Positions 1 through 64,000 of a DNA stretch of 64,000 nt are shown one piece after another. Within the stretch, counting starts at the first letter, position 1. Each line of letters starts with the position of its first letter. Under the pieces are notes generated by a model, which saw only the letters and a program-made list of their open reading frames with translations, was not told the origin of the DNA and did no database searches. The stretch lies in the NCBI GenBank assembly GCA_024742485.1, contig JANSYK010000002.1:62001-126000 (forward strand), read 5' to 3'. This DNA comes from Alphaproteobacteria bacterium (GTDB lineage: Bacteria; Pseudomonadota; Alphaproteobacteria; Rhizobiales; Rhizobiaceae). The position numbers and the translations under genes were made by a program.

Positions 1-1
1 G

Positions 2-757
2 TTGCAGCAGCAGCATCGGCTGGATGACGGCCAGATTCCGATCATCTACAACGTCATGAACTTTGCCAAGCCACCTGAAGGCAAACCGGCGCTCCTCTCG
101 CTGGATGACGCCCGGACGCTGTTCCACGAATTCGGACATGCGCTGCACGGTCTGCTGTCGGATGTGACCTATCCGACCGTATCGGGCACATCGGTTTCCC
201 GTGACTTCGTCGAGTTGCCGTCACAGCTCTACGAACACTGGTTGACGGTCCCGGAGGTCTTGCAGGAATTTGCAGTCCATCACGAAACAGGGGAGCCCAT
301 CCCGGCGGCACTGCTGGACAAGGTTCTGGCGGCACGCAATTTCAATGGCGGGTTTGCCGCCATCGAGTTCACCGCTTCGGCACTGGTCGATATGGCCTTT
401 CACACAGCCGGAAAATTTGGAGATCCGCTGGACTTCGAGGCTGCAAAGCTCGCCGAACTCGGCATGCCGGATGCCATTGTCATGCGCCACCGGACGCCCC
501 ACTTCCTGCACGTCTTTTCGGGCGACGGTTACTCCGCCGGCTATTATTCCTACATGTGGTCGGAAGTTCTCGATGCCGATGCCTTCAATGCCTTCGAGGA
601 AAGCGGCGACGTGTTCAATCCGGACACCGCCGACAGACTGTACAGGCACATCTATTCGGTCGGCGGCAGTGTCGACCCCGAAGACACCTATCTGGCATTC
701 CGCGGCAAGCTGCCCGATGCGACCGCAATGCTCAAAAAGAAGGGCCTCGCCGCCTGA
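2..757 (+). CDS. M3-family zinc oligopeptidase, C-terminal part (5' end outside window)
   Basis: This is the last 251 residues of an M3-family metallopeptidase (oligopeptidase A / peptidyl-dipeptidase Dcp type), which degrades short peptides in the cytoplasm. The zinc motif HEFGH is at residues 42-46 of the fragment, and the third ligand is probably the Glu in DFVELPSQ near residue 71. The C-terminal signature around GDGYSAGYYSYMWSEVLDAD is also intact. The family usually has about 680 residues, so roughly the first 430 are missing because the window begins inside the gene. The TTG at base 2 is not a real start. The gene ends normally with TGA and is followed by a 235-bp gap before typA. OpdA and Dcp cannot be told apart from this fragment. 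Confidence 0.93.
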   Translation: MQQQHRLDDGQIPIIYNVMNFAKPPEGKPALLSLDDARTLFHEFGHALHGLLSDVTYPTVSGTSVSRDFVELPSQLYEHWLTVPEVLQEFAVHHETGEPIPAALLDKVLAARNFNGGFAAIEFTASALVDMAFHTAGKFGDPLDFEAAKLAELGMPDAIVMRHRTPHFLHVFSGDGYSAGYYSYMWSEVLDADAFNAFEESGDVFNPDTADRLYRHIYSVGGSVDPEDTYLAFRGKLPDATAMLKKKGLAA

Positions 758-907
758 AACCGGTCCGGCTTCAAAGCTGAGCCGGACGATTCGCGGCTGC
801 CCCCTTTCGCAACTGCACAAAAACCTGTATGAGCGCTGCAAATGGCGTGCCCGGACCGATTTGAGCGCAGCCGCAGCAATTCTGGTCTTGTCGGAAACGG
901 CAAGGCA

Positions 908-970
908 GAATGCATCAACAAAATCAAAGGCCGACACCGTTGTCCCGTTTCAGACAAAACGTGAAACGGT
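908..970 (+). repeat. 63-bp dispersed intergenic repeat, copy A
   Basis: The element ends 22 bp before the typA start codon. It aligns without gaps to copies at 29382-29444 (minus strand, about 55/63 identical by eye), 16332-16394 (minus, about 46/63) and 3498-3560 (plus, about 44/63). The core is GACACCGTTGTCCCGTTTC, and CCGTTTC pairs with GAAACGG across an 11-nt loop, so RNA or single-stranded DNA could fold into a hairpin. It resembles rhizobial palindromic intergenic elements in type, but I cannot assign it to a named family. Its position just upstream of typA means it may lie in the leader or promoter. Confidence 0.75.
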
Positions 971-992
971 CTGAAACTCCAGGTTAGAGAAA

Positions 993-2822
993 ATGACTAT
1001 TCGCAACATCGCGATCATCGCCCATGTCGATCATGGGAAAACAACCCTTGTCGATGAACTGCTGAAGCAGTCGGGCGCATTCCGTGAAAACCAGCGCGTT
1101 GCCGAACGGGTCATGGATTCCAACGAACTCGAAATAGAGCGTGGCATCACGATATTGGCAAAGGCCACGTCGGTGGTCTGGAATGATGTGCGCATCAATA
1201 TCGTCGATACACCCGGTCACGCGGATTTTGGCGGCGAGGTGGAACGGATTTTGAGCATGGTCGACGGGGCGATCGTCCTGGTCGACGCCGCGGAAGGCCC
1301 GATGCCGCAGACGAAATTTGTGGTCGGCAAGGCGTTGAAAGTCGGGCTCAAGCCAATCGTCGCCGTCAACAAGATCGACCGGCCCGATGCACGGGCCCAG
1401 GAAGTGGTCAACGAGGTCTTCGACCTGTTCGCAGCTCTCGACGCCAATGACGATCAGCTCGACTTTCCGATCCTGTATGGATCCGGGCGCAATGGCTGGA
1501 TGAACTATGATCCGGAAGGCCCCAGCGATACGGGCCTCGCACCACTCTTCGACCTGGTCCTGCAACATGTGCCCGAACCGACGGTTGGTGAGGGCCCGTT
1601 CCGCATGATCGGAACGATTCTGGAGGCCAATCCCTATCTCGGACGGATCATCACCGGCCGCATCGAATCCGGTGTGATCAAGCCAAACCAGCCGATCAAG
1701 GCAATCGATCGCGACGGAAAACTGCTGGAACAGGGCCGCGTTTCAAAAATTCTTGCCTTTCGCGGCATCGAGCGCCAGCCGATCGAAGAGGGTCGCGCCG
1801 GCGATATCGTTGCCATTGCCGGCCTGACGAAGGGCACGGTGGCCGACACGTTCTGCGCCCCGGAAGTCACCCAGGCGCTGCAGGCGCAACCGATCGACCC
1901 GCCAACGGTGACAATGTCATTCATCGTCAACGATTCTCCCCTGGCCGGAACCGAGGGCACCAAGGTCACGAGCCGCGTGATCCGCGAACGCCTGATGAAG
2001 GAAGCCGAAGGCAATGTTGCACTCAAGATTGAGGAAGCAGCAGACAAGGATTCCTTCTATGTCTCCGGCCGTGGCGAATTGCAGCTTGCAGTGCTGATCG
2101 AAACGATGCGCCGTGAAGGTTTCGAACTCGCCGTTTCAAGACCGCGTGTGGTCATGAAAAAGGGCGAAGATGGTTCGTTGCTCGAACCGGTCGAGGAGGT
2201 CGTCATCGATGTCGATGAGGAGCATTCGGGTGTCGTTGTTCAGAAGATGTCCGGACGAAAGGCCGAGATGGTCGAACTGCGCCCGTCCGGCGGCAACCGT
2301 GTTCGGCTGGTGTTTCATGCTCCGACGCGCGGCCTGATCGGCTATCAGTCCGAATTGCTGACCGATACCCGTGGAACGGCAGTCATGAACCGTCTGTTCC
2401 ACGGCTACCAACCCTACAAGGGTGAGATCGGTGGCCGGGTCAACGGCGTTCTTCTTTCCAACGAGGCCGGTGAATCGGTTGCCTATGCGCTCTTCAACCT
2501 GGAAGACCGCGGTCCGATGGTCATCGATGCAGGCGAGAAGGTCTATGCCGGCATGATCATCGGCATCCATACCCGCGACAACGACCTTGAGGTCAATGTC
2601 CTCAAGGGCAAGAAGCTGACCAATATGCGTGCCTCGGGCAAGGATGAAGCGGTCAAGCTGACGCCGCCGATCCGCATGTCTCTGGAACAGGCGCTGTCGT
2701 GGATCCAGGACGATGAGCTGGTCGAAGTCACGCCGAAATCCATCCGGCTTCGCAAGCTTTACCTCGACACCCATGAGCGCAAGCGATTCGAGAAAGCGCG
2801 CACCACGGCCATGGCTTCCTGA
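993..2822 (+). CDS. typA: Translational GTPase TypA/BipA
   Basis: TypA (BipA) is a ribosome-binding GTPase related to EF-G and LepA that assists 50S assembly and stress or cold adaptation. At 609 residues it has the usual family length. The G1 loop AHVDHGKT is near residues 10-17, the effector Thr lies in ERGITI, G3 is DTPGHADF and G4 is NKID. The elongation-factor-like domains II, III and V follow, and then the BipA-specific C-terminal domain containing [10 protein letters not shown]. The ATG follows AGAGAAA, a weak Shine-Dalgarno match. It is transcribed alone, with a dispersed repeat directly upstream and a CtrA-like box downstream that belongs to the next gene. Confidence 0.97.
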
Positions 2823-2865
2823 CATTCCTGCGACACTTTGCATCTGACCAGCCTTGCCTGATCGG

Positions 2866-2880
2866 TTAACAATCCGTTAA
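2866..2880. promoter_or_regulatory. CtrA-type box (TTAA-N7-TTAA)
   Basis: The sequence TTAA-CAATCCG-TTAA matches the full alphaproteobacterial CtrA consensus TTAA-N7-TTAA. It lies 44 bp after the typA stop and about 97 bp before the start of the GNAT acetyltransferase gene, a reasonable distance for promoter control. The pattern match is direct; binding is inferred. Confidence 0.5.
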
Positions 2881-2976
2881 TCTGTCCCGGCAGGTGAAGA
2901 TTTTACCTGTGGGAAGAGTGCCGATATGGGCGATGGACCGCTTCGCGTTTCATGGCCGAACGGGTAGGATTCAGTC

Positions 2977-3483
2977 ATGACGACGCTGGTGGTTGATGTA
3001 CGACGTGCGGAACCGGATGATGCTGTGGCCATCTCGGAAGCCCACCGTGCCGCCTGGCAGCATGCCTATTCCGGCGTGATCCCCTACCGTACGCTCCTGT
3101 CCATGATCGAACGGCGCAGCCACGAATGGTGGCAGCGGGCGATTCGGGGCTCCACCAGCATTTTGGTCCTGGATGTCGGCGGGACCATCGCCGGCTATGC
3201 CACACTGGGTCTGAACCGGGCGCGGTCATTGCCGCAGGAAGGTGAGATTTACGAGCTTTACCTCAGGCCCGAATATCAGGGGATCGGACTCGGAACCCAA
3301 TTGTTCGGTGAAGCAAGGCGCCTTCTGGATTCCCTCGGCTGCAAGGGGTTGGTGGTCTGGTCGCTGGCCGACAATGAACGCGCCATTGATTTTTATCAGG
3401 GCCTCGGCGGGGCCGACATTGCCGAAGGCGCGGAAAATTTTGACAAGCAGCGCTTGAAGAAAATCGCCTTCGTCTGGCCCTGA
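2977..3483 (+). CDS. GNAT-family N-acetyltransferase
   Basis: This 168-residue protein has the single-domain GNAT fold, which transfers acetyl from acetyl-CoA to an amine. The acetyl-CoA pyrophosphate loop reads RPEYQGIGLGTQLFGEARRL (the Q-x-x-G-x-G/A motif) near residues 95-115. The preceding beta strand GEIYELYLRP and the late NERAIDFYQGLGG segment are also typical. The N-terminal RRAEPDDAVAISEAHRAAW matches the usual start of family members. The substrate cannot be predicted. It is a single gene with a CtrA-like box in its upstream region and a dispersed repeat 15 bp after its stop. Confidence 0.88.
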   Translation: MTTLVVDVRRAEPDDAVAISEAHRAAWQHAYSGVIPYRTLLSMIERRSHEWWQRAIRGSTSILVLDVGGTIAGYATLGLNRARSLPQEGEIYELYLRPEYQGIGLGTQLFGEARRLLDSLGCKGLVVWSLADNERAIDFYQGLGGADIAEGAENFDKQRLKKIAFVWP

Positions 3484-3497
3484 ACCCGCATCTTCTG

Positions 3498-3560
3498 GTG
3501 CAATTCAACGCAATCGACGACCGGCACCCTTGTCACGTAGCGGACAAAACCTGAACCGGT
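3498..3560 (+). repeat. 63-bp dispersed intergenic repeat, copy D (most diverged)
   Basis: This copy aligns gaplessly to copy A (908-970) with about 44 of 63 positions identical by eye. The shared segments are GGCACCCTTGTCACG, GGACAAAACCTGAACCGGT and the following CTG. It occupies the short gap between two convergent genes, the GNAT gene (plus) and the secreted hypothetical (minus). It is the weakest of the four copies. Confidence 0.55.
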
Positions 3561-3568
3561 CTGCGCGG

Positions 3569-4171
3569 TTACTCCTCCTGAGGCGGATAAAAGCGCGACG
3601 GGTCCGTCGCCAATGGGCCGCGATCGCCATGGAAAATCGGCGTTCCGCCACCGCAGACGAAATTGACGGCCATGGTATCGGCAACGTTGCGGGCCAGAAC
3701 ATTCGCATTGGAATTGGCCAGCGCATCGACATAACCGATCACGCAGGAATGGGCATTGCCCGGCTGACCCACGCGGGAAATCACCAGCACCTGGCCGGTT
3801 GATTGCGGCGATGGCGAACCGGTTTTCGGGTCGGGATTTTCAAGAAACCACCGCAGAATGGCCGCCACGGGAATGCCATCCTCATCCAATCGCCACTCGA
3901 TCGTGTCATTGACGCGATTGAATGCGCCGAAACTTTCAAACACATCTCCCTGCGCAACATGCCCGAACTGCACGGCCTGACGCAGATCGCCTTCCTTGAA
4001 CACGACCGCGTAGCCGCCATGGCCCGGACAGTGCAAATGTCCGCCCTGGTCATCGGACGACAGGCCGACACAGGTCGGAAATTCGATTTTCGTGTAAACG
4101 CTCTCGGCCGCTTTGACGGGTCCGGTCAAACCCACCAACAACAGCGCCACGAGCCAGCGATGAACTTTCAA
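3569..4171 (-). CDS. Secreted hypothetical protein
   Basis: I do not recognise this family. With the TTG start at 4171, preceded by GGGAGA about 6 nt upstream, the product has 200 residues. It begins with a clear signal peptide: positively charged KVHRW, the hydrophobic core [11 protein letters not shown], then cleavage near KAAES. An in-frame ATG at 4375 would add 68 residues that lack export character and overlap ppa, so I reject it. The mature protein has four Cys residues (TCVG, LHCPG, HSCVIGY, FVCGGG) that could form disulfides, and a His-rich patch [11 protein letters not shown]. The middle segment resembles a compact enzyme-inhibitor-like or binding fold only in vague terms. It is divergent from ppa and probably periplasmic. 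Confidence 0.75.
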
Positions 4172-4271
4172 TGTCAGTCTCCCAAACAGGATCTGTTGGC
4201 CGAAAGACGTGTTGCCCCGGACCATGCAACAGGGTATCTCCCTGCCATCCCAGTCAAACACAGGACGTGTC

Positions 4272-4802
4272 ATGCGTATAGACGCAATCTCCATCGGCAA
4301 CACGCCACCCGACGACGTCAATGTCATCATCGAAGTGCCGGTCGGCGGCCAGCCGATCAAATATGAGATGGACAAGGACGCCGGAACCCTCGTCGTCGAC
4401 CGCTTCCTCTATACGCCGATGACCTATCCCGGCAATTACGGTTTTGTGCCGCACACATTGTCCGATGATGGCGATCCGATCGATGTGCTGGTTTGCAACA
4501 CCCGCCCTCTGGTTCCGGGCTGTGTAATCAATGTGCGCCCTGTCGGTGTGCTGATCATGGAGGACAATGCCGGGCAGGATGAAAAGATCATCGCCGTCCC
4601 GTCGAACCACCTGACCAAACGCTATGAAAAAGTGTCCGAGGTGCACGATCTGCCGGAAATAACCCTGCAGCAAATCGCCCATTTCTTTGAACACTACAAG
4701 GATCTGGAGCCCGGAAAATGGGTCAAGATCGGTGACTGGCAAGGATCCGACATCGCCAGACGCATGATCATGGAATCAATCGACCGCGCATCTCAACCCT
4801 GA
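4272..4802 (+). CDS. ppa: Inorganic pyrophosphatase (family I)
   Basis: This enzyme hydrolyses pyrophosphate to two phosphates in the cytoplasm and so pulls biosynthetic reactions forward. The ATG at 4272 gives 176 residues, the same length as the E. coli enzyme. Upstream in-frame starts add residues with no family counterpart. The signature [10 protein letters not shown] carries the metal-binding aspartates (D-x-D-P-x-D). The active-site region [16 protein letters not shown] and the Lys/Tyr-rich [10 protein letters not shown] segment are also present. It is a single-gene unit, convergent with the DUF167 gene 5 bp downstream. Confidence 0.96.
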
Positions 4803-4807
4803 TCGAC

Positions 4808-5155
4808 TCACCTGTCACACGTTCCATCAGGACTGGGAAATACCCTGGCAGCCAGATCGATGGCGGAGAGGTCATCGCCTTGCACCAACAGCGTTTTCAG
4901 CCGGCTGGTCGCACCTGACGTCAAGGTGATTCGGGTTGCCGCCAAACCGGTCCGCTTTGCCAGCAGTGCAATGAGCGCCTTGTTGGCCTTTCCTTTTTCC
5001 GGAGCGGCCCGAACGCGTGCTTTCACAAAGATGCGGCCATCCGCACCATGCCCCACACCGTCAAATCCATCGCGTGACGACTTTGGTGTGAGCCGTACAC
5101 AAAGGGACAATCCGCCGGGAACCGACCGGACCCAGCCATCCTGTTGTCCAGTCAT
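4808..5155 (-). CDS. DUF167 (YggU-like) protein
   Basis: This is a small 115-residue protein of the DUF167/YggU family, whose biochemical role is not established. The family core is visible as LSLCVRLTPKSSRDGFDGV, VKARVRAAPEKGKANKALI and ITLTSGATSRLKTLLV. The last segment has the conserved S-G-x-x-S-R-x-K pattern. It starts 18 bp after the YggT gene on the same strand, and the yggT-yggU pairing is common in alphaproteobacteria and gammaproteobacteria, so the two are probably co-transcribed. Confidence 0.9.
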   Translation of the reverse strand: MTGQQDGWVRSVPGGLSLCVRLTPKSSRDGFDGVGHGADGRIFVKARVRAAPEKGKANKALIALLAKRTGLAATRITLTSGATSRLKTLLVQGDDLSAIDLAARVFPSPDGTCDR

Positions 5156-5173
5156 TTCGTCGCAATGTATCGA

Positions 5174-5464
5174 TCAGAGAAAAGCCGGTGCGACGCTGGT
5201 CCACATCAGCCTGCGCACAAAGAACACCAGCAGCAGAAGGATTATCGGCGAGATGTCCAGACCGCCGAGATCCGGCAGAAAGCGCCTGATCGGTCGCAGG
5301 GCCGGTTCTGTTGCCTTGTAGAGGAATTCGCCGATCATGCCGACGAACCGGTTGCCCGGATTGACGACGTTGAACGCATAGAGCCAGGAAAAGATGGCAC
5401 TACCGATAATGATCCAGGTGTAGAGATTCAGCGCCAAATCAATGGTCTGGAATAGGGCAAGCAT
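5174..5464 (-). CDS. YggT-family membrane protein
   Basis: The ATG at 5464 gives 96 residues, the usual length for a one-repeat YggT protein; the longer open frame upstream looks non-coding. There are two hydrophobic segments, residues about 6-30 ([24 protein letters not shown]) and 70-86 ([15 protein letters not shown]). The conserved [21 protein letters not shown] loop lies between them. YggT proteins are inner-membrane proteins linked to osmotic tolerance or cell-division-site organisation in other bacteria. It precedes DUF167 in a two-gene operon and is divergent from the MFS gene. Confidence 0.9.
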
Positions 5465-5622
5465 CGCGGACTCCGTTCTTCGATGTTCGACATGTAGCCA
5501 TTGCACCGCCTGACGGCAAGATGGCACGGACAATTGCAACCTATGCAATTTCTTGACACCGTTTATAAGGGCTGAATGCCTCACCGATTTTTCACAATTC
5601 ATGACACCGGCGGCCAGCGGCG

Positions 5623-6861
5623 ATGACGGTCAGATCCGACCGGTTTTCCGCATTCCGGCACCGCGCCTACAGCTATTACTGGTTCGCGCGATTTTTCTCG
5701 GCCTTTGCGTTGCAGATCATCGCTGTCGCGGTGGGCTGGCAGATTTATGATCTGACACGCAACCCGTTCGATCTCGGGATCATTGGCCTCGTCCAGTTCC
5801 TTCCGTCATTGCTGCTGATCCTGGTCACAGGGGCCGCAGCGGATCGATTCGGCCGGCGGATGATCATGGGTGTTTGCGAACTGGTGAGCCTGGCCGCAAC
5901 TGGCATGCTGATTTTTCTGACCATTCAGGGTCTGACATCACCTTTTCCCGTCTTTGCGGTCCTGCTTGTTTTCGGCATCGTTCGCGCATTCTTTGCCCCG
6001 GCATCAACATCCCTTGCGCCCAATCTGGTGCCCAAGGAGGACCTGGCCAGCGCCATCGCCTGGAACTCGATTTCCTGGCAGGGTGCATCGATCGGCGGAC
6101 CGGTTGCCGGTGGTCTGCTGTACGGGCTGGGTGCCGCCGTTCCCTACTGGACCAGCCTGACGCTGTTCGCCGTCGCCTGCATCCTGATTTTCATCATTCC
6201 GAAACCGCCGCAAAAGCGCGGCGTTCACAATCAAAGCTGGGAAACACTGTCTGCCGGTTTTCGCTATATCTGGCGCGAGAAGGTTGTGCTCGGTTCGATT
6301 TCGCTGGACATGTTTGCCGTGCTTCTTGGCGGTGCCGTTGCCCTGTTGCCGGTCTTTGCGCGCGATGTGCTGGAACTGGGCCCCTGGGGCCTCGGCCTTC
6401 TGCGTTCGGCGCCCGGCATCGGGGCCGTTGCCGTCGGCATCTATCTGGCCATGCATCCGTTCCGCCGCAATGCCGGCAGGATCATGTTCTTCGCCGTGGG
6501 TCTGTTCGGCCTGTCAACGGTCGTTTTCGGCCTGTCGAGCACCGCCTGGCTGTCCATCGCAGCGCTGATGGTCATGGGCGGCGCCGATATGGTTTCGGTC
6601 TATGTGCGCCAGACGCTGATCCAGCTCTGGACACCGGATGAGCTGCGCGGCCGGGTCAGTGCCGTCGACATGGTTTTCATCGGCGTGTCAAACGAGGTCG
6701 GTGAGTTTCGTGCAGGCTCCATGGCGGCGCTGATCGGCGCGGTGCCGGCGGTCGTTGTCGGCGGGATCGGCGCCATGGGCATTGCCGCATTATGGGCGGT
6801 TCTTTTCCCGTCCGTGCGCAAGATCCAGCAACTCGAACGGGTTGAACATATCGATGGCTGA
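5623..6861 (+). CDS. MFS transporter (EntS/MFS_3-like exporter)
   Basis: This 412-residue protein is a 12-helix major facilitator of the MFS_3/EntS group, whose members usually export siderophores, drugs or other small molecules. The N-terminus [35 protein letters not shown] is typical of the group. The loop motif RFGRRMIM between helices 2 and 3 is the MFS A-like motif, and [23 protein letters not shown] is the group-specific motif between helices 10 and 11. The substrate cannot be read from sequence. It stands alone, divergent from yggT and convergent with the glutamine amidotransferase gene. A TTGACA hexamer lies near 5553, but I see no convincing -10. Confidence 0.9.
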
Positions 6862-6888
6862 ATATCGTGAAGCGATCAGTTTGAGGAA

Positions 6889-7602
6889 TCAATCAGGCAC
6901 CGGCCGTCCAAACACGATTTCCAGAAAATCCGCCAGCCACTGGCGCAACCGCGCGTCATAGACCAGTCGCCCCTGCAGGTGGTGGTGACCCTTCTGCGCA
7001 CCCGGCAGGGAGAACCGGGACGCACCGTGCACGACCCAGCGCTGCATCATGACCTGTGTCAATTCAGCATGGAACTGGATGCCCCAGGCATTTTCCCCGT
7101 AGCGAAACGCCTGGTTTTCATAATGTTCGGCCGATGCCAGGAGTTTGGCGCCATCCGGCAGGCTGAAGCCTTCCCGATGAAACTGGTAGACCATGTCGGG
7201 CCATTGCATCAATGCATCGCCATGCGGAGTCGAGTCCAGGGGAAACCAGCCGATCTCCGTCAAACCGTCCGGATGGCCCCGGACCTGTCCGCCAAGATGG
7301 CGCACCAGCATCTGCGCGCCGAGGCAGATGCCCAGATAGGGTTTGTTCTCGGACAGGGGTACCGCGTGCCAGTCGATCTCCGTCCGTACGAATTCATCTT
7401 CATCATTGGCGCTCATCGGGCCACCGAAAATAACAGCGCCGTCATGATCTGCGAGCGTGGTGGGCAGTGGATCACCCAGAACCGGCCGTCTGATATCGAG
7501 TGCAAATCCGGCCCGTTGCAGCATCTGGCCGACGCGGCCCGGGCTCGATTGTGGCTGATGCAGAACGATCAGGATTTTCCCGTCGCAGTCATTTGACGGC
7601 AT
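6889..7602 (-). CDS. Class I glutamine amidotransferase-like protein
   Basis: This 237-residue stand-alone GATase-1 domain (GMP-synthase glutaminase-like, COG0518) hydrolyses glutamine or a related amide. The nucleophile elbow reads YLGICLGAQML. The catalytic His is in GIQFHAELTQ with the Glu two residues later. The oxyanion-side motif GAVIFGGPMSAND is present. I chose the ATG at 7602 because it begins 2 nt before the stop of the upstream TerB gene, and the extra N-terminal residues in the longer frame overlap that gene. The tight spacing suggests a TerB-GATase operon. No synthetase partner is nearby, so the acceptor substrate is unknown. Confidence 0.88.
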   Translation of the reverse strand: MPSNDCDGKILIVLHQPQSSPGRVGQMLQRAGFALDIRRPVLGDPLPTTLADHDGAVIFGGPMSANDEDEFVRTEIDWHAVPLSENKPYLGICLGAQMLVRHLGGQVRGHPDGLTEIGWFPLDSTPHGDALMQWPDMVYQFHREGFSLPDGAKLLASAEHYENQAFRYGENAWGIQFHAELTQVMMQRWVVHGASRFSLPGAQKGHHHLQGRLVYDARLRQWLADFLEIVFGRPVPD

Positions 7603-7603
7603 G

Positions 7604-8086
7604 TCAGTCGTCGTCCCGCGCACCAAGATTGTCGGCAACCCGCTGCCGCATCAAGACGCGATCACGGTCCGAAACGCCCATCAGTTCGGCAACCCGCCAG
7701 ACCACATTGTCCTCCAGCTCCTGGCGCACGCCATCGGCATAGACGAGTTCCCACAAAAGCTCGATGAACTGAACGCGCTGTTCCGCGTCCAGATGACGTT
7801 TGAGAACACTGGTGAAGGCGTAGAAGTCGATGGACTCGTCTTCCGCCTGCTGGCCCGCATCGATGAGTTTTTGCAACTCCGTGCCATCCAGACCATACCG
7901 TCTTTCCAGCAATTCCTTGGCCTTCTCAAGTTCCACGGGCTCGACGACACCATCCGCATCGATGACGTGAAAGAACAGGGCAGCGGCCGCAACACGCGGA
8001 TCGTCACGGGAAAACGCGGTGGATTCTTCTTCCGCGCCGAAATTTTGAAGGAACTTTTGAAGCTGCTCAAACATTCGATTGCTCAT
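7604..8086 (-). CDS. TerB-family protein
   Basis: This is a small helical TerB-like protein (COG4103) of about 160 residues. The family pattern of acidic helices is visible in ALFFHVIDADGVVEPVE and ELLWELVYADGVRQELEDN. The D-A-D-G and Y-A-D-G turns are the metal-associated motifs of the fold. TerB was named for tellurite resistance, but stand-alone chromosomal copies in alphaproteobacteria have no proven role. I prefer the ATG at 8086, which gives MSNRMFEQLQ; a TTG at 8146 would add 20 low-complexity residues. It is followed immediately by the GATase gene and lies downstream of the HemY-like gene on the same strand. Confidence 0.85.
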   Translation of the reverse strand: MSNRMFEQLQKFLQNFGAEEESTAFSRDDPRVAAAALFFHVIDADGVVEPVELEKAKELLERRYGLDGTELQKLIDAGQQAEDESIDFYAFTSVLKRHLDAEQRVQFIELLWELVYADGVRQELEDNVVWRVAELMGVSDRDRVLMRQRVADNLGARDDD

Positions 8087-8169
8087 TGGAGTCTGTTTGG
8101 GGCCGGCACCTGACGATGAAGCCGGTCCGGCTTCATCGTCCGACAACCGGAATATGGCAGGGTTTCCGG

Positions 8170-10119
8170 CTAAAACAAGCGAAACCGTGATTTCGGCTCT
8201 TCCGGCTCGACGGTTTCCTTGACCCCCGGATCATCAGGCGGTTTGGCCAGGAAGGCAGCCTCCTTTTCCTTGTCGCTTCGCTCGCCGACCGCATCTGTCA
8301 CGATATGTGTTTCGCCGCCGACAGCCGCTTTCTCGATGGCAGGCTCCGCTTCGGTCTTTTCGATTTGTCCATCACCGGATGCTTCGTCTTTCGTGTCCGG
8401 GGCGTCGCTGCTTTCCGAAGCTGCGGCAACGTCTTCCCCTTCCGGTTCTTTGCTTTCGACCGCCTCGGAACTCTCCGGTTTCTCGGAATTGGAGGCGGAT
8501 TGCGATCCGGAGTCTGATTTCAGCTCGGTTTCTGGTTCCTTTTCCGGCTCGGGCTCGGGTTCCGGCTCTGATACCGGCTCGGGCTTCACTTCCGGTTCAG
8601 GCTCCGGTTGCGGTTCCGGTGTCGCCTCTGCCATGGCTTCCGGTTCGACCGCGTTCTTCGGCGACTCATCGGCCGACACCGTTGGCGCCTCCTCGACCGG
8701 GGCAAAAACAATCGGCTCTGCCTCCGTCTCCGTGACCGGTTCGTCATGGACGATGACGGGCGGCAGCGTTGCGATCGCCAGATCAGCGCTTGCCCGCAAG
8801 TCCTCGCCATCCTCGACCGGTCCGGCTATTTGCTCAACCGGAACTTTCCATTCAAACGCATCCAGCCGTCCGCTGACCGGGGAGACGGGTGCCCATTGTT
8901 CGGAAACATAGCCGTCGGCCGTCCAGGCAGGATCCCGTGGTGCACGCACGGCCTGGGCGAGCCAGTGGCGCACGCGCCCCTGATCGCCTGTCTCGGCTTC
9001 CTCAATATCGGCCAGCAGCAGATAGATTCCCTCGCGTGCATTCATGCGCGCTGCGGCCTCCGCTTTTTCGCGGGCCAGCGAAAACTCCTGTGCATCCAGC
9101 GCAGCACGCGCCACCGCATAGAGGGATTCGACATGGTTGCGCTTTTGGCTTTCCAGTTTCTGGGCCCGCTTCAGCCGATCATGGGTCGAGTCACCCGGCC
9201 GGGCGCGAATATAGGTCTCCGCCACATCCGGATGGGGATTCGCCTTCCATAATTTCTCCAATATGCGCGATCCCTTTCGCAGACTGTTTTCTCGGTAGAG
9301 TGCCTGGGCAGCGCCGACGCCGGCCGGCACCAGATCCGCCGCCAGACGATTCGCCTCGACGCAATCAGCACGCGCACCGGCGACATCGCCGTTCTCGATT
9401 TTTTCAAGTCCGCGTGCCGTCAGCAAAACCGCTTTCTTGCGGTCGGCCTCGGACTTGTCCATGACCCGTGCCACGCGCTGTTTCTCCAGCAACCGGATCG
9501 CGTCATCCCAGGCACCGTCAGCCGACCGAAATCCCAGCGCGGCCTCTGCCGCCCAGGGCAATTGTGGCGCATGTTCCGCCGCCTGCTCCGCGTAATGCTG
9601 AGCCGCCTCCTTCGCGCCCTGTCGCCGCGCCTCCAGATAGAGACCCCGCAATCCGAGCTCCCGGGTTTCCGGGTCGTCTACCATCGCTTCGAATTTCGAT
9701 CGCGCCTCGTCATTCTTGCCCTCGATCAGGGCAGCCTGGGCATCCAGCAGGTGGATGAGCGGCTCCTGGTCGGCGCTGAGCAGCCCCATCGTTCGCTGTG
9801 TCATCTTGCGCGCGGTTGCCGCATCTCCGGCACCAGCCGCTATCAGCCCGGTCGAAAGGGCCTGGTAGCCCCTGTCTCTCTTGCGCGCCCGGAAGTAGCG
9901 CGAGACCATCTGGGGCGATGTCAGGATACTGCGGATGAGCCACCAGCCGAATATGATGATGGCAATGAGCGAAACAATCGCGGCGACCGCCACCATGAGC
10001 GACATCTCGATCTGCTGTCCCTGCCAGGTGATGACCAGATCGCCGGGACGATCTGCAAGCCAGGCAAAGCCGAAGCCGAGCAGCAGAACAAGAACGACAT
10101 AAAGAAGTAAGCGAATCAT
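8170..10119 (-). CDS. HemY-like membrane protein with TPR repeats and acidic tail
   Basis: The 649-residue product has the HemY_N domain: two membrane segments near residues 2-20 and 38-62 flank the WLADRPGDLVITWQGQQIEMS loop. Residues about 90-420 form helical TPR-like repeats. From about residue 430 a long tail becomes Glu/Pro/Ser/Ala rich, with repeats of the PEPEPEPE and EPESSEAVESKEPE type. This tail is low complexity and probably disordered. HemY (protoheme IX biogenesis protein) is encoded at the end of hem clusters and is linked to heme synthesis, with mechanism unclear. The ATG at 10119 lies 2 nt upstream of the preceding gene's stop codon on the same strand, so hemC-hemD-mitofilin-hemY is probably one operon. 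Confidence 0.88.
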   Translation of the reverse strand: MIRLLLYVVLVLLLGFGFAWLADRPGDLVITWQGQQIEMSLMVAVAAIVSLIAIIIFGWWLIRSILTSPQMVSRYFRARKRDRGYQALSTGLIAAGAGDAATARKMTQRTMGLLSADQEPLIHLLDAQAALIEGKNDEARSKFEAMVDDPETRELGLRGLYLEARRQGAKEAAQHYAEQAAEHAPQLPWAAEAALGFRSADGAWDDAIRLLEKQRVARVMDKSEADRKKAVLLTARGLEKIENGDVAGARADCVEANRLAADLVPAGVGAAQALYRENSLRKGSRILEKLWKANPHPDVAETYIRARPGDSTHDRLKRAQKLESQKRNHVESLYAVARAALDAQEFSLAREKAEAAARMNAREGIYLLLADIEEAETGDQGRVRHWLAQAVRAPRDPAWTADGYVSEQWAPVSPVSGRLDAFEWKVPVEQIAGPVEDGEDLRASADLAIATLPPVIVHDEPVTETEAEPIVFAPVEEAPTVSADESPKNAVEPEAMAEATPEPQPEPEPEVKPEPVSEPEPEPEPEKEPETELKSDSGSQSASNSEKPESSEAVESKEPEGEDVAAASESSDAPDTKDEASGDGQIEKTEAEPAIEKAAVGGETHIVTDAVGERSDKEKEAAFLAKPPDDPGVKETVEPEEPKSRFRLF

Positions 10120-10120
10120 C

Positions 10121-11617
10121 TTAGTTTTGCTCCCCGCTCTGCGGTGCGTCAGCACTGTCGCCGGACGCAGCGTCGGTCGACGTTGTGCTTTCCGGCAGCG
10201 CCGCTGTCAGTGCCGTGGATACGAGCTTCTCGGCTTCAATTCGCGCCTGCAGGTCCTTCACATAGGCCTGCGAGGCAGTCTTGGATGCCTCCGGAAGCGT
10301 GTTCCATTCATCCACCGCACCTTGCAGATCACCGTTTTTCAAACGCGTTTCCATGCGCGCGACGATCGCCTCCACACTGTCACCGGATACATCCCCGACC
10401 GGTCTGACCTTGACCAGGGACGTTGCACTGGTCAGCAGGCGATCAATGACGCCACCAGACCCGTCGCCTTCAATGCCGGCATCGATCATCGAATTGGCCA
10501 CGGTCGGAAAACGTGTCAGCAGCGTTGCCCGCGACGGCACGCCGGATGCAGCCAGCGTCCGCAACTGATCGAGGCTGGCACTGTTGCCGTCGACGCTGGC
10601 AAACGCCTCCAGCTCCGCCATGAAGGACCCGCCCCGGTCAATCGCGGCCTTGAGGCTGGCGGCCGCGAGAGCACGGGCGACCTGCACATCCTGGCGCGGT
10701 GCATCGAGTGTTTTTTCAATCGCTGAAAGCCTGTCTTCGATCGCCTTGATGGCCTGGTCCTGGCTGGCCTCATCTGCCGTTATCTTGCTGTCAAGATCCG
10801 ATAGCTTGCCGTCAATGCCCTGCAAGGCCGTCTGCTGTTGCGTCTGGGCCGATTCGACCGCCGCCAGTTTTTCGTTCAATCCGGTGAGCGCCTGAGTGTT
10901 TGATGCGCCGTCTGTGTCGCCGCTCTGCGAAGCCATCGCGGTAACTTTGCTTTCCAAAGCCTCGAATCGTTTTTCAACGTCACCCAGACCGGTCGATGAT
11001 CCGGTCGCCGACTCCAGCGCATCGATACGGCTTTCAAGCGCCTGACCGATATCGCTGCCGGCCGCCGCGACATCACTTTGAAGGGCCGCAACGGATTGCT
11101 TGAGTGCGTTCACATCCTCCGAGAGGACATCCGACCCGCTGGTCCCGGCACCCGGTGCCGGCAGTATTCCGGTCCACTGAAGACCGACCACTAGGGCCAC
11201 GGCAACGATCGCTGCAACAAGCGCAATGCCCAGGGATTTCATTGCCGATCCCGATTGTTGCGGCTGCGGCGGTTCGCTGGTCGGAGCGGGACTCGCCTTG
11301 TCTTCCGCTGCCTTGGCCCCGGCATTAGCCGGTTCCTTTGTGGTCGTGTCGGCCTTGGTTTGCGGCGTGCTTTTTGCCTGAGGTGAATCGGTCACCGCGG
11401 GTTTTGCATCGTCCTTGGGCGCAGCCGTCTTGCCGGTCTTCGGTCCGGTCGCCCTGGCTGCCGCTTTTGTCGTTGAAGTTGATGCGTTCGCCTTGGTGGC
11501 TGCTTTATCTGCTGGCTTGTCTGCTGATTTGTCGTCGCTCACAGCGTCCGGCTCAAGATCAATCGTGACCGGTTTGCGGGTGGTTCGCGAGTGACGCGGC
11601 TTGCTGGCCTTTACCAT
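10121..11617 (-). CDS. Alphaproteobacterial Mic60/mitofilin-like protein (COG4223)
   Basis: This 498-residue protein matches the COG4223 mitofilin-like family found in alphaproteobacterial heme operons, the bacterial relatives of mitochondrial Mic60, which shapes crista junctions. Residues 1-125 are Lys/Ala/Thr rich and probably disordered. A single membrane helix spans about residues 128-150 (SLGIALVAAIVAVALVVGLQW). A coiled-coil region follows at about 165-310, with heptad-like Leu/Ala spacing. The C-terminal helical mitofilin-like domain contains GDVSGDSVEAIVARMETRLKNGDL. It lies between hemD and hemY on the same strand, the arrangement expected for this family. Its function here is inferred from family and context. 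Confidence 0.85.
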   Translation of the reverse strand: MVKASKPRHSRTTRKPVTIDLEPDAVSDDKSADKPADKAATKANASTSTTKAAARATGPKTGKTAAPKDDAKPAVTDSPQAKSTPQTKADTTTKEPANAGAKAAEDKASPAPTSEPPQPQQSGSAMKSLGIALVAAIVAVALVVGLQWTGILPAPGAGTSGSDVLSEDVNALKQSVAALQSDVAAAGSDIGQALESRIDALESATGSSTGLGDVEKRFEALESKVTAMASQSGDTDGASNTQALTGLNEKLAAVESAQTQQQTALQGIDGKLSDLDSKITADEASQDQAIKAIEDRLSAIEKTLDAPRQDVQVARALAAASLKAAIDRGGSFMAELEAFASVDGNSASLDQLRTLAASGVPSRATLLTRFPTVANSMIDAGIEGDGSGGVIDRLLTSATSLVKVRPVGDVSGDSVEAIVARMETRLKNGDLQGAVDEWNTLPEASKTASQAYVKDLQARIEAEKLVSTALTAALPESTTSTDAASGDSADAPQSGEQN

Positions 11618-11696
11618 GGAAACCCTCTAGCAATTGTGGATCACACACGACCCTAGGACGTGGATGTCATGGATAAAAGCGAATAGTGTCTGAAAA

Positions 11697-12461
11697 TCAC
11701 CAAGCCTTGCGGCCGCGATCCAATTCCATCAGGAGCGCCTCTTCGGTGGGAGCCTTAGCGATACGGATCTGGTCGCGAAACCGATTGGGAAGTGCCGTCG
11801 CGACCTGAGCACTGAGACAATAAAAAACAAAATTATTCAATATCTTATCTGCGGCACTCCGATTGACATACTGCATCAGCAGTGTTGCGCCGTAATGGGA
11901 ATAGAGAAGGGCGGCAACTGGTTCACCCTCCATTGTGTTTCGCAGCAAATAGTCAGTCGAATAACTTATTTCCTCGGTATCGTAGATCTCCGCGAGGCGA
12001 TGCGGGATTTGTCGCAGCTCCATCAAGGTCTCGAAATCGATTTTGCGTACGCGCCCGGTCATGTGGATCACCGGTTTCGACTCTGAAACGATCAGCCGTC
12101 CGGTCTCGACATCCAACACGAGCATTTCCGCCAGCGCACCGGCATCTCCCGGCCCGACCCGGACATCCGTGAAGCCACAGTCCCGCGCCAGCTCAGCGGT
12201 CCTTTCACCGACAGAATAAAGCGGGATCGACAGTTGACCGGGGGCCGGGGTCGGTTCGCTCCAATGGCGTATCGCCGCCCCACTGGTCACCACATAGGCC
12301 CCGGCCGGCGCGGACCGTATCCATTCTCGATCAGCCGCAAGCGAAACCGTGCGCGTTAGCGGCATGACCAGTGTTTGGTAACCGCGAGCCCGCAACGTTC
12401 TAGCCGTGCGCGTGCTTCCCGGTTCCGGTCGTGTCACCAGCACCTGCAAGGTCACAGCCAC
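11697..12461 (-). CDS. hemD: Uroporphyrinogen-III synthase
   Basis: HemD cyclises and inverts ring D of hydroxymethylbilane to form uroporphyrinogen III, the common precursor of heme and corrinoids. The 254-residue length suits the family. Its sequence is poorly conserved as always, but the N-terminal [22 protein letters not shown] and the central [29 protein letters not shown] match the first-domain and second-domain signatures. The ATG overlaps the end of hemC by 10 bp, supporting translational coupling. A stretch near 11820-11835 is locally A/T rich ([10 protein letters not shown] region), slightly unlike its surroundings. Confidence 0.9.
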
Positions 12462-13381
12462 TCGGCAAAGAAATCCGGCCCTGCTATTGACCGAATCTCG
12501 GCACCGGCTGACCGACCGAGACTGTTGGCATCATCGGCGCTGCCGCTGCAAGTTACCGCATGCGCGGTTTGTCCATCGGGTGTCAGCACCATGCCGGAAA
12601 AACGGATCGAATCATTTTCAACGCGTGCCAGACCTGCAATCGGCGTGCGGCAGGATCCATCCAGAGTGCCCAGAAAAGCGCGCTCGCAGGTCAGTTCAAT
12701 TTGGGTGTCTCGATGATTGATGCCGACAAGCAGGTCATTGACCCGCCTGTCTCCGACCCGGCTCTCCACACAGATCGCCCCCTGGCCGGGTGCCGGCAGA
12801 AAAGTCTCGGGCTCCATGACGTCGGTGGCGACATCGGCAATTCCCAAGCGGCTCAACCCCGCCATGGCAAGGAGTGTTCCATCGACATCGCCCTGTTCGA
12901 TTTTGCGCAAACGGGTTTGCACATTGCCCCGAAACGGGATGACGGTCACATCCGGCCGCATGCGGCGGATCATCGCCTGACGACGGAGCGAAGACGATCC
13001 GACAACCGCCCCTTCAGGCAGATCACTGATGGTTTTCGCCGTTCTCCCGATAAAGGCATCCCGGACGTTCTCGCGTGGCAGAAAGGCCGAAAGGTCAAAG
13101 CCCTCGGGCAGAACCGTCGGCATATCCTTGGATGAGTGCACGGCAAAATCGATACGGCCATCGGCAAGCTGCGCTTCGATTTCCTCCGTGAACAACCCCT
13201 TTCCGCCAATTTCCGACAGCGGCCTGTCGACCACGCGGTCACCCTTGGTCGAGATGACCGCAATGTCGAAGTCGTCGATGGACAGGCCGTGTGCCTTGAT
13301 CAGCCGATCGCGGGTTTCGCGGGCTTGCGCCAGGGCAAGCGGACTGCCGCGGGTGCCGATACGGAAAGGTTTTGTTTGCAT
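12452..13381 (-). CDS. hemC: Hydroxymethylbilane synthase (porphobilinogen deaminase)
   Basis: HemC condenses four porphobilinogen molecules into hydroxymethylbilane. The ATG at 13381 gives 309 residues, close to the family norm; the upstream open frame (53 more codons) overlaps tsaD and lacks family similarity. Key parts include the N-terminal [15 protein letters not shown], the active-site [26 protein letters not shown], and the dipyrromethane-cofactor cysteine in [11 protein letters not shown]. It is the first gene of the leftward hem operon. The 73-bp gap to the divergent tsaD should contain both promoters. Confidence 0.96.
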
Positions 13382-13454
13382 CTGTCGGGTTCCAGTTTTA
13401 CCAGATGCAGACGTAACCCTGAATGCGCCGATCCGCAATTGTCCATGAGAGCCG

Positions 13455-14552
13455 ATGGAACCCGCACGCCGAATTCTTGGAATTGAGACCAGTTGCGACG
13501 AAACCGCCGCTGCGATTGTCCTTCGGCACGCCGACGGCACGGGAACGATTGTCTCGAATGTGGTCTACAGCCAGTTGCAGGATCATGCGGCCTATGGCGG
13601 AGTGGTGCCGGAAATCGCCGCCCGCGCCCATGTCGAAATGCTCGACAATCTGATTGTCCGGGCCCTTGATGAGGCGGATACCCGGCTCCCTGACGTCGAC
13701 GCGATTGCGGTAACGGCCGGACCGGGCCTTATCGGAGGTCTGATCGTCGGCCTGATGACGGGCAAGGCGCTGGCCGCAGCAAGCCGCAAGCCCCTCTATG
13801 CCATCAACCACCTGGAAGGGCACGCCCTGACGGCACGGCTGACGGACAATCTGCCGTTTCCGTATCTGTTGCTTCTGGTTTCCGGCGGTCATACGCAAAT
13901 TGTTCTGGTGCGCGGTGTCGGTGACTATCAGCGTTGGGGCACCACCATTGATGACGCGCTCGGGGAAGCTTTTGACAAGACGGCCAAACTGCTTGGACTG
14001 CCTTATCCGGGCGGGCCGGCAATCGAGCACGAAGCCGCGAGCGGCGACGACAAGCGGTTTTCCCTGCCCCAGCCGCTCAAGGGCGAAACGCGCCTTGATT
14101 TCTCCTTTTCAGGCCTGAAGACCGCCATGCGGCAGACCGCGCAGGCAATTGCCCCCCTGGATGATAGCGACATTGCCGACCTTTGCGCCTCCTTTCAAAA
14201 AACGATTGCCGACACGCTGGACGAACGGGTCGGGCGCAGCCTTGCCCGGTTCAAACGGGAATTCGCCGATACGGTGGACAATCCGCAACTTGTTGTGGCC
14301 GGCGGGGTTGCCGCCAATCGAACAATCAGGCAAAGGCTCGTTGAAACCTGCGCCGGGCACGGGTTTTCACTTGTCGCACCACCGCCGGACCTGTGCACCG
14401 ACAACGCAGCCATGATCGCCTGGGCCGGCGCCGAACGCCTGGCTGCCAATTGTCCGGCCGATCCGCTCGATGTGGCACCGCGCCCCCGTTGGCCGCTGGA
14501 TGACAAATCGTCGGCCTTGATCGGTCATGGCAAACGCGGGGCCAAGGCATGA
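13455..14552 (+). CDS. tsaD: tRNA N6-adenosine threonylcarbamoyltransferase
   Basis: TsaD, with TsaB and TsaE, transfers threonylcarbamoyl to A37 of tRNAs that read ANN codons. The product is 365 residues. The start [20 protein letters not shown] carries the Kae1/Gcp signature. The metal-binding histidines are in [13 protein letters not shown], and the ATPase-like loops are [10 protein letters not shown] and [14 protein letters not shown]. Its stop overlaps the gpsA start by 4 bp (ATGA), so the two genes are translationally coupled. The tsaD-gpsA-YciI-EVE order is common in Hyphomicrobiales. Confidence 0.97.
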
Positions 14553-15544
14553 CCGCAATTCCAGGGATTGCGGTTCTCGGTGCCGGTGCGTTCGGAACAG
14601 CATTGGCGAGTGTCCTGGCTCGGAGAAACACACCGGTCACGTTGCTCGGCCGCGACGTTGCGGCCATGGCCACCCTCGAGGTTGACCGAGAGAACACACA
14701 TTCACTTCCAGGCATACCCCTTCCCACTGCCCTGACGGCGACGGCAGACCCGGCCTGCCTTGCATCGGCCCATACGGTGCTTCTTGCCGTTCCGTCCCAA
14801 CAGATCGGCAGTGCCGTCCGGACCCACCATGATGATCTGTCACCGGGTGCGACCCTGGTGATCTGCGCAAAGGGGATCGAACAGGCAAGCGGGCTATTCC
14901 TCGCCGACGTCGTCAAGCGCGAAACGGAAAATATGACAATTGCCGTTCTGTCCGGTCCCGGTTTCGCCGCTGATATCGCGCGCGGCCTGCCAACGGCGAT
15001 GACCCTTGCCTGCCAGGATGCAGCGCGCGCGGAACACCTGACGAACCTGCTGTCAGGCAACACCTTCAGGCTTTACGCATCGACCGATGTAATCGGCGTG
15101 GAAATTGGCGGTGCATTGAAGAATGTACTGGCCATTGCCTGTGGCATCATCGAGGGCCGCGGCCTGGGAGAATCGGCCCGTGCAGCGCTGATTGCGCGGG
15201 GACTTGCCGAGCTCGGTCGCTTCAGCGCGGCCCATGGCGGCCGTCCGGAAACGATCGCCGGGTTGTCCGGACTGGGCGACCTCGTCCTGACGGCGACGAG
15301 CCATCAATCGCGCAATATGCGCTTCGGTCTGGCCCTGGGTCGTGGCGCTTCGCCTGCATCGCTGATGGCCCCGGACGCACCATTGTCCGAGGGGGCCTTT
15401 ACCGCTACCATCGCAGCGAAAATCAGCCGTGACAGACAGATCGACATGCCGATTACGCAATGTGTCGCGGGCATTTTGGACGCGACAATGTCCATTGACG
15501 ATGCCATCGATGCGCTGATGAACAGACCATTGACCACAGAATGA
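14549..15544 (+). CDS. gpsA: Glycerol-3-phosphate dehydrogenase [NAD(P)+]
   Basis: GpsA reduces dihydroxyacetone phosphate to sn-glycerol-3-phosphate, the backbone for phospholipids. The 331-residue protein opens with the Rossmann motif [18 protein letters not shown]. Also visible are LAVPSQQ, the catalytic-Lys region [29 protein letters not shown], the second Lys in [16 protein letters not shown], and [19 protein letters not shown]. It overlaps tsaD by 4 bp. Just at its stop codon a 20-bp unit is tandemly duplicated. Confidence 0.97.
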
Positions 15545-15571
15545 AATCTCTATCCAAAGAATGAAATCTCT
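15538..15571. repeat. 20-bp tandem duplication at the gpsA stop codon
   Basis: AGAATGAAATCTCT occurs at 15538-15551 and again at 15558-15571, a 20-bp period. The first copy includes the gpsA stop codon. The second lies in the 47-bp gap before the YciI gene. It looks like a small slippage duplication. Confidence 0.7.
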
Positions 15572-15591
15572 CGGCCAAGACAGGAAAAAAG

Positions 15592-15885
15592 ATGCTATTT
15601 GCGCTGATATGCACTGATAAACCCGGCAGCTTGCAACTGCGCATGGACACGCGGCCCGAACATGTGGTCCACCTCAATGATCTGAATGATCGCGGTATCC
15701 TGAAATTTGCCGGTCCGTTTCTGGACGACAATGAAAAGCCGAATGGCAGCCTTGTCGTCATCGAGGCCGAAGACATCACGGAAGCACGGAAACTGGCAAA
15801 CAGCGACCCCTATGCCATCGCCGGTTTGTTCGCCGATGTCGATATCCGGCCGTTCAACTGGACATTCAATAACCCGGAGAATTGA
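15592..15885 (+). CDS. YciI-family protein
   Basis: This 97-residue protein has the YciI ferredoxin-like fold. Family marks are MLFALICTDKPGSLQLRMDTRPEHV at the start, the central DRGILKFAGPFLDDNEKPNGSL and the late ADVDIRPFNWTFNN. The His of RPEHV and the Asp of SDPYAI match positions suggested as a putative active site in the family. No reaction is established. ATG follows a Shine-Dalgarno-like AGGAAAA. It sits between gpsA and the EVE gene and overlaps neither; its stop is 3 nt before the EVE start. Confidence 0.9.
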   Translation: MLFALICTDKPGSLQLRMDTRPEHVVHLNDLNDRGILKFAGPFLDDNEKPNGSLVVIEAEDITEARKLANSDPYAIAGLFADVDIRPFNWTFNNPEN

Positions 15886-15887
15886 TC

Positions 15888-16322
15888 ATGGCCTATTGGC
15901 TTTTTAAATCCGAACCCGACGCCTGGTCCTGGGAACAGCAGAAGGCCAAGGGCGAGGCAGGCGAAGAATGGGACGGAATTCGCAATTATCAGGCGCGCAA
16001 CAACATGCGCCTGATGAAATTGGGAGACAAAGGGTTTTTCTACCATTCCAACGAGGGGCTCGAGATTGTCGGGATTGTCGAGGTCTGCAAGGAAATCCAT
16101 CCCGATTCAACCACAGATGACGAACGCTGGGAATGTGTCGATGTCAAAGCGGTCTGCGACATGCCCAAACCGGTGACACGCAATGATACCAAGGCCAACC
16201 CTGTCTTGAGCAACATGGCACTTGTCACCCACACGCGCCTTTCGGTCCAGCCGGTGACGCAGGAAGAATATCTGGAAGTGTGCCGCATGGGCGGGCTCGA
16301 CAATCCGCCGCGCTCCGATTGA
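15888..16322 (+). CDS. EVE-domain protein
   Basis: This 144-residue EVE (PUA-like) protein is related to human THYN1. EVE domains bind modified bases in DNA or RNA. The N-terminal AYWLFKSEPDAWSWEQQ, WDGIRNYQARNNMR and FYHSNEGLEIVGIVEV are the family hallmarks. The start at 15888 has GGAG upstream; a TTG at 15882 is possible. Conserved chromosomal neighbours (tsaD, gpsA, YciI) suggest a housekeeping role rather than a defence island. The last residues, EEYLEVCRMGGL, are also family-typical. Confidence 0.93.
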   Translation: MAYWLFKSEPDAWSWEQQKAKGEAGEEWDGIRNYQARNNMRLMKLGDKGFFYHSNEGLEIVGIVEVCKEIHPDSTTDDERWECVDVKAVCDMPKPVTRNDTKANPVLSNMALVTHTRLSVQPVTQEEYLEVCRMGGLDNPPRSD

Positions 16323-16331
16323 TGCATCAGG

Positions 16332-16394
16332 ACCGGTCCACTTTCTGGCTGAAACGGAACAAATGTGTCAGAGCGTGATTTTGAAGACGCATCC
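16332..16394 (-). repeat. 63-bp dispersed intergenic repeat, copy C
   Basis: Read on the minus strand it aligns gaplessly with copy A, with about 46 of 63 positions identical by eye. The clearest shared part is TTTGTTCCGTTTCAG. It fills the gap between the EVE gene and the methyltransferase gene, both on the plus strand, and begins 10 bp after the EVE stop codon. Confidence 0.65.
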
Positions 16395-16459
16395 AGCGTG
16401 TACCGGGTCCGGCAAAACCTGAATTGCTTTAGGGAAGCGTCTTCCAGCGCCGTTGCCAC

Positions 16460-17107
16460 ATGACAGTCGACATTCGGGAATTCATTGCAGGCAATACAGC
16501 TCTTTGCGCACCGCCCCATATTCCCGAAATCGAACTGTATCTGGCGTCGGAAGCCCATGATTTGTGGCTGAAGACCGAAGAGGAACTCGATGCGCTCGGT
16601 CTGCCGCCGCCCTATTGGGCTTTTGCCTGGGCCGGCGGCCAGGGACTGGCGCGCCACTTGCTTGACCATCCGGATCTCGTGGCCGGCAAATCGGTGCTCG
16701 ATTTCGCCACCGGATCCGGCCTTGTTGCCATTGCCGCCGTGAAGGCGGGTGCCACGGGTGTGATGGCCTGTGACATCGACAGCTTCTCGGCAATGGCGAC
16801 GGCCATGAACGCCGCCCACAACCGGACCAGATTCGCCCTGCGCAGCGACGGCATCATCGGACAGGATGATGGCTGGCAGGTCATCCTTGCCGGTGATGTT
16901 TTCTATGACCAGGCTCTGGCCACTTCGCTGCTTCCATGGTTCGACGAGTTGACCGATCGTGGTGCCACGGTGCTTGTCGGTGATCCGGGCCGCTCCTACT
17001 GCCCGACAGAGCAGCTTGAGGCGCTTGCCGTTTACCAGGTGCCGGTGACCCGGGCGCTGGAGGACGCGGATATCAAGAAGACAACCGTCTGGCGTTACAA
17101 ACACTGA
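16460..17107 (+). CDS. SAM-dependent methyltransferase (lysine/protein methyltransferase-like)
   Basis: This 215-residue class I methyltransferase belongs to the METTL20/Nnt1-type group (COG3897), which includes lysine methyltransferases of electron-transfer flavoprotein. The SAM-binding motif I is VLDFATGSGLVAIAAVKAG. The acidic residue that binds the ribose is in MACDID, and motif IV-like ILAGDVFYD is the D-x-F-Y group signature. The N-terminal LPPPYWAFAWAGGQGLARHLLD is also characteristic. The target is not readable; ETF beta subunit or a ribosomal protein are family precedents. It is convergent with the L,D-transpeptidase-like gene. Confidence 0.87.
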   Translation: MTVDIREFIAGNTALCAPPHIPEIELYLASEAHDLWLKTEEELDALGLPPPYWAFAWAGGQGLARHLLDHPDLVAGKSVLDFATGSGLVAIAAVKAGATGVMACDIDSFSAMATAMNAAHNRTRFALRSDGIIGQDDGWQVILAGDVFYDQALATSLLPWFDELTDRGATVLVGDPGRSYCPTEQLEALAVYQVPVTRALEDADIKKTTVWRYKH

Positions 17108-17144
17108 CCTTCGCCGGAAAACTGGCCGCCATGAATCCGGAAAA

Positions 17145-17705
17145 TCACCAACGAACAGTCACATGGGTGTCTGGCCCCAGCGCCGGCAGCAAACGCAACA
17201 TGTCGGCACGTTGGATGGCAATACATCCCTCGGTCGGCCCGCGCTCCGAACCGGTGAGGTGAAAGAAGATCGCGCTGCCGCGATGCCGCCTGCGCGATCC
17301 GATGTTCCAGTCGAGAACCAGGCAGATGTCGTAGAGGCCGTCATCGCGCGCCAGCGGTTCATGACTGTGCCCGAACGGCAGCCGAACCGGCTGGTTGTAG
17401 GCTGGATGACCTGGTGCATCACACCACCCCATGGTTTGCCGAATCGAAATCATCTTCAGCCTTGTCGGCGGCACGTGCAGACGATCGGCACGACAAAATC
17501 CGTAAAGCAGGCGCATCCGCGCAACCGGAGTGGCGCCATCCCCTTCCCGCTTGAAAAGACGCAGGCCGTTTCTGCCGAGCATGGCCGGAAACACCAGCCC
17601 CCCGGCAGACAGCAGCGCCTGTTCACGGAACCGTGGATGCCGTGTAACAATAAGTTCCAGCAACGCTTGGCTTTTCGCCCGATCCTTGGTTATCTTAACG
17701 TTCAC
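17145..17705 (-). CDS. L,D-transpeptidase (YkuD) domain protein
   Basis: This is a YkuD-fold protein in which a catalytic Cys would cross-link peptidoglycan or attach proteins to it. The motif is SAIFFHLTGSERGPTEGCIAI: the upstream His and the T-E-G-C segment replace the more common S-H-G-C, a pattern typical of the short COG3786 group. The GTG at 17705, preceded by GAGG, gives 186 residues; a TTG at 17750 is also possible. No signal peptide is obvious, which is odd for a cell-wall enzyme but usual for this group. It is divergent from the response regulator gene. Confidence 0.82.
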   Translation of the reverse strand: MNVKITKDRAKSQALLELIVTRHPRFREQALLSAGGLVFPAMLGRNGLRLFKREGDGATPVARMRLLYGFCRADRLHVPPTRLKMISIRQTMGWCDAPGHPAYNQPVRLPFGHSHEPLARDDGLYDICLVLDWNIGSRRRHRGSAIFFHLTGSERGPTEGCIAIQRADMLRLLPALGPDTHVTVRW

Positions 17706-17901
17706 GATTTTTGCCTCGGGATCACAGCTGAGTGTCCACCGCGTGTCCAACTCTTTGATATCCGAACAAACGCGCCTATCTAGTGGCCTTGAAACAGACC
17801 CGGTGTGGCTGACGGATTTGAAGTTCCCTCACGCGGCTTCCGCAATTAAGATAGGCACTTCGAATCCACCACACTAGCACATTCGCAGCTGGAGAGATTG
17901 C

Positions 17902-18585
17902 ATGACCGCCAGAACTATCCTTCTTGTCGATGATGACAATGATCTACGGGAAACCCTGGTTGAACAACTCTCGCTTTACGAGGAGTTCTCGATTATCGAG
18001 GAATCGTCCGCGACAAAGGGCGTTCAGGCAGCCCGAAACAATCATGTCGATCTTCTGATCATGGATGTAGGCCTGCCCGACATGGATGGTCGGGAGGCCG
18101 TCAAACTGCTCCGCAAGGGCGGTTTCAAGGCGCCCATCATCATGCTGACCGGCCACGACACCGACTCGGACACCATTCTGGGTCTTGAGGCAGGCGCCAA
18201 TGACTATGTCACCAAACCGTTTCGGTTTGCCGTGTTGCTTGCCCGTGTCCGCGCGCAGCTGCGGCAGCACGAGCAGAGTGAAGACGCCACTTTCACGGTC
18301 GGGCCCTACACGTTCAAACCGAGCCAGAAATTGCTGCTGGATGAAAAGGGCGGAAAGATAAGGCTGACCGAAAAGGAATCGGCCATCATCCGCTATCTTT
18401 ATCGGGCCGACGAAAAAGTGGTCACCCGGGACGTTCTTCTGGAGGAGGTCTGGGGTTACAATTCCGGCGTGACGACCCACACGCTTGAAACCCATGTCTA
18501 CCGTCTGCGCCAGAAAATCGAGCGTGATCCGTCAAATGCGGAGATTCTGGTCACTGAAAGCGGCGGCTACAAAATCATACCGTGA
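17902..18585 (+). CDS. OmpR-family response regulator (CenR/OtpR-like)
   Basis: This 227-residue protein has a receiver domain (residues 1-118) and an OmpR/PhoB winged-helix DNA-binding domain (about 130-227). The phospho-acceptor is Asp55 in LLIMDVGLPDMDG, the acidic pair is in VDDDND, and the conserved Lys105 is in DYVTKPF. The C-terminal TTHTLETHVYRLRQKIE is the recognition-helix region. No histidine kinase is adjacent. The immediate downstream cyclic-nucleotide-binding gene is the arrangement I recall for the Brucella envelope-stress regulator called OtpR or CenR, so I suggest that assignment with moderate confidence. A 196-bp upstream region separates it from the divergent YkuD gene. Confidence 0.9.
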   Translation: MTARTILLVDDDNDLRETLVEQLSLYEEFSIIEESSATKGVQAARNNHVDLLIMDVGLPDMDGREAVKLLRKGGFKAPIIMLTGHDTDSDTILGLEAGANDYVTKPFRFAVLLARVRAQLRQHEQSEDATFTVGPYTFKPSQKLLLDEKGGKIRLTEKESAIIRYLYRADEKVVTRDVLLEEVWGYNSGVTTHTLETHVYRLRQKIERDPSNAEILVTESGGYKIIP

Positions 18586-18653
18586 TCTGCTAGAGGACTG
18601 ACCAGCCGCCTTTTTGCGGTTGTGTGTTGGCTCAGGACCCGTCAGGGATAGAC

Positions 18654-19130
18654 ATGGCACTTAACGACGACATTTCCCTTCTGTCGAAGGTCCCGCTTTT
18701 TGAGGGATTCAACGACGAAATGCTGCGGCTGGTTGCATTTGGCTCGGAACGCCGGACCATCGGCCGGAGCAAGCCGCTCTTTCACGAAGGTGCCATCGCC
18801 GACAGTGCCTTTGTCGTTTCGTCCGGCAAATTCAACCTGCTGAGCCGCGACCGGAAAGGCAAACTGGTGCCGGTCGGAGAGGCAACGCCCGGTGACCTTC
18901 TCGGCGAACTGGCCATAGTCTCGTCAAACAAGCGAAAAATCACCGCCCTGGCGCTGGAAGACAGCGAAGTGATCCGCATCAACCGGCCGATGTTTCGGCG
19001 GATGATGGAGGAATATCCTGAAATAGCGGACATGCTGCGCATCAGAATACGGCGCAACCTTGGTCACCTGCTGCGCCAGGTCAACAGCCTCGCGCCGCAT
19101 TTTCAGGAGCCGGCCGCAAAAAGCGAATAG
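18654..19130 (+). CDS. Cyclic-nucleotide-binding domain protein
   Basis: The ATG at 18654 gives 158 residues that are almost entirely one CNB domain. The N-terminal LLSKVPLFEGFNDEMLRLVAF leads into the beta-roll. The phosphate-binding cassette reads GDLLGELAIVSSNKRKITALA; it retains G-E-L-A but has Lys-Arg-Lys-Ile where cAMP binders usually show R-x-A-T/S, so nucleotide affinity is uncertain. There is no DNA-binding helix-turn-helix, so it is not a CRP. It lies 68 bp after the response regulator and is probably co-transcribed. Confidence 0.85.
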   Translation: MALNDDISLLSKVPLFEGFNDEMLRLVAFGSERRTIGRSKPLFHEGAIADSAFVVSSGKFNLLSRDRKGKLVPVGEATPGDLLGELAIVSSNKRKITALALEDSEVIRINRPMFRRMMEEYPEIADMLRIRIRRNLGHLLRQVNSLAPHFQEPAAKSE

Positions 19131-19150
19131 GCCGAGCGTCAACGCTCCGT

Positions 19151-19960
19151 TCAAAAATTGAACCGCGCAAACACGGGCACATGATCCGAGGGGCGTTCCC
19201 ATCCACGGGCTTCACGCATCACCGTGATATCCGAAAGGGAATCGGACAGGTCCGGCGATGACCAGACATGATCAAGGCGACGGCCGCGATCCGACACGTC
19301 CCAGTCGCGCGCCCGGTAGCTCCACCAGGTGAATATTTTCTTGTCTTCGGGAATATGCTGCCGCATCAGATCGACCCATGCACCCCGGGCCTGAACATCC
19401 TTCAGGCCGTCAGTTTCGATCGGCGTGTGACTGACCACTTTCAGCAATTGCTTGTGCGACCAGACATCCGTTTCCAAAGGTGCAATGTTGAGGTCGCCCA
19501 CAAGGATGGAGGAAATCCCGTCAGTCTCTTCGGCCTGCGAGTGCAGGGCCTTCATTTCTTCCAGAAAATCAAGCTTGTGGGCAAACTTCGGATTGACCGT
19601 CCGGTCCGGTTCGTCACCACCGGCCGGTACGTAGAAATTGTGGATCCGGATCTTGCGACCGGCGACCGATGCAACGGCGGAAATGTGTCGTGTGTCGCCC
19701 TTTTCGCAATAATCCTGCCGTTGCACATCGTCGAGCGGCAGGCGCGAAATCAGCGCAACGCCGTGGTAGCCCTTCTGACCGTGTATGGCGATATGCTCGT
19801 AGCCGAGCTTTTTCAGATCGTTGCCCGGAAAGGCATCATTGGGACATTTGGTTTCCTGCAGACACAGAATGTCGGGTGCGTGATCGGCCAGCAGCGCCTG
19901 CACCAGCGGCAGCCGCAGGCGCACCGAGTTGATATTCCACGTGGCAATGGAAAACCCCAT
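19151..19960 (-). CDS. xthA: Exodeoxyribonuclease III
   Basis: XthA is the AP endonuclease and 3'-phosphatase/exonuclease of base-excision repair. The product is 269 residues, as expected. Family motifs are GFSIATWNINSVRLRLP, the metal-binding Glu in LCLQETKCP, GYHGVALISR, SILVGDLNIAP, and the C-terminal DRGRRLDHVWSS and SDHVPVFARF with the catalytic Asp-His pair. It is convergent with the cyclic-nucleotide-binding gene (20 bp apart) and lies downstream of lolA on the same strand. Confidence 0.96.
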   Translation of the reverse strand: MGFSIATWNINSVRLRLPLVQALLADHAPDILCLQETKCPNDAFPGNDLKKLGYEHIAIHGQKGYHGVALISRLPLDDVQRQDYCEKGDTRHISAVASVAGRKIRIHNFYVPAGGDEPDRTVNPKFAHKLDFLEEMKALHSQAEETDGISSILVGDLNIAPLETDVWSHKQLLKVVSHTPIETDGLKDVQARGAWVDLMRQHIPEDKKIFTWWSYRARDWDVSDRGRRLDHVWSSPDLSDSLSDITVMREARGWERPSDHVPVFARFNF

Positions 19961-20098
19961 TTCGCTGCCCTCAAATCTCTATGGTTCCAATTCGTTTTGC
20001 GAACCATACAGGGTCGGTCGAAGAGCGATAGGGCATTCACCGGCGAGGGTCGAACTGCTCACAGATATTACGATCCGGCGCGCATCATTTTGACCGGT

Positions 20099-20776
20099 TC
20101 AGCGACCACTCGTGTTGCGGCTTTGATGCACCTGCTTGTAGGGAACCTTGAAGACACTGTCGGCAAAACGCACATCCGACTGCACATTGAAGATCATCAC
20201 GGTCGTATCCTTGCCCTGTGGATCCCGGATGGTCCATTGCCGCAACTCATAGGTATTGGTGTCGAACATCATCGTAATGGTCGACCGCCCGAAAATCGTC
20301 CTGTCACCCAGAACAATGGTCGTCAGATCCGGTTCGACATCAACCGATTTGATCATTTTGCCGTCGAGATCGATGCGTTCCGCCAGAAGAAGTTTCAATG
20401 GCGTCTTCGACAGCGGATAGATGTCCCAGGTGCGCAGTTTCCGGTTGCCGATGACAACCGATTTTCCATCGGATATCACGCGAACCGGTGATGGGTCTTC
20501 ATAGTTGAAGCGAAGTTTTCCGGGCCGTTCGATGAAAAACTTGCCGCCGGTTTGCTGCCCGGTCGGTCCGAATTGAACGAATTCGCCGGTCATGGTCTTG
20601 ACCGATGAGAAGTGAGCGGCGATCTTTTCCGCCGCCGGATCGGCCGCCTCGGCATGGCCGACATAATTCCCGCCGATGGCCATCGCGAGAGCTGCAACAG
20701 CACCGGTCATCGCCCCGCGAAGGACGGACCGTCGTGTCGGCGCACCGGTGACAATCTTCGACGTAATCTTGTTCAT
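20099..20776 (-). CDS. lolA: Outer-membrane lipoprotein carrier LolA family protein
   Basis: LolA ferries lipoproteins across the periplasm from LolCDE to the outer membrane. The ATG at 20776 is preceded by AGGAGA at good spacing and gives 225 residues. The N-terminus PTRRSVLRGAMTGAVAALAM carries a twin-arginine-like export signal, which is unusual for LolA but seen in alphaproteobacteria. The mature part has KTMTGEFVQFGPTGQQTGGKFFIERPGKLRFNYEDP-type beta-barrel sequence (residues about 55-95) and ends in PYKQVHQSRNTSGR. It follows ftsK on the same strand after a 106-bp gap. Confidence 0.88.
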   Translation of the reverse strand: MNKITSKIVTGAPTRRSVLRGAMTGAVAALAMAIGGNYVGHAEAADPAAEKIAAHFSSVKTMTGEFVQFGPTGQQTGGKFFIERPGKLRFNYEDPSPVRVISDGKSVVIGNRKLRTWDIYPLSKTPLKLLLAERIDLDGKMIKSVDVEPDLTTIVLGDRTIFGRSTITMMFDTNTYELRQWTIRDPQGKDTTVMIFNVQSDVRFADSVFKVPYKQVHQSRNTSGR

Positions 20777-20882
20777 TATTTTCTCCTGAACGTCATCGAG
20801 CTGAGAACGCATGATGATTAGATAGGATCATTTGACCGTGGCGCCAGTGTGGCATGGCATTCCGAATCACCGAAACAAACGC

Positions 20883-23495
20883 TTACAGCACATCCTCTTC
20901 GGTCGGCACAAGAATCTCGCGCTTGCCGGCATGGTTTGCGGGGCCGATCACGCCCTCTTCTTCCATCCGCTCGATCAGCGAAGCCGCGCGGTTGTAGCCG
21001 ATGCCGAGACGCCGCTGAATATAGGAGGTCGAGGCCTTTCCGTCACGCAGCACCACTGCCACGGCCTGGTCATAGGGGTCGGCCGAATCGGCCAGATTGC
21101 CGGTTCCAGCAGGCCCCTCGCCATCCTCTTCGCCATCATCTTCCGTAATCGCGTCAAGATATTCAGGAACGCCCTGCGCCTTGAGGAAACCTACGATTTC
21201 CTCGACCTCATTGTCGGAGACAAACGGTCCATGCACACGCTGTATGCGCCCACCACCGGCCATGTAGAGCATGTCGCCCATGCCGAGAAGCTGCTCAGCA
21301 CCCATCTCGCCAAGGATGGTTCGCGAATCGATCTTGGACGTCACCTGGAACGAGATGCGCGTCGGAAAATTGGCCTTGATCGTACCGGTAATCACATCGA
21401 CCGAGGGCCGCTGTGTCGCCATGATCACGTGAATACCGGCGGCACGGGCCATCTGCGCAAGCCGCTGGACGGCGCCTTCGATATCCTTGCCGGCCACCAT
21501 CATCAGGTCGGCCATCTCGTCGATGATCACGACGATATAGGGCATTGGAGTCAGATCGAATTCTTCGGTCTCGTAAATGGCCTCACCGGTCTCGCGATCA
21601 AAACCGGTCTGCACTGTGCGGGTGATGGCCTCACCCTTCTTCTGGGCCTGTTCGATCCGGCTGTTGAACCCGTCAATGTTCCGGACGCCGATCTTCGACA
21701 TCTTCTTGTAGCGGTCTTCCATTTCCCGCACGGTCCATTTGAGCGCGACCACCGCCTTTTTCGGATCGGTGACAACCGGCGTCAGAAGATGCGGAATACC
21801 GTCATAAACGGAAAGTTCCAGCATCTTCGGATCGATCATGATCAACCGGCACTTTTCCGGCGGCAGGCGATAGACGATCGACAGGATCATCGTATTGATC
21901 GCCACCGACTTTCCCGATCCTGTCGTACCAGCAACCAGCAGATGCGGCATCTTCGCCAGATCAGCGATCACCGATTCGCCGCCAATGGTCTTGCCGAGTG
22001 ACAAAGCCAGTTTTGCCTTGCTGGTTTCAAAGTCGCGGCTCGACAGCAGTTCCTGCAGAAAAACGGTTTCCCGGCCCTGGTTGGGCAATTCAATACCAAT
22101 GGCGTTGCGGCCCGGAACAACAGCCACACGGGCGGCGATGGCACTCATGGAGCGGGCGATATCATCGGCAAGACCGATCACCCGGGATGATTTGATGCCA
22201 GGCGCCGGTTCCAGCTCATACAGTGTGACAACGGGACCCGGGCGGACCTGAATGATCTCTCCGCGCACACCGAAATCCTCCAGCACGCCTTCCAGCATAC
22301 GGGCATTCTGCTCCAGCGCATCGGAAGAAAGGCTCGGGTCCTTGGCGACATTCTTGGGCTCGGACAGTAGGCGCAACGGCGGCAGCTCGAAATCGCCGGA
22401 GCGGATCATCGATGTCTGCGCCTCGCGCTGCACCCGGGCACCCTGTTTCGGACGTGTGACCTGCGCAACCACGCGGTTCTGAGTTGCCATCGATTCGTCA
22501 CGCGCCGGCGCAGACTGCGGCTCCCAGTCCGCCGCCGGATTTTCATCGTTCTGATCGTCGGCGACATCAAAGGGTGGCGCATCATCATCCAGCACCTGCC
22601 GGCCACTTGCCCCGTTATGCACCGGACCGGCATCGGCAAATTGCGGTTCCACACGTTCGTCATCGTTGAGGCCGACAAATTCTTCCTCATTGAAATCATA
22701 GGGCTCTTCGGGCTCCAGCGGCCATTGTTCGGCAACGCGGCCCGTCACGCGGCGCAGTTGCGCCCGTCCCGTCAGCCAGAAATGCGTGAGAGCACCGAGT
22801 GCCAGCGCCCCGAACGCCCGGCCCCCTTCCTCGTCTTCTTCCTCTTCGGCCTCGTCATAGTCGCGGATGGTCCGCGATCGGGCCGCTTTCTGTTTCGCAC
22901 GGGCATCGATTTTCGGCGGCGCGATCAAGATGGCGCCAAACAACATCAACCAGATGGCCGGGATCGCAATGGCCGCGCCGAGCACGACCGCCAGGATTCC
23001 GGAGGGATAATCGCCGATGATCACCGACGGCATTTTGAGAATCATGTCGCCAAACACGCCACCGAGCCCGGTTGGCAGTGGCCACCGGTCCGGCGCCGGC
23101 GCGCAGGCAAAGACCGACGCGGTCAGGATGCTTCCGCCGAACCAGGCGGCCAGTCTCGCAATCACCCGGTCCACCGGCCGGCCGCGCAACAGATAAAAGC
23201 CCCAGATCACCATCGGCAGGAGAGCGGCAACACCGGCAAGTCCGAAGAACTGCATCATGACATCGGCAAAGGCGGCTCCAGTGTAGCCAAGCACATTGAC
23301 CGGTTGATTTCCGGTGGCATAGCTCAGACTTGGATCGGAGACATTCCAGGTCGCCAGCGCGGCGATGGCCAGCACCAGGCCACCCAGGACGCTGATGCCC
23401 AGGGCAATCCGCAATGGTCGCTGCAGAAAACCGGGAATCCTCAACCCTGACAGAAAATGACCGCCAAACATGAGGGAATTGCTTGATTGCATCAT
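20883..23495 (-). CDS. ftsK: DNA translocase FtsK
   Basis: FtsK anchors at the division septum and pumps chromosomal DNA to resolve dimers at dif with XerCD. The 870-residue product has four or five membrane helices in residues about 28-195, then an acidic linker (about 215-330). The motor domain has Walker [14 protein letters not shown] and Walker [16 protein letters not shown], followed by [20 protein letters not shown]. The C-terminal gamma winged helix, [20 protein letters not shown] onward, reads KOPS sites. The length is typical for alphaproteobacteria, whose linker is short. A CtrA-type box lies 74 bp upstream of the start codon. Confidence 0.96.
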
Positions 23496-23568
23496 GACGC
23501 CTCAACTCGTGACCGACTCGATAGCCGGCATGCAGCCGGCATTACGACCAATCATAACGGCGTTCGAG

Positions 23569-23584
23569 TTAATGCCGCATTAAC
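23569..23584. promoter_or_regulatory. CtrA-type box upstream of ftsK
   Basis: TTAA-TGCCGCA-TTAA followed by C matches the CtrA consensus TTAA-N7-TTAAC exactly and is part of a perfect palindrome GTTAATGC-C-GCATTAAC (23568-23584). It lies 74 bp upstream of the ftsK start, in the gap between ftsK and the second ammonium transporter gene. Control of a division gene by CtrA is biologically sensible; binding is inferred. Confidence 0.6.
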
Positions 23585-23609
23585 CATGCAATCCCGTAGA
23601 TGGGGTATT

Positions 23610-23633
23610 TGGCCGGAAACCGGGTCCCGGCCA
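23610..23633 (-). terminator. Hairpin after the second amt gene (weak terminator candidate)
   Basis: TGGCCGG and CCGGCCA form a 7-bp stem with a 10-nt loop, 6 bp past the amt stop codon on the minus strand. There is no clear T-run after it, so intrinsic termination is doubtful. Confidence 0.35.
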
Positions 23634-23638
23634 GGGGT

Positions 23639-24862
23639 TCAGAGTATTTCCGCTTCCGGATTGGCGCCGATCTTGTGGATCGAAAGGTCGGCACCGCGAA
23701 GTTCCTCTTCCTCGACAAGCCGCAATCCGAGGGTCTTGTCCAGCAGACCATAGACGACAAATCCGGCAATCGCCGCATAGGCCGCACCGGCAACCGACCC
23801 GACCAGTTGAGCCCCAAAGGACACACCACCAAGGCCGCCTAGCGCCTCCAGGCCGAAAATGCCGCAGGCAATGCCGCCCCACAGGCCGCACAGCCCGTGC
23901 AATGGCCAGACACCGAGGACGTCGTCGACCTTGAGCTTTTCCTGACACCAGGAGAAGCCTTTGACGAAAATGAAACCGGCGATGCAACCAACCGCCAGTG
24001 CGCCGATCGGATGAAAGACATCCGATCCGGCACAAACGGCAACAAGACCCGCCAATGCCCCATTGTGGACAAATCCCGGGTCGTTTTTGCCAACCAGCAG
24101 CGCCGTGACAATTCCGCCAACCATGGCCATCAGCGAATTAAGGGCAACGAGGCCCGACGCTCCGCCAACAGATTGCGCGCTCATCACATTGAATCCGAAC
24201 CAGCCGATACACAGCAGCCAGGAACCAAGCGCCAGCCAGGGAATGGAAGACGGCGCGAAGGGGTGGGACTTGCCCGATTTCGTATACCGGCCGAGACGCG
24301 CGCCAAGGAGGATGACGGCCGGCAGCGCGATCCATCCGCCAACCGCGTGCACCACGATGGAGCCGGCAAAATCATGAAACGGCGCACCGAAGGCACTCTC
24401 CATGGCATCCTGAAAACCGAAATTGCCGTTCCAGACCATGCCCTCGAAGAACGGATAGACCAGCCCGACAAGAATGACCGTGGCCACGCATTGCGGCTGA
24501 AACCGCATACGTTCGGCGATGCCGCCCGAAATGATGGCAGGGATCGCCGCGGCGAATGTCGTCAGGAAGAAGAACTTCACCAGGGTGAAACCCTGCGGAA
24601 GAAAGACCTCGCCGCCATTGGCACCCGACAGGGTGGCGGCGTTGACGAAGAAGGTCACGCCATAGGCAACGGCAAAGCCGATGAAGAAATAGCTGATGGT
24701 GGACAATGCGAAATCGCCAAGAATTTTGACGAGCGCATTGACCTGGTTCTTGTGCCGCACCGTACCAACTTCGAGAAAGGCAAATCCGCCATGCATGGCG
24801 AAAACCAGGATGGCACCCATAAGCACAAAGAATACGTCACCACCAATTTGCGACTGATCCAT
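23639..24862 (-). CDS. Ammonium transporter (second Amt paralogue)
   Basis: This 407-residue Amt/Rh-type channel moves ammonium or ammonia through the inner membrane. About eleven hydrophobic helices are visible. The pore histidines are in AGSIVVHAVGGWIALPA and WPLHGLCGLWGG. It starts MDQSQIGGDVFFVLMGAILVFAMHGG without a cleavable signal, unlike the neighbouring amtB, and retains EVGTVRHKNQVNAL. It has its own sigma-54-like promoter and NtrC-like site upstream, 231 bp from the amtB stop. The paralogue may differ in affinity or serve as an ammonium sensor; nothing in the sequence decides this. Confidence 0.93.
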   Translation of the reverse strand: MDQSQIGGDVFFVLMGAILVFAMHGGFAFLEVGTVRHKNQVNALVKILGDFALSTISYFFIGFAVAYGVTFFVNAATLSGANGGEVFLPQGFTLVKFFFLTTFAAAIPAIISGGIAERMRFQPQCVATVILVGLVYPFFEGMVWNGNFGFQDAMESAFGAPFHDFAGSIVVHAVGGWIALPAVILLGARLGRYTKSGKSHPFAPSSIPWLALGSWLLCIGWFGFNVMSAQSVGGASGLVALNSLMAMVGGIVTALLVGKNDPGFVHNGALAGLVAVCAGSDVFHPIGALAVGCIAGFIFVKGFSWCQEKLKVDDVLGVWPLHGLCGLWGGIACGIFGLEALGGLGGVSFGAQLVGSVAGAAYAAIAGFVVYGLLDKTLGLRLVEEEELRGADLSIHKIGANPEAEIL

Positions 24863-24897
24863 GAAATCCGACTCCGTTTCTGACTTTCACCAGTGGA

Positions 24898-24914
24898 GTC
24901 AATTTTTGTGCCAA
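24898..24914 (-). promoter_or_regulatory. Sigma-54-like promoter of the second amt gene
   Basis: On the minus strand the sequence reads TTGGCACAAAAATTGAC, a good match to TGGCAC-N5-TTGC with TTGA at the -12 element. It would start transcription about 25 nt upstream of the ATG at 24862. An NtrC-like palindrome lies about 55 bp further upstream. The spacing between GG and TTG is identical to that at the glnK promoter. Confidence 0.65.
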
Positions 24915-24966
24915 TCCGGCAAATGGTGCTGAAACAGTAGGCAGGCAGCACAAAAACCCGCGCCTC

Positions 24967-24983
24967 TGCACAGGAATTGTGCA
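24967..24983. promoter_or_regulatory. NtrC-like enhancer site for the second amt gene
   Basis: TGCAC-AGGAATT-GTGCA is a 17-bp dyad with the exact arm sequence and spacing of the NtrC consensus (TGCAC-N7-GTGCA). It is about 55 bp upstream of the sigma-54-like promoter. Confidence 0.65.
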
Positions 24984-25043
24984 ATTGCCTCGGGCTGTGC
25001 TGATTTCATGGGCATCAGCAGCCTGAGCGTCGGGCGCTCAGAA

Positions 25044-25072
25044 GGTTGGGGGCCGACAAGCGGCCCCCAACC
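25044..25072 (-). terminator. Terminator-like hairpin after amtB
   Basis: GGTTGGGGGCCG pairs perfectly with CGGCCCCCAACC across the loop ACAAG, a 12-bp GC-rich stem beginning 22 bp after the amtB stop codon. A second small dyad (TGAGCG/CGCTCA, 25024-25040) follows. No T-run is present, so termination may be Rho-assisted or the hairpin may protect the mRNA 3' end. Confidence 0.6.
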
Positions 25073-25093
25073 GGGCAAGATCTGGTGTTCCCG

Positions 25094-26437
25094 TCAGATC
25101 TTGGTGAACTCCGGATAGGCTTCAATACCGATTTCGGCCTTGTCGAGCCCCAGCAATTCTTCCTCCTCGCTGACGCGCAGGCCCATGACACCCTTCAGGA
25201 TGAGCCATGCGACACTGGAGGTCACCACCATGAACACACCGACAATGATGATCGAGGCCACCTGGCCGTAGAGCGTTGCCTCACTGTTGGTGAAGATCAC
25301 GGCGAAGGTGCCCCAGATACCGGCAAAGAGGTGAACCGGGATGGCGCCGACGACATCGTCGATCTTGAACTTGTCAAGCATCGGAACCGCGAACACGACG
25401 ATGACTCCGCCGACCGCACCGATCAATGTTGCGCTGCCAAGTGACGGCGTCAGGGGCTCCGCGGTGATCGATACGAGACCGGCGAGAGCGCCGTTGAGCA
25501 CCATGGTGATGTCCACCTTCTTGTAGACGATCTGCGTCAACAGCAATGCGGCGACGGCACCACCGGCTGCGCCGGCATTGGTGTTGGCGAAGATACGCGA
25601 CACATCGGAGATATCACCGACCGACCCGGCAGCCAGCTGTGATCCGCCATTGAAGCCGAACCAGCCGAGCCACAGGATGAAGGTGCCCAGCGTCGCCAGT
25701 GGCATGTTCGAACCCGGTATCGGATGGATTTCGCCCTTGTCGCCATATTTGCCCCGTCTGGCGCCAAGAATGATAGCACCGGTCAGGGCTGCCCAACCGC
25801 CCACGGAGTGCACGACGGTGGACCCGGCAAAATCCAGGAAGCCCAGCTGGGTGTCGAGAAATCCGCCGCCCCATTTCCAGGAGGCCTGGATCGGATACAG
25901 GATACCGGTCAAAATGATCGTGAAGATCAGGAACGGCCACAGCTTGATACGCTCGGCCAGCGTTCCCGACACGATCGAGGCGGTCGCCGCACAGAACATC
26001 AGCTGGAAGAAGTAATCCGAAGCGGTCGATGCATAGGAAAGGTCATCGGCCGCATCCGGCGCGACACCCACAGCTTCAAGCACCGCTACGCCGAAGGCAC
26101 CCAGATAACCGCCGGTTTCATCGGACCCGATGAGCCAGTTTCCACCCGGATACATCAGATTGTAGCCGATCAGGTAATAGAAGATGGCCGCGATCGAGAA
26201 CAATGAAATGTTCTTGGTCAGCTGCATGGACACGTTTTTGGAACGGACCAGACCGGCTTCGAGCATCGCAAAGCCCGCCGCCATCCACATGACGAGCACG
26301 CCGGATATCAAAAACAGCAAGGTGTTGAAGATGAAGACCGAATGGGTTGGCACCGCCTCCTGGGCGGCAGCCGGTACGGTCATGGCACTGATCGCAAGGA
26401 GCGCGGAGAATGGCATGACAAGGGATTGGATTTTCAT
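25094..26437 (-). CDS. amtB: Ammonium transporter AmtB
   Basis: This 447-residue ammonium channel is the partner of GlnK, encoded 18 bp upstream on the same strand. The N-terminal 25 residues look like a signal peptide (LVMPFSALLAISAMTVPAAAQ), as in the E. coli protein. The pore histidines lie in AGSTVVHSVGGWAALTGA and IPVHLFAGIWGTFAV. AMLEAGLVRSKNVSMQLTKN is the Amt signature. The cytoplasmic C-terminal tail GVMGLRVSEEEELLGLDKAE matches the region that GlnK docks on. Expression should come from the sigma-54-like promoter upstream of glnK. Confidence 0.96.
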   Translation of the reverse strand: MKIQSLVMPFSALLAISAMTVPAAAQEAVPTHSVFIFNTLLFLISGVLVMWMAAGFAMLEAGLVRSKNVSMQLTKNISLFSIAAIFYYLIGYNLMYPGGNWLIGSDETGGYLGAFGVAVLEAVGVAPDAADDLSYASTASDYFFQLMFCAATASIVSGTLAERIKLWPFLIFTIILTGILYPIQASWKWGGGFLDTQLGFLDFAGSTVVHSVGGWAALTGAIILGARRGKYGDKGEIHPIPGSNMPLATLGTFILWLGWFGFNGGSQLAAGSVGDISDVSRIFANTNAGAAGGAVAALLLTQIVYKKVDITMVLNGALAGLVSITAEPLTPSLGSATLIGAVGGVIVVFAVPMLDKFKIDDVVGAIPVHLFAGIWGTFAVIFTNSEATLYGQVASIIIVGVFMVVTSSVAWLILKGVMGLRVSEEEELLGLDKAEIGIEAYPEFTKI

Positions 26438-26455
26438 GGAGAGGCTCCTTTATTC

Positions 26456-26917
<462 letters not shown>

Positions 26918-26946
26918 TCAGGCAGGGTTTTGGCTCACATTGGATG

Positions 26947-26964
26947 AATCAAGGATCGTGCCAG
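26947..26964 (-). promoter_or_regulatory. Sigma-54-like promoter of glnK-amtB
   Basis: On the minus strand the sequence reads CTGGCACGATCCTTGATT. TGGCACG at -24 is a perfect match to consensus and TTGA stands for TTGC at -12, with 4 bp between. It would place the start of transcription about 145 nt upstream of the glnK ATG, giving a rather long leader. Confidence 0.7.
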
Positions 26965-27027
26965 TTTGAGATAAAACCTCATAACAAGCTGTTTTATTTG
27001 TATATTTTTCTTTGATCGTGAGAGTCG

Positions 27028-27066
27028 TGCACGTGGCAACGCTGCCATGTGCAAATTATTTGTGCA
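27028..27066. promoter_or_regulatory. NtrC-like sites upstream of glnK
   Basis: TGCAA-ATTATTT-GTGCA (27050-27066) matches the NtrC 17-bp dyad in 9 of 10 arm positions. It overlaps a longer inverted repeat, TGCACGTGGCA-ACGC-TGCCATGTGCA (27028-27053, one mismatch). Both lie 65-100 bp upstream of the sigma-54-like promoter, the usual enhancer distance. Confidence 0.6.
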
Positions 27067-27088
27067 GACTCTCTGAGGTGATTAAGAA

Positions 27089-27955
27089 TTAATCACGTCG
27101 GCGCTGTCGGATCAGCCCTTCCTGCGCCACAGAGGCGATCAGGATCCCGTCCCGCGTATAAAGTCCACCACGGGTCAGCCCCCGGGCGCCGGTTGCACTG
27201 GGACTGTCCTGGGCATAGAGCATCCAGTCATCCATCGCATAGGGCCGGTGAAACCACATGGAATGGTCGAGACTCGCCGCCTGGATCTTGCTGCTGAAAA
27301 CGGACATGCCATGGGCAAACAGCGCCGTATCGAGCAGCGTCATATCCGACAGATAGGCCAGGATGGCCGCCTGGATGGCCCGGTCCGGTGGCACCTCGCC
27401 ATTGGCCCGGACCCAGATGTTTTGCAGCGGTGCGAGTTTTTCCTTGGAAATGTAGTGCTCCAGGGAAACCGGGCGCATTTCGATCGGCCGTTCGCGCTCC
27501 CAGTAACGCCGGACATTGTCCGGAGCGTTTTTCAGGAACCGTTCCTTCAGATCCGCCTCGCCGATCAGGCTTTCCGGCGGCGCGATCTCCGGCATGTCGA
27601 TCTGATGATCAAGACCCGGTTCGTCGACCTGAAACGATGCGGAGAGCGAGAAGATCGCCTTACCGTGCTGGATGGCGACAACGCGCCTCGTATTGAAACT
27701 GGACCCGTCGCGAATCCGGTCCACCTCATAGATGATCGGCACGGACGGATCGCCCGGCCGCATGAAATAACCGTGCAGGGAATGCACGTACCGGTCTTCC
27801 GCGATGGTCCGCTGCGCCGCGATCAACGCCTGGCTGATCACCTGGCCGCCAAACACGCGCTGCCACCCCTGTTTGGGACTGTTGCCGCGAAACAGATCCT
27901 GTTCCAGGCGCTCGAGGTCCAGAATGGAGAGCAGATTGTCCATTGCACGCGACAT
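27089..27955 (-). CDS. tesB: Acyl-CoA thioesterase II
   Basis: TesB hydrolyses acyl-CoAs to free fatty acids and CoA in the cytoplasm with a double hot-dog fold. The 288-residue length is standard. The first hot dog contains GGQVISQALIAAQRTI and HSLHGYFMRPGD. The catalytic triad is visible in the second: Asp of SLDHSMWFHRP, Ser/Thr of DSPSATGARGLTRGG, and Gln of ASVAQEGLIR. The stop codon lies inside a palindrome GTGATTAA-GAA-TTAATCAC (27078-27096). It is divergent from the UbiH-like gene with a 114-bp gap. Confidence 0.94.
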   Translation of the reverse strand: MSRAMDNLLSILDLERLEQDLFRGNSPKQGWQRVFGGQVISQALIAAQRTIAEDRYVHSLHGYFMRPGDPSVPIIYEVDRIRDGSSFNTRRVVAIQHGKAIFSLSASFQVDEPGLDHQIDMPEIAPPESLIGEADLKERFLKNAPDNVRRYWERERPIEMRPVSLEHYISKEKLAPLQNIWVRANGEVPPDRAIQAAILAYLSDMTLLDTALFAHGMSVFSSKIQAASLDHSMWFHRPYAMDDWMLYAQDSPSATGARGLTRGGLYTRDGILIASVAQEGLIRQRRRD

Positions 27956-28069
27956 TTTGAAACTCCCGGCAACTGTTTTTGTTGGCCATGATCGGCTGTA
28001 TAGTCAAACTTATAGAAGCTGATCAGGCGATCGCAAGCGGCGATAACATATTGGCCGGAGGGTACGACA

Positions 28070-29296
28070 TTGACGGAAGAAACAGTCGATATTCTGGTGG
28101 GCGGCGGCGGCTATGTCGGTCTGTCGGCAGCCGTTTCCATCAAGGCCGCCGCCCCGCATCTGTCGGTGCGCGTGGTCGACGCGGCGCCCGAAGGGGTCTG
28201 GAAGAAGGACGAACGGGCATCGGCAATCGCCGCCGGCGCCTGCCGCATGCTCGAGCAATTGGGACTGTGGGACGCCATCAGCCCAGAGGCCCAGCCGATC
28301 ACCGACATGATCGTGACCGATTCGCGCGCTTCGGATCCGGTACGGCCAGTGTTCCTGACCTTTGACGGTGACATCGCGCCGGGTGAGCCCTTTGCCCATA
28401 TGGTGCCCAATCGCGCGCTTGTCGGCGCGTTACGGCAACAGGCCGAGGCGCTGGGCGTGGAGGTCATGCAGGGCACGACCGTCGAGGGCTTCCGGGAAGC
28501 TGATGTGGCCATGGAGGTTACGCTGGGCGACGGAAGCATCGTGAACACGCGCTTGCTTGTGGCCGCCGATGGCGTGCGCTCGCGCCTGCGCGACATGGCG
28601 TCAATCAAGACCGTGCACTGGTCCTATGGCCAGTCGGGCATCGTCACCACGGTTGCCCATGAACGGCCGCATAATGGCCGGGCCGAGGAACATTTCCTGC
28701 CCGCCGGCCCCTTCGCCATATTGCCGCTGACCGGCAACCGCTCCTCGCTTGTCTGGACGGAACGCACGGAAGAGGCCGACCGGCTGGTTGCCGGGGACGA
28801 CCTGGTGTTTGAAGCCGAACTGGAGCGGCGCTTCGGCCACAAGCTCGGCGCCATCGAGGTCGTCGGCGGCAGAAAAGCCTTCCCGCTCGGACTGACCCTT
28901 GCCCGGGAATTCATCAAACCGCGTCTGGCGCTGGCCGGTGACGCGGCGCACGGCATTCACCCCATTGCCGGCCAGGGCCTCAATCTCGGATTTCGCGATG
29001 TCGCGGCGCTGGCCGAGACCATTGTCGAGGCGGATCGTCTGGGTCTGGATATCGGGTCGCTGTCCGTGCTCGAGCGGTACCAGGTCTGGCGCCGGTTCGA
29101 CACGTTTCAGATGGGCGTCACGACCGATGTCCTCAATCGCCTGTTTTCCAATGATGTTTCTCCGGTCAGGGCCTTGCGCGATCTCGGCCTGGGGCTGGTC
29201 GAGCGCATGCCGCCGCTCAAGACATTTTTCATTCGGCAGGCCGCAGGCCTGCCCGGCCGCGATGGCCCGCGCCTGTTGCGCGGCGAGGCGATCTGA
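28070..29296 (+). CDS. UbiH/UbiF/Coq6-family FAD monooxygenase
   Basis: This 408-residue flavoprotein hydroxylase of ubiquinone ring biosynthesis uses NAD(P)H and oxygen. The N-terminal FAD dinucleotide fold is VGGGGYVGLSAAVSIK, the central DG motif is LLVAADGVRSRLRD, and the GD motif LAGDAAHGIHPIAGQGLNLGFRDVAAL is a family signature. The TTG start is favoured by GGAGGG 8 nt upstream. The 2-octaprenyl-6-methoxyphenol type is likely, but alphaproteobacterial members (UbiL, UbiH, UbiF) cannot be separated by eye. It is monocistronic; a dispersed repeat lies about 86 bp downstream. Confidence 0.9.
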   Translation: MTEETVDILVGGGGYVGLSAAVSIKAAAPHLSVRVVDAAPEGVWKKDERASAIAAGACRMLEQLGLWDAISPEAQPITDMIVTDSRASDPVRPVFLTFDGDIAPGEPFAHMVPNRALVGALRQQAEALGVEVMQGTTVEGFREADVAMEVTLGDGSIVNTRLLVAADGVRSRLRDMASIKTVHWSYGQSGIVTTVAHERPHNGRAEEHFLPAGPFAILPLTGNRSSLVWTERTEEADRLVAGDDLVFEAELERRFGHKLGAIEVVGGRKAFPLGLTLAREFIKPRLALAGDAAHGIHPIAGQGLNLGFRDVAALAETIVEADRLGLDIGSLSVLERYQVWRRFDTFQMGVTTDVLNRLFSNDVSPVRALRDLGLGLVERMPPLKTFFIRQAAGLPGRDGPRLLRGEAI

Positions 29297-29381
29297 CGGC
29301 ACCGCTGTTCTCCAGGCGTTTCTGACACAGCCCGGGACAACGCGTTTGCCCCTGCAATGACGTCGGGCGAAACCGCCCTGA

Positions 29382-29444
29382 ACCGTTTCACGTTTCGTCA
29401 GAAACGGGACAACGGTGTCAGCCATTGTTTTTGGCAATGCATTC
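29382..29444 (-). repeat. 63-bp dispersed intergenic repeat, copy B
   Basis: On the minus strand this is the closest match to copy A (908-970), with about 55 of 63 identical positions and no gaps. The shared core runs unbroken through GACACCGTTGTCCCGTTTC. It lies in the 250-bp gap between the UbiH-like gene and the TetR gene. Confidence 0.8.
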
Positions 29445-29512
29445 AGGGTTTGGCGATCCCCTTTAAACAGGATTTGCTCCAGTGCATTGACTCGCCGCGA
29501 TATGGTCCCATA

Positions 29513-29538
29513 TAAGTAAATGACCAGTCATTTACTTA
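29513..29538. promoter_or_regulatory. Perfect palindromic operator for the TetR-exporter operon
   Basis: TAAGTAAATGAC-CA-GTCATTTACTTA has two perfect 12-bp arms and a 2-bp centre, 12 bp before the GTG start of the TetR gene. Its size and position are those of an autoregulatory TetR/AcrR operator controlling this gene and the three exporter genes behind it. Confidence 0.75.
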
Positions 29539-29550
29539 TTGGATGGAACC

Positions 29551-30192
29551 GTGACCGATGTTTCAGAACCCAAATGGCGGCGGCGCGCCGATGAACGTCC
29601 GGACGAGGTGCTTGATGCCGCCCTGCAGCTCTTCGTGCGCAACGGTTTCGCCGCCACCAAGGTGGAAGATATTGCCAGGGACGCCGGACTCTCCAAGGGT
29701 GCGATCTATCGGTACTTTTCCAGCAAGGAAGACATTTTCGAATCGCTCGTGAAACGCGCCCTTACGCCCATCGCCGATCACACCTCCATTGTCGCCAGAA
29801 CCTCCCAGGCCGACCCCGCCATGCTTTTGAGGGGCGTCCTGACCATGCTGTCGAGCCGGCTCTCGGACCCCGACACGCTGGCGCTTCCCCGCCTGGTTTT
29901 GATGGAAGCCGGCAAATTTCCGGCCCTGGCCGCAGCCTATCGCCGGCAGGTCGTGGACAAGGCGCTGCTGGCGCTCGAAACCATTGTCCAGCGCGGTGTC
30001 GATGAGGGAACCTTTCGCCCCGTCAATCCGCATTATGCGGTTCGCAACATCATCGGGCCGGTTCTGGCGCATGTCCTGATCGGCGAGATATTCGGCATCG
30101 ACAAGGAACCAGAGCCCATACCCGCGGCCTTCATCGACAGCCATTTCGACATCTTGATCAACGGGCTCGCCAACACCGGACAGGGAGGCTGA
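29551..30192 (+). CDS. TetR/AcrR-family repressor of the exporter operon
   Basis: This 213-residue TetR-type regulator has its helix-turn-helix in residues about 20-65: LDAALQLFVRNGFAATKVEDIARDAGLSKGAIYRYFSSKEDIFESLV. The GTG at 29551 follows GGATGG; a TTG at 29539 abuts the operator and is less likely. The C-terminal ligand domain ends in IDSHFDILINGL, as in the TetR_C_33-like group. Its stop codon is 1 nt before the HlyD-like gene, so it heads the exporter operon and probably represses it until a ligand, perhaps an exported compound, binds. Confidence 0.92.
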   Translation: MTDVSEPKWRRRADERPDEVLDAALQLFVRNGFAATKVEDIARDAGLSKGAIYRYFSSKEDIFESLVKRALTPIADHTSIVARTSQADPAMLLRGVLTMLSSRLSDPDTLALPRLVLMEAGKFPALAAAYRRQVVDKALLALETIVQRGVDEGTFRPVNPHYAVRNIIGPVLAHVLIGEIFGIDKEPEPIPAAFIDSHFDILINGLANTGQGG

Positions 30193-30193
30193 C

Positions 30194-31147
30194 ATGGACA
30201 CTGTCTACGCCTGGATCGTTTCACTCTTTGCCGCCCTATGGCCCTTCGGTGACACTGTCACGGATCAGGGCCGCTTTTACGGCTATGTGGAGGGCGAATA
30301 TGTCTATGTGGCCGCGCAGAGCAGCGGCATTCTCCAGACCCTCGACGTCACCCGGGGCGGCACGGTTTCCCTCAATGCACCCCTGTTCTCGCTGGACAGC
30401 GACAAGCAGCTGATCGCGCTGGAAAAGTCGAAAATGAGCCTTGCCATGGCCCGCGCCCAGCTGGACGATGAAAGCACCGGCAAACGCCAGCCCGAACTGG
30501 CGGTCATCGAGGAACAGCTCGCCAGCGCGAAGGCCCAACTGGCCCTGGCGGAGGCCACCTACAAGCGCTCGAGCGAACTGGCATCGCTCGATTTTGTCGC
30601 CACCAGCCGGCTGGATCAGGATCATGCCTCGCTGGAGGCAGCCGCCGCCGCGGTGCAGGAGCAGATCGCCCAGCTTGAAGTGGCAAGGCTTCCGGCCCGT
30701 ACGGCGAAGCTCCAGGCCGCCGAGGAATCGGTCAAATCGGCCCGCGAGGATGTCCTCCGCGCCGAGATCGATCTGGCTGAACGGCGGGTCAACGCGCCGG
30801 CGGATGCCACGGTGCAGCAGACCTATTATCTGCCGGGCGAATATGTTCCCGCCGGTACGCCGGTCGTGTCCCTGCTGCCGCCCGGCAATGTCAAGTTCCT
30901 GTTTTATGTCGGCGAGCCCCAACGCGCCGCCCTTGAGATGGGAACGCCGGTCCTGATCGGTTGTGACGGCTGCGACCGGCCGGTCAGGGCCAAGATCGTC
31001 TACCTGTCCTCATCGGCGCAATACACGCCGCCGGTCATCTACAGCCTGGAGGACCGTTCCAAGCTTGTGTTCATGGCCGAGGCCCTGCCTGATGAGCCAA
31101 CGACATTGCTCCCCGGGCAGCCGATCGATGTGCGTGTGGCCCAATGA
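30194..31147 (+). CDS. HlyD/EmrA-type membrane fusion protein
   Basis: This 317-residue periplasmic adaptor has a short N-terminal membrane anchor (VYAWIVSLFAALWPFG), a biotinyl-lipoyl half near YVYVAAQSSGILQTLDVTRGGTV, a long coiled-coil hairpin at about 85-200 and a beta-barrel. The barrel contains RVNAPADATVQQTYYLPGEYVPAGTPV. It belongs with the ATPase and permease that follow to make an ABC-2 type export system, as in YbhG/YhiI. The stop overlaps the ATPase start by 4 bp. The GCDGC segment at about residue 258 has two cysteines that may form a disulfide. Confidence 0.9.
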   Translation: MDTVYAWIVSLFAALWPFGDTVTDQGRFYGYVEGEYVYVAAQSSGILQTLDVTRGGTVSLNAPLFSLDSDKQLIALEKSKMSLAMARAQLDDESTGKRQPELAVIEEQLASAKAQLALAEATYKRSSELASLDFVATSRLDQDHASLEAAAAAVQEQIAQLEVARLPARTAKLQAAEESVKSAREDVLRAEIDLAERRVNAPADATVQQTYYLPGEYVPAGTPVVSLLPPGNVKFLFYVGEPQRAALEMGTPVLIGCDGCDRPVRAKIVYLSSSAQYTPPVIYSLEDRSKLVFMAEALPDEPTTLLPGQPIDVRVAQ

Positions 31148-32082
31148 ACGCGCCGGTCATCGACGTCAAGGGCCTGGTCAAGAAATTCGGCGACAAGACG
31201 GTGGTCGACAAATTCGACATCGTAGTGCCGAAGGGTGCCATCTATGGCTTTCTGGGGCCCAATGGAAGCGGCAAGACCACCACCATCCGCATGATGTGCG
31301 GATTGTTGACGCCCGATGAAGGTGATGGGACCTGCCTGGGCTACGATATTCTGCGCGAATCCGATCACATCAAGGAACATGTCGGATATATGACGCAGAA
31401 ATTCTCCCTTTATGCGGATCTGACCATCCGCGAAAATCTCGACTTCATGGGCCGCATGTACCGCATTACCGACCGCCGGAGACGGGTCGATGAAGCGCTG
31501 GAAAATCTTGGACTTGCCGACCGCTCCCACCAGCTTTCCGGTGAACTGTCCGGCGGCTGGAAGCAGCGGCTCGCATTGGCCGCCTGCCTCCTGCACGATC
31601 CGGCGCTGCTGCTGCTCGACGAACCGACCGCGGGTGTCGACCCGAAGGCGCGACGGGACTTCTGGGATGAAATCCGCCGGCTGGCGGATGCCGGCGTCAC
31701 CGTTCTGGTGTCCACCCATTACATGGATGAAGCCATCCAGTGCGACAACATTGCCTATATCGCCTATGGCGAGAAGCTGATCGACGGACCGGCCAAGGCC
31801 ATTCCCGAAATGGTCGGCCTGGAAACCTGGCGGGTCGAGGGGCCGGACCTGGCAAAACTCTCGGCGGAACTCGACGGCAAGCCGGGCATCGACCAGGTGG
31901 CCCGTTTCGGATCGGCACTGCACATTTCGGGAACCGATGGCGACGCGCTGCAGAAAGCCGCCAAGCCCTTCATGGCCGACACGCGCTATCAGTGGACAAA
32001 ACAGCCCGCCGGTCTCGAGGAGGTCTTCATTCACCTGATGGCCGGTTCGACCGATAATTTCTCCGGACAGAAGGCGGGTTAG
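31144..32082 (+). CDS. ABC-2 exporter ATP-binding protein
   Basis: This 312-residue ATPase (CcmA/NodI/YbhF type) powers the exporter. Walker A is GPNGSGKTT, the Q-loop lies in MTQKFSLYADLT, the signature is LSGGWKQRLALAACLL, and Walker B is LLLLDEPTAGVD. His in LVSTHYMDEAIQCD is the H-loop. About 75 extra residues at the C-terminus resemble the domain often following such ATPases. It overlaps the HlyD gene by 4 bp and is separated from the permease by 3 bp. Confidence 0.95.
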   Translation: MNAPVIDVKGLVKKFGDKTVVDKFDIVVPKGAIYGFLGPNGSGKTTTIRMMCGLLTPDEGDGTCLGYDILRESDHIKEHVGYMTQKFSLYADLTIRENLDFMGRMYRITDRRRRVDEALENLGLADRSHQLSGELSGGWKQRLALAACLLHDPALLLLDEPTAGVDPKARRDFWDEIRRLADAGVTVLVSTHYMDEAIQCDNIAYIAYGEKLIDGPAKAIPEMVGLETWRVEGPDLAKLSAELDGKPGIDQVARFGSALHISGTDGDALQKAAKPFMADTRYQWTKQPAGLEEVFIHLMAGSTDNFSGQKAG

Positions 32083-32085
32083 GGC

Positions 32086-33216
32086 GTGACCTTCTCATCG
32101 GGCAGATTCCTGGCGATCCTGATGAAAGAATTCATCCAGATGCGGCGTGACCGCATGACCTTCGCCATGATGATCGCCATTCCGATCATGCAATTGATGC
32201 TGTTCGGGTTTGCCATCAATTCCGATCCGCGCCATCTGCCGACACTGGTCGAAGTCCATGACAGCGGACCCTTTACCCGGGCCTTTCTGGCCGCCATGGA
32301 AAGCTCGACCTATTTCGATATCACGGGCACGGTGAGCAATGGCCGGGAAACCGACCGGGTCCTGAAGGCCGGCGATGCCTCCTTCGTCGTCACCATTCCC
32401 GAACATTTCGAAAGGGACATCATTCGCGGCGACCGGCCCGCCCTGCTGGTCGATGCCGATTCATCGGATCCGGCAACCTCCGGCGCGGCTGCCAGCGCGC
32501 TGTCCGTCCTGGCCGCCAACACCATCGCGTCCCTGGCCACCGGTCCGCTCGCCTATCTCGCCACCGGCCCCGACGCCTTCAGCGTCATAGCCCACAAGCG
32601 CTACAATCCGGCCGGCAAGACCAGCTACAACATCGTGCCTGGATTGCTGGCCGTCATTATCTCCATGACCATGGTGATGATCACCGCCATTGCCATTGTC
32701 CGCGAAAGCGAGCGCGGCACGATGGAGACCCTGCTGTCGACACCGGCCCGCGCGCCGGAGGTCATGCTCGGCAAGATCACGCCCTATGTGCTGATCGGCT
32801 ATGTTCAGACCTGCGTCTTCTTCGTCCTCGCCTTCTGGGTGTTTTCGGTCCCCTTTGTCGGTCCGGTCTTCCCCTTTCTCGTCGGGCTGAACATTTTCAT
32901 CCTGGTCAATCTGGCGCTCGGCTTCCTGTTTTCCACGGTTGCCAAAAACCAGATGCAGGCCATGCAGATGTCGTTCTTCTACATGCTGCCATCGATCCTG
33001 CTGTCAGGGTTCATGTTTCCCTTCGCCGCCATGCCCGGCTGGGCACAGGCGATCGGCGCGGCCATCCCGTCCACCCATTTCATGCGCATCATCCGAAAGA
33101 TCATGCTCAAGGGCGCCGGTTTTTCCGACATTATTCCAGACATGCGGGCCCTGCTGATCATCATGGCCATCGTCACCGTGCTCGCCATGCTGCGCTACAA
33201 GCGCACGCTGGACTGA
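32086..33216 (+). CDS. ABC-2 type permease
   Basis: This 376-residue membrane subunit has the ABC2_membrane_3 (YbhS/YhhJ) layout. One N-terminal helix (FAMMIAIPIMQLMLFGFAI) is followed by a large periplasmic domain to about residue 180, then five helices. The conserved RESERGTMETLLSTPARAPEVMLGKI segment is the coupling region. The start is GTG at 32086. YbhR/YbhS-type systems usually need two permeases; only one is here, so it may homodimerise. It is the last gene of the operon and convergent with the second TetR gene. Confidence 0.92.
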   Translation: MTFSSGRFLAILMKEFIQMRRDRMTFAMMIAIPIMQLMLFGFAINSDPRHLPTLVEVHDSGPFTRAFLAAMESSTYFDITGTVSNGRETDRVLKAGDASFVVTIPEHFERDIIRGDRPALLVDADSSDPATSGAAASALSVLAANTIASLATGPLAYLATGPDAFSVIAHKRYNPAGKTSYNIVPGLLAVIISMTMVMITAIAIVRESERGTMETLLSTPARAPEVMLGKITPYVLIGYVQTCVFFVLAFWVFSVPFVGPVFPFLVGLNIFILVNLALGFLFSTVAKNQMQAMQMSFFYMLPSILLSGFMFPFAAMPGWAQAIGAAIPSTHFMRIIRKIMLKGAGFSDIIPDMRALLIIMAIVTVLAMLRYKRTLD

Positions 33217-33235
33217 TCTCAAAGAAAAAAGGGGA

Positions 33236-33805
33236 CTATTGCGAAATGACCCGTTGCTCGGCGCGACGGAAACTCTCCGCCAGCACGGTCGCATCACCCA
33301 GCGCATGGGCAAGCGAAATGCCGCCCTGCCATTCGACGATGATCTCGCGGGCCCTGGCCAGCGCCGTCGATGGCCGCGCCCCGGTGCGCTGCAATTCGCG
33401 GCCAATGAAACCGATGAGCAGGTCGAAGGCCTCGGCGGCCCGTTTCGAGGCGGCGGGCGCACCGGCGCGGAAATCACGCACCGCCAGGGCAATCGGGCAG
33501 CCCCGCTCGACGCGGCTGCGATTGGATTCCGACAGCCGGCGGATCAGCGCCAGGACCCGGCGTCGCGGATCGGGCTCCGCATCGGCAATCTCGCTCAGCA
33601 TGGTCTGCGTTTCCGCCACGAATATATCCGCAACGCCGCTGGCGATGTCCTGCTTGCTGCGAAAATAGTAATAGACATTGCCGAGCGGCACCTCCGCATC
33701 ACCGGCGATATCGGCAAGGCTGGTGCTGCCATAGCCATATTGCCAGAACCGGTTGGCCGCCGCCGCCAGCAACTGGCGCCGCCGCATGGCGCCGCGCTTG
33801 CTCAT
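33236..33805 (-). CDS. TetR/AcrR-family regulator coupled to Trm112
   Basis: This 189-residue TetR-type regulator has a clear helix-turn-helix in [35 protein letters not shown]. Its ATG overlaps the Trm112-like stop by 4 bp (ATGA), so it is probably co-translated with that gene, an unusual partner. The C-terminal half, [20 protein letters not shown], resembles the TetR_C_16/NemR-type regulators that carry a reactive Cys, but this is only a suggestion. The target is unknown. It lies tail to tail with the exporter operon and has no visible operator of its own. Confidence 0.85.
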
Positions 33806-34029
33806 CGGCGCGATCCCCGGCCGGGGGCCGAAACCGTGTCGTCCAGCGGCCGTGCTTCGGATGGCAGCATGATCGGAATGCCGTCACGGATCGGATAGGC
33901 GAGCCCCGCGGTCTTCGACACCAGCTCGTTCTTGTCCTCGTCATGGTCGAGGGGACCCTTGGTCAGTGGACAGACCAGCAGGTCAAGCAGCTTGGGATCG
34001 AGGGTCGCCGATCGCCTGATATCCGTCAT
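33802..34029 (-). CDS. Trm112-family protein
   Basis: This 75-residue protein has the bacterial Trm112/YcaR (COG2835) core [41 protein letters not shown]. In eukaryotes Trm112 activates methyltransferases; the bacterial single-domain forms have no settled function. Only one Cys of the usual zinc-binding set is present, which is normal for the alphaproteobacterial variant. It is separated from the LON-domain gene upstream by a MITE-like insertion. In related genomes the trx-LON-Trm112 order is often tight, so the insertion may have split an operon. Confidence 0.88.
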
Positions 34030-34063
34030 CGTTCCTCAAGGTCTCCCGCGCCGCGCCGGTGCT

Positions 34064-34272
34064 TAGAGCGAGATGAGATTAGATTGAGGCACTTGACCGA
34101 GGCGATTTTGGTCGCTGACAAGGCGGGTTGCGAGCCGTGGTGCATCCCACCACAAGCGCGAGCCAACACAGTCAGAGGGCAAAATCGCCCGGCCCCATCA
34201 ACGCAGTCTTTCAACACGGTAGTCCTTTCAGGGGTGGCGGCAAATGCTTCAATCTAGCCTCATCTCGCTCTA
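34064..34272. mobile_element. 209-bp MITE-like element with ~32-bp inverted ends
   Basis: The left end starts TAGAGCGAGATGAGATTAGA and the right end, read inward on the other strand, starts TAGAGCGAGATGAGGCTAGA. The match extends about 32 bp with about 4 mismatches. The outer TA on both sides fits a TA target duplication, as left by IS630/Tc1-mariner transposases. No transposase is encoded. The right end supplies the last bases of the LON-domain gene, including its TAG stop. It separates that gene from the Trm112 gene. Confidence 0.7.
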
Positions 34273-34959
34273 TTGCAGCACCGTGTCGTAATCGTCATTG
34301 TCCCGCGCCAGCGCGATCTCGGTGATGGCGATCAGCGTGTCGGCCCGCGTCTTCAGGTCGGGTGCTTCGAGCAGTGCCTGTTTTTCGGCCGGACCATAGG
34401 GCGCCATCATCGACATGGTGTTGACCAGGGTAGAATTGCTGGCCTGTTCCACGCTCTCCCAGTCGGCTTCCAGCTCATTGGCCTCCAGATAGGCGCGAAA
34501 ACTGGTCAGCAGTGCGGTCCGGTCCACATTTTCCTCGCCATTATCCTCGGAAAGGTCGTGAAGGAAAGGCGCGATGCTGGCCCGCCGATAGGCCTTTCTG
34601 GCCATCACCTCTTCGAGCATGCGGAACCGGCAGATGCCGATCAGCGAGATGATGTAGCGGCCGTCGCCGGTTTCCGACAGCGACGTGATGCGGCCCAGCG
34701 TGCCGACGGCACACAGTTTTGGACAATCGCATTTTTCCACATAGCCGCCGGCATCGAATTGCGGCTGGATGATCCCCAGGATGCGGTCGGAAGCCATCGC
34801 GTCGTCGATCAGCTCGAGATAGCGCGGCTCGAAGATGTTCATCGGCATCTGGCCGCCCGGCAAAAGCAGCGCACCGGACAGCGGAAACACCGGAATCTGT
34901 TCCGGAATATCTTCCTGCGTTCGGTAGTGGACATTTCCGGCTAGCACGGGATCACGCAC
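34270..34959 (-). CDS. LON substrate-binding-domain protein
   Basis: This 229-residue protein consists of the N-terminal domain of Lon protease without the ATPase or peptidase (COG2802). Family features are IPVFPLSGALLLPGGQMPMNIFEPRYLELIDDAM, GTLGRITSLSETGDGRYIISLIGICRFR, and the late helical part ending DTLIAITEIALARDNDD. Its function is not established. The TAG stop at 34270-34272 lies within the inverted repeat of the MITE-like element, so the element may have replaced the original end by a few codons. It lies 151 bp after the thioredoxin-like gene on the same strand. Confidence 0.9.
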   Translation of the reverse strand: MRDPVLAGNVHYRTQEDIPEQIPVFPLSGALLLPGGQMPMNIFEPRYLELIDDAMASDRILGIIQPQFDAGGYVEKCDCPKLCAVGTLGRITSLSETGDGRYIISLIGICRFRMLEEVMARKAYRRASIAPFLHDLSEDNGEENVDRTALLTSFRAYLEANELEADWESVEQASNSTLVNTMSMMAPYGPAEKQALLEAPDLKTRADTLIAITEIALARDNDDYDTVLQ

Positions 34960-35110
34960 CTCACTCGATGAGAGTTGTTCGATATCTTAAGAGATTTGGG
35001 CAGCGGCGCGCAATTCTCAAGGTGCCCGCATCGCTTTCGGGCGCTTTGCATCGCTTTGGGCCGATTTTGTCGCATCGAAGGCCCTGTCCGGCCGCCTGAC
35101 GGCTGCGCCG

Positions 35111-36103
35111 TCAGGAAAACATCAGCGACGACAATTTGCGCCGTGCCGCAATCGTTGCCGGATCGGTCGGACCCCAGATCTCGAAAAACTGCAGCAATTG
35201 CTTGCGGGCCCCGTCATCCTGCCATTCGCGGTCGGTCTTCATGATGTGCAGCAGGTGATCGGCTGCCGTGTCGCGCTCGCCCCTGACATTGAGGATCTTG
35301 GCCATGTCGAGCCGCGCCTCATGGTCATCCGGATTGGCGGCCAGACGGGCGTCCAGCGCATCGGGATCGCCAAGCTCGGCCACTTCCTTTTCCAGCGCAA
35401 ATCGCGCCAGGATGGCCGCCACTTCCGGCTCTTCCTTCTGTTCGTCGCTCAATTCGTCCAGCAGTTCCTGCGCCCGGTCGGCCTGGCCGGCGGCAATCAT
35501 GCATTCGGCCATGCCTGCGGTTGCCTTGACATTGTCCGGCTGGGCCTGAAGCACCGAACCATAGACCTGTGCCGCCATGTTGACATCGCCGGCGTCCAGC
35601 GCCGCCTTGCCTTCGGCCAGGATCGCATCGATATCCGGCGCGCCGCTGCCGCCGCCTTCCTTGACCACCTTGTCGATGAACTGGCGGATCTGGCTCTCGG
35701 GAACGGCACCCATGAAAGCGTCGATCGGCTTGCCGCCGGCAAAGGCCACCACCGCCGGGATGGACTGGATGCCCATCTGGCCGGGGATCGCCGGGTGGTC
35801 GTCAATGTTCAGCTTGACCAGCTTCACCTTGCCACCCGATTCGGTTACCACCTTTTCGATGATCGGACCGAGCTGCTTGCACGGGCCGCACCAGGGCGCC
35901 CAGAAATCGACCAGGACAGGCTGGTTTTGCGATTCGGCAATCACGTCATTGGGAAAATCCGCGGTCGTCGTGTCCTTGATGGCCGGACCGCCGCCAAGCG
36001 GTGCATTGGCCGGCGCGGGCTCGGCCGGGCTTGCGCCGCCAAAACTCACATTGCCGCCCATCTGGTTCCCGTAGGAGCCGCCATAGGGATTATCCTGCAT
36101 CAT
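35111..36103 (-). CDS. CnoX/YbbN-type thioredoxin-TPR protein
   Basis: This 330-residue protein has a thioredoxin domain (about residues 55-165) with the active site WAPWCGPCK, followed by TPR-like helical repeats. CnoX (YbbN) is a holdase and redox rescue chaperone that hands substrates to GroEL and DnaK. Alphaproteobacterial forms keep the redox pair Cys-Gly-Pro-Cys, whereas E. coli CnoX has lost it. The start at 36103, or 36100, follows GGAG. The N-terminus is Gly/Asn/Pro rich (NPYGGSYGNQMGGNVSFGG). It is followed by LON and, beyond the MITE, Trm112. Confidence 0.9.
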   Translation of the reverse strand: MMQDNPYGGSYGNQMGGNVSFGGASPAEPAPANAPLGGGPAIKDTTTADFPNDVIAESQNQPVLVDFWAPWCGPCKQLGPIIEKVVTESGGKVKLVKLNIDDHPAIPGQMGIQSIPAVVAFAGGKPIDAFMGAVPESQIRQFIDKVVKEGGGSGAPDIDAILAEGKAALDAGDVNMAAQVYGSVLQAQPDNVKATAGMAECMIAAGQADRAQELLDELSDEQKEEPEVAAILARFALEKEVAELGDPDALDARLAANPDDHEARLDMAKILNVRGERDTAADHLLHIMKTDREWQDDGARKQLLQFFEIWGPTDPATIAARRKLSSLMFS

Positions 36104-36185
36104 GTTCTCCACGTCACGGACCGGTTGACGGTCCTGTCTCGAAGTTACGCCCTGTCTGACAAAATCGGTTCTTTGCCCCGTTTTT

Positions 36186-36704
36186 TCAAGACAATGGTAC
36201 AATTAGCGGCGAATGACCGGTCGATTCCAGAAACCGCAGCAGATCCGCGCGGGCAATCGAGGTCGTCGCATCATTGTGCAGCGGATGGGCATTGATGATC
36301 TCATGTTTCATCAGCGCTTCGTCCAGCACCATCTGCACCTGGCCGTCCGTGTCATTGATGACCCCGAAGGCGGTGACCGATCCGGGTGTCACCCCGAGCA
36401 GTTCCAGCAGCGGTTCCGGTTTGCCGAAGGAAACCCGTCCACGGCCGCCGATCAGCGTGTGGATCGATTTCAGATCGACCTGCGCATCTTCCTCGACCGT
36501 GACCAGGAAATACTGCCCCTTCTTGTCCTTCAAAAAGAGGTTTTTGGTGTGTCCGCCAGGAATGATGTCGCGCAGCGCCTGGGATTCGGCCACGGTGAAG
36601 ACCGGCGGATGATCCTTGGTCGTGTGGGCAATGCCGAGCGCATCGAGCGCTTCAAACAGGGCTTCGCGGGTGGTCGGCGGGTCGGGTGTCGGGTTGGCAG
36701 CCAT
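36186..36704 (-). CDS. YbaK/ProX-domain aminoacyl-tRNA deacylase
   Basis: This 172-residue protein hydrolyses mischarged aminoacyl-tRNA, probably Ala-tRNA(Pro), in the ProX/PrdX group. The signature Lys lies in HTTKDHPPVFTVAESQAL. GGHTKNLFLKDKKGQYFLV, then the GRVSFGKPEPLLELLGVTPGSVTAFGVIND motif are standard. It begins MAANPTPDPPTTREALFEALDALG as in relatives. It stands 82 bp upstream of the thioredoxin-like gene on the same strand. Confidence 0.92.
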   Translation of the reverse strand: MAANPTPDPPTTREALFEALDALGIAHTTKDHPPVFTVAESQALRDIIPGGHTKNLFLKDKKGQYFLVTVEEDAQVDLKSIHTLIGGRGRVSFGKPEPLLELLGVTPGSVTAFGVINDTDGQVQMVLDEALMKHEIINAHPLHNDATTSIARADLLRFLESTGHSPLIVPLS

Positions 36705-36920
36705 CGGCAGGTCTCGGTCGGTTCGTCAGCAACAGATTACCGGCCTAGGTGATAGGCGGCGCGGCAACAAATCGCAATGGCAAAGCCGCCGCTTCGCCGA
36801 TTCATTTTCCTGTTGCATTTGCCCGTCGGTTGCGCCATATACCGCCGGACGCGGGCGCAAGCCCGTTCCATACCCCAGCCGATTGATCTTGAACGTTTCA
36901 AAGACACGCGGCAAAGCCGA

Positions 36921-36995
36921 GCGGGCGTAGCTCAGGGGTAGAGCACAACCTTGCCAAGGTTGGGGTCGTGAGTTCGAATCTCATCGCCCGCTCCA
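36921..36995 (+). tRNA. tRNA-Gly (anticodon GCC)
   Basis: The acceptor arm is GCGGGCG/CGCCCGC, the D-arm GCTCAGGGGTAGAGC, the anticodon arm CAACC-TTGCCAA-GGTTG with anticodon GCC, and the T-arm GTGAG-TTCGAAT-CTCAT. The CCA end is encoded after discriminator T. It reads Gly codons GGC and GGU. Downstream, after a GST-like gene, the sequence becomes more A/T rich; tRNA genes are common entry points for islands, but I found no repeated 3' end. Confidence 0.97.
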
Positions 36996-37131
36996 GTTTT
37001 TCCAGTAAAGTCAGATGGTTTTGTCACCGTTGGTCATCGACCACTCGGCGAACAAAAAAGACATAACGCAAAAGCGCTGCAATTTGTGGTCCGGCAATTG
37101 AACTGTAACCGAGCGACCAACGGTCTTTCCG

Positions 37132-37899
37132 TCACAACCGTAGCGCGCCTTCCAACCAGCGCTCATACATCAGATCCCGATGTTTCAGCATACCGCCGGC
37201 GGCTTCGCGTGTTTCGTCATCTGTATCGGAAAATGCCGCGCGCGTGGATTCGCGCATGGCGCAAACATCATCGGGCAATGGTTGCAACAAGCCGACGAAG
37301 GTCGCGGCATAAATGTCCACCGACGTCATTCCGCAATCAAAAAAGTAATCCGAACCCTTTGCCTGTTGCGCCGCCAATCGCTCGGCGAACCCGGTCAATA
37401 ACCCGATGACCCGGCCGCGTGAAGCCGCACCGGCCTGTTCCGAATAGCCGTATTTCGCGGCTAGGTAGCGCGCCACCGGCTCGGCAAACCCGCCTTCTCC
37501 CCTCAAACCGGTATGGGTCAACCACAAACGCCGGGACCAACCGAGGCCACCCTCGCCGCAGAAATCATGCGCCAGGTCCAATGCCAGTGCGTGATCCTCC
37601 GGATCGGGGGGAAGCAGACCTGGATCGGGTGCCAGACGCTCCGCAAGCAACAGGATATCCTTCCAACCCGACCGTGGCGGCTCATCGTCGTAAACAACAG
37701 ATGGAGCAGATTTGTCACCGAACCATTCGACGAGATCCCTGTTCGCCGGATCCAGCCGGACGGCAGACCAATCGAGCCCCTTTACGTGAAATATCCCTTT
37801 CGCCGCTTCGCCCCATGGGCTGGGCACACCACCAACAACGGTCATTCTAAGACCGCCCCTGGCGACAGCCTTATTAAAGGAAATGTAATCCCATGCCAT
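37132..37899 (-). CDS. Glutathione S-transferase-like protein
   Basis: This 255-residue protein looks like a divergent GST. The N-terminal thioredoxin-like half has VVGGVPSPWGEAAKGIFHVKGLDWSAVRLDPANRDLVEWFGDKSAPSVVYDDEPPRSGW spread over residues about 20-80, including a cis-Pro-like SAPSVVYDD. The helical half has SVDIYAATFVGLLQPLPDD. No catalytic Cys, Ser or Tyr can be assigned with confidence. Related rhizobial proteins are annotated GST-like, but the substrate is unknown. It lies between tRNA-Gly and the A/T-rich protease region, with coding style similar to the core genome. Confidence 0.7.
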   Translation of the reverse strand: MAWDYISFNKAVARGGLRMTVVGGVPSPWGEAAKGIFHVKGLDWSAVRLDPANRDLVEWFGDKSAPSVVYDDEPPRSGWKDILLLAERLAPDPGLLPPDPEDHALALDLAHDFCGEGGLGWSRRLWLTHTGLRGEGGFAEPVARYLAAKYGYSEQAGAASRGRVIGLLTGFAERLAAQQAKGSDYFFDCGMTSVDIYAATFVGLLQPLPDDVCAMRESTRAAFSDTDDETREAAGGMLKHRDLMYERWLEGALRL

Positions 37900-38316
37900 C
37901 GGGGGCCCTTTCGATTGATACGCCGGGATTCTATTTCACGATCTGGTATCCGGGATCAACGGAAAATAGTGTTACCGTAGTTCAGCTGTTCAGATCGCGG
38001 ATAAAAAATGTATCTCTGCGGACTATTGGTGGGTGTCCACCAAGTATCCATCAAGAACCAGAAATTGGTGAGTTGGGCAAATCAACAAAACCAATGGCAA
38101 ATTCGCCAATGTCTCCGCCGGAAAGCCAGATACCGTACGTTAGCAGTTGGAGCCAGAGCCGCCTGTTCCAGACCGGGTCTGGGAAGGAAGCCTTTCGCAT
38201 ATGATCGATAAAGCGATCATCCAATTTTCTTTAATCTAAAGACGGCAAGGCGGGCAAAATGTGAATTCGTGGCGGCGGCGCCAATGACCACTTCGGGGAC
38301 GCAGAAGGGAACCGAA
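37900..38316. other. 417-bp gap with no clear gene
   Basis: No reading frame here is convincing. A weak hairpin (ATGATCG/CGATCAT, loop ATAAAG, 38201-38220) followed by an A/T-rich tract could terminate something. Base composition becomes visibly more A/T rich from here to about 41.2 kb, marking the accessory stretch. No repeat of the tRNA-Gly 3' end was seen. Confidence 0.5.
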
Positions 38317-39051
38317 CTACGGCTTCCCATACAGACGTTGCACCAAATAGATATCGAATTTGCTCAGACGCCCACCGTTACTCCATTTTGGATTACAGTA
38401 GTTCATTACGGACTTTTCGTCCCAAGGAGTCCACGAAACCGTCTCTGGGCTGCCATCGGACCCTTGTTTCAAGTCACAATGCTCTGGAGTGTCGGGGCGG
38501 TTCTGGTCGTGCGCAAACCCAAGCGCATGTCCAAATTCATGTACCGCTATCACGTAGGAACAATAAGCCAAGCGATTTTGGCAAGACGGTGACCAGTTTT
38601 GGTAGGTCGCATTCAAGACCATGCCATTCTTCTTTCCGTCGAGCAGAGTACCCAAACCCTTAGTATGGGGCCCTTGATCGGCAATCAAAATTCGAATGCC
38701 GCGATTTCCAGATACGCAGTTTTCCCAGCCTGAAAAAGTGATACCGGAGTGAGATTGCCAAGTGTCAACAATGGATTGCTGAACAATCGAACGATACCAT
38801 TTGTTGTCTTCGGTTGCGTTTTCCCAGCACACCGGTATGGAAGAGGTTTCCCAAGTAAGTTCAAGCCTCGGCCACCCTTTCTCCTTAAATTGAGAAGTAT
38901 TTACTTCCTTTGTCAAATCGTTGAAGAGGTCCTCGAATTTCGATTGTTCGTCGGTCGTGAGTACTGTTGGCTCGGCAATAGTCTTTGCTTCCTCACCAAT
39001 TGCGACCGAAGAACAAAACGATACAAATAAGGCGGCCATCAAAACTCGCAT
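38317..39051 (-). CDS. Secreted metzincin-type metalloprotease
   Basis: This 244-residue protein has a signal peptide (MRVLMAALFVSFCSSVAIGE) and a zincin motif HEFGHALGFAH at residues 171-181, the full H-E-x-x-H-x-x-G-x-x-H pattern of metzincins. A Met-turn candidate is SVMNYCNP (Met216). Six Cys occur in the mature part (near 75, 112, 147, 154, 192, 219), suggesting disulfides. Family M10, M12 or M57 cannot be separated by eye. It lies in the A/T-rich region, divergent from a secreted serine protease 100 bp away. Codon choice is unlike the core genes. The targets are unknown. Confidence 0.82.
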   Translation of the reverse strand: MRVLMAALFVSFCSSVAIGEEAKTIAEPTVLTTDEQSKFEDLFNDLTKEVNTSQFKEKGWPRLELTWETSSIPVCWENATEDNKWYRSIVQQSIVDTWQSHSGITFSGWENCVSGNRGIRILIADQGPHTKGLGTLLDGKKNGMVLNATYQNWSPSCQNRLAYCSYVIAVHEFGHALGFAHDQNRPDTPEHCDLKQGSDGSPETVSWTPWDEKSVMNYCNPKWSNGGRLSKFDIYLVQRLYGKP

Positions 39052-39151
39052 TTCTTCTCCAAAAACGTTTAATGTAGCGCTAGATTTGCCACTGTAGCCT
39101 GGGTCAATGAGGTTGGCTACTGATTGAGTGAATCAGTAAGGATAGCACTCA

Positions 39152-40498
39152 ATGATTCGACAATTTTTACTCTTCTTACTGGCACTGCTACCTACCTGGG
39201 CGTACGCGCAGGATGAGGCGGCGACCCACGCGGCTATGCGTAAGTCGCTGGCTTACATCGAGGTTTCCGGCCAGCGGTCCAATGGGGCACCGCTTCTGTC
39301 AAGTGGCACCGGGGTCCTGATGGATGAGATCGGACACGTCCTGACAGTCCTCCACCTTATCACTGACGTTGAGGGCAAGGCGCTGGACAATGAGTTCGAT
39401 GTGACGGTTCGAGTCGGTGATCGAAACGGCCCATCCCGCCCAGCGACAGTGATCCGTAAGGACAACGACCGGGATGTGCTAGTGCTTCGCATCCAAACAG
39501 CCGCTGAGCCCTATCAAGCCGCTTGCTTCGGCGACGACAAACCTCCGCTACCCCGCATAGGCGAACTATTTCTGACATCCGGATTCCCACTTGATTTGGG
39601 GTACTTCACCGGAAGTGGGAAGCTCACGACGATGGACGGTCCACGCGGCCTGTTTGGAGTGGACATCCCGATCAGCTCCGGCCAAAGCGGATCACCGGTT
39701 TATGACGCCAAGGGGCGTGTCGTCGGCCTCATGGTAGGCAGTGTCGAAGGCGAAGGCGTTGCCGGGCAGCACTATTATCAACCGCTCCGGCCTGTCTGGG
39801 ATGTAGCATCAAGCTTCGCGACAGGTGAGTGTGGCGGAGAGCCTGCCAAAAATATTCGCTTTTTAAGCGAAAGAATTCAAATTGAAAAACTTTGCAACGA
39901 AAGAAAATTCTCGGAAGCAGCGGCACTCATTAGCGTGTTAGCGGATGAGTTGGGGGTGCGAGAAAACGTTTACGCCGACTTTGGTTTTTTTAAAATATGG
40001 GAAAGGTGTAACAATACTTATGTTGCAACGGAAGTAGACAGCTTCAATTCCACTTCGCAGTCGGGACTTTTCGTAAACCATAACGGAATTAACAAGGCTG
40101 AGCTTTCGGGGCATTTTTGGAGCCGAGTTGGCACAGACCCTGGATTGTTTGACGTGACGGAAAATCTAACCGTTGATGGCACAGGTTGCTGGATCGGGAG
40201 TTTCGGCCCTGAGATCGGCATCCATACCGAATGGAAATGTGTTATTCGAGGGAGGGGAAAGATAGGCGCGGTTCTCACATTGCCCGATGAGTACATCGAA
40301 ATCGCGCGTAAGTATAATTTCTATGACAGTGAAATTTGTGAAGTCGAGGCTGATTTCACCGGTGCAAACAGGTTTGAGCTCATTGCTTGCTACTCACCGC
40401 AGCATAGGAAGTTCGCTTGTCTATTGAAGCCTTCGAATACTCTCGGTCACATAGAAGATCGTTATATCAGTGAATGTATGGAAAAGGCGGCAAAGTAG
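39152..40498 (+). CDS. Secreted trypsin-like serine protease with novel C-terminal half
   Basis: This 448-residue protein starts with a signal peptide (QFLLFLLALLPTWAYA). Residues about 30-225 form a trypsin-fold protease, with His68 in VLTVLHLITD, Asp108 in DRDVLVLRI and the nucleophile Ser179 in SSGQSGSPVYD. There is no PDZ domain, unlike DegP. Residues about 235-448 match nothing I recognise; they have at least eight Cys and a Trp/Gly-rich core and are markedly A/T rich in codons. Position and composition suggest horizontal acquisition together with the divergent metalloprotease. Confidence 0.85.
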   Translation: MIRQFLLFLLALLPTWAYAQDEAATHAAMRKSLAYIEVSGQRSNGAPLLSSGTGVLMDEIGHVLTVLHLITDVEGKALDNEFDVTVRVGDRNGPSRPATVIRKDNDRDVLVLRIQTAAEPYQAACFGDDKPPLPRIGELFLTSGFPLDLGYFTGSGKLTTMDGPRGLFGVDIPISSGQSGSPVYDAKGRVVGLMVGSVEGEGVAGQHYYQPLRPVWDVASSFATGECGGEPAKNIRFLSERIQIEKLCNERKFSEAAALISVLADELGVRENVYADFGFFKIWERCNNTYVATEVDSFNSTSQSGLFVNHNGINKAELSGHFWSRVGTDPGLFDVTENLTVDGTGCWIGSFGPEIGIHTEWKCVIRGRGKIGAVLTLPDEYIEIARKYNFYDSEICEVEADFTGANRFELIACYSPQHRKFACLLKPSNTLGHIEDRYISECMEKAAK

Positions 40499-41270
40499 GT
40501 TGAGTGTTTGGAGCCCTAGTTAAAAGAGATAAATGCCCGATTTCCTGACGCGCCAAGCATCCCAATATGGTCACTATTTTCCAAGTGAGAGGTGGACCGA
40601 AATTCCTACGAAATCTATGGGAATAAGTTCTTGGCAGAATGGACTGGCTTTTGTCATTGATTTTGCCGCGCCAAGAAAAGCATACATTCGCGGTGATGTC
40701 GAAATTGATCGTCTTGGGGCTCGTTCCTGTTATTCGCTGCGGTTGGACCCAACGTCAGGACATCGAGCATTGCGGACCTACCTGGGTCTGTCGCAGATAG
40801 CTCAACCATAACGCAGCCCCTCCCGCTCTCGTTCGCAAACAAAACTTCCATTGCAATTAATTGCAAGTGACTGAGAGTTTCTGTTCGAACTTGATGTTGA
40901 GGTCGCCAAGACATTGCCACAAGTGACCCTTTCCCCTTAAATTTACCCAGCTCCCCCAGGTAAATGCCTTATTTCATGCCCCCGATACCGAACCGCAATC
41001 ACCGGCATCAAAAGATCCACGCCCATTTTCGACGATATAGCCCAATAGATCTGTGGCCAGTTTCTGGGCAGCCGACACTGCCACATAGGGTCTCATGTAC
41101 CTTTACCGGCCATTACCGACTGGTGCGCGCCAACCGTTCCGGCCACCGATAAATCACTCCCGCAGCCCCAAAATCACCATCGTGAGACTCAAAAATAAAC
41201 AAAGCTCTTGCAAACTACCCTACCTATTAGTAGATAGATATCTCCAATCAACCAATCCAAAGAGGCCCCC
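40499..41270. other. 772-bp gap between accessory region and GST operon
   Basis: I see no secure gene here. A 92-residue plus-strand frame (40533-40811) is listed separately as doubtful, and an opposite frame (40654-40920, 88 residues) is equally possible. A partial dyad, TACCTATTAGTAGATA around 41221-41236, lies about 35 bp before the GST start and could be an operator for the TetR gene at the end of that operon. Confidence 0.45.
40533..40811 (+). CDS. Doubtful hypothetical ORF
   Basis: This frame would encode 92 residues with no recognisable motif, beginning MPDFLTRQASQYGHYFPSER. There is no Shine-Dalgarno-like sequence and no signal peptide. It lies 35 bp after the serine protease stop, so it could be a downstream gene. 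It overlaps an 88-residue minus-strand frame. I keep it only because the first 50 residues read like protein rather than shadow. Confidence 0.25.
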   Translation: MPDFLTRQASQYGHYFPSERWTEIPTKSMGISSWQNGLAFVIDFAAPRKAYIRGDVEIDRLGARSCYSLRLDPTSGHRALRTYLGLSQIAQP

Positions 41271-41891
41271 ATGAAAATTTACGACACCGAAGGCTTTCCG
41301 AATCCGGCGCGCGTGCGCATTGCGCTGGCGGAGAAAGGCGCGAGTGAAAAGGTCGAGTTCATCCCGGTCGATGTCATGGCCGGCGAACACCGAACGGAGG
41401 CGTTCAAGGCCAGGAACCCGGATGCGACTGTGCCCTGTCTCGAGCTCGAGGACGGCTCGCATATCGCCCAATGCACGGCCATTACCGAATATATTGACGG
41501 GCATTTCGACGGCCCGTCCCTGACCGGTGAAACGCCGCAGGAACGGGCACGAATCTCCATGATGAACCTGCGGGCCGAATCGGGTCTGCTGGATGCGGTC
41601 GGTTCCTATTTCCACCACGCCACGCCGGGCCTCGGGCCGGATCTCGAAACCGACCAGTGCGCCGAGTGGGGCAAGCGCCAGAAGGATGTCGCTTCGCGCA
41701 CCATGACCTATCTTGACGGCGTGCTGGCCGAAACCGACTATCTGGCCGGGGATTCGTTCTCGGTGGCGGATATCACGGCCTATGCCGGGCTTGCTTTCGC
41801 GGATTTCGCGAAGGTCGACATTCCGGAACATCTGACCCATCTCAATGCCTGGCGGGCGCGCATGGCCGCCCGGCCCAGTATTGCCGGCTGA
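41271..41891 (+). CDS. Glutathione S-transferase
   Basis: This 206-residue cytosolic GST conjugates or reduces substrates with glutathione. The thioredoxin-like N-domain has [19 protein letters not shown], the cis-Pro motif [12 protein letters not shown] and the Ser-like GSH contact [12 protein letters not shown]. The helical domain contains [20 protein letters not shown] with the N-capping Ser/Asp. It starts a five-gene co-directional cluster (GST, cupin, SDR, amine oxidase, TetR) whose genes abut or overlap. A likely Shine-Dalgarno is AGAGG before the ATG. Confidence 0.93.
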
Positions 41892-41913
41892 ACCGCAGCA
41901 AAGGACACAGACC

Positions 41914-42567
41914 ATGGAACTGAATGCAGATTTCGACAAGCGGGTGGTCGTGCACTCCGACGCAATTGACTGGAAGGCCTCGCCTATGCCGGGCGTCGAC
42001 CGGCGCATGCTGGACCGGATCGGCGGCGAGGTGGCGCGCGCCACGACCATCGTGCGCTATGCGCCCAACTCGAAGTTTTCCGCCCACACCCATACGGGCG
42101 GCGAGGAATTCATCGTGCTGGACGGTGTGTTCCAGGATGAGCATGGCGATTATCCGGCGGGCACCTATGTACGCAACCCGCCGACCACATCCCACACGCC
42201 GGGCTCAGACGAAGGCTGCACCATCTTTGTCAAATTGTGGCAATTCGACATGGACGACCGGAACCAGTTCCGCGTCGATATGGACAATGCGGCGAGCGAC
42301 GGCCACGCCGTGCTGCACCATGACGCGCGGGAGACAGTCACCTATCACCGGCTCGCGCCGGGCGCTCCGCTGACGGACGGTCTTGCCGGCGGCGGCGAAT
42401 TGCTGGTGCTGTCGGGTAGCCTGACCGAGGGCGGCGACGTGCTCAAGACAGGCGGCTGGCTGCGGCTTCCCGAAGATGCGGTGCTGAATGCCAAGGCGGG
42501 GTCCGAAGGCGCGACGGTCTGGATGAAGACCGGGCACCTGCCCCATGCCAGGCCGCCGGCGGTCTGA
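41914..42567 (+). CDS. ChrR-like cupin protein
   Basis: The ATG at 41914 gives 217 residues comprising two cupin-like repeats of the ChrR type. The metal-binding pattern is seen in [19 protein letters not shown] and later [15 protein letters not shown]. The domain resembles the C-terminal cupin of anti-sigma factor ChrR but lacks the N-terminal zinc anti-sigma domain. Such stand-alone ChrR cupins occur with SDR and FAD oxidoreductases in photo-oxidative-stress regulons. Its stop overlaps the SDR start by 1 nt. Confidence 0.85.
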
Positions 42568-43250
42568 TGGGCGCGCCCACAAAACTGGCACTGGTCGCCG
42601 GCGCCGGTGCCGGTCTCGGCCAGGCGCTGCTGGCCCGTTTCGAACAGGCCGGCCTGACCCCGGTGGGCCTTGGCCGGACACCACCAAAGACCACCATCGG
42701 CGCATTCCATGGGCTGGACCTGTCCGATACCCAAGCCGTGCCGGATACCATCAGCCGGATAATCGATGCCCATGGTCCACCCGCCATTGTCGTCCACAAT
42801 ACGGCGGAGCTGGTGATTGCGCCCTTTGCCGAAACGAGCCTGGAGGATTACCAGCGGACATGGACGTCAATGGTGCAATCGGCGGTGCTGCTGGCGCAGT
42901 CGGTGATGGAGCCGATGATCAGCGCCGGAGGCGGGACATTCATCATCTCCGGCGCAACGGCATCGCTGCGCGGCGGCGCAAAATTCTCCGCCTTCGCCAG
43001 CGCCAAATTCGCCCTGCGGGGCCTTGCCCAATCGCTCGCCCGGGAACATCAGGCATCGGGCGTGCATGTGGCCCATGCGATCCTCGACGGGATCATTGAT
43101 ACGGACCGCTCCCGCGACCTGCACGGCCTTGATCCCGCGCGAATGATGAACCCGGCGGACATTGCCGAGGCCTATTGGCAGATCGCCCGGCAGCCGCGCT
43201 CCGCCTGGACCCATGAATTCGACCTGCGCCCGGCATCGGAAACCTTCTGA
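42567..43250 (+). CDS. Short-chain dehydrogenase/reductase
   Basis: This 227-residue SDR-fold oxidoreductase has the cofactor loop VAGAGAGLGQALLARF. The usual N-A-G motif reads VVHNTAELV. The catalytic Ser-Tyr-x-x-x-Lys looks altered: ISGATASLRGGAKFSAFASAKFAL has Ser and Lys but Phe where Tyr is expected (FASAK). This group of SDRs may therefore not be a classical dehydrogenase. It lies between the cupin and the amine oxidase genes; its stop is 1 nt before the next start. Confidence 0.85.
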   Translation: MGAPTKLALVAGAGAGLGQALLARFEQAGLTPVGLGRTPPKTTIGAFHGLDLSDTQAVPDTISRIIDAHGPPAIVVHNTAELVIAPFAETSLEDYQRTWTSMVQSAVLLAQSVMEPMISAGGGTFIISGATASLRGGAKFSAFASAKFALRGLAQSLAREHQASGVHVAHAILDGIIDTDRSRDLHGLDPARMMNPADIAEAYWQIARQPRSAWTHEFDLRPASETF

Positions 43251-43251
43251 C

Positions 43252-44307
43252 ATGCGCACCGGAACGCTGATTGTCGGCGGCGGGCTTGCGGGCCTGTCGC
43301 TGGCCGATGCGCTGCAGGCGCGCGGGCAGGATTTTATTCTGGTCGAAGCGCGGGCGCGGCTGGGTGGCCGCATCCTGACGGAACGCCATGCCGGTGGGTC
43401 CTTCGATCTGGGTCCGGCCTGGTTCTGGCCGGGCCAGACCCGCATCGCGGCGCTGGTCGACCGGTTCGGGCTGGAGGTTTTCGAGCAGTTCGCCGATGGC
43501 ATCCTGACCTTCGAAAACGATCGCGGCGAGGTGCAACGCGGGCGCGGCTTTGCATCCATGCAGGGCTCCCTGCGCCTCAGGGGCGGGCTGGACAGGCTGA
43601 CAGACGCCCTGTCCGATGGCCTGCCGGAGGACCGCAAGCATCTCAATGCCGAGGTGACGGCGCTGAAACAATCCGGCGGGTCGATCCATGCGACCCTTGG
43701 CAACGCGAAGACCATCGTCGCGGACCATGTCGTGCTGGCGCTGCCGCCGCGCGTGGCGGCCCGTATCGACTTTCAGCCCGCTTTGCCCGAAAGCGCGATC
43801 CGCTCCATGTGCGCAATCGCCACCTGGATGGCCGGCCAGGCCAAGGCGGTGGCCGTCTATGACCGCCCGTTCTGGCGCGATGCCGGTCTTTCCGGCAACG
43901 CCATGAGCCAGACCGGACCGATGGTGGAAATTCACGACGCTTCCGCAGCCGACAACGGGCCCTATGCCCTGTTCGGGTTCATTGGCGTACCGCCCGCCGC
44001 CCGCCTGAATGAAACGGCTCTTCACCGGCAGTTGACGGCCCAGTTGGGCCGGTTGTTCGGCGCCGAAGCAGCGCAACCGGTTCATCTTGCCGTCAAGGAC
44101 TGGGCTTTCGACCCGCATACGGCGACAGAGGCCGATGGGGCGCCGCTCTTTGTCCATCCCGAATACGGGCTGCCGCCCTCCCTGACAAATCTGTGGGACA
44201 ACCGCCTGCATTTTGGCGGCACCGAAGTCGCACGGCTGTTTGGCGGCTATATTGAGGGGGCATTGGAAGCCGCCGAATCGGCTCTGGCGCATCTGACCAG
44301 CGAGTAG
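43252..44307 (+). CDS. FAD-dependent amine oxidase-like protein
   Basis: This 351-residue flavoprotein of the monoamine oxidase superfamily has a GxGxxG dinucleotide fold LIVGGGLAGLSLADALQARG and the following EARARLGGRILT, an R-R-like motif characteristic of amine oxidases and desaturases. The C-terminal FAD-contact segment is LHFGGTEVARLFGGYIEGALEAAESA. It is shorter than typical MAO (about 450-500 residues). The start is an ATG directly after the SDR stop; the longer frame would overlap that gene. The substrate is unknown. Confidence 0.87.
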   Translation: MRTGTLIVGGGLAGLSLADALQARGQDFILVEARARLGGRILTERHAGGSFDLGPAWFWPGQTRIAALVDRFGLEVFEQFADGILTFENDRGEVQRGRGFASMQGSLRLRGGLDRLTDALSDGLPEDRKHLNAEVTALKQSGGSIHATLGNAKTIVADHVVLALPPRVAARIDFQPALPESAIRSMCAIATWMAGQAKAVAVYDRPFWRDAGLSGNAMSQTGPMVEIHDASAADNGPYALFGFIGVPPAARLNETALHRQLTAQLGRLFGAEAAQPVHLAVKDWAFDPHTATEADGAPLFVHPEYGLPPSLTNLWDNRLHFGGTEVARLFGGYIEGALEAAESALAHLTSE

Positions 44308-44312
44308 AAACC

Positions 44313-44879
44313 ATGCCTGTCAACACCAAAACCGCCCTGTTGAACTCTGCCGAACGGGCCGCGCGCTCGCGCGGGTTTGACGGATTCAGCTATGCGGACC
44401 TGGCTGCCGATGTCGGCATCCGCAAGGCCAGCATTCACCACCATTTTCCCGCCAAGGCGGACCTGGCGGTTGCCCTGATGGAGCGCTATCACGACCGGCT
44501 CGGTGCCGCATGCGATGACATCGACGGAAAGGAGCCCCGCGCCAGCGCCCGCCTGTCCGCCATGATCGATGTCTATCGCCGCGCCCATGATGGCGGCAAG
44601 AGCCTGTGTCTGTGTGCGGCCTTTTCAACAAGCCGCGAAAGCCTGCCGGAGCCGGTGATCCAGTGCATCAGCCGGTTCAGATCGATGATGGTGGCCTGGT
44701 TCGCATCCGTCTTCGAACTGGGGCGCGCCGATGGCAGCATTGCCGACGTGCATGATCCCGCCCATGAGGCCGCCGCCATCCTGCCGCTCCTCGAAGGCGC
44801 GCAGCTGGCAGCGCGGGCGGAGGAAAATCCGGAACTGTTCGAAAAACCGCTCCATCTCATGCTTCAGCGCATGCGCTAG
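44313..44879 (+). CDS. TetR/AcrR-family regulator
   Basis: This 188-residue regulator has the helix-turn-helix GFDGFSYADLAADVGIRKASIHHHFPAKADLAVAL. The C-domain resembles the TetR_C_11/LmrA group with a Cys-containing SLCLCAAFSTSRE segment. It starts 6 bp after the amine oxidase and is probably the last gene of that operon, regulating it. Its stop codon overlaps the SulP stop on the opposite strand by 4 bp. Confidence 0.9.
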   Translation: MPVNTKTALLNSAERAARSRGFDGFSYADLAADVGIRKASIHHHFPAKADLAVALMERYHDRLGAACDDIDGKEPRASARLSAMIDVYRRAHDGGKSLCLCAAFSTSRESLPEPVIQCISRFRSMMVAWFASVFELGRADGSIADVHDPAHEAAAILPLLEGAQLAARAEENPELFEKPLHLMLQRMR

Positions 44880-46588
44880 AGAGCATCAGGTTTTGCTGCG
44901 TTCTGTTCATAGCGGTCCAGCACATCGTCCAGGGAGGCAAAGAAGGGCGCATCCCTGAACTGCCGCTGAAGCTCCTGCCGGCTCTTGGCGTTGATGGCGT
45001 CGACATCCTGGGCAAAGACCATGGTGATGCCCTTGTCCTTCAGCACGCCGCCGACCTCGGCCAGCGTATCGATGGCGGTGTAATCCACATCATCGACGGA
45101 GGAGGCATCGATGCAGAACCAGCGCAGCGGCGGATCCGCCGTATCGGCAAGGTGCAGCATTTCGGCCTGCATGCGCTCGGCATTGGCATAATACATGCTG
45201 TGATTGAAGCGGTAGATCAGCAGCCCGGGACGGGCCTGCGCCGCACTGGCAAGGGCGCGTGCCTGCCAATGGCCGCCCGGTTGCCCGACGATCAGCAGGT
45301 TTTTCGGCCGGTAGCCATGGCGCGTATGGATGATCAGCGAAAACAGGATGGCAAAGATAATGCCCTGTTCGACGCCGAACACAACGACGACGGCGGCGGT
45401 GACCAGCGCTACCCAGAATTCCGGCCGTCTTTTGCGGTAGATATCGCTCAGGCCTTGCCAATCGATCAGCTTCAGCCCGATCAGCAGCACCACGGCCGAC
45501 AGCACGGCCTTTGGCAGATAGCTCAGGGGTCCGGTCAAAAAGAGCAGGGTCAACAGCGCGATCGCCGCCGTAACGAGCAGAGACAACTGGGTTCGTCCAC
45601 CGGCACTGTCGACCATTTCGGTCTTTGTCGGGCTGCCATTGACCACGAAGGTGCCGGTCAGCCCCGCACCGATATTGGCAAGGCCGAGACCAGCCAGATC
45701 CCGTGTTTCGTCCAGCCGTTCGTGATATTTTTGCGCATAGGCACGAGCGGTCGCCGCGCTTTGCGCCAGCACGACAACCAGCATTGCGAGCGCCGTCGGC
45801 AGCAGCTCCCAAATAAGGGCAAAACTCCAGGAAACCGTGGGCAGGCTGAAATCGGGCAATCCGGTCGGAACGGTTCCAACCACCGGCATGGCCGTCTGAA
45901 GATCAAGCGCCCAACTGGCGATGATGGCGCCGATCACCGCGATCATTGCGCCGGGTATGTTGCGGTTGAACCTCGTCGAGAGCATCCGGCTACCGACGAT
46001 CACCGCCAGCACCAGGATCGCGACCGTCAGGACCGCCGGATTGAGATCGGGCACCAATTGCCGGTTCGACCAGATCATCATCAGCGTGCCGTGATGATGT
46101 CCGGGTAGGCCCAGCAGTTCGGACAGGGCCCGCAGCGCGATCTGGATGCCGACACCGGTCAGGAACCCCACCAGCACTGTCCGAGACAGAAAATCCGCCA
46201 TGAAGCCGAGGCCAATGAGGCTGGCCAGCAGCAAAAGCACGCCCACCATCAGCGCCAGCAGCCCGGCCAGCGCAAGATATTCACCGGATCCGGCAGCGGC
46301 CACGCCGATCAGGCCGCTGGCCAATATGGCCGCCGTTGCCGAATCCGCCCCGACCACCAGATGCCGGGACGAGCCGAAAATAGCGAAAAGAGCCGCCGGG
46401 ACAAGCAAAGTGTAGATGCCGGTAATGACCGGCGTGCCGGAGATATTGGTGTAGCCAAGGACTTCCGGGATCGCCAGCGCGGCGAGCGTGATGCCGGCGA
46501 TGATTTCGGCCGGAATCCGGCTCCGGTCCCGCGGCAACAGGCCGGCGAAGGGTCGGAAGCGCTTCAGCAGAGACGTTGTTTCATCCAT
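44876..46588 (-). CDS. SulP-family anion transporter with STAS domain
   Basis: This 570-residue permease of the SulP/SLC26 family moves sulfate, bicarbonate or dicarboxylate anions. The N-terminus IPAEIIAGITLAALAIPEVLGYTNISGTPVITGIYTLLVPAALFAIFGSSRHLVVG is the SulP signature, and about twelve helices follow. The C-terminal STAS domain (about 445-560) contains RWFCIDASSVDDVDYTAIDTL, whose Ser-Ser-Val is at the phosphorylation-loop position of anti-anti-sigma-like STAS domains. It lies 6 bp after the membrane cyclic-nucleotide-binding gene on the same strand, so the two may form a functional pair. Confidence 0.93.
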   Translation of the reverse strand: MDETTSLLKRFRPFAGLLPRDRSRIPAEIIAGITLAALAIPEVLGYTNISGTPVITGIYTLLVPAALFAIFGSSRHLVVGADSATAAILASGLIGVAAAGSGEYLALAGLLALMVGVLLLLASLIGLGFMADFLSRTVLVGFLTGVGIQIALRALSELLGLPGHHHGTLMMIWSNRQLVPDLNPAVLTVAILVLAVIVGSRMLSTRFNRNIPGAMIAVIGAIIASWALDLQTAMPVVGTVPTGLPDFSLPTVSWSFALIWELLPTALAMLVVVLAQSAATARAYAQKYHERLDETRDLAGLGLANIGAGLTGTFVVNGSPTKTEMVDSAGGRTQLSLLVTAAIALLTLLFLTGPLSYLPKAVLSAVVLLIGLKLIDWQGLSDIYRKRRPEFWVALVTAAVVVVFGVEQGIIFAILFSLIIHTRHGYRPKNLLIVGQPGGHWQARALASAAQARPGLLIYRFNHSMYYANAERMQAEMLHLADTADPPLRWFCIDASSVDDVDYTAIDTLAEVGGVLKDKGITMVFAQDVDAINAKSRQELQRQFRDAPFFASLDDVLDRYEQNAAKPDAL

Positions 46589-46594
46589 GACCCT

Positions 46595-47287
46595 CTAACC
46601 ACCGGCGCCGGCAAGGGTGCGTTCATTGGCGGTCGCCAGTTTCTTGCGCAGATTGTTCTTGAAACCTGCCTGCAGGGCAAGTTTCAGATCCGGTTTGCTG
46701 CGCAGATGCTTCATCAGCGCCTCGCGGCTGAACACCAGCGCCCGCAGATCGGTCGTCGCCGTTGTCGTCGCAGTGGCCGGGCGACCGGACAGAATGCCCA
46801 GTTCGCCAATAAAGTCGCCGGTGCTGCAGGTCGCCACCAGACGGCCATTGACCGCCACTTCCACATGGCCATCCGCAACATAGGTCAGCTGTTCCACCGC
46901 CTCGTCCTGCTGGGTTAGGATCGTGCCTTTCTCGATGACTTTCCAGGAACCGATATTGATGAACTGGCGGGCAAGGCTCGGCGGCACCATGACCAGTGCG
47001 TTCTGGCAAAACAGAAATTCCTCATCCGTGAAGCGGGCCCTGCGCGTGCGCCAGTAGAGCAGGGACAATTGGCCAAGATTGGCCACCACGAACATCGCCT
47101 CCCAGAACGCGCCCACCTGGTCATGCAGCACAACGCCACTATAGAAGACGCCGGCAATGCCGGACACCACCGCAATGGCACGGAGCCAGACGATGGAGTT
47201 CATCAGCATCGACAGCACCAGCAGCCCGTAGGAAATGTGGGCGGCGATCGCCGCTGGTGCCAGGGCAGCCTCAATAAACGATTCCAT
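46595..47287 (-). CDS. Membrane-anchored cyclic-nucleotide-binding protein (Popeye-like)
   Basis: The ATG at 47287 gives 230 residues. Three predicted helices occur in residues about 8-85 (AIAAHISYGLLVLSMLMNSIVW, AIAVVSGIAGVFYSGVVL, FWEAMFVVANLGQLSLLYW). A CNB-type beta-roll then follows at about 110-205 with the cassette GDFIGELGILSGRPATATTTAT. The GELGILSGRPATATT segment keeps the R-x-A-T pattern of real cAMP/cGMP binding sites. The topology matches Popeye-domain/POPDC-like proteins. It is transcribed just upstream of SulP and might gate that transporter; this is inference. Confidence 0.85.
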   Translation of the reverse strand: MESFIEAALAPAAIAAHISYGLLVLSMLMNSIVWLRAIAVVSGIAGVFYSGVVLHDQVGAFWEAMFVVANLGQLSLLYWRTRRARFTDEEFLFCQNALVMVPPSLARQFINIGSWKVIEKGTILTQQDEAVEQLTYVADGHVEVAVNGRLVATCSTGDFIGELGILSGRPATATTTATTDLRALVFSREALMKHLRSKPDLKLALQAGFKNNLRKKLATANERTLAGAGG

Positions 47288-47485
47288 GCCCCGCCCCCTC
47301 GTGACTTTCAATTGGGAATTGCATCAATGCGCGGCCACGGGTGCTTGAAACAGACAAACGCAAAGCCGGCCTCTGCTCTATACAGGTAGCAATTGGGCAA
47401 TTATCAGGCAAATATTGTCCAGGAAACCGGTGAACGGCTTTTGCCGTGCCATCGGTTGCAATTGCAACGCCTTTTGGGGAAGACA

Positions 47486-48181
<696 letters not shown>

Positions 48182-48232
48182 TCCGCTTCGGTCGGCGGGA
48201 CCATTTGGCCGGGCCAGAGCCGTCCGGCTGCC

Positions 48233-49978
48233 CTATCCGGCTTTGGCTCTCAACCGTTCGGTTCCGGCTGCATCGACGGCCGATGCCCCGTCATCGAGGA
48301 TCACCCCGAAGAGATCGCGCGCCTCGTCGGCCGTGTAGCGGCCGAGCTGCACGTCACGAAGCACCTGCCCGGGATCGCGGTCAAACGGGTCGCCGTATCC
48401 GCCGCCGCCCGGCGTGCGCACATGGACCCGGTCTCCGGCCATCAGGGGAATATCCTGTTCCTTCGACAGATGCTCCGGCGTATGGGGCGTGCCGGACCGC
48501 CAGACCGTGACTTCATTGGGTGCACCGTCCGCGCCACCCAGCGCGCCTTGCGGGCCGAACCGTCCGTGATCCATCACGAAGCTTGCCCGCGCTTGGCCGC
48601 GCCGCAGTTCAAGCTCGTAATCGAGGCCGAACCCGCCACGCTGCCTGCCGGCGCCGCCCGATCCCTCGCGTAGCGCATAACGGTGATAGAGCACCGGAAA
48701 GGCCTGCTCCATGATTTCGACCGGTGGCGCTTTCGAGATGCCGATGGTCGAACAGCCATTGCTCAACCCGTCATGATCGTCATTACCGCCATACCCGCCG
48801 CCCGATAGCTGGTACATGACAAAATCCCGCTCCCGCTCGGGATCATGACCGCCAAGCGCGAAATTGCCGCTGGTTCCGGCCGGTGCGGCGGTCACCCGGT
48901 CCGGCAGAACGCCCACCAGCGCCGCAAAAACAGCTTCCGCGATGCGTTGCGAAACCTCGGCCGCGCAACCCGAAACGGGGCGCGGATAATGGGCATCCAG
49001 GAAGGTGCCGACAGGTGTGATCACACTGAGGGGCTCGAATGCCCCGGCGCTGATCGGCACCTCCGGAAAGATGTGACGCATTGCCAGATAGACCGAGCTC
49101 AGCGTGGTGGCGAGCACGGAATTCATTGGCCCGGTACAGGGCGGGCTCGAACCGGCAAAATCGAATGTCAGCGTGTCGTCCGTCTTCTGGATGGCCAGCC
49201 GAATGGCCAGCGGTTCATCGACGACACCATCGCTGTCGACCCAGGCGACCGACGTGTAACGCCCGTCGGGAATGGCCCGGATGCAGCTGCGCATCTGCTG
49301 CGCCGCGCGCACCCGCAATTCCGCAATCGCCTGTTTGACCGTGTCATCGCCATAACGGTCGAGCAGTTCGTTTAACCGCTCCTCGCCGACCATCAGGGCC
49401 GCGGCCTGCGCCTTGACATCGCCGATGCGCTGCTCCGGCACCCTGATATTCGAACAGATGACCGCATAAAGCTCTTCGTCCAGGACGCCCTGCTTGAAGA
49501 GGCGCACCGGTGGCAGGCGCAGCCCCTCCTGTTCGACCGCCGTTGCCGACGCGGAGAAACCGCCGGGAACGGAACCGCCAATATCCGGCCAATGGCCGGT
49601 ATTGGACAGCCAGCAGAATATTTCTCCATTGCGGTAATAGGGACGGGCAAACCGTACATCCATCAAATGGGTTCCACCGAGATAGGGGTCATTGACGATG
49701 TAGATGTCGTCGGGATGCGGTGCGGCAGCGCTGCCATCGGCAATCCGCTCGATCAGAACACGGGTCGAATATTGCATCGTGCCGACAAACACCGGAAGCC
49801 CGCCGGCCCCTTGGGCAATCAGGGCGCCATCGACCGCAGAATAGATTCCATCGGACCGGTCATTCGCCTCGGCGATCACCGGCGAAAAGGCCGCCCTCGA
49901 AAAGCTAAGGTCCATTTCGTCGCAAACCTGCTGCAAACCGGCCTGGATGACACTGAGTGTGATCGGATCAAGGCTCAT
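48233..49978 (-). CDS. hyuB: Hydantoinase B/oxoprolinase-family subunit
   Basis: This 581-residue protein is the HyuB-type subunit of an ATP-dependent N-substituted hydantoinase or 5-oxoprolinase. The N-terminus LDPITLSVIQAGLQQVCDEMDLSFSRAAFSPVIAEANDRSDGIY and the metal-associated HPDDIYIVNDPYLGGTHLMDV are typical, as is the C-terminal GGGGYGDPFDRDPGQVLRDV. The ATG overlaps the HyuA stop (ATGA), so the pair is translationally coupled and forms a two-subunit enzyme. The substrate may be an N-methylhydantoin or a related lactam; the sequence does not decide. Confidence 0.93.
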   Translation of the reverse strand: MSLDPITLSVIQAGLQQVCDEMDLSFSRAAFSPVIAEANDRSDGIYSAVDGALIAQGAGGLPVFVGTMQYSTRVLIERIADGSAAAPHPDDIYIVNDPYLGGTHLMDVRFARPYYRNGEIFCWLSNTGHWPDIGGSVPGGFSASATAVEQEGLRLPPVRLFKQGVLDEELYAVICSNIRVPEQRIGDVKAQAAALMVGEERLNELLDRYGDDTVKQAIAELRVRAAQQMRSCIRAIPDGRYTSVAWVDSDGVVDEPLAIRLAIQKTDDTLTFDFAGSSPPCTGPMNSVLATTLSSVYLAMRHIFPEVPISAGAFEPLSVITPVGTFLDAHYPRPVSGCAAEVSQRIAEAVFAALVGVLPDRVTAAPAGTSGNFALGGHDPERERDFVMYQLSGGGYGGNDDHDGLSNGCSTIGISKAPPVEIMEQAFPVLYHRYALREGSGGAGRQRGGFGLDYELELRRGQARASFVMDHGRFGPQGALGGADGAPNEVTVWRSGTPHTPEHLSKEQDIPLMAGDRVHVRTPGGGGYGDPFDRDPGQVLRDVQLGRYTADEARDLFGVILDDGASAVDAAGTERLRAKAG

Positions 49979-52035
49979 GACAGCGCTCCCACGGTCACGA
50001 TGATATTGCCCTCGTCATCGCCGCGCGCCTCGTCACCCGGCTCGATCAGCACCGTCGTATCCATTTGCTCGATGATTGCCGGGCCTTTCAGCAGATAATT
50101 ATCCGGCAAACTGTCCCGCCAATAGATGGCCGTATCATGCCTTTTCCTGTCAAAGAAGACGGGGCGCTCGCCGGTTTGCGCGTCTTCCAGGTTCGCTTTG
50201 CGGCCCGCCGGGTCGATCAGCGTCGACAGATCCAGCGGTGCCCGCTCGCCAATCACCGACGTGTTGACATTCACCAGATTGGCCCGGATCTGCGCAAGCT
50301 CCACATGAAACCGGCGATAATAGGCTTCCTCGAAGAGCCGGCGCAATGTCGCCCTGTCAGGCGTCGATGTTTCCAACGGCACCCGCAGCAGATGCGACTG
50401 TCCGACAAACTGCATATCGACGCTGAACAGGTGCTTGATGCAGCGGATATCGACATTCTCTTTGCTCAAAAGCCGCTCGCCCTCGGCAATCTGCCGGGCA
50501 AAGACCGCATGGATCTGATCGATGTCGGCCAGGTCAAGCGGCCGGTTGATGGTGTTGACGAAATCGTGCCGAAGATCCGCCACCACACAGCCAATGGCAT
50601 TGGTGATCCCGGGCCGGCTGGGGACCAGAACCCGTGGCACACCAAGTTCGCGCGCCAGTGCCGAAGCATGCAGCGGTCCCGCGCCGCCAAACGCAAAGAG
50701 CGCAAAGTCCCGCGGGTCCGCGCCCAGCGACACCGACACCATGCGGATGGCGCCGGCCATCCTGGTATTGGCCATCTGGATGACCGCCGACGCGGCGCCA
50801 TAGGCGTCAAGACCGAGAGGTGCGCCGAGCCGGTCTTCGAAAATGGTCTTCACATCATCGAGGGACACCCCGCCCTCAACCGATTTGAGTTTGCCTGGAT
50901 CCAGCCGCCCGAGCAGCAGATTGGCATCGGAAATGGTTGGTTCCGTACCGCCGCGCCCGTAGCAGATAGGGCCGGGAGACGCGCCGGCACTTTGCGGGCC
51001 AACCTCCAGCAGCCCGGCTGCATTGACCCGGGCAATGGACCCGCCACCGGCACCCACTGTGCGCACATCGACCATCGGCACATGGATGGGCAGGCCATAC
51101 TCCACTTCGATCTCGCTGGAAACGGCCGGTTCGGCGCGTCGAATCAGCGCCACATCCGTCGAGGTGCCGCCCATGTCATAAGTGATCAGGTTTTTGATCC
51201 CGGCGCGGCGTCCGGTATAGGCCGCTGCAATGACGCCCGAAGCGGGTCCGGACATGACCGTCTTGGCCGCCTCCCGCGCCACCCGGCGCGACGACACCAT
51301 TCCCCCATTGCCATTCATCACCAGCACATCGCCATCATATCCGTGGGATGACAGTTCCCGGCCAAGCCGCTCGACATAGCGTTCCAGCAGGGGGCGAACC
51401 GAGGCATTCACCGCGGCGGTGACGCCGCGTTCAAATTCGCGGTTTTCGGCCAGCAGCGCATGTCCCATGGTGATGTAATCATTCGGCCAGATGGCCTGCA
51501 CGACCTCGGCGGCACGCATTTCATGGGCGGGATTGGCATAGGCATGCAGAAAGTGGATCACGATGGATTCGCAATCCGCCGCAAGCAGTTGTTCAGCCGC
51601 ACGGCGAACGCTTTCCTCATCGAGCGGGATGACAACCGCACCGCTCGCATCCATTCGCTCTGTCACCTCGAGCCGCAAATCGCGGGAAATCAGCGGTTCG
51701 AAGCGTCCCTTCATGCCATAGGCCTGGGGGCGCGTGCGCCGGCCAAGTTCCAACACATCGCGAAACCCGGCTGTGGTGATCAGGCCGGTGCGGCAAAGCT
51801 TGCGTTCAAGCACCGCATTGGTGGTGGTGGTCGTGCCGTGAACAATGAGGTCGACATCAGGCAGATGCGCCTCACTCTCGCTCAGCGCTGCCAGGACTCC
51901 GTAGGCCTGATTGTCGAGCGTGCTTGGCACCTTGGCCAGACGCACATCGCCGCCTTTCGGATCGAGCAGGATGAGATCGGTGAACGTTCCGCCGACATCG
52001 ACACCCACCACCAGACCGCGATCGGATTCCGCCAT
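49975..52035 (-). CDS. hyuA: Hydantoinase A/oxoprolinase-family subunit
   Basis: The ATG at 52035 gives 686 residues of the HyuA-type ATP-binding subunit, which has an ASKHA/acetokinase-like fold. VVGVDVGGTFTDLILLDP is the phosphate-1 loop, VHGTTTTTNAVLERK and LITYDMGGTSTDVALI are further ATP-site segments, and FGGAGPLHASALARELG is the late family motif. A 22-residue extension in the open frame lies upstream and is rejected. A palindromic GntR-like operator lies 30 bp before the start. HyuA and HyuB act together. Confidence 0.94.
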   Translation of the reverse strand: MAESDRGLVVGVDVGGTFTDLILLDPKGGDVRLAKVPSTLDNQAYGVLAALSESEAHLPDVDLIVHGTTTTTNAVLERKLCRTGLITTAGFRDVLELGRRTRPQAYGMKGRFEPLISRDLRLEVTERMDASGAVVIPLDEESVRRAAEQLLAADCESIVIHFLHAYANPAHEMRAAEVVQAIWPNDYITMGHALLAENREFERGVTAAVNASVRPLLERYVERLGRELSSHGYDGDVLVMNGNGGMVSSRRVAREAAKTVMSGPASGVIAAAYTGRRAGIKNLITYDMGGTSTDVALIRRAEPAVSSEIEVEYGLPIHVPMVDVRTVGAGGGSIARVNAAGLLEVGPQSAGASPGPICYGRGGTEPTISDANLLLGRLDPGKLKSVEGGVSLDDVKTIFEDRLGAPLGLDAYGAASAVIQMANTRMAGAIRMVSVSLGADPRDFALFAFGGAGPLHASALARELGVPRVLVPSRPGITNAIGCVVADLRHDFVNTINRPLDLADIDQIHAVFARQIAEGERLLSKENVDIRCIKHLFSVDMQFVGQSHLLRVPLETSTPDRATLRRLFEEAYYRRFHVELAQIRANLVNVNTSVIGERAPLDLSTLIDPAGRKANLEDAQTGERPVFFDRKRHDTAIYWRDSLPDNYLLKGPAIIEQMDTTVLIEPGDEARGDDEGNIIVTVGALS

Positions 52036-52064
52036 GAATTCAGTGTACCCCAAGAATCGGATTA

Positions 52065-52082
52065 TTGTTTGTATACAAACAA
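52065..52082. promoter_or_regulatory. GntR-like operator upstream of hyuAB
   Basis: TTGTTTGTATACAAACAA is a perfect 18-bp palindrome 30 bp upstream of hyuA. Half-sites TTTGTA/TACAAA recur at 54448-54463 and 60411-60428 and, weakly, at 52952-52965. Here the two half-sites abut, while the other sites have a 4-bp centre. Confidence 0.65.
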
Positions 52083-52133
52083 AAACCACCGCATGAGTCA
52101 AAGGATGGTTTTGGCCGTCGGATCGTGCTGGTC

Positions 52134-52931
52134 CTAGCGGACAACAATCGTGGTTTGAGCGGTCACCGGTTCGTCACCAACCACATAAGCGCGGTGATCA
52201 TTGGTATTCAACGTCACGCGAACCGTGTGTTCTCCAACCGGCAATGGTCCGATTTCTGTCACCGGCTCGTAGAGCCGCCTGATTTTCAGGCCGCCCACAT
52301 AAAGGTGGCCATGGCCGACACCGGGAATGTGATCGGTTCCGGTCAGGTGTTCGGCAAAGGTGAACTCCCGCGCATCCACCATGATGCGCCAGCCGCCATT
52401 GTCCGGGATCGGTTCAGTCCGCACGGATACCGCCGGAGCCGGTTCACCATCCTCAACGCGGCAAATGCTGCCAATGCCGAACACTCCATGTTGCCCGGCA
52501 TCGCCCGGTGTAACCGGTGCCGACAGCCGCGCCCGCGATGTGATCGTCCCGGCCTTTTCGAAAGTCAGCGCAATCGGGAACAGCCGGCCGTCATCGATCG
52601 GACCTTCCACGCCACGCAGCAAAACATGTGCTCCATCCGCGGCCAGGGAGGGCGATGTGCCCGCCGGCACCGGGATTCCGGATTCTGATTCCGGATTGTA
52701 GAGGATCGTTTCGGTAGCGTCATGAGCCTTGGCGGACAAGAGCCTGTCCGGACCGCCACGATTGTCGATTTGCAGAAACACGACCAGCGAATCGGCTGCC
52801 TGGCCTTCGAGCTGCGCCGCCTGGACATTTTGCAGAAGCATGTCCCGTCCCGCCGGATCGAAGATGCGCATGGCGGTCCAGCCAATGGCGACCAGCACGA
52901 CCAGCAACACGATCGGACGAAGAAGTTTCAT
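52134..52931 (-). CDS. Exported PCuAC-like protein with a His-rich C-terminal domain
   Basis: The ATG at 52931 gives 265 residues, with an N-terminal membrane anchor or signal segment (LLRPIVLLVVLVAIGWTAM). Residues about 45-160 resemble the periplasmic copper chaperone PCu(A)C: VVFLQIDNRGGPDRLLSAKAH, then VPAGTSPSLAADGAHVLLRGV and PIALTFEKAGTITSRARL. Of the usual copper ligands the Met residues are missing, and the His-x-Met is His-x-Leu. The remaining domain (about 195-250) is rich in His: EHLTGTDHIPGVGHGHLYV and NTNDHRAYVV. It is divergent from the polytopic membrane protein with an operator-like site between them. A metal-handling role is plausible but unproven. Confidence 0.7.
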   Translation of the reverse strand: MKLLRPIVLLVVLVAIGWTAMRIFDPAGRDMLLQNVQAAQLEGQAADSLVVFLQIDNRGGPDRLLSAKAHDATETILYNPESESGIPVPAGTSPSLAADGAHVLLRGVEGPIDDGRLFPIALTFEKAGTITSRARLSAPVTPGDAGQHGVFGIGSICRVEDGEPAPAVSVRTEPIPDNGGWRIMVDAREFTFAEHLTGTDHIPGVGHGHLYVGGLKIRRLYEPVTEIGPLPVGEHTVRVTLNTNDHRAYVVGDEPVTAQTTIVVR

Positions 52932-52951
52932 TTGTGCGGAACCTGCCTGTT

Positions 52952-52965
52952 CTGTATGCATCAAG
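52952..52965. promoter_or_regulatory. Partial GntR-like operator between divergent genes
   Basis: CTGTATGCATCAAG matches about 10 of 14 bases of the TTGTATGCATACAA pattern. It lies 21 bp from the PCuAC-like start and 37 bp from the membrane-protein start, so a regulator could control both. It is weaker than the other three sites. Confidence 0.4.
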
Positions 52966-53002
52966 CATGTTTCATTCCTGAAAACAGGTCAATACGGTTC
53001 GT

Positions 53003-54418
53003 TTGCAGCACACGGTTTCACGTCTCGTAGCGGTCTTTTTGGCTCTGGTTCTTGCCGGCCCGGCCGCAGCCCATGTTTCGCAACAGGGCTTTGTCCTCCT
53101 GTTGCCGACCAATGTCTACATGACAGCGGGCATCTGGGTCGTTGCAGTGACCGCTTTGGCGATCGCTTTCACACCCGGTGATGTCGGCGAACGCCTGTTT
53201 TCGACCCTTGCCCTGCCGAAAATCCCGGCGCCACACTGGGAAACGGTTACCAGCCTGCTGGCCTTCCTGTTCCTGTGCTGGCTCGTGTCGATGGGGTTGA
53301 GCGGATCGCGCGATCCACTGGCCAATCCGCTGCCATTGTTCATCTGGACAGTGTTCTGGATCATGCTGGTGATTGTTCAGGCCGTCATCGGCAATCTGTG
53401 GCACTGGATCAACCCGTGGACGGGCATTGCGCGCCTGCTGTTCGCCAACCCGCGCAGACGTCCGATCCTTGCTTGGCCCGCATGGCTTGGCTCCTGGCCG
53501 GCCATAGTCGGACTGCTTGCCTTTTCATCTTTCGTGCTGGCCGATCCAGCGCCCGATGATCCGGCGCGGCTCGCCATGATTGTCGCCGGATACTGGCTTT
53601 TCACCATGGTGGCGATCCTGGTGTTCGGCGAGCGCCAGTGGCTGGCAAGGGGTGAGTTCCTGACCATCCTGATGCGCCATTTTGCGTCGCTCGCGCCGTT
53701 GCGGCTCGGACGGCGCGCCTCTTGTCTGGGCGCACCCGCATGGCAATTGCTAAGCGCTGCGCCGCATTCGGCAAGCGCCGGCATTTTCGTCCTTATCCTG
53801 CTGGGGACCGGCAGTTTTGATGGCCTCAACGAAACCTTCTGGTGGCTGTCGCTGATCGACGTCAATCCGCTCGAATTTCCCGGCCGCTCGGCCATCATCA
53901 CTGAAACGGTCACAGGACTGCTTCTGACGAACACATTGCTGGTCCTCGCCTTTGCCATCCTGGTCTGGACAGGCCATCGCATGGCGACCCGGAGGGTCTT
54001 GCCTGCCGAGCGCACCGGCTATCGGGATGTTTTTGGAAAACTTTGCCTGTCCACTCTGCCGATCGCCCTTGCCTATCATGTGGCCCATTATCTGACCGTT
54101 GTGCTTGTGAACGGACAATACGCGCTGGCCGCCGCCAGCGATCCCTATGCCATCGGTGCGGACTATCTCGGTCTGGGCACGTTTTATGTGACCACCGGCT
54201 TCTTCAACAGCCGCGACACCGTGCAGGTGATCTTCCTGACACAGGCCGGAGCCGTGGTTCTGGGGCACGCCATTGCCATCCTCATTGCCCACGCCATCGC
54301 CCTGCGGATTTACGGACAAAACAGGCTTGCGGTGATCAGCCAAATCCCCGTTGCCGCCTTCATGATAGCCTACACCTTTCTCGGCCTCTGGCTTCTGGCT
54401 GCGCCCAAGGGGGCTTGA
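53003..54418 (+). CDS. Polytopic membrane protein of unknown function
   Basis: This 471-residue protein is not a family I can name. It starts with a signal-like segment (TTG start; RLVAVFLALVLAGPAAAHVSQQ) and has roughly ten to eleven membrane segments. Residue patterns such as NLWHWINPWTGIARLLFANPRRRP and HVAHYLTVVLVNGQYALAAASDPYAIGADYLGL are conserved-looking loops. The His in AAHVSQQG just after the signal and HVAHYL and GHAIAILIAHAIAL give many His residues near membrane faces. Its divergent neighbour is PCuAC-like, so metal transport is a guess. It precedes the ABC importer, whose operator lies just after its stop. Confidence 0.75.
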   Translation: MQHTVSRLVAVFLALVLAGPAAAHVSQQGFVLLLPTNVYMTAGIWVVAVTALAIAFTPGDVGERLFSTLALPKIPAPHWETVTSLLAFLFLCWLVSMGLSGSRDPLANPLPLFIWTVFWIMLVIVQAVIGNLWHWINPWTGIARLLFANPRRRPILAWPAWLGSWPAIVGLLAFSSFVLADPAPDDPARLAMIVAGYWLFTMVAILVFGERQWLARGEFLTILMRHFASLAPLRLGRRASCLGAPAWQLLSAAPHSASAGIFVLILLGTGSFDGLNETFWWLSLIDVNPLEFPGRSAIITETVTGLLLTNTLLVLAFAILVWTGHRMATRRVLPAERTGYRDVFGKLCLSTLPIALAYHVAHYLTVVLVNGQYALAAASDPYAIGADYLGLGTFYVTTGFFNSRDTVQVIFLTQAGAVVLGHAIAILIAHAIALRIYGQNRLAVISQIPVAAFMIAYTFLGLWLLAAPKGA

Positions 54419-54447
54419 CGAACCGCCGGTAATCGGAGAACAATTTG

Positions 54448-54463
54448 TTTGTATGCATACAAA
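54448..54463. promoter_or_regulatory. GntR-like operator upstream of the ABC importer operon
   Basis: TTTGTATGCATACAAA is a perfect 16-bp palindrome, 51 bp before the start of the solute-binding protein gene. The same half-sites flank the hyuAB and molybdenum-hydroxylase starts. Confidence 0.65.
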
Positions 54464-54514
54464 ATCGACCGTTGGTCCTAGGCAGGACAAGCGGTAAAAA
54501 CAGGGAGAACAGCG

Positions 54515-55819
54515 ATGCCGATCATCAAGAAACCGTCACGATTGGTGACCCGCCGATCCGCACTCAAGGGGCTGGCCGTTGGCACCGGCGCCGTCGCCGC
54601 AGCAGGCACATTGCCGGGATTTGTGCGTTATTCGCAGGCCCAGAGCTCCGAACCGATCCGCATCGGGTTCCAGGTGCACAGGACAGGCATCGGCGCGGCC
54701 TATGGGCGTTGGTATGACCGCACAACACAAGCTGCCACCAAGGCGATTAATGATGCCGGCGGCATCAATGGACGGCCGGTCGAAATCATCGCGGAAGATG
54801 ACGGTACCGATCCGAAGCGTGGCGCGGAAGTCGTCGAGAAATTTGCCAGCCAGCACAATTGCGACCTGGCCTTCGGTACCCTGTTCAGCCACGTTGTATT
54901 CGGCTCGGCGCCACGGGCTGGGGAGCTGAAAATCCCCTATTTCGTGGTTTCCGAAGGCCATCACGTGGCCAGCGGAAAGCTCAATCGCTACACGCTGCAG
55001 CCCGGCATTACCGATGTGAAAAGCCAGGTCCAGGCGATGGCGCCCTTCGTTTCCGACAATCTCGGCAAGAAGGTCACCATGATCTATCCGGATTTTGCCT
55101 TCGGCCACGATCACCGCGACTATTTCTCCGCGGCGCTGGAACAGCAGGGAGGCGAGGTGATCGCCAAGATCGCGATCCCGCCAACCGAATCCTCCTTCAC
55201 CAAATACTTCCCGAAGATCCCCCGCGATACGGAAGTCATCTATCACGTCATGGTCGGTCCGGCCGTGCTGACCTTCGTCAAGGAAATGGGCGAATTCTAC
55301 GGTCCGAACAAGCCGGAAATCTTCGGCTTCATCGACAGCCTGGAAGCCGTCGACATGGCCAGCCCCGGCCTTGAATTCCTGGAAGGCTCCTATTTCTGGG
55401 AAGGCAATCCGCGCTACGCGCAAAAGGATCAGTCAACCTATGACAAGGACTACCGTGCCGCCGTTGGTGTCGACGACAATGGTGCATCGGTTTCCGATCC
55501 CAAGGACGTGTCGACCTATTCCCACATGTTCGGCTGCTGGGAAACGCTCTACACCATCAAGGACGGCATGGAAGCGGCCGGCTACAAGGGGCCGGAGGAC
55601 CGCACCAAGTTGATCGAGGCAGTGGAATCCATCACGGATATCCCCCATTCGGCGGAACATCCGCAGGGCGCCAAGATCTTCAACGGCAAAACCCACCAGG
55701 TCTTCGGCCATCAGTACATTTCCAAGGTGAAAGACGGCAAGCTCGAGCTGGCCCACACAACATCGATCGAAGACACGCTCTACGACGATGAGGTGGATTA
55801 CACGACCCAGCCCTTCTGA
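54515..55819 (+). CDS. ABC importer solute-binding protein (amide/urea/branched-chain type)
   Basis: This 434-residue periplasmic binding protein of the HAAT family carries a twin-arginine export signal: RLVTRRSALKGLAVGTGAVAAAGTLPG, cleaved near AQS. The mature part has IRIGFQVHRTGIGAAYGRWYDRTTQAATKAINDAGGINGRPVEIIAEDDGTDPKRGAEVVEKF, the type I fold signature over residues 46-110. GEHH-like VVSEGHHVASGKLN is a binding-pocket segment. Its relatives take up amides, urea or branched-chain amino acids; substrate here is unknown, perhaps a hydantoin or lactam. A GC hairpin follows before the permease genes. Confidence 0.92.
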   Translation: MPIIKKPSRLVTRRSALKGLAVGTGAVAAAGTLPGFVRYSQAQSSEPIRIGFQVHRTGIGAAYGRWYDRTTQAATKAINDAGGINGRPVEIIAEDDGTDPKRGAEVVEKFASQHNCDLAFGTLFSHVVFGSAPRAGELKIPYFVVSEGHHVASGKLNRYTLQPGITDVKSQVQAMAPFVSDNLGKKVTMIYPDFAFGHDHRDYFSAALEQQGGEVIAKIAIPPTESSFTKYFPKIPRDTEVIYHVMVGPAVLTFVKEMGEFYGPNKPEIFGFIDSLEAVDMASPGLEFLEGSYFWEGNPRYAQKDQSTYDKDYRAAVGVDDNGASVSDPKDVSTYSHMFGCWETLYTIKDGMEAAGYKGPEDRTKLIEAVESITDIPHSAEHPQGAKIFNGKTHQVFGHQYISKVKDGKLELAHTTSIEDTLYDDEVDYTTQPF

Positions 55820-55840
55820 CCCGGTTTCATAAGGCAAAAG

Positions 55841-55861
55841 CGCCCCGCCATCGGCGGGGCG
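55841..55861 (+). terminator. GC hairpin between binding protein and permease
   Basis: CGCCCCGCC pairs perfectly with GGCGGGGCG across a 3-base loop ATC, 22 bp after the binding-protein stop. No T-run follows. It may attenuate or stabilise the binding-protein message, which is usually needed in excess over the permease. The downstream arm also contains the GGCGGGG most like a Shine-Dalgarno for the permease gene. Confidence 0.6.
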
Positions 55862-55871
55862 TGTGATTCGC

Positions 55872-56753
55872 ATGGATCTAGGACCCTATCTACTCCTGGC
55901 CTCTCTGGAAGGGGCGGTGGCCGCTGCCGTCCTCGCGCTGACGGCGGTCGGGCTCAGCCTGGTATTCGGCGTCATGCGGGTCGTCAATGTCGCCCATGGC
56001 GAATTCTTCATGCTGGGCGCCGTGCTTGCCTGGTGGTTTGCATCTCTGGTCGCCGGCCATCCGGCATTCGGTTTCGTATTGGCCCTCATCTGCGCACCGC
56101 TGATCGCCGCCGTCATCGCAGCCGCCGCCGATTATTTTGTCCTCAAGCGGCTCAACTATGATCCCGAAGCGACCATCGTCGCGACCATCGGCCTCCTTTA
56201 CATCATTCAGCAAACGGTCCTGATGACCTATGGTCCGGACGCACGTCCGGTCGAAGCGCCCTTCAATGCGCGCATCTATTTGCCCTGGTTCGGATATTCG
56301 ACCTACAAGTTCTTCGTCATCGGCGCGGCGATCGTGCTGCTCATCGGCGTCTGGATCATGCTCACCAAGACCCGCATCGGCCTCGTCCTGCGTGCCAGCC
56401 AGCTGGACTCCGAAATGGCGCTCGCCTTCGGCATCAAGGTCGACCAGGTCTATGCCATGGTGTTCGGCCTCGGGGCCGGTCTTGCCGCCATGGCCGCTGT
56501 CCTTGTGGTGCCGATCCAGCAGGCCCACTATCTGATGGGCGGCGATCCGCTCCTCCTGTCCTTTATCGTCGTCATCATCGGCGGGCTCGGCAGCATTGCC
56601 GGAACAGTCGTTGCCGCGATCCTCATCGGCATGAGTGACGGGATCATTTCGGTATTCTTCTCGCCGACCCTGGCCAAGATCATCGCCACTCTGCTTGTCG
56701 CCTTCGTGCTGATTTTCAGGCCAACCGGTCTCTTCGGGAAGCGGAGCATATGA
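55872..56753 (+). CDS. ABC importer permease (LivH type)
   Basis: This 293-residue membrane subunit has about eight helices. The family signature is LVFGVMRVVNVAHGEFFMLGAVLAWW, and QQTVLMTYGPDARPVEAPF and the EAA-like loop LRASQLDSEMALAFGIKVDQVYAM fit LivH-type permeases. The ATG at 55872 is preferred; an in-frame GTG at 55863 is inside the hairpin region. The stop overlaps the next gene by 4 bp. Confidence 0.93.
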   Translation: MDLGPYLLLASLEGAVAAAVLALTAVGLSLVFGVMRVVNVAHGEFFMLGAVLAWWFASLVAGHPAFGFVLALICAPLIAAVIAAAADYFVLKRLNYDPEATIVATIGLLYIIQQTVLMTYGPDARPVEAPFNARIYLPWFGYSTYKFFVIGAAIVLLIGVWIMLTKTRIGLVLRASQLDSEMALAFGIKVDQVYAMVFGLGAGLAAMAAVLVVPIQQAHYLMGGDPLLLSFIVVIIGGLGSIAGTVVAAILIGMSDGIISVFFSPTLAKIIATLLVAFVLIFRPTGLFGKRSI

Positions 56754-57694
56754 GCGCCGCTGCGAAATCCGTGTGGCTGCATGGTGGTGTGATCACACTT
56801 CTCTTTGCCTTGCAATTCGTGCTGCCGGCCTATCATCACGGCAATCTCGCACGGATCATGGTGCTGGCGGTTTACGCCATGGGTTACAACATGCTGTTTG
56901 GCTACACGGGGCTCCTCAGCCTTGGCCACGCATTGTTTTTCGCCGCCGGCATGTATGGGCTGGGGCTAACCATCGCCTTCCTTGATTTTGCACCGTCGCC
57001 GGCTCTCTTGTCCGGCATCATTTCGGCCCTGATCGTTTCGGCAGTTGTCGGATTTCTGGCCCTGCGCACCACCGGTGTCGCCTTCATGATCGTGACATTG
57101 ATGTTCGCCCAGGCCGGATTCCTGACCATCCTGTTGTTCGGGGAATACACGCGCGGGGATGAGGGATTTGTCATTCAGCAGCCTGAACGCGTGCTGGCCG
57201 GAATTGACCTGACAACACCCGGCAACCGCTATTTTGCCGCTCTCATCCTGTTTTCCGTCTGTTTGATCATAACAGCACGGGTCGTCCAGACGCCGTTCGG
57301 CAAGGTACTGATCGCGATACGCGAAAATGAAGACCGGGCGCGTATGCTTGGCTATGACGTGCTGCGGCACAAATTGATCGCGGTGATCATATCGGGCACC
57401 ATGTCAGGCGCCGCCGGCGCCGCCTATGCCCTGCTTTTCGGCTATGTCGGCGCCAGTTTCGCCGCCGTGCAATATTCGATCTTCCCGCTGCTGTGGGTGC
57501 TTCTGGGTGGCGCCGGAACGACCATCGGACCGTTGGTCGGCACCATCTTCATGTTCTACCTGATCGACCTGTCGAGCGGCCTGACCTCGGCCTATATGCT
57601 GATCGCCGGTGTCACGCTTGTGCTGCTGACCCTGTTTGCAAGACAGGGACTCGTCGGCGAATTGCGCAAGAGGGCATTGCCATGGCTGCCCTGA
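56750..57694 (+). CDS. ABC importer permease (LivM type)
   Basis: This 314-residue second permease has about nine helices. MGYNMLFGYTGLLSLGHALFFAAGMYGLGL is the LivM signature, and the coupling loop is IRENEDRARMLGYDVLRHKLIAV. It partners LivH and the two ATPases. It overlaps the upstream gene by 4 bp and the ATPase gene by 13 bp. Confidence 0.94.
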   Translation: MSAAAKSVWLHGGVITLLFALQFVLPAYHHGNLARIMVLAVYAMGYNMLFGYTGLLSLGHALFFAAGMYGLGLTIAFLDFAPSPALLSGIISALIVSAVVGFLALRTTGVAFMIVTLMFAQAGFLTILLFGEYTRGDEGFVIQQPERVLAGIDLTTPGNRYFAALILFSVCLIITARVVQTPFGKVLIAIRENEDRARMLGYDVLRHKLIAVIISGTMSGAAGAAYALLFGYVGASFAAVQYSIFPLLWVLLGGAGTTIGPLVGTIFMFYLIDLSSGLTSAYMLIAGVTLVLLTLFARQGLVGELRKRALPWLP

Positions 57695-58404
57695 ACCTCC
57701 TGACCACAAAGGGTCTGTCGCGCAACTTCGGCGGGCTCTGGGCTGTCCACAATGTGGATTTCGAGCTGCCGGAAGGACAGGTCCGGGCACTGATCGGCCC
57801 CAATGGCGCCGGCAAATCGACCTTTGTCGGTCTGCTTTGCGGCCGTATTCCCGCAAGCAGCGGTTCCGTGCAGTTCGATGGCCGGGACGTCACGGCTCTG
57901 CCGGCCCACAAACGCATTGCGCTGGGAATGGCCTACACGTTCCAGATCACCTCGATTTTCGCGAAACTGTCACTTTGGGAAAATGTCGCGCTGGCCGTTC
58001 GGCGCAAGCATCATGGCGATGCAAATGCTGTCGAGGGTGGTGTGAAGGCCGCATTGTCACGCGTCGGCCTTGCCGACCGGGCGGATCAACTTGCCGGCGA
58101 TCTGAGCTATGGCCATCAACGCCTTCTCGAAATTGCCATGGGTCTGGGTCAGCAGCCACGCCTGTTGATTCTCGATGAGCCGACACAGGGACTGGCGGAA
58201 AGCGAAGTTGACGATTTCAAGAAACTGGTCCGGAATTTAGCCGGCGAAACAACGGTTCTCCTCATCGAGCACAATATGGATGTGGTGATGGATACGGCGG
58301 ACATGATCACGGTGTTGAATTTCGGTGAAGTCCTGGCCGAGGAAACGCCCGAAACCATTCGCGACAACAGCGCCGTTCAGGCGGCTTATCTGGGGACCGG
58401 ATGA
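57682..58404 (+). CDS. ABC importer ATPase (LivG type)
   Basis: The ATG at 57682 gives 240 residues. Walker A is GPNGAGKST, Walker B is LLILDEPTQGL and the switch His is in LLIEHNMDVVMD. The signature region reads DLSYGHQRLLEIAMGLG, with Tyr replacing one Gly, a common LivG-group variant. FQITSIFAKLSLWENVALAV is the LivG-type Q-loop segment. It overlaps the LivM gene by 13 bp and the LivF gene by 4 bp, so the import genes form one tight operon. Confidence 0.94.
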   Translation: MAALNLLTTKGLSRNFGGLWAVHNVDFELPEGQVRALIGPNGAGKSTFVGLLCGRIPASSGSVQFDGRDVTALPAHKRIALGMAYTFQITSIFAKLSLWENVALAVRRKHHGDANAVEGGVKAALSRVGLADRADQLAGDLSYGHQRLLEIAMGLGQQPRLLILDEPTQGLAESEVDDFKKLVRNLAGETTVLLIEHNMDVVMDTADMITVLNFGEVLAEETPETIRDNSAVQAAYLGTG

Positions 58405-59099
58405 TGCTGGACGTACGAGGCATCAATGTGGGTTACGATCAGGTGCAGGTCCTGTACGACCTGTCTTTGACCGCCAGGCCCGGTGAGATTCTCTGCCTGC
58501 TTGGCCGCAATGGCGCCGGCAAGACAACGACCATGAAGGCCATCATGGGTCTTTTGCCGCTGCGGTCCGGGTCGGTTCTGCTGGACGGAGAGGATATCAG
58601 TGCCCTGCCGGCCTACGAGGTCCCGCGCCGGCGCATTGCCTATGTCCCGCAGGGCAGACGGCTGTTTTCCGAACTGACTGTTGCTGAAAACATCGAAATT
58701 GGTCTGATGGTGCGTGATGCCGGCAAGGCGACACGGGATCGGGTCCTCGACATTTTCCCGCGCCTGCGTGAGCGCCTCGATCAGCGCGCGGAAACGCTGT
58801 CCGGTGGCGAGCAGCAGATGTTGGCCACAGCCAGGGCCCTTTGCATCGAGCCGCAGGTGCTTCTGCTCGATGAACCGACCGAAGGGTTGCAACCCTCAAT
58901 GATCGAACAGATCCGCCAGGTGATCGTGCAGATGAAAAGCGAAAATGTGGCCATCATTCTGGTGGAACAGCGCGTCGACGCTGTCCTGTCAATCGCCGAT
59001 CAGGTGGCCTTCATCGAAAATGGCCGAAACCTGGAGACCCTGGAGGCGGAGGCGCTGCGCCAGGACCCGTCGAAACTGACGCGCTATCTGGGTGTGTGA
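58401..59099 (+). CDS. ABC importer ATPase (LivF type)
   Basis: This 232-residue ATPase has Walker A GRNGAGKTTTMK, the LivF-type Q-loop VPQGRRLFSELTVAENIEIG, the signature LSGGEQQMLATARALC and Walker B LLLDEPTEGLQP. The H-loop is ILVEQRVDAVLS. It is the last gene of the importer and convergent with the nicotinamidase gene over a 102-bp gap, in which no terminator stands out. Confidence 0.94.
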   Translation: MMLDVRGINVGYDQVQVLYDLSLTARPGEILCLLGRNGAGKTTTMKAIMGLLPLRSGSVLLDGEDISALPAYEVPRRRIAYVPQGRRLFSELTVAENIEIGLMVRDAGKATRDRVLDIFPRLRERLDQRAETLSGGEQQMLATARALCIEPQVLLLDEPTEGLQPSMIEQIRQVIVQMKSENVAIILVEQRVDAVLSIADQVAFIENGRNLETLEAEALRQDPSKLTRYLGV

Positions 59100-59201
59100 C
59101 GGCGCACGGAGACACAGTTGACCTGTCTGTGAAATCACGGCCTGCGGTCGAATTCATCGGCCCATTTTGGCTATGCCGATATCGCGAATACTTGAATAAA
59201 T

Positions 59202-59831
59202 CTAGGAAAACACGTCACTGGTCACGAACCGCACACCATTGCGATCCATATCTTCCATCGCCGCCGCCAATGATCCTTCCAGATCGATGGCCCGGCAGCA
59301 ATCGGTCACCAGCATCGCCTCGAACCCGAGGCGCTTGGCATCAAGTGCCGAATAATAGACGCAGAAATCCGTGGCCAGCCCGGTCAGCACGACCTGCTCC
59401 ACGCCCCGTTCGCGCAGATAGCCGGCAAGGCCGGTCTGTGTTGTCTTGTCATTCTCGAAAAACGCCGAATAACTGTCGATACCGGGGCGAAATCCCTTGC
59501 GGATAACCAGATCTGCACCGTGGGCAACAAGATCCGGATGGAAATCGGCACCCTGGCTGCCGCGCACACAATGTTTGGGCCACAGAACCTGATCGCCATA
59601 ATGCATTTTCGTCAGGCTGAAGGGTGTGGCGCTGTCGTGATTGTCGGCAAAGGAACTGTGTTCGTCGGGATGCCAGTCCTGGGTCAGGATGCAAATCTCG
59701 AATTTTTCGAGAAGATCGTTGACGGTCGGAACAATGGCATGGCCATCGGCGACCTCCAGGGCACCACCGGGGCAAAAATCATTTTGCACATCAATGACCA
59801 GTAGAGCGGCGTTGTCGATATTGACTCCCAT
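59202..59831 (-). CDS. pncA: Nicotinamidase/isochorismatase-fold amidase
   Basis: This 209-residue cysteine amidase hydrolyses nicotinamide to nicotinate. The catalytic triad is visible: Asp14 in LLVIDVQNDFCPGG, Lys112 in LVIRKGFRPGIDSYS and Cys157 in LATDFCVYYSALDA. The metal site Asp52/His54 is in LTQDWHPDEHSSF, and WPKHCVRGSQGADFHP is a PncA signature, so the PncA assignment is better supported than a generic isochorismatase. It lies 18 bp after the MarR gene on the same strand. Next to a molybdenum hydroxylase it could feed nicotinate-type ring hydroxylation. Confidence 0.92.
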   Translation of the reverse strand: MGVNIDNAALLVIDVQNDFCPGGALEVADGHAIVPTVNDLLEKFEICILTQDWHPDEHSSFADNHDSATPFSLTKMHYGDQVLWPKHCVRGSQGADFHPDLVAHGADLVIRKGFRPGIDSYSAFFENDKTTQTGLAGYLRERGVEQVVLTGLATDFCVYYSALDAKRLGFEAMLVTDCCRAIDLEGSLAAAMEDMDRNGVRFVTSDVFS

Positions 59832-59849
59832 GCAGATCTCCCGTGACAG

Positions 59850-60299
59850 TTACCTCGATTTGATCATTTTGCCGAGAAGCGCGGCAAGCTGCATCCGCTC
59901 ACGGCTGTTGAGCGGCGCCAGTGTTTCCTCGGTGATGGCGTGCGCCGAAAGAACATTGCTGTGAAAAGCAGCCTCTCCGGCGGCAGTGAGCTCCACCAGC
60001 AGCCGGCGCATATCGGTCGGATCGGGACGGGTGGAGACCAGCCCCTTCTTGCTCAGACGGTCGATGACACCCTTCATGGTGGCCGCATCCATGGCGGTCT
60101 GACGGCCAAGGTCGTTCTGCGACACCGTACCGATCTCGAATATCTTGGCCAGTGTCGCAAATTGTGTGGGTGTGTACTCGTCGATGTGCCGGCCGAAAAT
60201 GGAAAGGTGCCGCTGATTGGCCTGCCGCATCAGGAAGCCGATCTGTTCATCAAGCCTGTAGTCGATCTCGGTATCTGTTTGCCGTTGGGGCGTTGCCAT
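59850..60299 (-). CDS. MarR-family regulator
   Basis: This 149-residue winged-helix regulator has the MarR core: TPTQFATLAKIFEIGTVSQNDLGRQTAMDAATMKGVIDRLSKKGLVSTRPDPTDMRRLLVELTAAG in residues about 48-115. The D-x-R-x-x-x-V/L wing is present. It is transcribed just upstream of pncA and divergently from the molybdenum hydroxylase genes, so it is a candidate for local control, perhaps sensing an aromatic acid. The GntR-like palindrome nearby is of a different type. Confidence 0.92.
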   Translation of the reverse strand: MATPQRQTDTEIDYRLDEQIGFLMRQANQRHLSIFGRHIDEYTPTQFATLAKIFEIGTVSQNDLGRQTAMDAATMKGVIDRLSKKGLVSTRPDPTDMRRLLVELTAAGEAAFHSNVLSAHAITEETLAPLNSRERMQLAALLGKMIKSR

Positions 60300-60410
60300 T
60301 CAATTTCCTCAAAGCTGCACGTGGACCACCTGCTTCCGACCGGTCATCGTCAGGAGCCACTTTACCAAGCCGGACGGATATTGACACCCAAAGGGCACTA
60401 AGGCAAATTC

Positions 60411-60428
60411 ATTTGTATGCGAACAAAT
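60411..60428. promoter_or_regulatory. GntR-like operator upstream of the molybdenum hydroxylase genes
   Basis: ATTTGTATGCGAACAAAT matches the palindrome at 54448-54463 in 14 of 16 core bases. It ends 23 bp before the start of the FAD-subunit gene. Confidence 0.55.
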
Positions 60429-60451
60429 AATTTCGCCCTGTCACTGTCTGT

Positions 60452-61327
60452 ATGAACGCGGAGGCGATGGATTTGGGCTATGTACGCCCCACCAGTCTGA
60501 CCGATGCGCTGACCTGCCTTGCCGGCAATGATATGCGGGTGGCCGCCGGCTGTACCGATCTGTTCCCGGCGACCGGCCATCAGCATCTTGCGGGAAACAT
60601 TCTCGATATCACCGCCCTTTCGGCGTTGCGCGGAATCACCAATGATAGCGACCATCTGCGTATCGGCGCCACCACCACCTGGAGCGACATTGTGCAGGCG
60701 GACCTGCCGCAAGGTTTTCACCAGCTCCAGCAGGCGGCCCGGGAAGTTGGTTCCATCCAGATCCAGAATGCCGCGACGATCGGGGGAAATCTGTGCAATG
60801 CCTCGCCGGCCGCCGATGGTGTGCCGCCCCTCCTGGCCCTCGACGCCCTGGTCGAACTGTCCAGCCTGACCGGAACCCGTACTCTTCCGCTGGCGCAATT
60901 CATAACCGGACCGCGAGAAACCGGCTTGGCATCCGGTGAACTGCTGACCGCCTTGCTGATACCGCAGCAGTCGACCCGGGGCCGGTCCGTCTTCCTGAAA
61001 CTCGGCGCGCGCAGATATCTCGTCATATCGATCGCCATGATCGCGGCACGGCTGGTCGAAACGGACGGACAAATCAGCGACGCGGCGATTGCCGTCGGAT
61101 CCTGCAGCGCCGTCGCAACACGGCTGAAGGCCGTTGAAAACGAATTGATCGGACAGGTGCCTTCCCCCGATCTTGTACACCGGATCAGCGACGGCAGCAT
61201 TCGGCAGCATCTGGCACCAATCACCGATACCCGAGCCGATGCGCCCTATCGCAACATAGCCGCGGCCGAACTCGTTCGACGGGCATTGGGTCAGCTCCTT
61301 GCCGATCATCAGCAGGAGGCGGCATGA
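60452..61327 (+). CDS. Molybdenum hydroxylase FAD-binding subunit
   Basis: This 291-residue CoxM/XdhB-type subunit has the FAD-binding motifs RVAAGCTDLFPATGHQ (first loop), IGATTTWSDI, and IQNAATIGGNLCNASPAADGVPPLLALDA. The C-terminal domain includes VFLKLGARRYLVISIAMIA. It would pass electrons from the iron-sulfur clusters to NAD or another acceptor. Its stop overlaps the next gene by 4 bp. The substrate of the complex could be nicotinate, a purine or another N-heteroaromatic. Confidence 0.93.
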   Translation: MNAEAMDLGYVRPTSLTDALTCLAGNDMRVAAGCTDLFPATGHQHLAGNILDITALSALRGITNDSDHLRIGATTTWSDIVQADLPQGFHQLQQAAREVGSIQIQNAATIGGNLCNASPAADGVPPLLALDALVELSSLTGTRTLPLAQFITGPRETGLASGELLTALLIPQQSTRGRSVFLKLGARRYLVISIAMIAARLVETDGQISDAAIAVGSCSAVATRLKAVENELIGQVPSPDLVHRISDGSIRQHLAPITDTRADAPYRNIAAAELVRRALGQLLADHQQEAA

Positions 61328-64000
61328 CACCGCCCGAAGCCATCAATCTGACCATCAATGGCGAAGCGCTGAGCCTGCCGCCCCGGCCCGGCCGGCGGCT
61401 CAGCCATGCTCTGCGCGAAGATGCCGGATTGCGCGGCACCAAGGTCGGCTGCGACGCCGGTGATTGCGGTGCCTGTACGGTGCTCATGGACGGCGATCCT
61501 GTTTGCGCCTGCCTCACCCCGCTCATTCAGGCGTCCAATCGGTCGGTGACCACGGTCGAGGGTCTCTCGTCCGAGACGCTTTCGCCTTTGCAGGAGGCGT
61601 TTCTTCGCCATGGCGCGGCGCAATGCGGCATCTGCACGCCGGGCATGCTGATGGCGGCAGCCGCATTGTTGGACACCGTGGCGCAGCCAAGCCGGACCCA
61701 GGTCGAGGACGCGCTCGGCGGCGTGTTGTGCCGCTGTACGGGCTACCAGAAGATTGTCGATGCGGTGCTGAGTGTCGGCACACCGTCTGAAAAACCCGCC
61801 ACCCCGGATGCGGGCCGCGCGGTAGGTGCCCGCATCGAACGGCTTGACGGCACGCGCAAGGTCGATGGTTCCGAGGTTTTCGGAGCCGATTTCTGGCCGC
61901 AGGATGCATGGCTGGTCCGCGCCATACGGTCCCCGCATCATCAGGCGACGTTCACATTTGGCGACATCGATACCTGGGTCGGCACACATCCCGGTGTCGA
62001 ATCCGTTCTCACCGCGGCGGATATTCCCGGCACCAACCGGTTTGGGGTGATCCCGCCTCTTGCCGACCAGCCCGGTCTTGCCGAAAGCCGGGTGCATTTT
62101 CGCGGCGAAGCGATCGCAGTCATCGCCGGCGCAGCCGATGCGGTCGAAGCGCTCGACCTGTCGGATTTTCCGGTCAACTGGTCCCCCGCCACCGAGGTGC
62201 TGACGACGGAGCAAGCGCTGGATGCAGCGCTCATTCATCCGTCCCGACCGGGCAATATTCTGATCAATGGTCGTGTCGCCACCGGCGATCCGGACACCGC
62301 CCTCGCGGGTTCGGCCCATGTGGTCGAGGCTTCGATCGAAACGGGCTTTGTCGAACATGCCTATATTGAACCGGAAGCCGGCGCCGCGTGGATGGATGGG
62401 GACATGCTGGTCATCCAGGCCTGTACCCAGGCCCCGGTGATGGATCGCGACGACATCGCGGTGATGATGAATCTTGATGCTGACAAGGTGCGGATCATGC
62501 CGGCGGCCGCCGGTGGCGGCTTTGGCTCCAAGCTCGACCTGTCATTGCAGCCGCTGATTGCCCTTGTCGCCCTGAAAACCGGCAAACCCTGCCGGATGGT
62601 CTATAGCCGCGGCGAATCCATGGCGTCGACCACCAAACGCCATCCGGGCGCCATGACCGCCAGGATCGGGTCCGATGCCGATGGCCGCATCACCGGCATG
62701 ACCTTCCATGGCGATTTCAATACCGGCCCCTATGCCAGTTGGGGGCCGACGGTCGCGACCCGTGTGCCGGTCCATGCCTCGGGTCCGTACCGAACCCCGC
62801 ATTACCGCGCCACGACCCGCGCCATCCACACCAATGGGCCCGTCGCCGGCGCCTTTCGCGGCTTCGGGGTTCCGCAGGCGGCGATCCTGCAGGAGACGCT
62901 CTACGATGAACTGGCCAATGCCGGCGGCATGGACCGGCTGGAATTTCGCAAACGCAACGCCTTGCATGACGGTGAACGGACCGTCTGCGGTCAGACGTTG
63001 CACGGGGTCGGTATCGCCGAATGCCTGGAAGCGCTTGAGCCGCGCTGGCATGCGGCAGCAGCTGAAATCCGTGCCTTCAACAAGGGATCGGCGGTGCGAA
63101 AGCGCGGCATGGGCGTTGCCAGTTGCTGGTATGGCTGCGGCAACACCGCCTTGCCGAATCCGTCAACGGTACGCCTGGGTTTTTGCGCTGACGGACGATT
63201 GAAACTGCATCAGGGTGCGACGGATATCGGCCAGGGATCGAACACCGTGATCACCCAGATCTGCGCCGACGCGTTGGGGCTTCCGATCGATGCTTTCGAA
63301 TTGATTGGTCCCGATACGGCACTGACGCCCGATTGCGGCAAAACGTCCGCATCGCGCCAGACCTATGTAACCGGCAAGGCTGCGGAAAGAGCGGGACAGG
63401 CGTTGCGGGCGCAAATCCTTCGGCTGAGCAACAAGGGCAACGATGCCAAGCTCCGTCTGGATGGGCACAATGTGCTGGTCGACGACGGTCAGACCACCCA
63501 GTCGATTTCACTGGCCGCTTTGCCCGTGGATGAATTTGGATACGCCTTATCCGTCGAAGAAACCTATGATCCGCCCACAACACCGCTCGATGAGGACGGG
63601 CAGGGCGTACCCTATGCGGTCTATGGTTACGGCGCCCAATTGGCGGAAGTCGAGGTCGATCTGGCGCTTGGGACCGTGCGGGTCGTCGCGGTCACGGCCG
63701 CCCATGATCTTGGCCGTGTCATCAATCCACTTCTGGCCGAGGGACAGATCGAGGGTGGCATTGCACAGGGGCTGGGCCTTGCCCTGATGGAAGAATTCAT
63801 TCCGGGCGCTTCGGAAAATCTCCATGACTATTTGATCCCGACAATCGGCGACATGCCGGCAATCCGGTCCATTCTCATTGAAAAACCCGATCCGGAAGGG
63901 CCGATGGGCGCCAAAGGACTGGGTGAGCACGTCCTGATCCCCACCGCGCCGGCAATTCTCAACGCGATCCACCACGCCTGCGGAGCACGGATCACCAAGG
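61324..64000 (+). CDS. Fused 2Fe-2S / molybdopterin hydroxylase subunit (3' end outside window)
   Basis: The reading frame runs uninterrupted for at least 892 codons and leaves the window. Residues 1-155 are the small-subunit module with two 2Fe-2S clusters: GCDAGDCGACTVLMDG, then CGICTPGML and GVLCRCTGYQKIVDAV. From about residue 165 the molybdopterin part begins: RLDGTRKVDGSEVFGADF, GGGFGSKLDLSL, VAGAFRGFGVPQAAILQE, and GPMGAKGLGEHVLIPTAPA near the end, which carries the Glu expected as catalytic base. Such fusion of the two subunits occurs in some aldehyde oxidoreductase/xanthine dehydrogenase relatives. Only the last few dozen residues seem to be missing. The substrate is unassigned. Confidence 0.93.
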   Translation, partial: MTPPEAINLTINGEALSLPPRPGRRLSHALREDAGLRGTKVGCDAGDCGACTVLMDGDPVCACLTPLIQASNRSVTTVEGLSSETLSPLQEAFLRHGAAQCGICTPGMLMAAAALLDTVAQPSRTQVEDALGGVLCRCTGYQKIVDAVLSVGTPSEKPATPDAGRAVGARIERLDGTRKVDGSEVFGADFWPQDAWLVRAIRSPHHQATFTFGDIDTWVGTHPGVESVLTAADIPGTNRFGVIPPLADQPGLAESRVHFRGEAIAVIAGAADAVEALDLSDFPVNWSPATEVLTTEQALDAALIHPSRPGNILINGRVATGDPDTALAGSAHVVEASIETGFVEHAYIEPEAGAAWMDGDMLVIQACTQAPVMDRDDIAVMMNLDADKVRIMPAAAGGGFGSKLDLSLQPLIALVALKTGKPCRMVYSRGESMASTTKRHPGAMTARIGSDADGRITGMTFHGDFNTGPYASWGPTVATRVPVHASGPYRTPHYRATTRAIHTNGPVAGAFRGFGVPQAAILQETLYDELANAGGMDRLEFRKRNALHDGERTVCGQTLHGVGIAECLEALEPRWHAAAAEIRAFNKGSAVRKRGMGVASCWYGCGNTALPNPSTVRLGFCADGRLKLHQGATDIGQGSNTVITQICADALGLPIDAFELIGPDTALTPDCGKTSASRQTYVTGKAAERAGQALRAQILRLSNKGNDAKLRLDGHNVLVDDGQTTQSISLAALPVDEFGYALSVEETYDPPTTPLDEDGQGVPYAVYGYGAQLAEVEVDLALGTVRVVAVTAAHDLGRVINPLLAEGQIEGGIAQGLGLALMEEFIPGASENLHDYLIPTIGDMPAIRSILIEKPDPEGPMGAKGLGEHVLIPTAPAILNAIHHACGARITK

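What the first reader, a model, noticed from the sequence alone, without database searches (positions are those of the whole stretch)
52065..60428. A candidate GntR-like regulon: repeated TTTGTA/TACAAA palindromes before hyuAB, an importer, a metal-protein pair and a molybdenum hydroxylase
Seen directly: TTGTTTGTATACAAACAA (52065), TTTGTATGCATACAAA (54448), ATTTGTATGCGAACAAAT (60411) and the weaker CTGTATGCATCAAG (52952) each lie 21-52 bp upstream of a start codon. Such TTGTATNNATACAA-type dyads are typical of GntR/FCD regulators (family knowledge). The inference is that one regulator outside this window unites functions that look unrelated into one catabolic system. Half-site spacing differs (0 bp at 52065, 4 bp elsewhere), which is unusual and worth testing.
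Basis: partly seen in the sequence, partly recalled or inferred. Interest (0 to 1): 0.7.

Follow-up and report, generated by a model that had tools for sequence, protein, structure and literature searches.

The report
A MarR-controlled vitamin B3 breakdown regulon
The repeated DNA palindromes are very probably the switches of a vitamin-B3 (nicotinate) breakdown system run by a repressor gene that sits inside the window, not by a GntR regulator elsewhere, and they point to two interchangeable parts of that pathway.

Summary
The three strong palindromes are real and far above chance, but the GntR reading is not supported. All three fit one 20-bp palindrome, TTYRTTWGTATACWAAYRAA (P20), with one centre, so the reported spacing difference disappears. 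It resembles BpsR, the 6-hydroxynicotinate-responsive repressor, and keeps 3 of its 4 ligand contacts. Just past the window end lies 6-hydroxynicotinate reductase (Hnr), so the cluster is the nicotinamide/nicotinate-to-THON pathway. The operator recurs before orthologous genes in held-out genomes. Of 55 named Hnr loci tested it is in 34 of 43 that carry the MarR and 0 of 12 that lack it. Two inferences look new. First, HyuAB and enamidase replace each other as Hnr's partner: at the identity cut-offs used, 30 of 31 Hnr genomes have one, and the only genome with both has two Hnr loci. So HyuAB is probably the ring-opening lactamase. Second, the operator also sits by ferredoxin reductase genes and, in three genomes, before a 2-oxoacid:ferredoxin oxidoreductase, plausible electron sources for Hnr. 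DNA binding, ligand response and enzyme activities are untested.

The parts
52064..52083 (.). operator upstream of hyuAB (ATTGTTTGTATACAAACAAA; 1 mismatch to P20)
   Evidence: P20 with <=3 mismatches in 43 of 50 hyuA/Fpr/Ena promoter gaps (which includes this one)
54444..54463 (.). operator upstream of the HAAT-type ABC importer (TTTGTTTGTATGCATACAAA; 2 mismatches)
   Evidence: importer promoters in other loci: 15 of 37 gaps with a site of the 16-bp pattern. A weak promoter-like match (9 of 12) ends at 54444, the operator's first base
60408..60427 (.). operator between marR and the Mo-hydroxylase operon (TTCATTTGTATGCGAACAAA; 2 mismatches)
   Evidence: P20 with <=3 mismatches in 46 of 77 coxM promoter gaps (which includes this one)
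52952..52965 (.). degenerate site between PCuAC gene and membrane-protein gene; better copy in sister species G003
59850..60299 (-). MarR-family regulator, BpsR-like; proposed 6-hydroxynicotinate-responsive repressor
   Evidence: Pfam MarR; PDB 2nnn E=2e-36, 6pcp/6pco E~1e-22; pocket residues
59202..59831 (-). nicotinamidase (PncA-type)
   Evidence: NCBIfam nicotinamidase model 208.6 bits, cut-off 174; PDB nicotinamidase 2wt9 E=3e-74
60452..61327 (+). FAD subunit of Mo hydroxylase, proposed nicotinate dehydrogenase
61324..64000 (+). fused 2Fe-2S/Mo subunit of the hydroxylase; continues past the window end
54515..55819 (+). substrate-binding protein of the importer
55863..57694 (+). two importer permeases (55863-56753 and 56750-57694)
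57682..59099 (+). two importer ATPases (57682-58404 and 58401-59099)
49975..52035 (-). HyuA-type subunit (oxoprolinase/caprolactamase superfamily); proposed THON lactamase
48233..49978 (-). HyuB-type subunit
52134..52931 (-). PCuAC-domain protein with one N-terminal hydrophobic segment; role unknown
53039..54418 (+). conserved protein with about 11 hydrophobic segments, often just upstream of the importer; no Pfam or NCBIfam match

Best explanation
The palindromes are operators of a local MarR-family repressor (59850-60299) that controls nicotinamide/nicotinate catabolism. Proposed mechanism: without inducer the MarR dimer sits on the 20-bp palindromes before hyuAB, the importer and the divergent marR-hydroxylase intergene and blocks transcription. 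When nicotinate arrives, basal hydroxylase makes 6-hydroxynicotinate, which binds the MarR pocket, opens the dimer and releases the DNA. The genes then form a route: the importer brings in substrate; nicotinamidase makes nicotinate; the Mo hydroxylase makes 6-hydroxynicotinate; Hnr (just past the window) reduces it to 1,4,5,6-tetrahydro-6-oxonicotinate (THON) with reduced ferredoxin (recalled enzymology); HyuAB opens the THON lactam at the cost of ATP. Shown by computation: motif, conservation, genomic distribution, gene families. Inferred: MarR binding, repression, ligand, importer and hydroxylase substrates, and the HyuAB step.
For: A site lies between marR and the hydroxylase. Of 101 genomes, 30 have both Hnr and this MarR (>=90 bits), 2 the MarR alone, 1 Hnr alone, 68 neither. 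First-reader pattern (<=3 mismatches) in 134 promoter gaps of 31 other regions: 33 hits, reversed control 1, shuffle mean 0.91. P20 (<=3) before hyuA/Fpr/Ena in 43 of 50 gaps, coxM 46 of 77, other promoters 3 of 518, reversed pattern 0 in every class. Genome-wide P20 (<=2): 24 of 31 Hnr genomes (48 sites, control 7) against 4 of 70 others (6 sites, control 8). In 55 named loci: operator in 34 of 43 with the MarR, 0 of 12 without. G027, with this MarR but no Hnr, has a perfect P20 site beside nicAB-like genes. A second Hnr cluster in this genome on contig C144 has a MarR paralogue (46%) and operators too. BpsR contacts Tyr15, Arg26, His32 are kept as Y14, R25, H31 in 33, 33 and 29 of 33 orthologues. 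HyuA and Ena alternate as Hnr partners.
Against: BpsR His23 is Phe here and in 29 of 33 orthologues, so the ligand mode may differ. In 9 of 43 named loci with the MarR no site with <=3 mismatches was found; 7 of 31 Hnr genomes have no P20 site with <=2 mismatches. G091 has Hnr and a P20 site but no MarR >=90 bits (fragmented genome). Importer promoters match P20 less often: 4 of 37 at <=3, 14 of 37 at <=4. A MarR paralogue exists in the genome, so which of the two binds which sites is open. P20 was written after viewing part of the regions, so counts that include them (in part) are partly circular; related species are not independent. No binding, expression or enzyme data exist.
Confidence: 0.88

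Rival explanations
1. A GntR/FCD regulator encoded elsewhere binds the palindromes.
For: The genome encodes 40 FCD-domain matches, one about 27 kb from the C154:2485517 operator; a palindrome of this kind is compatible with GntR/FCD operators by recalled family knowledge.
Against: No FCD gene lies near the window cluster (nearest on C102 about 380-390 kb away) and none on C144. In named loci the operator follows the MarR gene: 34 of 43 with, 0 of 12 without. A site lies in the marR divergent intergene.
Confidence: 0.05
2. The MarR paralogue on contig C144, not the window MarR, is the main binder, or both share the sites.
For: The C144 cluster has the same operator class next to its own MarR (46% identical).
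Against: Sister species G003 has one high-scoring MarR of this kind (260 bits; its next listed match is 39 bits) and the same operators at hyuA, SBP and coxM.
Confidence: 0.1
3. The MarR and operators are real, but HyuAB acts on another compound (a hydantoin or other lactam) that is co-induced, and THON is opened by an unidentified enzyme.
For: HyuAB lies outside the Hnr operon in this cluster and far from it in some genomes; no substrate has been measured; family members act on several lactams and hydantoins.
Against: HyuA of this type (>=57% identity) is found in 24 of 31 Hnr genomes and in 0 of 70 others, and is nearly exclusive with enamidase (one search scored only the best 11 candidates in most genomes).
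Confidence: 0.3
4. Chance palindromes in AT-rich intergenic DNA.
For: Single matches do occur by chance.
Against: Shuffles, reversed-pattern controls and the cross-genome footprints.
Confidence: 0.01

Closest known systems
BpsR of Bordetella (MarR-family, 6-hydroxynicotinate-responsive repressor of nic genes)
   Same: MarR family, sequence similarity (PDB 6pcp E=6e-23; that 6pcp/6pco are BpsR is recalled), nicotinate catabolism context, Tyr/Arg/His pocket contacts kept (passages of PMC6837509)
   Different: the His23 contact is Phe here; the controlled pathway is the Hnr/THON route with HyuAB; operators not compared (no BpsR operator sequence in the passages read)
NicR of Pseudomonas putida
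   Same: MarR-type repressor of nicotinate genes (passages of PMC10269826)
   [quoted passage not shown] different pathway after 6-hydroxynicotinate
NadQ, predicted NAD-biosynthesis regulator of Alphaproteobacteria
   Same: vitamin-B3-related regulon inferred by comparative genomics (passages of PMC5343134)
   Different: other protein family and another palindrome (ttATRCTCannntGAGYATaa)
Nicotinate degradation cluster of Azorhizobium caulinodans / Bradyrhizobiaceae SG-6C (THON route)
   Different: 'enamidase', 'hyu' and 'MarR' do not occur in that text; its Figure 4 could not be seen; here HyuAB takes the ring-opener place in the window cluster
Enamidase (PDB 2vun)
   Same: the second cluster of this genome (C144) encodes a homologue (E=2e-105) with operators upstream
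   Different: the window cluster has HyuAB instead
ATP-dependent lactamases: caprolactamase CapAB, oxoprolinase OplAB
   Same: same HyuA/HyuB superfamily; OplAB opens the six-membered delta-valerolactam (abstract of PMC11033972)
   Different: substrate here inferred to be THON; scores (497 and 323 bits) are well below the CapA/CapB cut-offs of 1000, so not caprolactamase

Membership tests
   40 FCD matches, none near the window cluster or on C144
BpsR-type MarR nicotinate repressor | MarR winged-helix domain | tested here: met
   Pfam MarR 44.3 bits, cut-off 24.6
BpsR-type MarR nicotinate repressor | 6HNA contacts Tyr15, His23, Arg26, His32 | tested here: inconclusive
   3 of 4 kept; His23 is Phe
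BpsR-type MarR nicotinate repressor | gene linked to nicotinate catabolic genes | tested here: met
   co-occurrence with Hnr: both 30, MarR only 2, Hnr only 1, neither 68 of 101 genomes
BpsR-type MarR nicotinate repressor | 6-hydroxynicotinate releases it from DNA | not testable with these tools
   needs EMSA or reporter
THON-route nicotinate degradation cluster | 6-hydroxynicotinate reductase | tested here: met
   gene at C102:126128-127549 just past the window; 26 plasmid records match at 60-80% identity, 16 of the 25 listed annotated so
THON-route nicotinate degradation cluster | Mo-dependent nicotinate hydroxylase | tested here: inconclusive
   domains and subunits fit but no curated model reaches its cut-off; substrate inferred
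THON-route nicotinate degradation cluster | enamidase as third step | tested here: not met
   the only enamidase-type match in this genome (E<=1e-60) is in the C144 cluster; the window cluster has HyuAB
HyuAB ATP-dependent lactamase superfamily | Hydantoinase_A and Hydantoinase_B domains | tested here: met
HyuAB ATP-dependent lactamase superfamily | ATP-dependent lactam hydrolysis of THON | not testable with these tools
   needs enzyme assay

The most novel reading that the evidence does not exclude
One MarR operator marks a nicotinate pathway with two swappable slots. The THON ring is opened either by an ATP-dependent HyuAB lactamase (new function) or by ATP-free enamidase. The reduced ferredoxin that Hnr needs in these aerobes is delivered either by a ferredoxin-NADP reductase or by a regulon-captured 2-oxoacid:ferredoxin oxidoreductase (KorAB).
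Probability: 0.4. Interest if true: 0.68.

Novelty: new variant of a known kind. Interest (0 to 1): 0.55.

Why it matters
It gives a testable operator and regulator for nicotinate catabolism in Alphaproteobacteria, assigns a likely substrate (THON) to a clade of HyuAB proteins annotated only as hydantoinase/oxoprolinase, and offers a candidate answer to how aerobic bacteria power a reductase that, by recalled enzymology, needs low-potential reduced ferredoxin.

Tried and rejected
GntR/FCD regulator: rejected. Varying half-site spacing: first read as two overlapping 16-bp registers offset by 4 bp, then replaced by one 20-bp palindrome, which fits better across genomes. Other genome hits of the 16-bp pattern: five looked at; three lie inside called ORFs (C44:317301, C44:317417, C120:822801), two between genes (C102:1563519, C102:1825641), none pursued. 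C102:1563519 lies about 400 bp from an FCD match but is a poor match (TTTTTATCGATAAAAA). The weak P20 site C154:1709823 (3 mismatches) lies between two genes and was not pursued. Promoter scan: 2 promoter-like matches (shuffle mean 0.5) in 52000-54520, one ending at the importer operator; none in 60280-60480; not decisive. G026:C12 site: next to a 1372-aa autotransporter, no clear link. That Fpr and KorAB exclude each other is not claimed: ferredoxin reductase homologues are widespread (68 of 101 genomes at E<=1e-60). Prior reports of this operator, or of HyuAB as THON opener, were sought in the held library; none seen in the listings or in the passages read, but most subscription papers are not held, among them the BpsR paper asked for.
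Full report
OBSERVATION. Pattern TTTGTATNNATACAAA with up to 3 mismatches gives 5 matches at 3 places in the window; 100 shuffles average 0.65 and none reaches 5. In the 6.87-Mb genome, up to 2 mismatches gives 11 positions against 5 for the reversed pattern; the only two with at most 1 mismatch are in the window.

GENES. Pfam and NCBIfam give: hyuB, hyuA, a PCuAC-domain protein, an unassigned protein with about 11 hydrophobic segments, a branched-chain-type ABC importer (binding protein, two permeases, two ATPases), a nicotinamidase over its curated cut-off, a MarR-family regulator, and FAD plus fused 2Fe-2S/Mo hydroxylase subunits. The finding did not mention the MarR and the nicotinamidase. 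Just past the window end (C102:126128-127549) lies a protein with 26 plasmid matches at 60-80% identity, 16 of the 25 listed annotated 6-hydroxynicotinate reductase, Hnr. UPF0280-like and AA_synth proteins follow. A paper describes this kind of cluster, going through THON, in Azorhizobium and Bradyrhizobiaceae (passages of PMC3511419). The cluster is therefore nicotinamide/nicotinate catabolism.

REGULATOR. The MarR is divergent from the hydroxylase and a palindrome lies between them. Its nearest solved relatives are 2nnn (E=2e-36) and 6pcp/6pco (E~1e-22). That 6pcp/6pco are BpsR is recalled and agrees with the residue numbering in the BpsR paper (passages of PMC6837509). BpsR contacts 6-hydroxynicotinate by Tyr15, His23, Arg26 and His32. 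The window MarR has Y14, F22, R25 and H31. Of 34 orthologues aligned (one truncated; one pair, G070 and L072, looks identical; G019, G050 and G080 not included) Y and R are kept in 33 of 33 and H in 29 of 33; the His23 position is F in 29, Y in 3, H in 1. Of 101 genomes, 30 have both Hnr and this MarR (>=90 bits), 2 only the MarR (G027, G085), 1 only Hnr (G091), 68 neither.

FOOTPRINTS. It gave 9, 17 and 33 hits at up to 1, 2 and 3 mismatches; reversed controls 0, 1 and 1; shuffle means 0.00, 0.05 and 0.91. With named loci added and the window left out: 18 of 75 hydroxylase promoters, 15 of 37 importer promoters, 14 of 37 hyuA/Fpr promoters, 7 of 421 other promoters, 1 of 125 convergent gaps; reversed 0, 1, 1, 1 and 0 (six regions dropped as duplicates, badly called or chosen for other reasons, plus the window). 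Reading the sites showed a longer palindrome P20, TTYRTTWGTATACWAAYRAA. With up to 3 mismatches P20 occurs in 43 of 50 hyuA/Fpr/Ena gaps, 46 of 77 coxM gaps, 4 of 37 importer gaps, 1 of 34 Hnr gaps, 3 of 518 other promoters and 0 of 171 convergent gaps; reversed 0 in every class (these counts include the window and the regions from which P20 was read). The three window sites fit P20 with 1, 2 and 2 mismatches and one centre.

FURTHER TESTS. (a) Genome-wide: a looser 16-bp pattern (TTTGTWYRYRWACAAA, up to 1 mismatch) gives 57 sites against 22 reversed in the 31 Hnr genomes and 72 against 89 in the other 70. P20 with up to 2 mismatches gives 48 against 7 in 24 of 31 Hnr genomes, and 6 against 8 in 4 of 70 others. 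One of these four, G027, has this MarR, nicAB-like genes and a perfect P20 site. Against: G091 has Hnr and a site but no MarR at >=90 bits. P20 with up to 3 mismatches is in 34 of 43 with the MarR in the fetched stretch and 0 of 12 without. In all 78 non-duplicate loci there are 52 hits against 2 reversed. (c) In five genomes hyuAB lies on another contig or more than 160 kb away; all five carry P20 with up to 2 mismatches, but these were among the regions from which P20 was read, and the separate hyuA copies of G096 and G097 were not examined. Species are related, so p-values overstate significance.

OWN REGULON. P20 with up to 3 mismatches gives 9 sites in the genome, reversed 1: three in the window, four on contig C144, one at C154:2485517 (1 mismatch) and one weak at C154:1709823. 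C144 holds a second Hnr cluster with a MarR paralogue, a ferredoxin reductase gene, and an amidohydrolase matching the solved enamidase 2vun (E=2e-105) instead of HyuAB.

RING OPENER SWAP. Of 31 Hnr genomes, 24 have HyuA at >=57% identity and 7 an enamidase at >=70%. One (this genome) has both and has two Hnr loci. One (G091, about 770 contigs) has neither at these levels. None of the 70 other genomes has either at these levels (in most genomes one search scored only the best 11 candidates). Against: G058 has HyuA plus an enamidase-like gene at 61%; G016, without Hnr, has one at 55%; G097 has enamidase plus a HyuA at 52%; G064, G080 and G097 have further amidohydrolases at 39-42%; G088, without Hnr, has a HyuA at 44%. 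THON is a six-membered lactam; a HyuAB-type enzyme, OplAB, opens delta-valerolactam with ATP (abstract of PMC11033972). I infer that HyuAB here opens THON.

ELECTRON SUPPLY. Hnr is recalled as ferredoxin-dependent. A ferredoxin reductase gene (Fpr) lies at operator-bearing gaps in many loci, often divergent from hyuA or Ena. The C154 site precedes a korAB pair (alpha subunit over its NCBIfam subfamily cut-off, beta subunit below it), divergent from an aldehyde-dehydrogenase-like gene, and is conserved in sister species G003. Of 16 korA matches listed, 13 upstream regions were examined. P20 with up to 2 mismatches is in 3 (G000, G003 and the distant G091), all Hnr genomes. It is absent from 8 of 8 without Hnr, three of them same-genus relatives at 81-83% identity, and from G080 and G097, which have Hnr. 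In G080 korAB lies just 3' of the Hnr genes on the same strand. G000:C24, G069 and G096 copies were not examined.

WEAK FOURTH SITE. In G003 the aligned stretch reads TGTATGCATACAAACATG; the window differs by a one-base gap and substitutions, so here it is either decayed or never complete.

VERDICT. A BpsR-like MarR regulon for nicotinate catabolism, not a GntR regulon. The parts are of known kinds; the operator, the HyuAB/enamidase alternation and the korAB link were not seen in the held library (searches), which lacks most subscription papers.

Noticed in passing
L061 (G000:C144:1-20000): A second Hnr cluster with enamidase homologue, TAXI/TRAP transporter genes and a quinolinate-phosphoribosyltransferase-family gene with a weak operator (3 mismatches) upstream; GC 57.7% against 60.3% in the 40 kb around the window cluster.
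   Followed up: partly
window 53039-54418: Conserved protein with about 11 hydrophobic segments, no Pfam or NCBIfam match, often directly before the importer genes; a candidate channel or accessory transporter.
   Followed up: partly
L063:2678-4085 (past the window end): UPF0280-like and AA_synth (PF06684) proteins follow Hnr in many of the loci examined, sometimes with two AA_synth copies; function unknown.
   Followed up: partly
named loci such as L133, L137, L138, L145, L154: 12 of 55 named Hnr loci lack both this MarR (within the fetched stretch) and the operator; their regulator is unknown.
   Followed up: no
L121:9928 (G026:C12): An isolated operator-like palindrome upstream of a 1372-aa autotransporter gene.
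   Followed up: partly
L220:5625-7361: Aldehyde-dehydrogenase-like 578-aa protein divergent from korAB across an operator; possibly a later step of the pathway.
   Followed up: no
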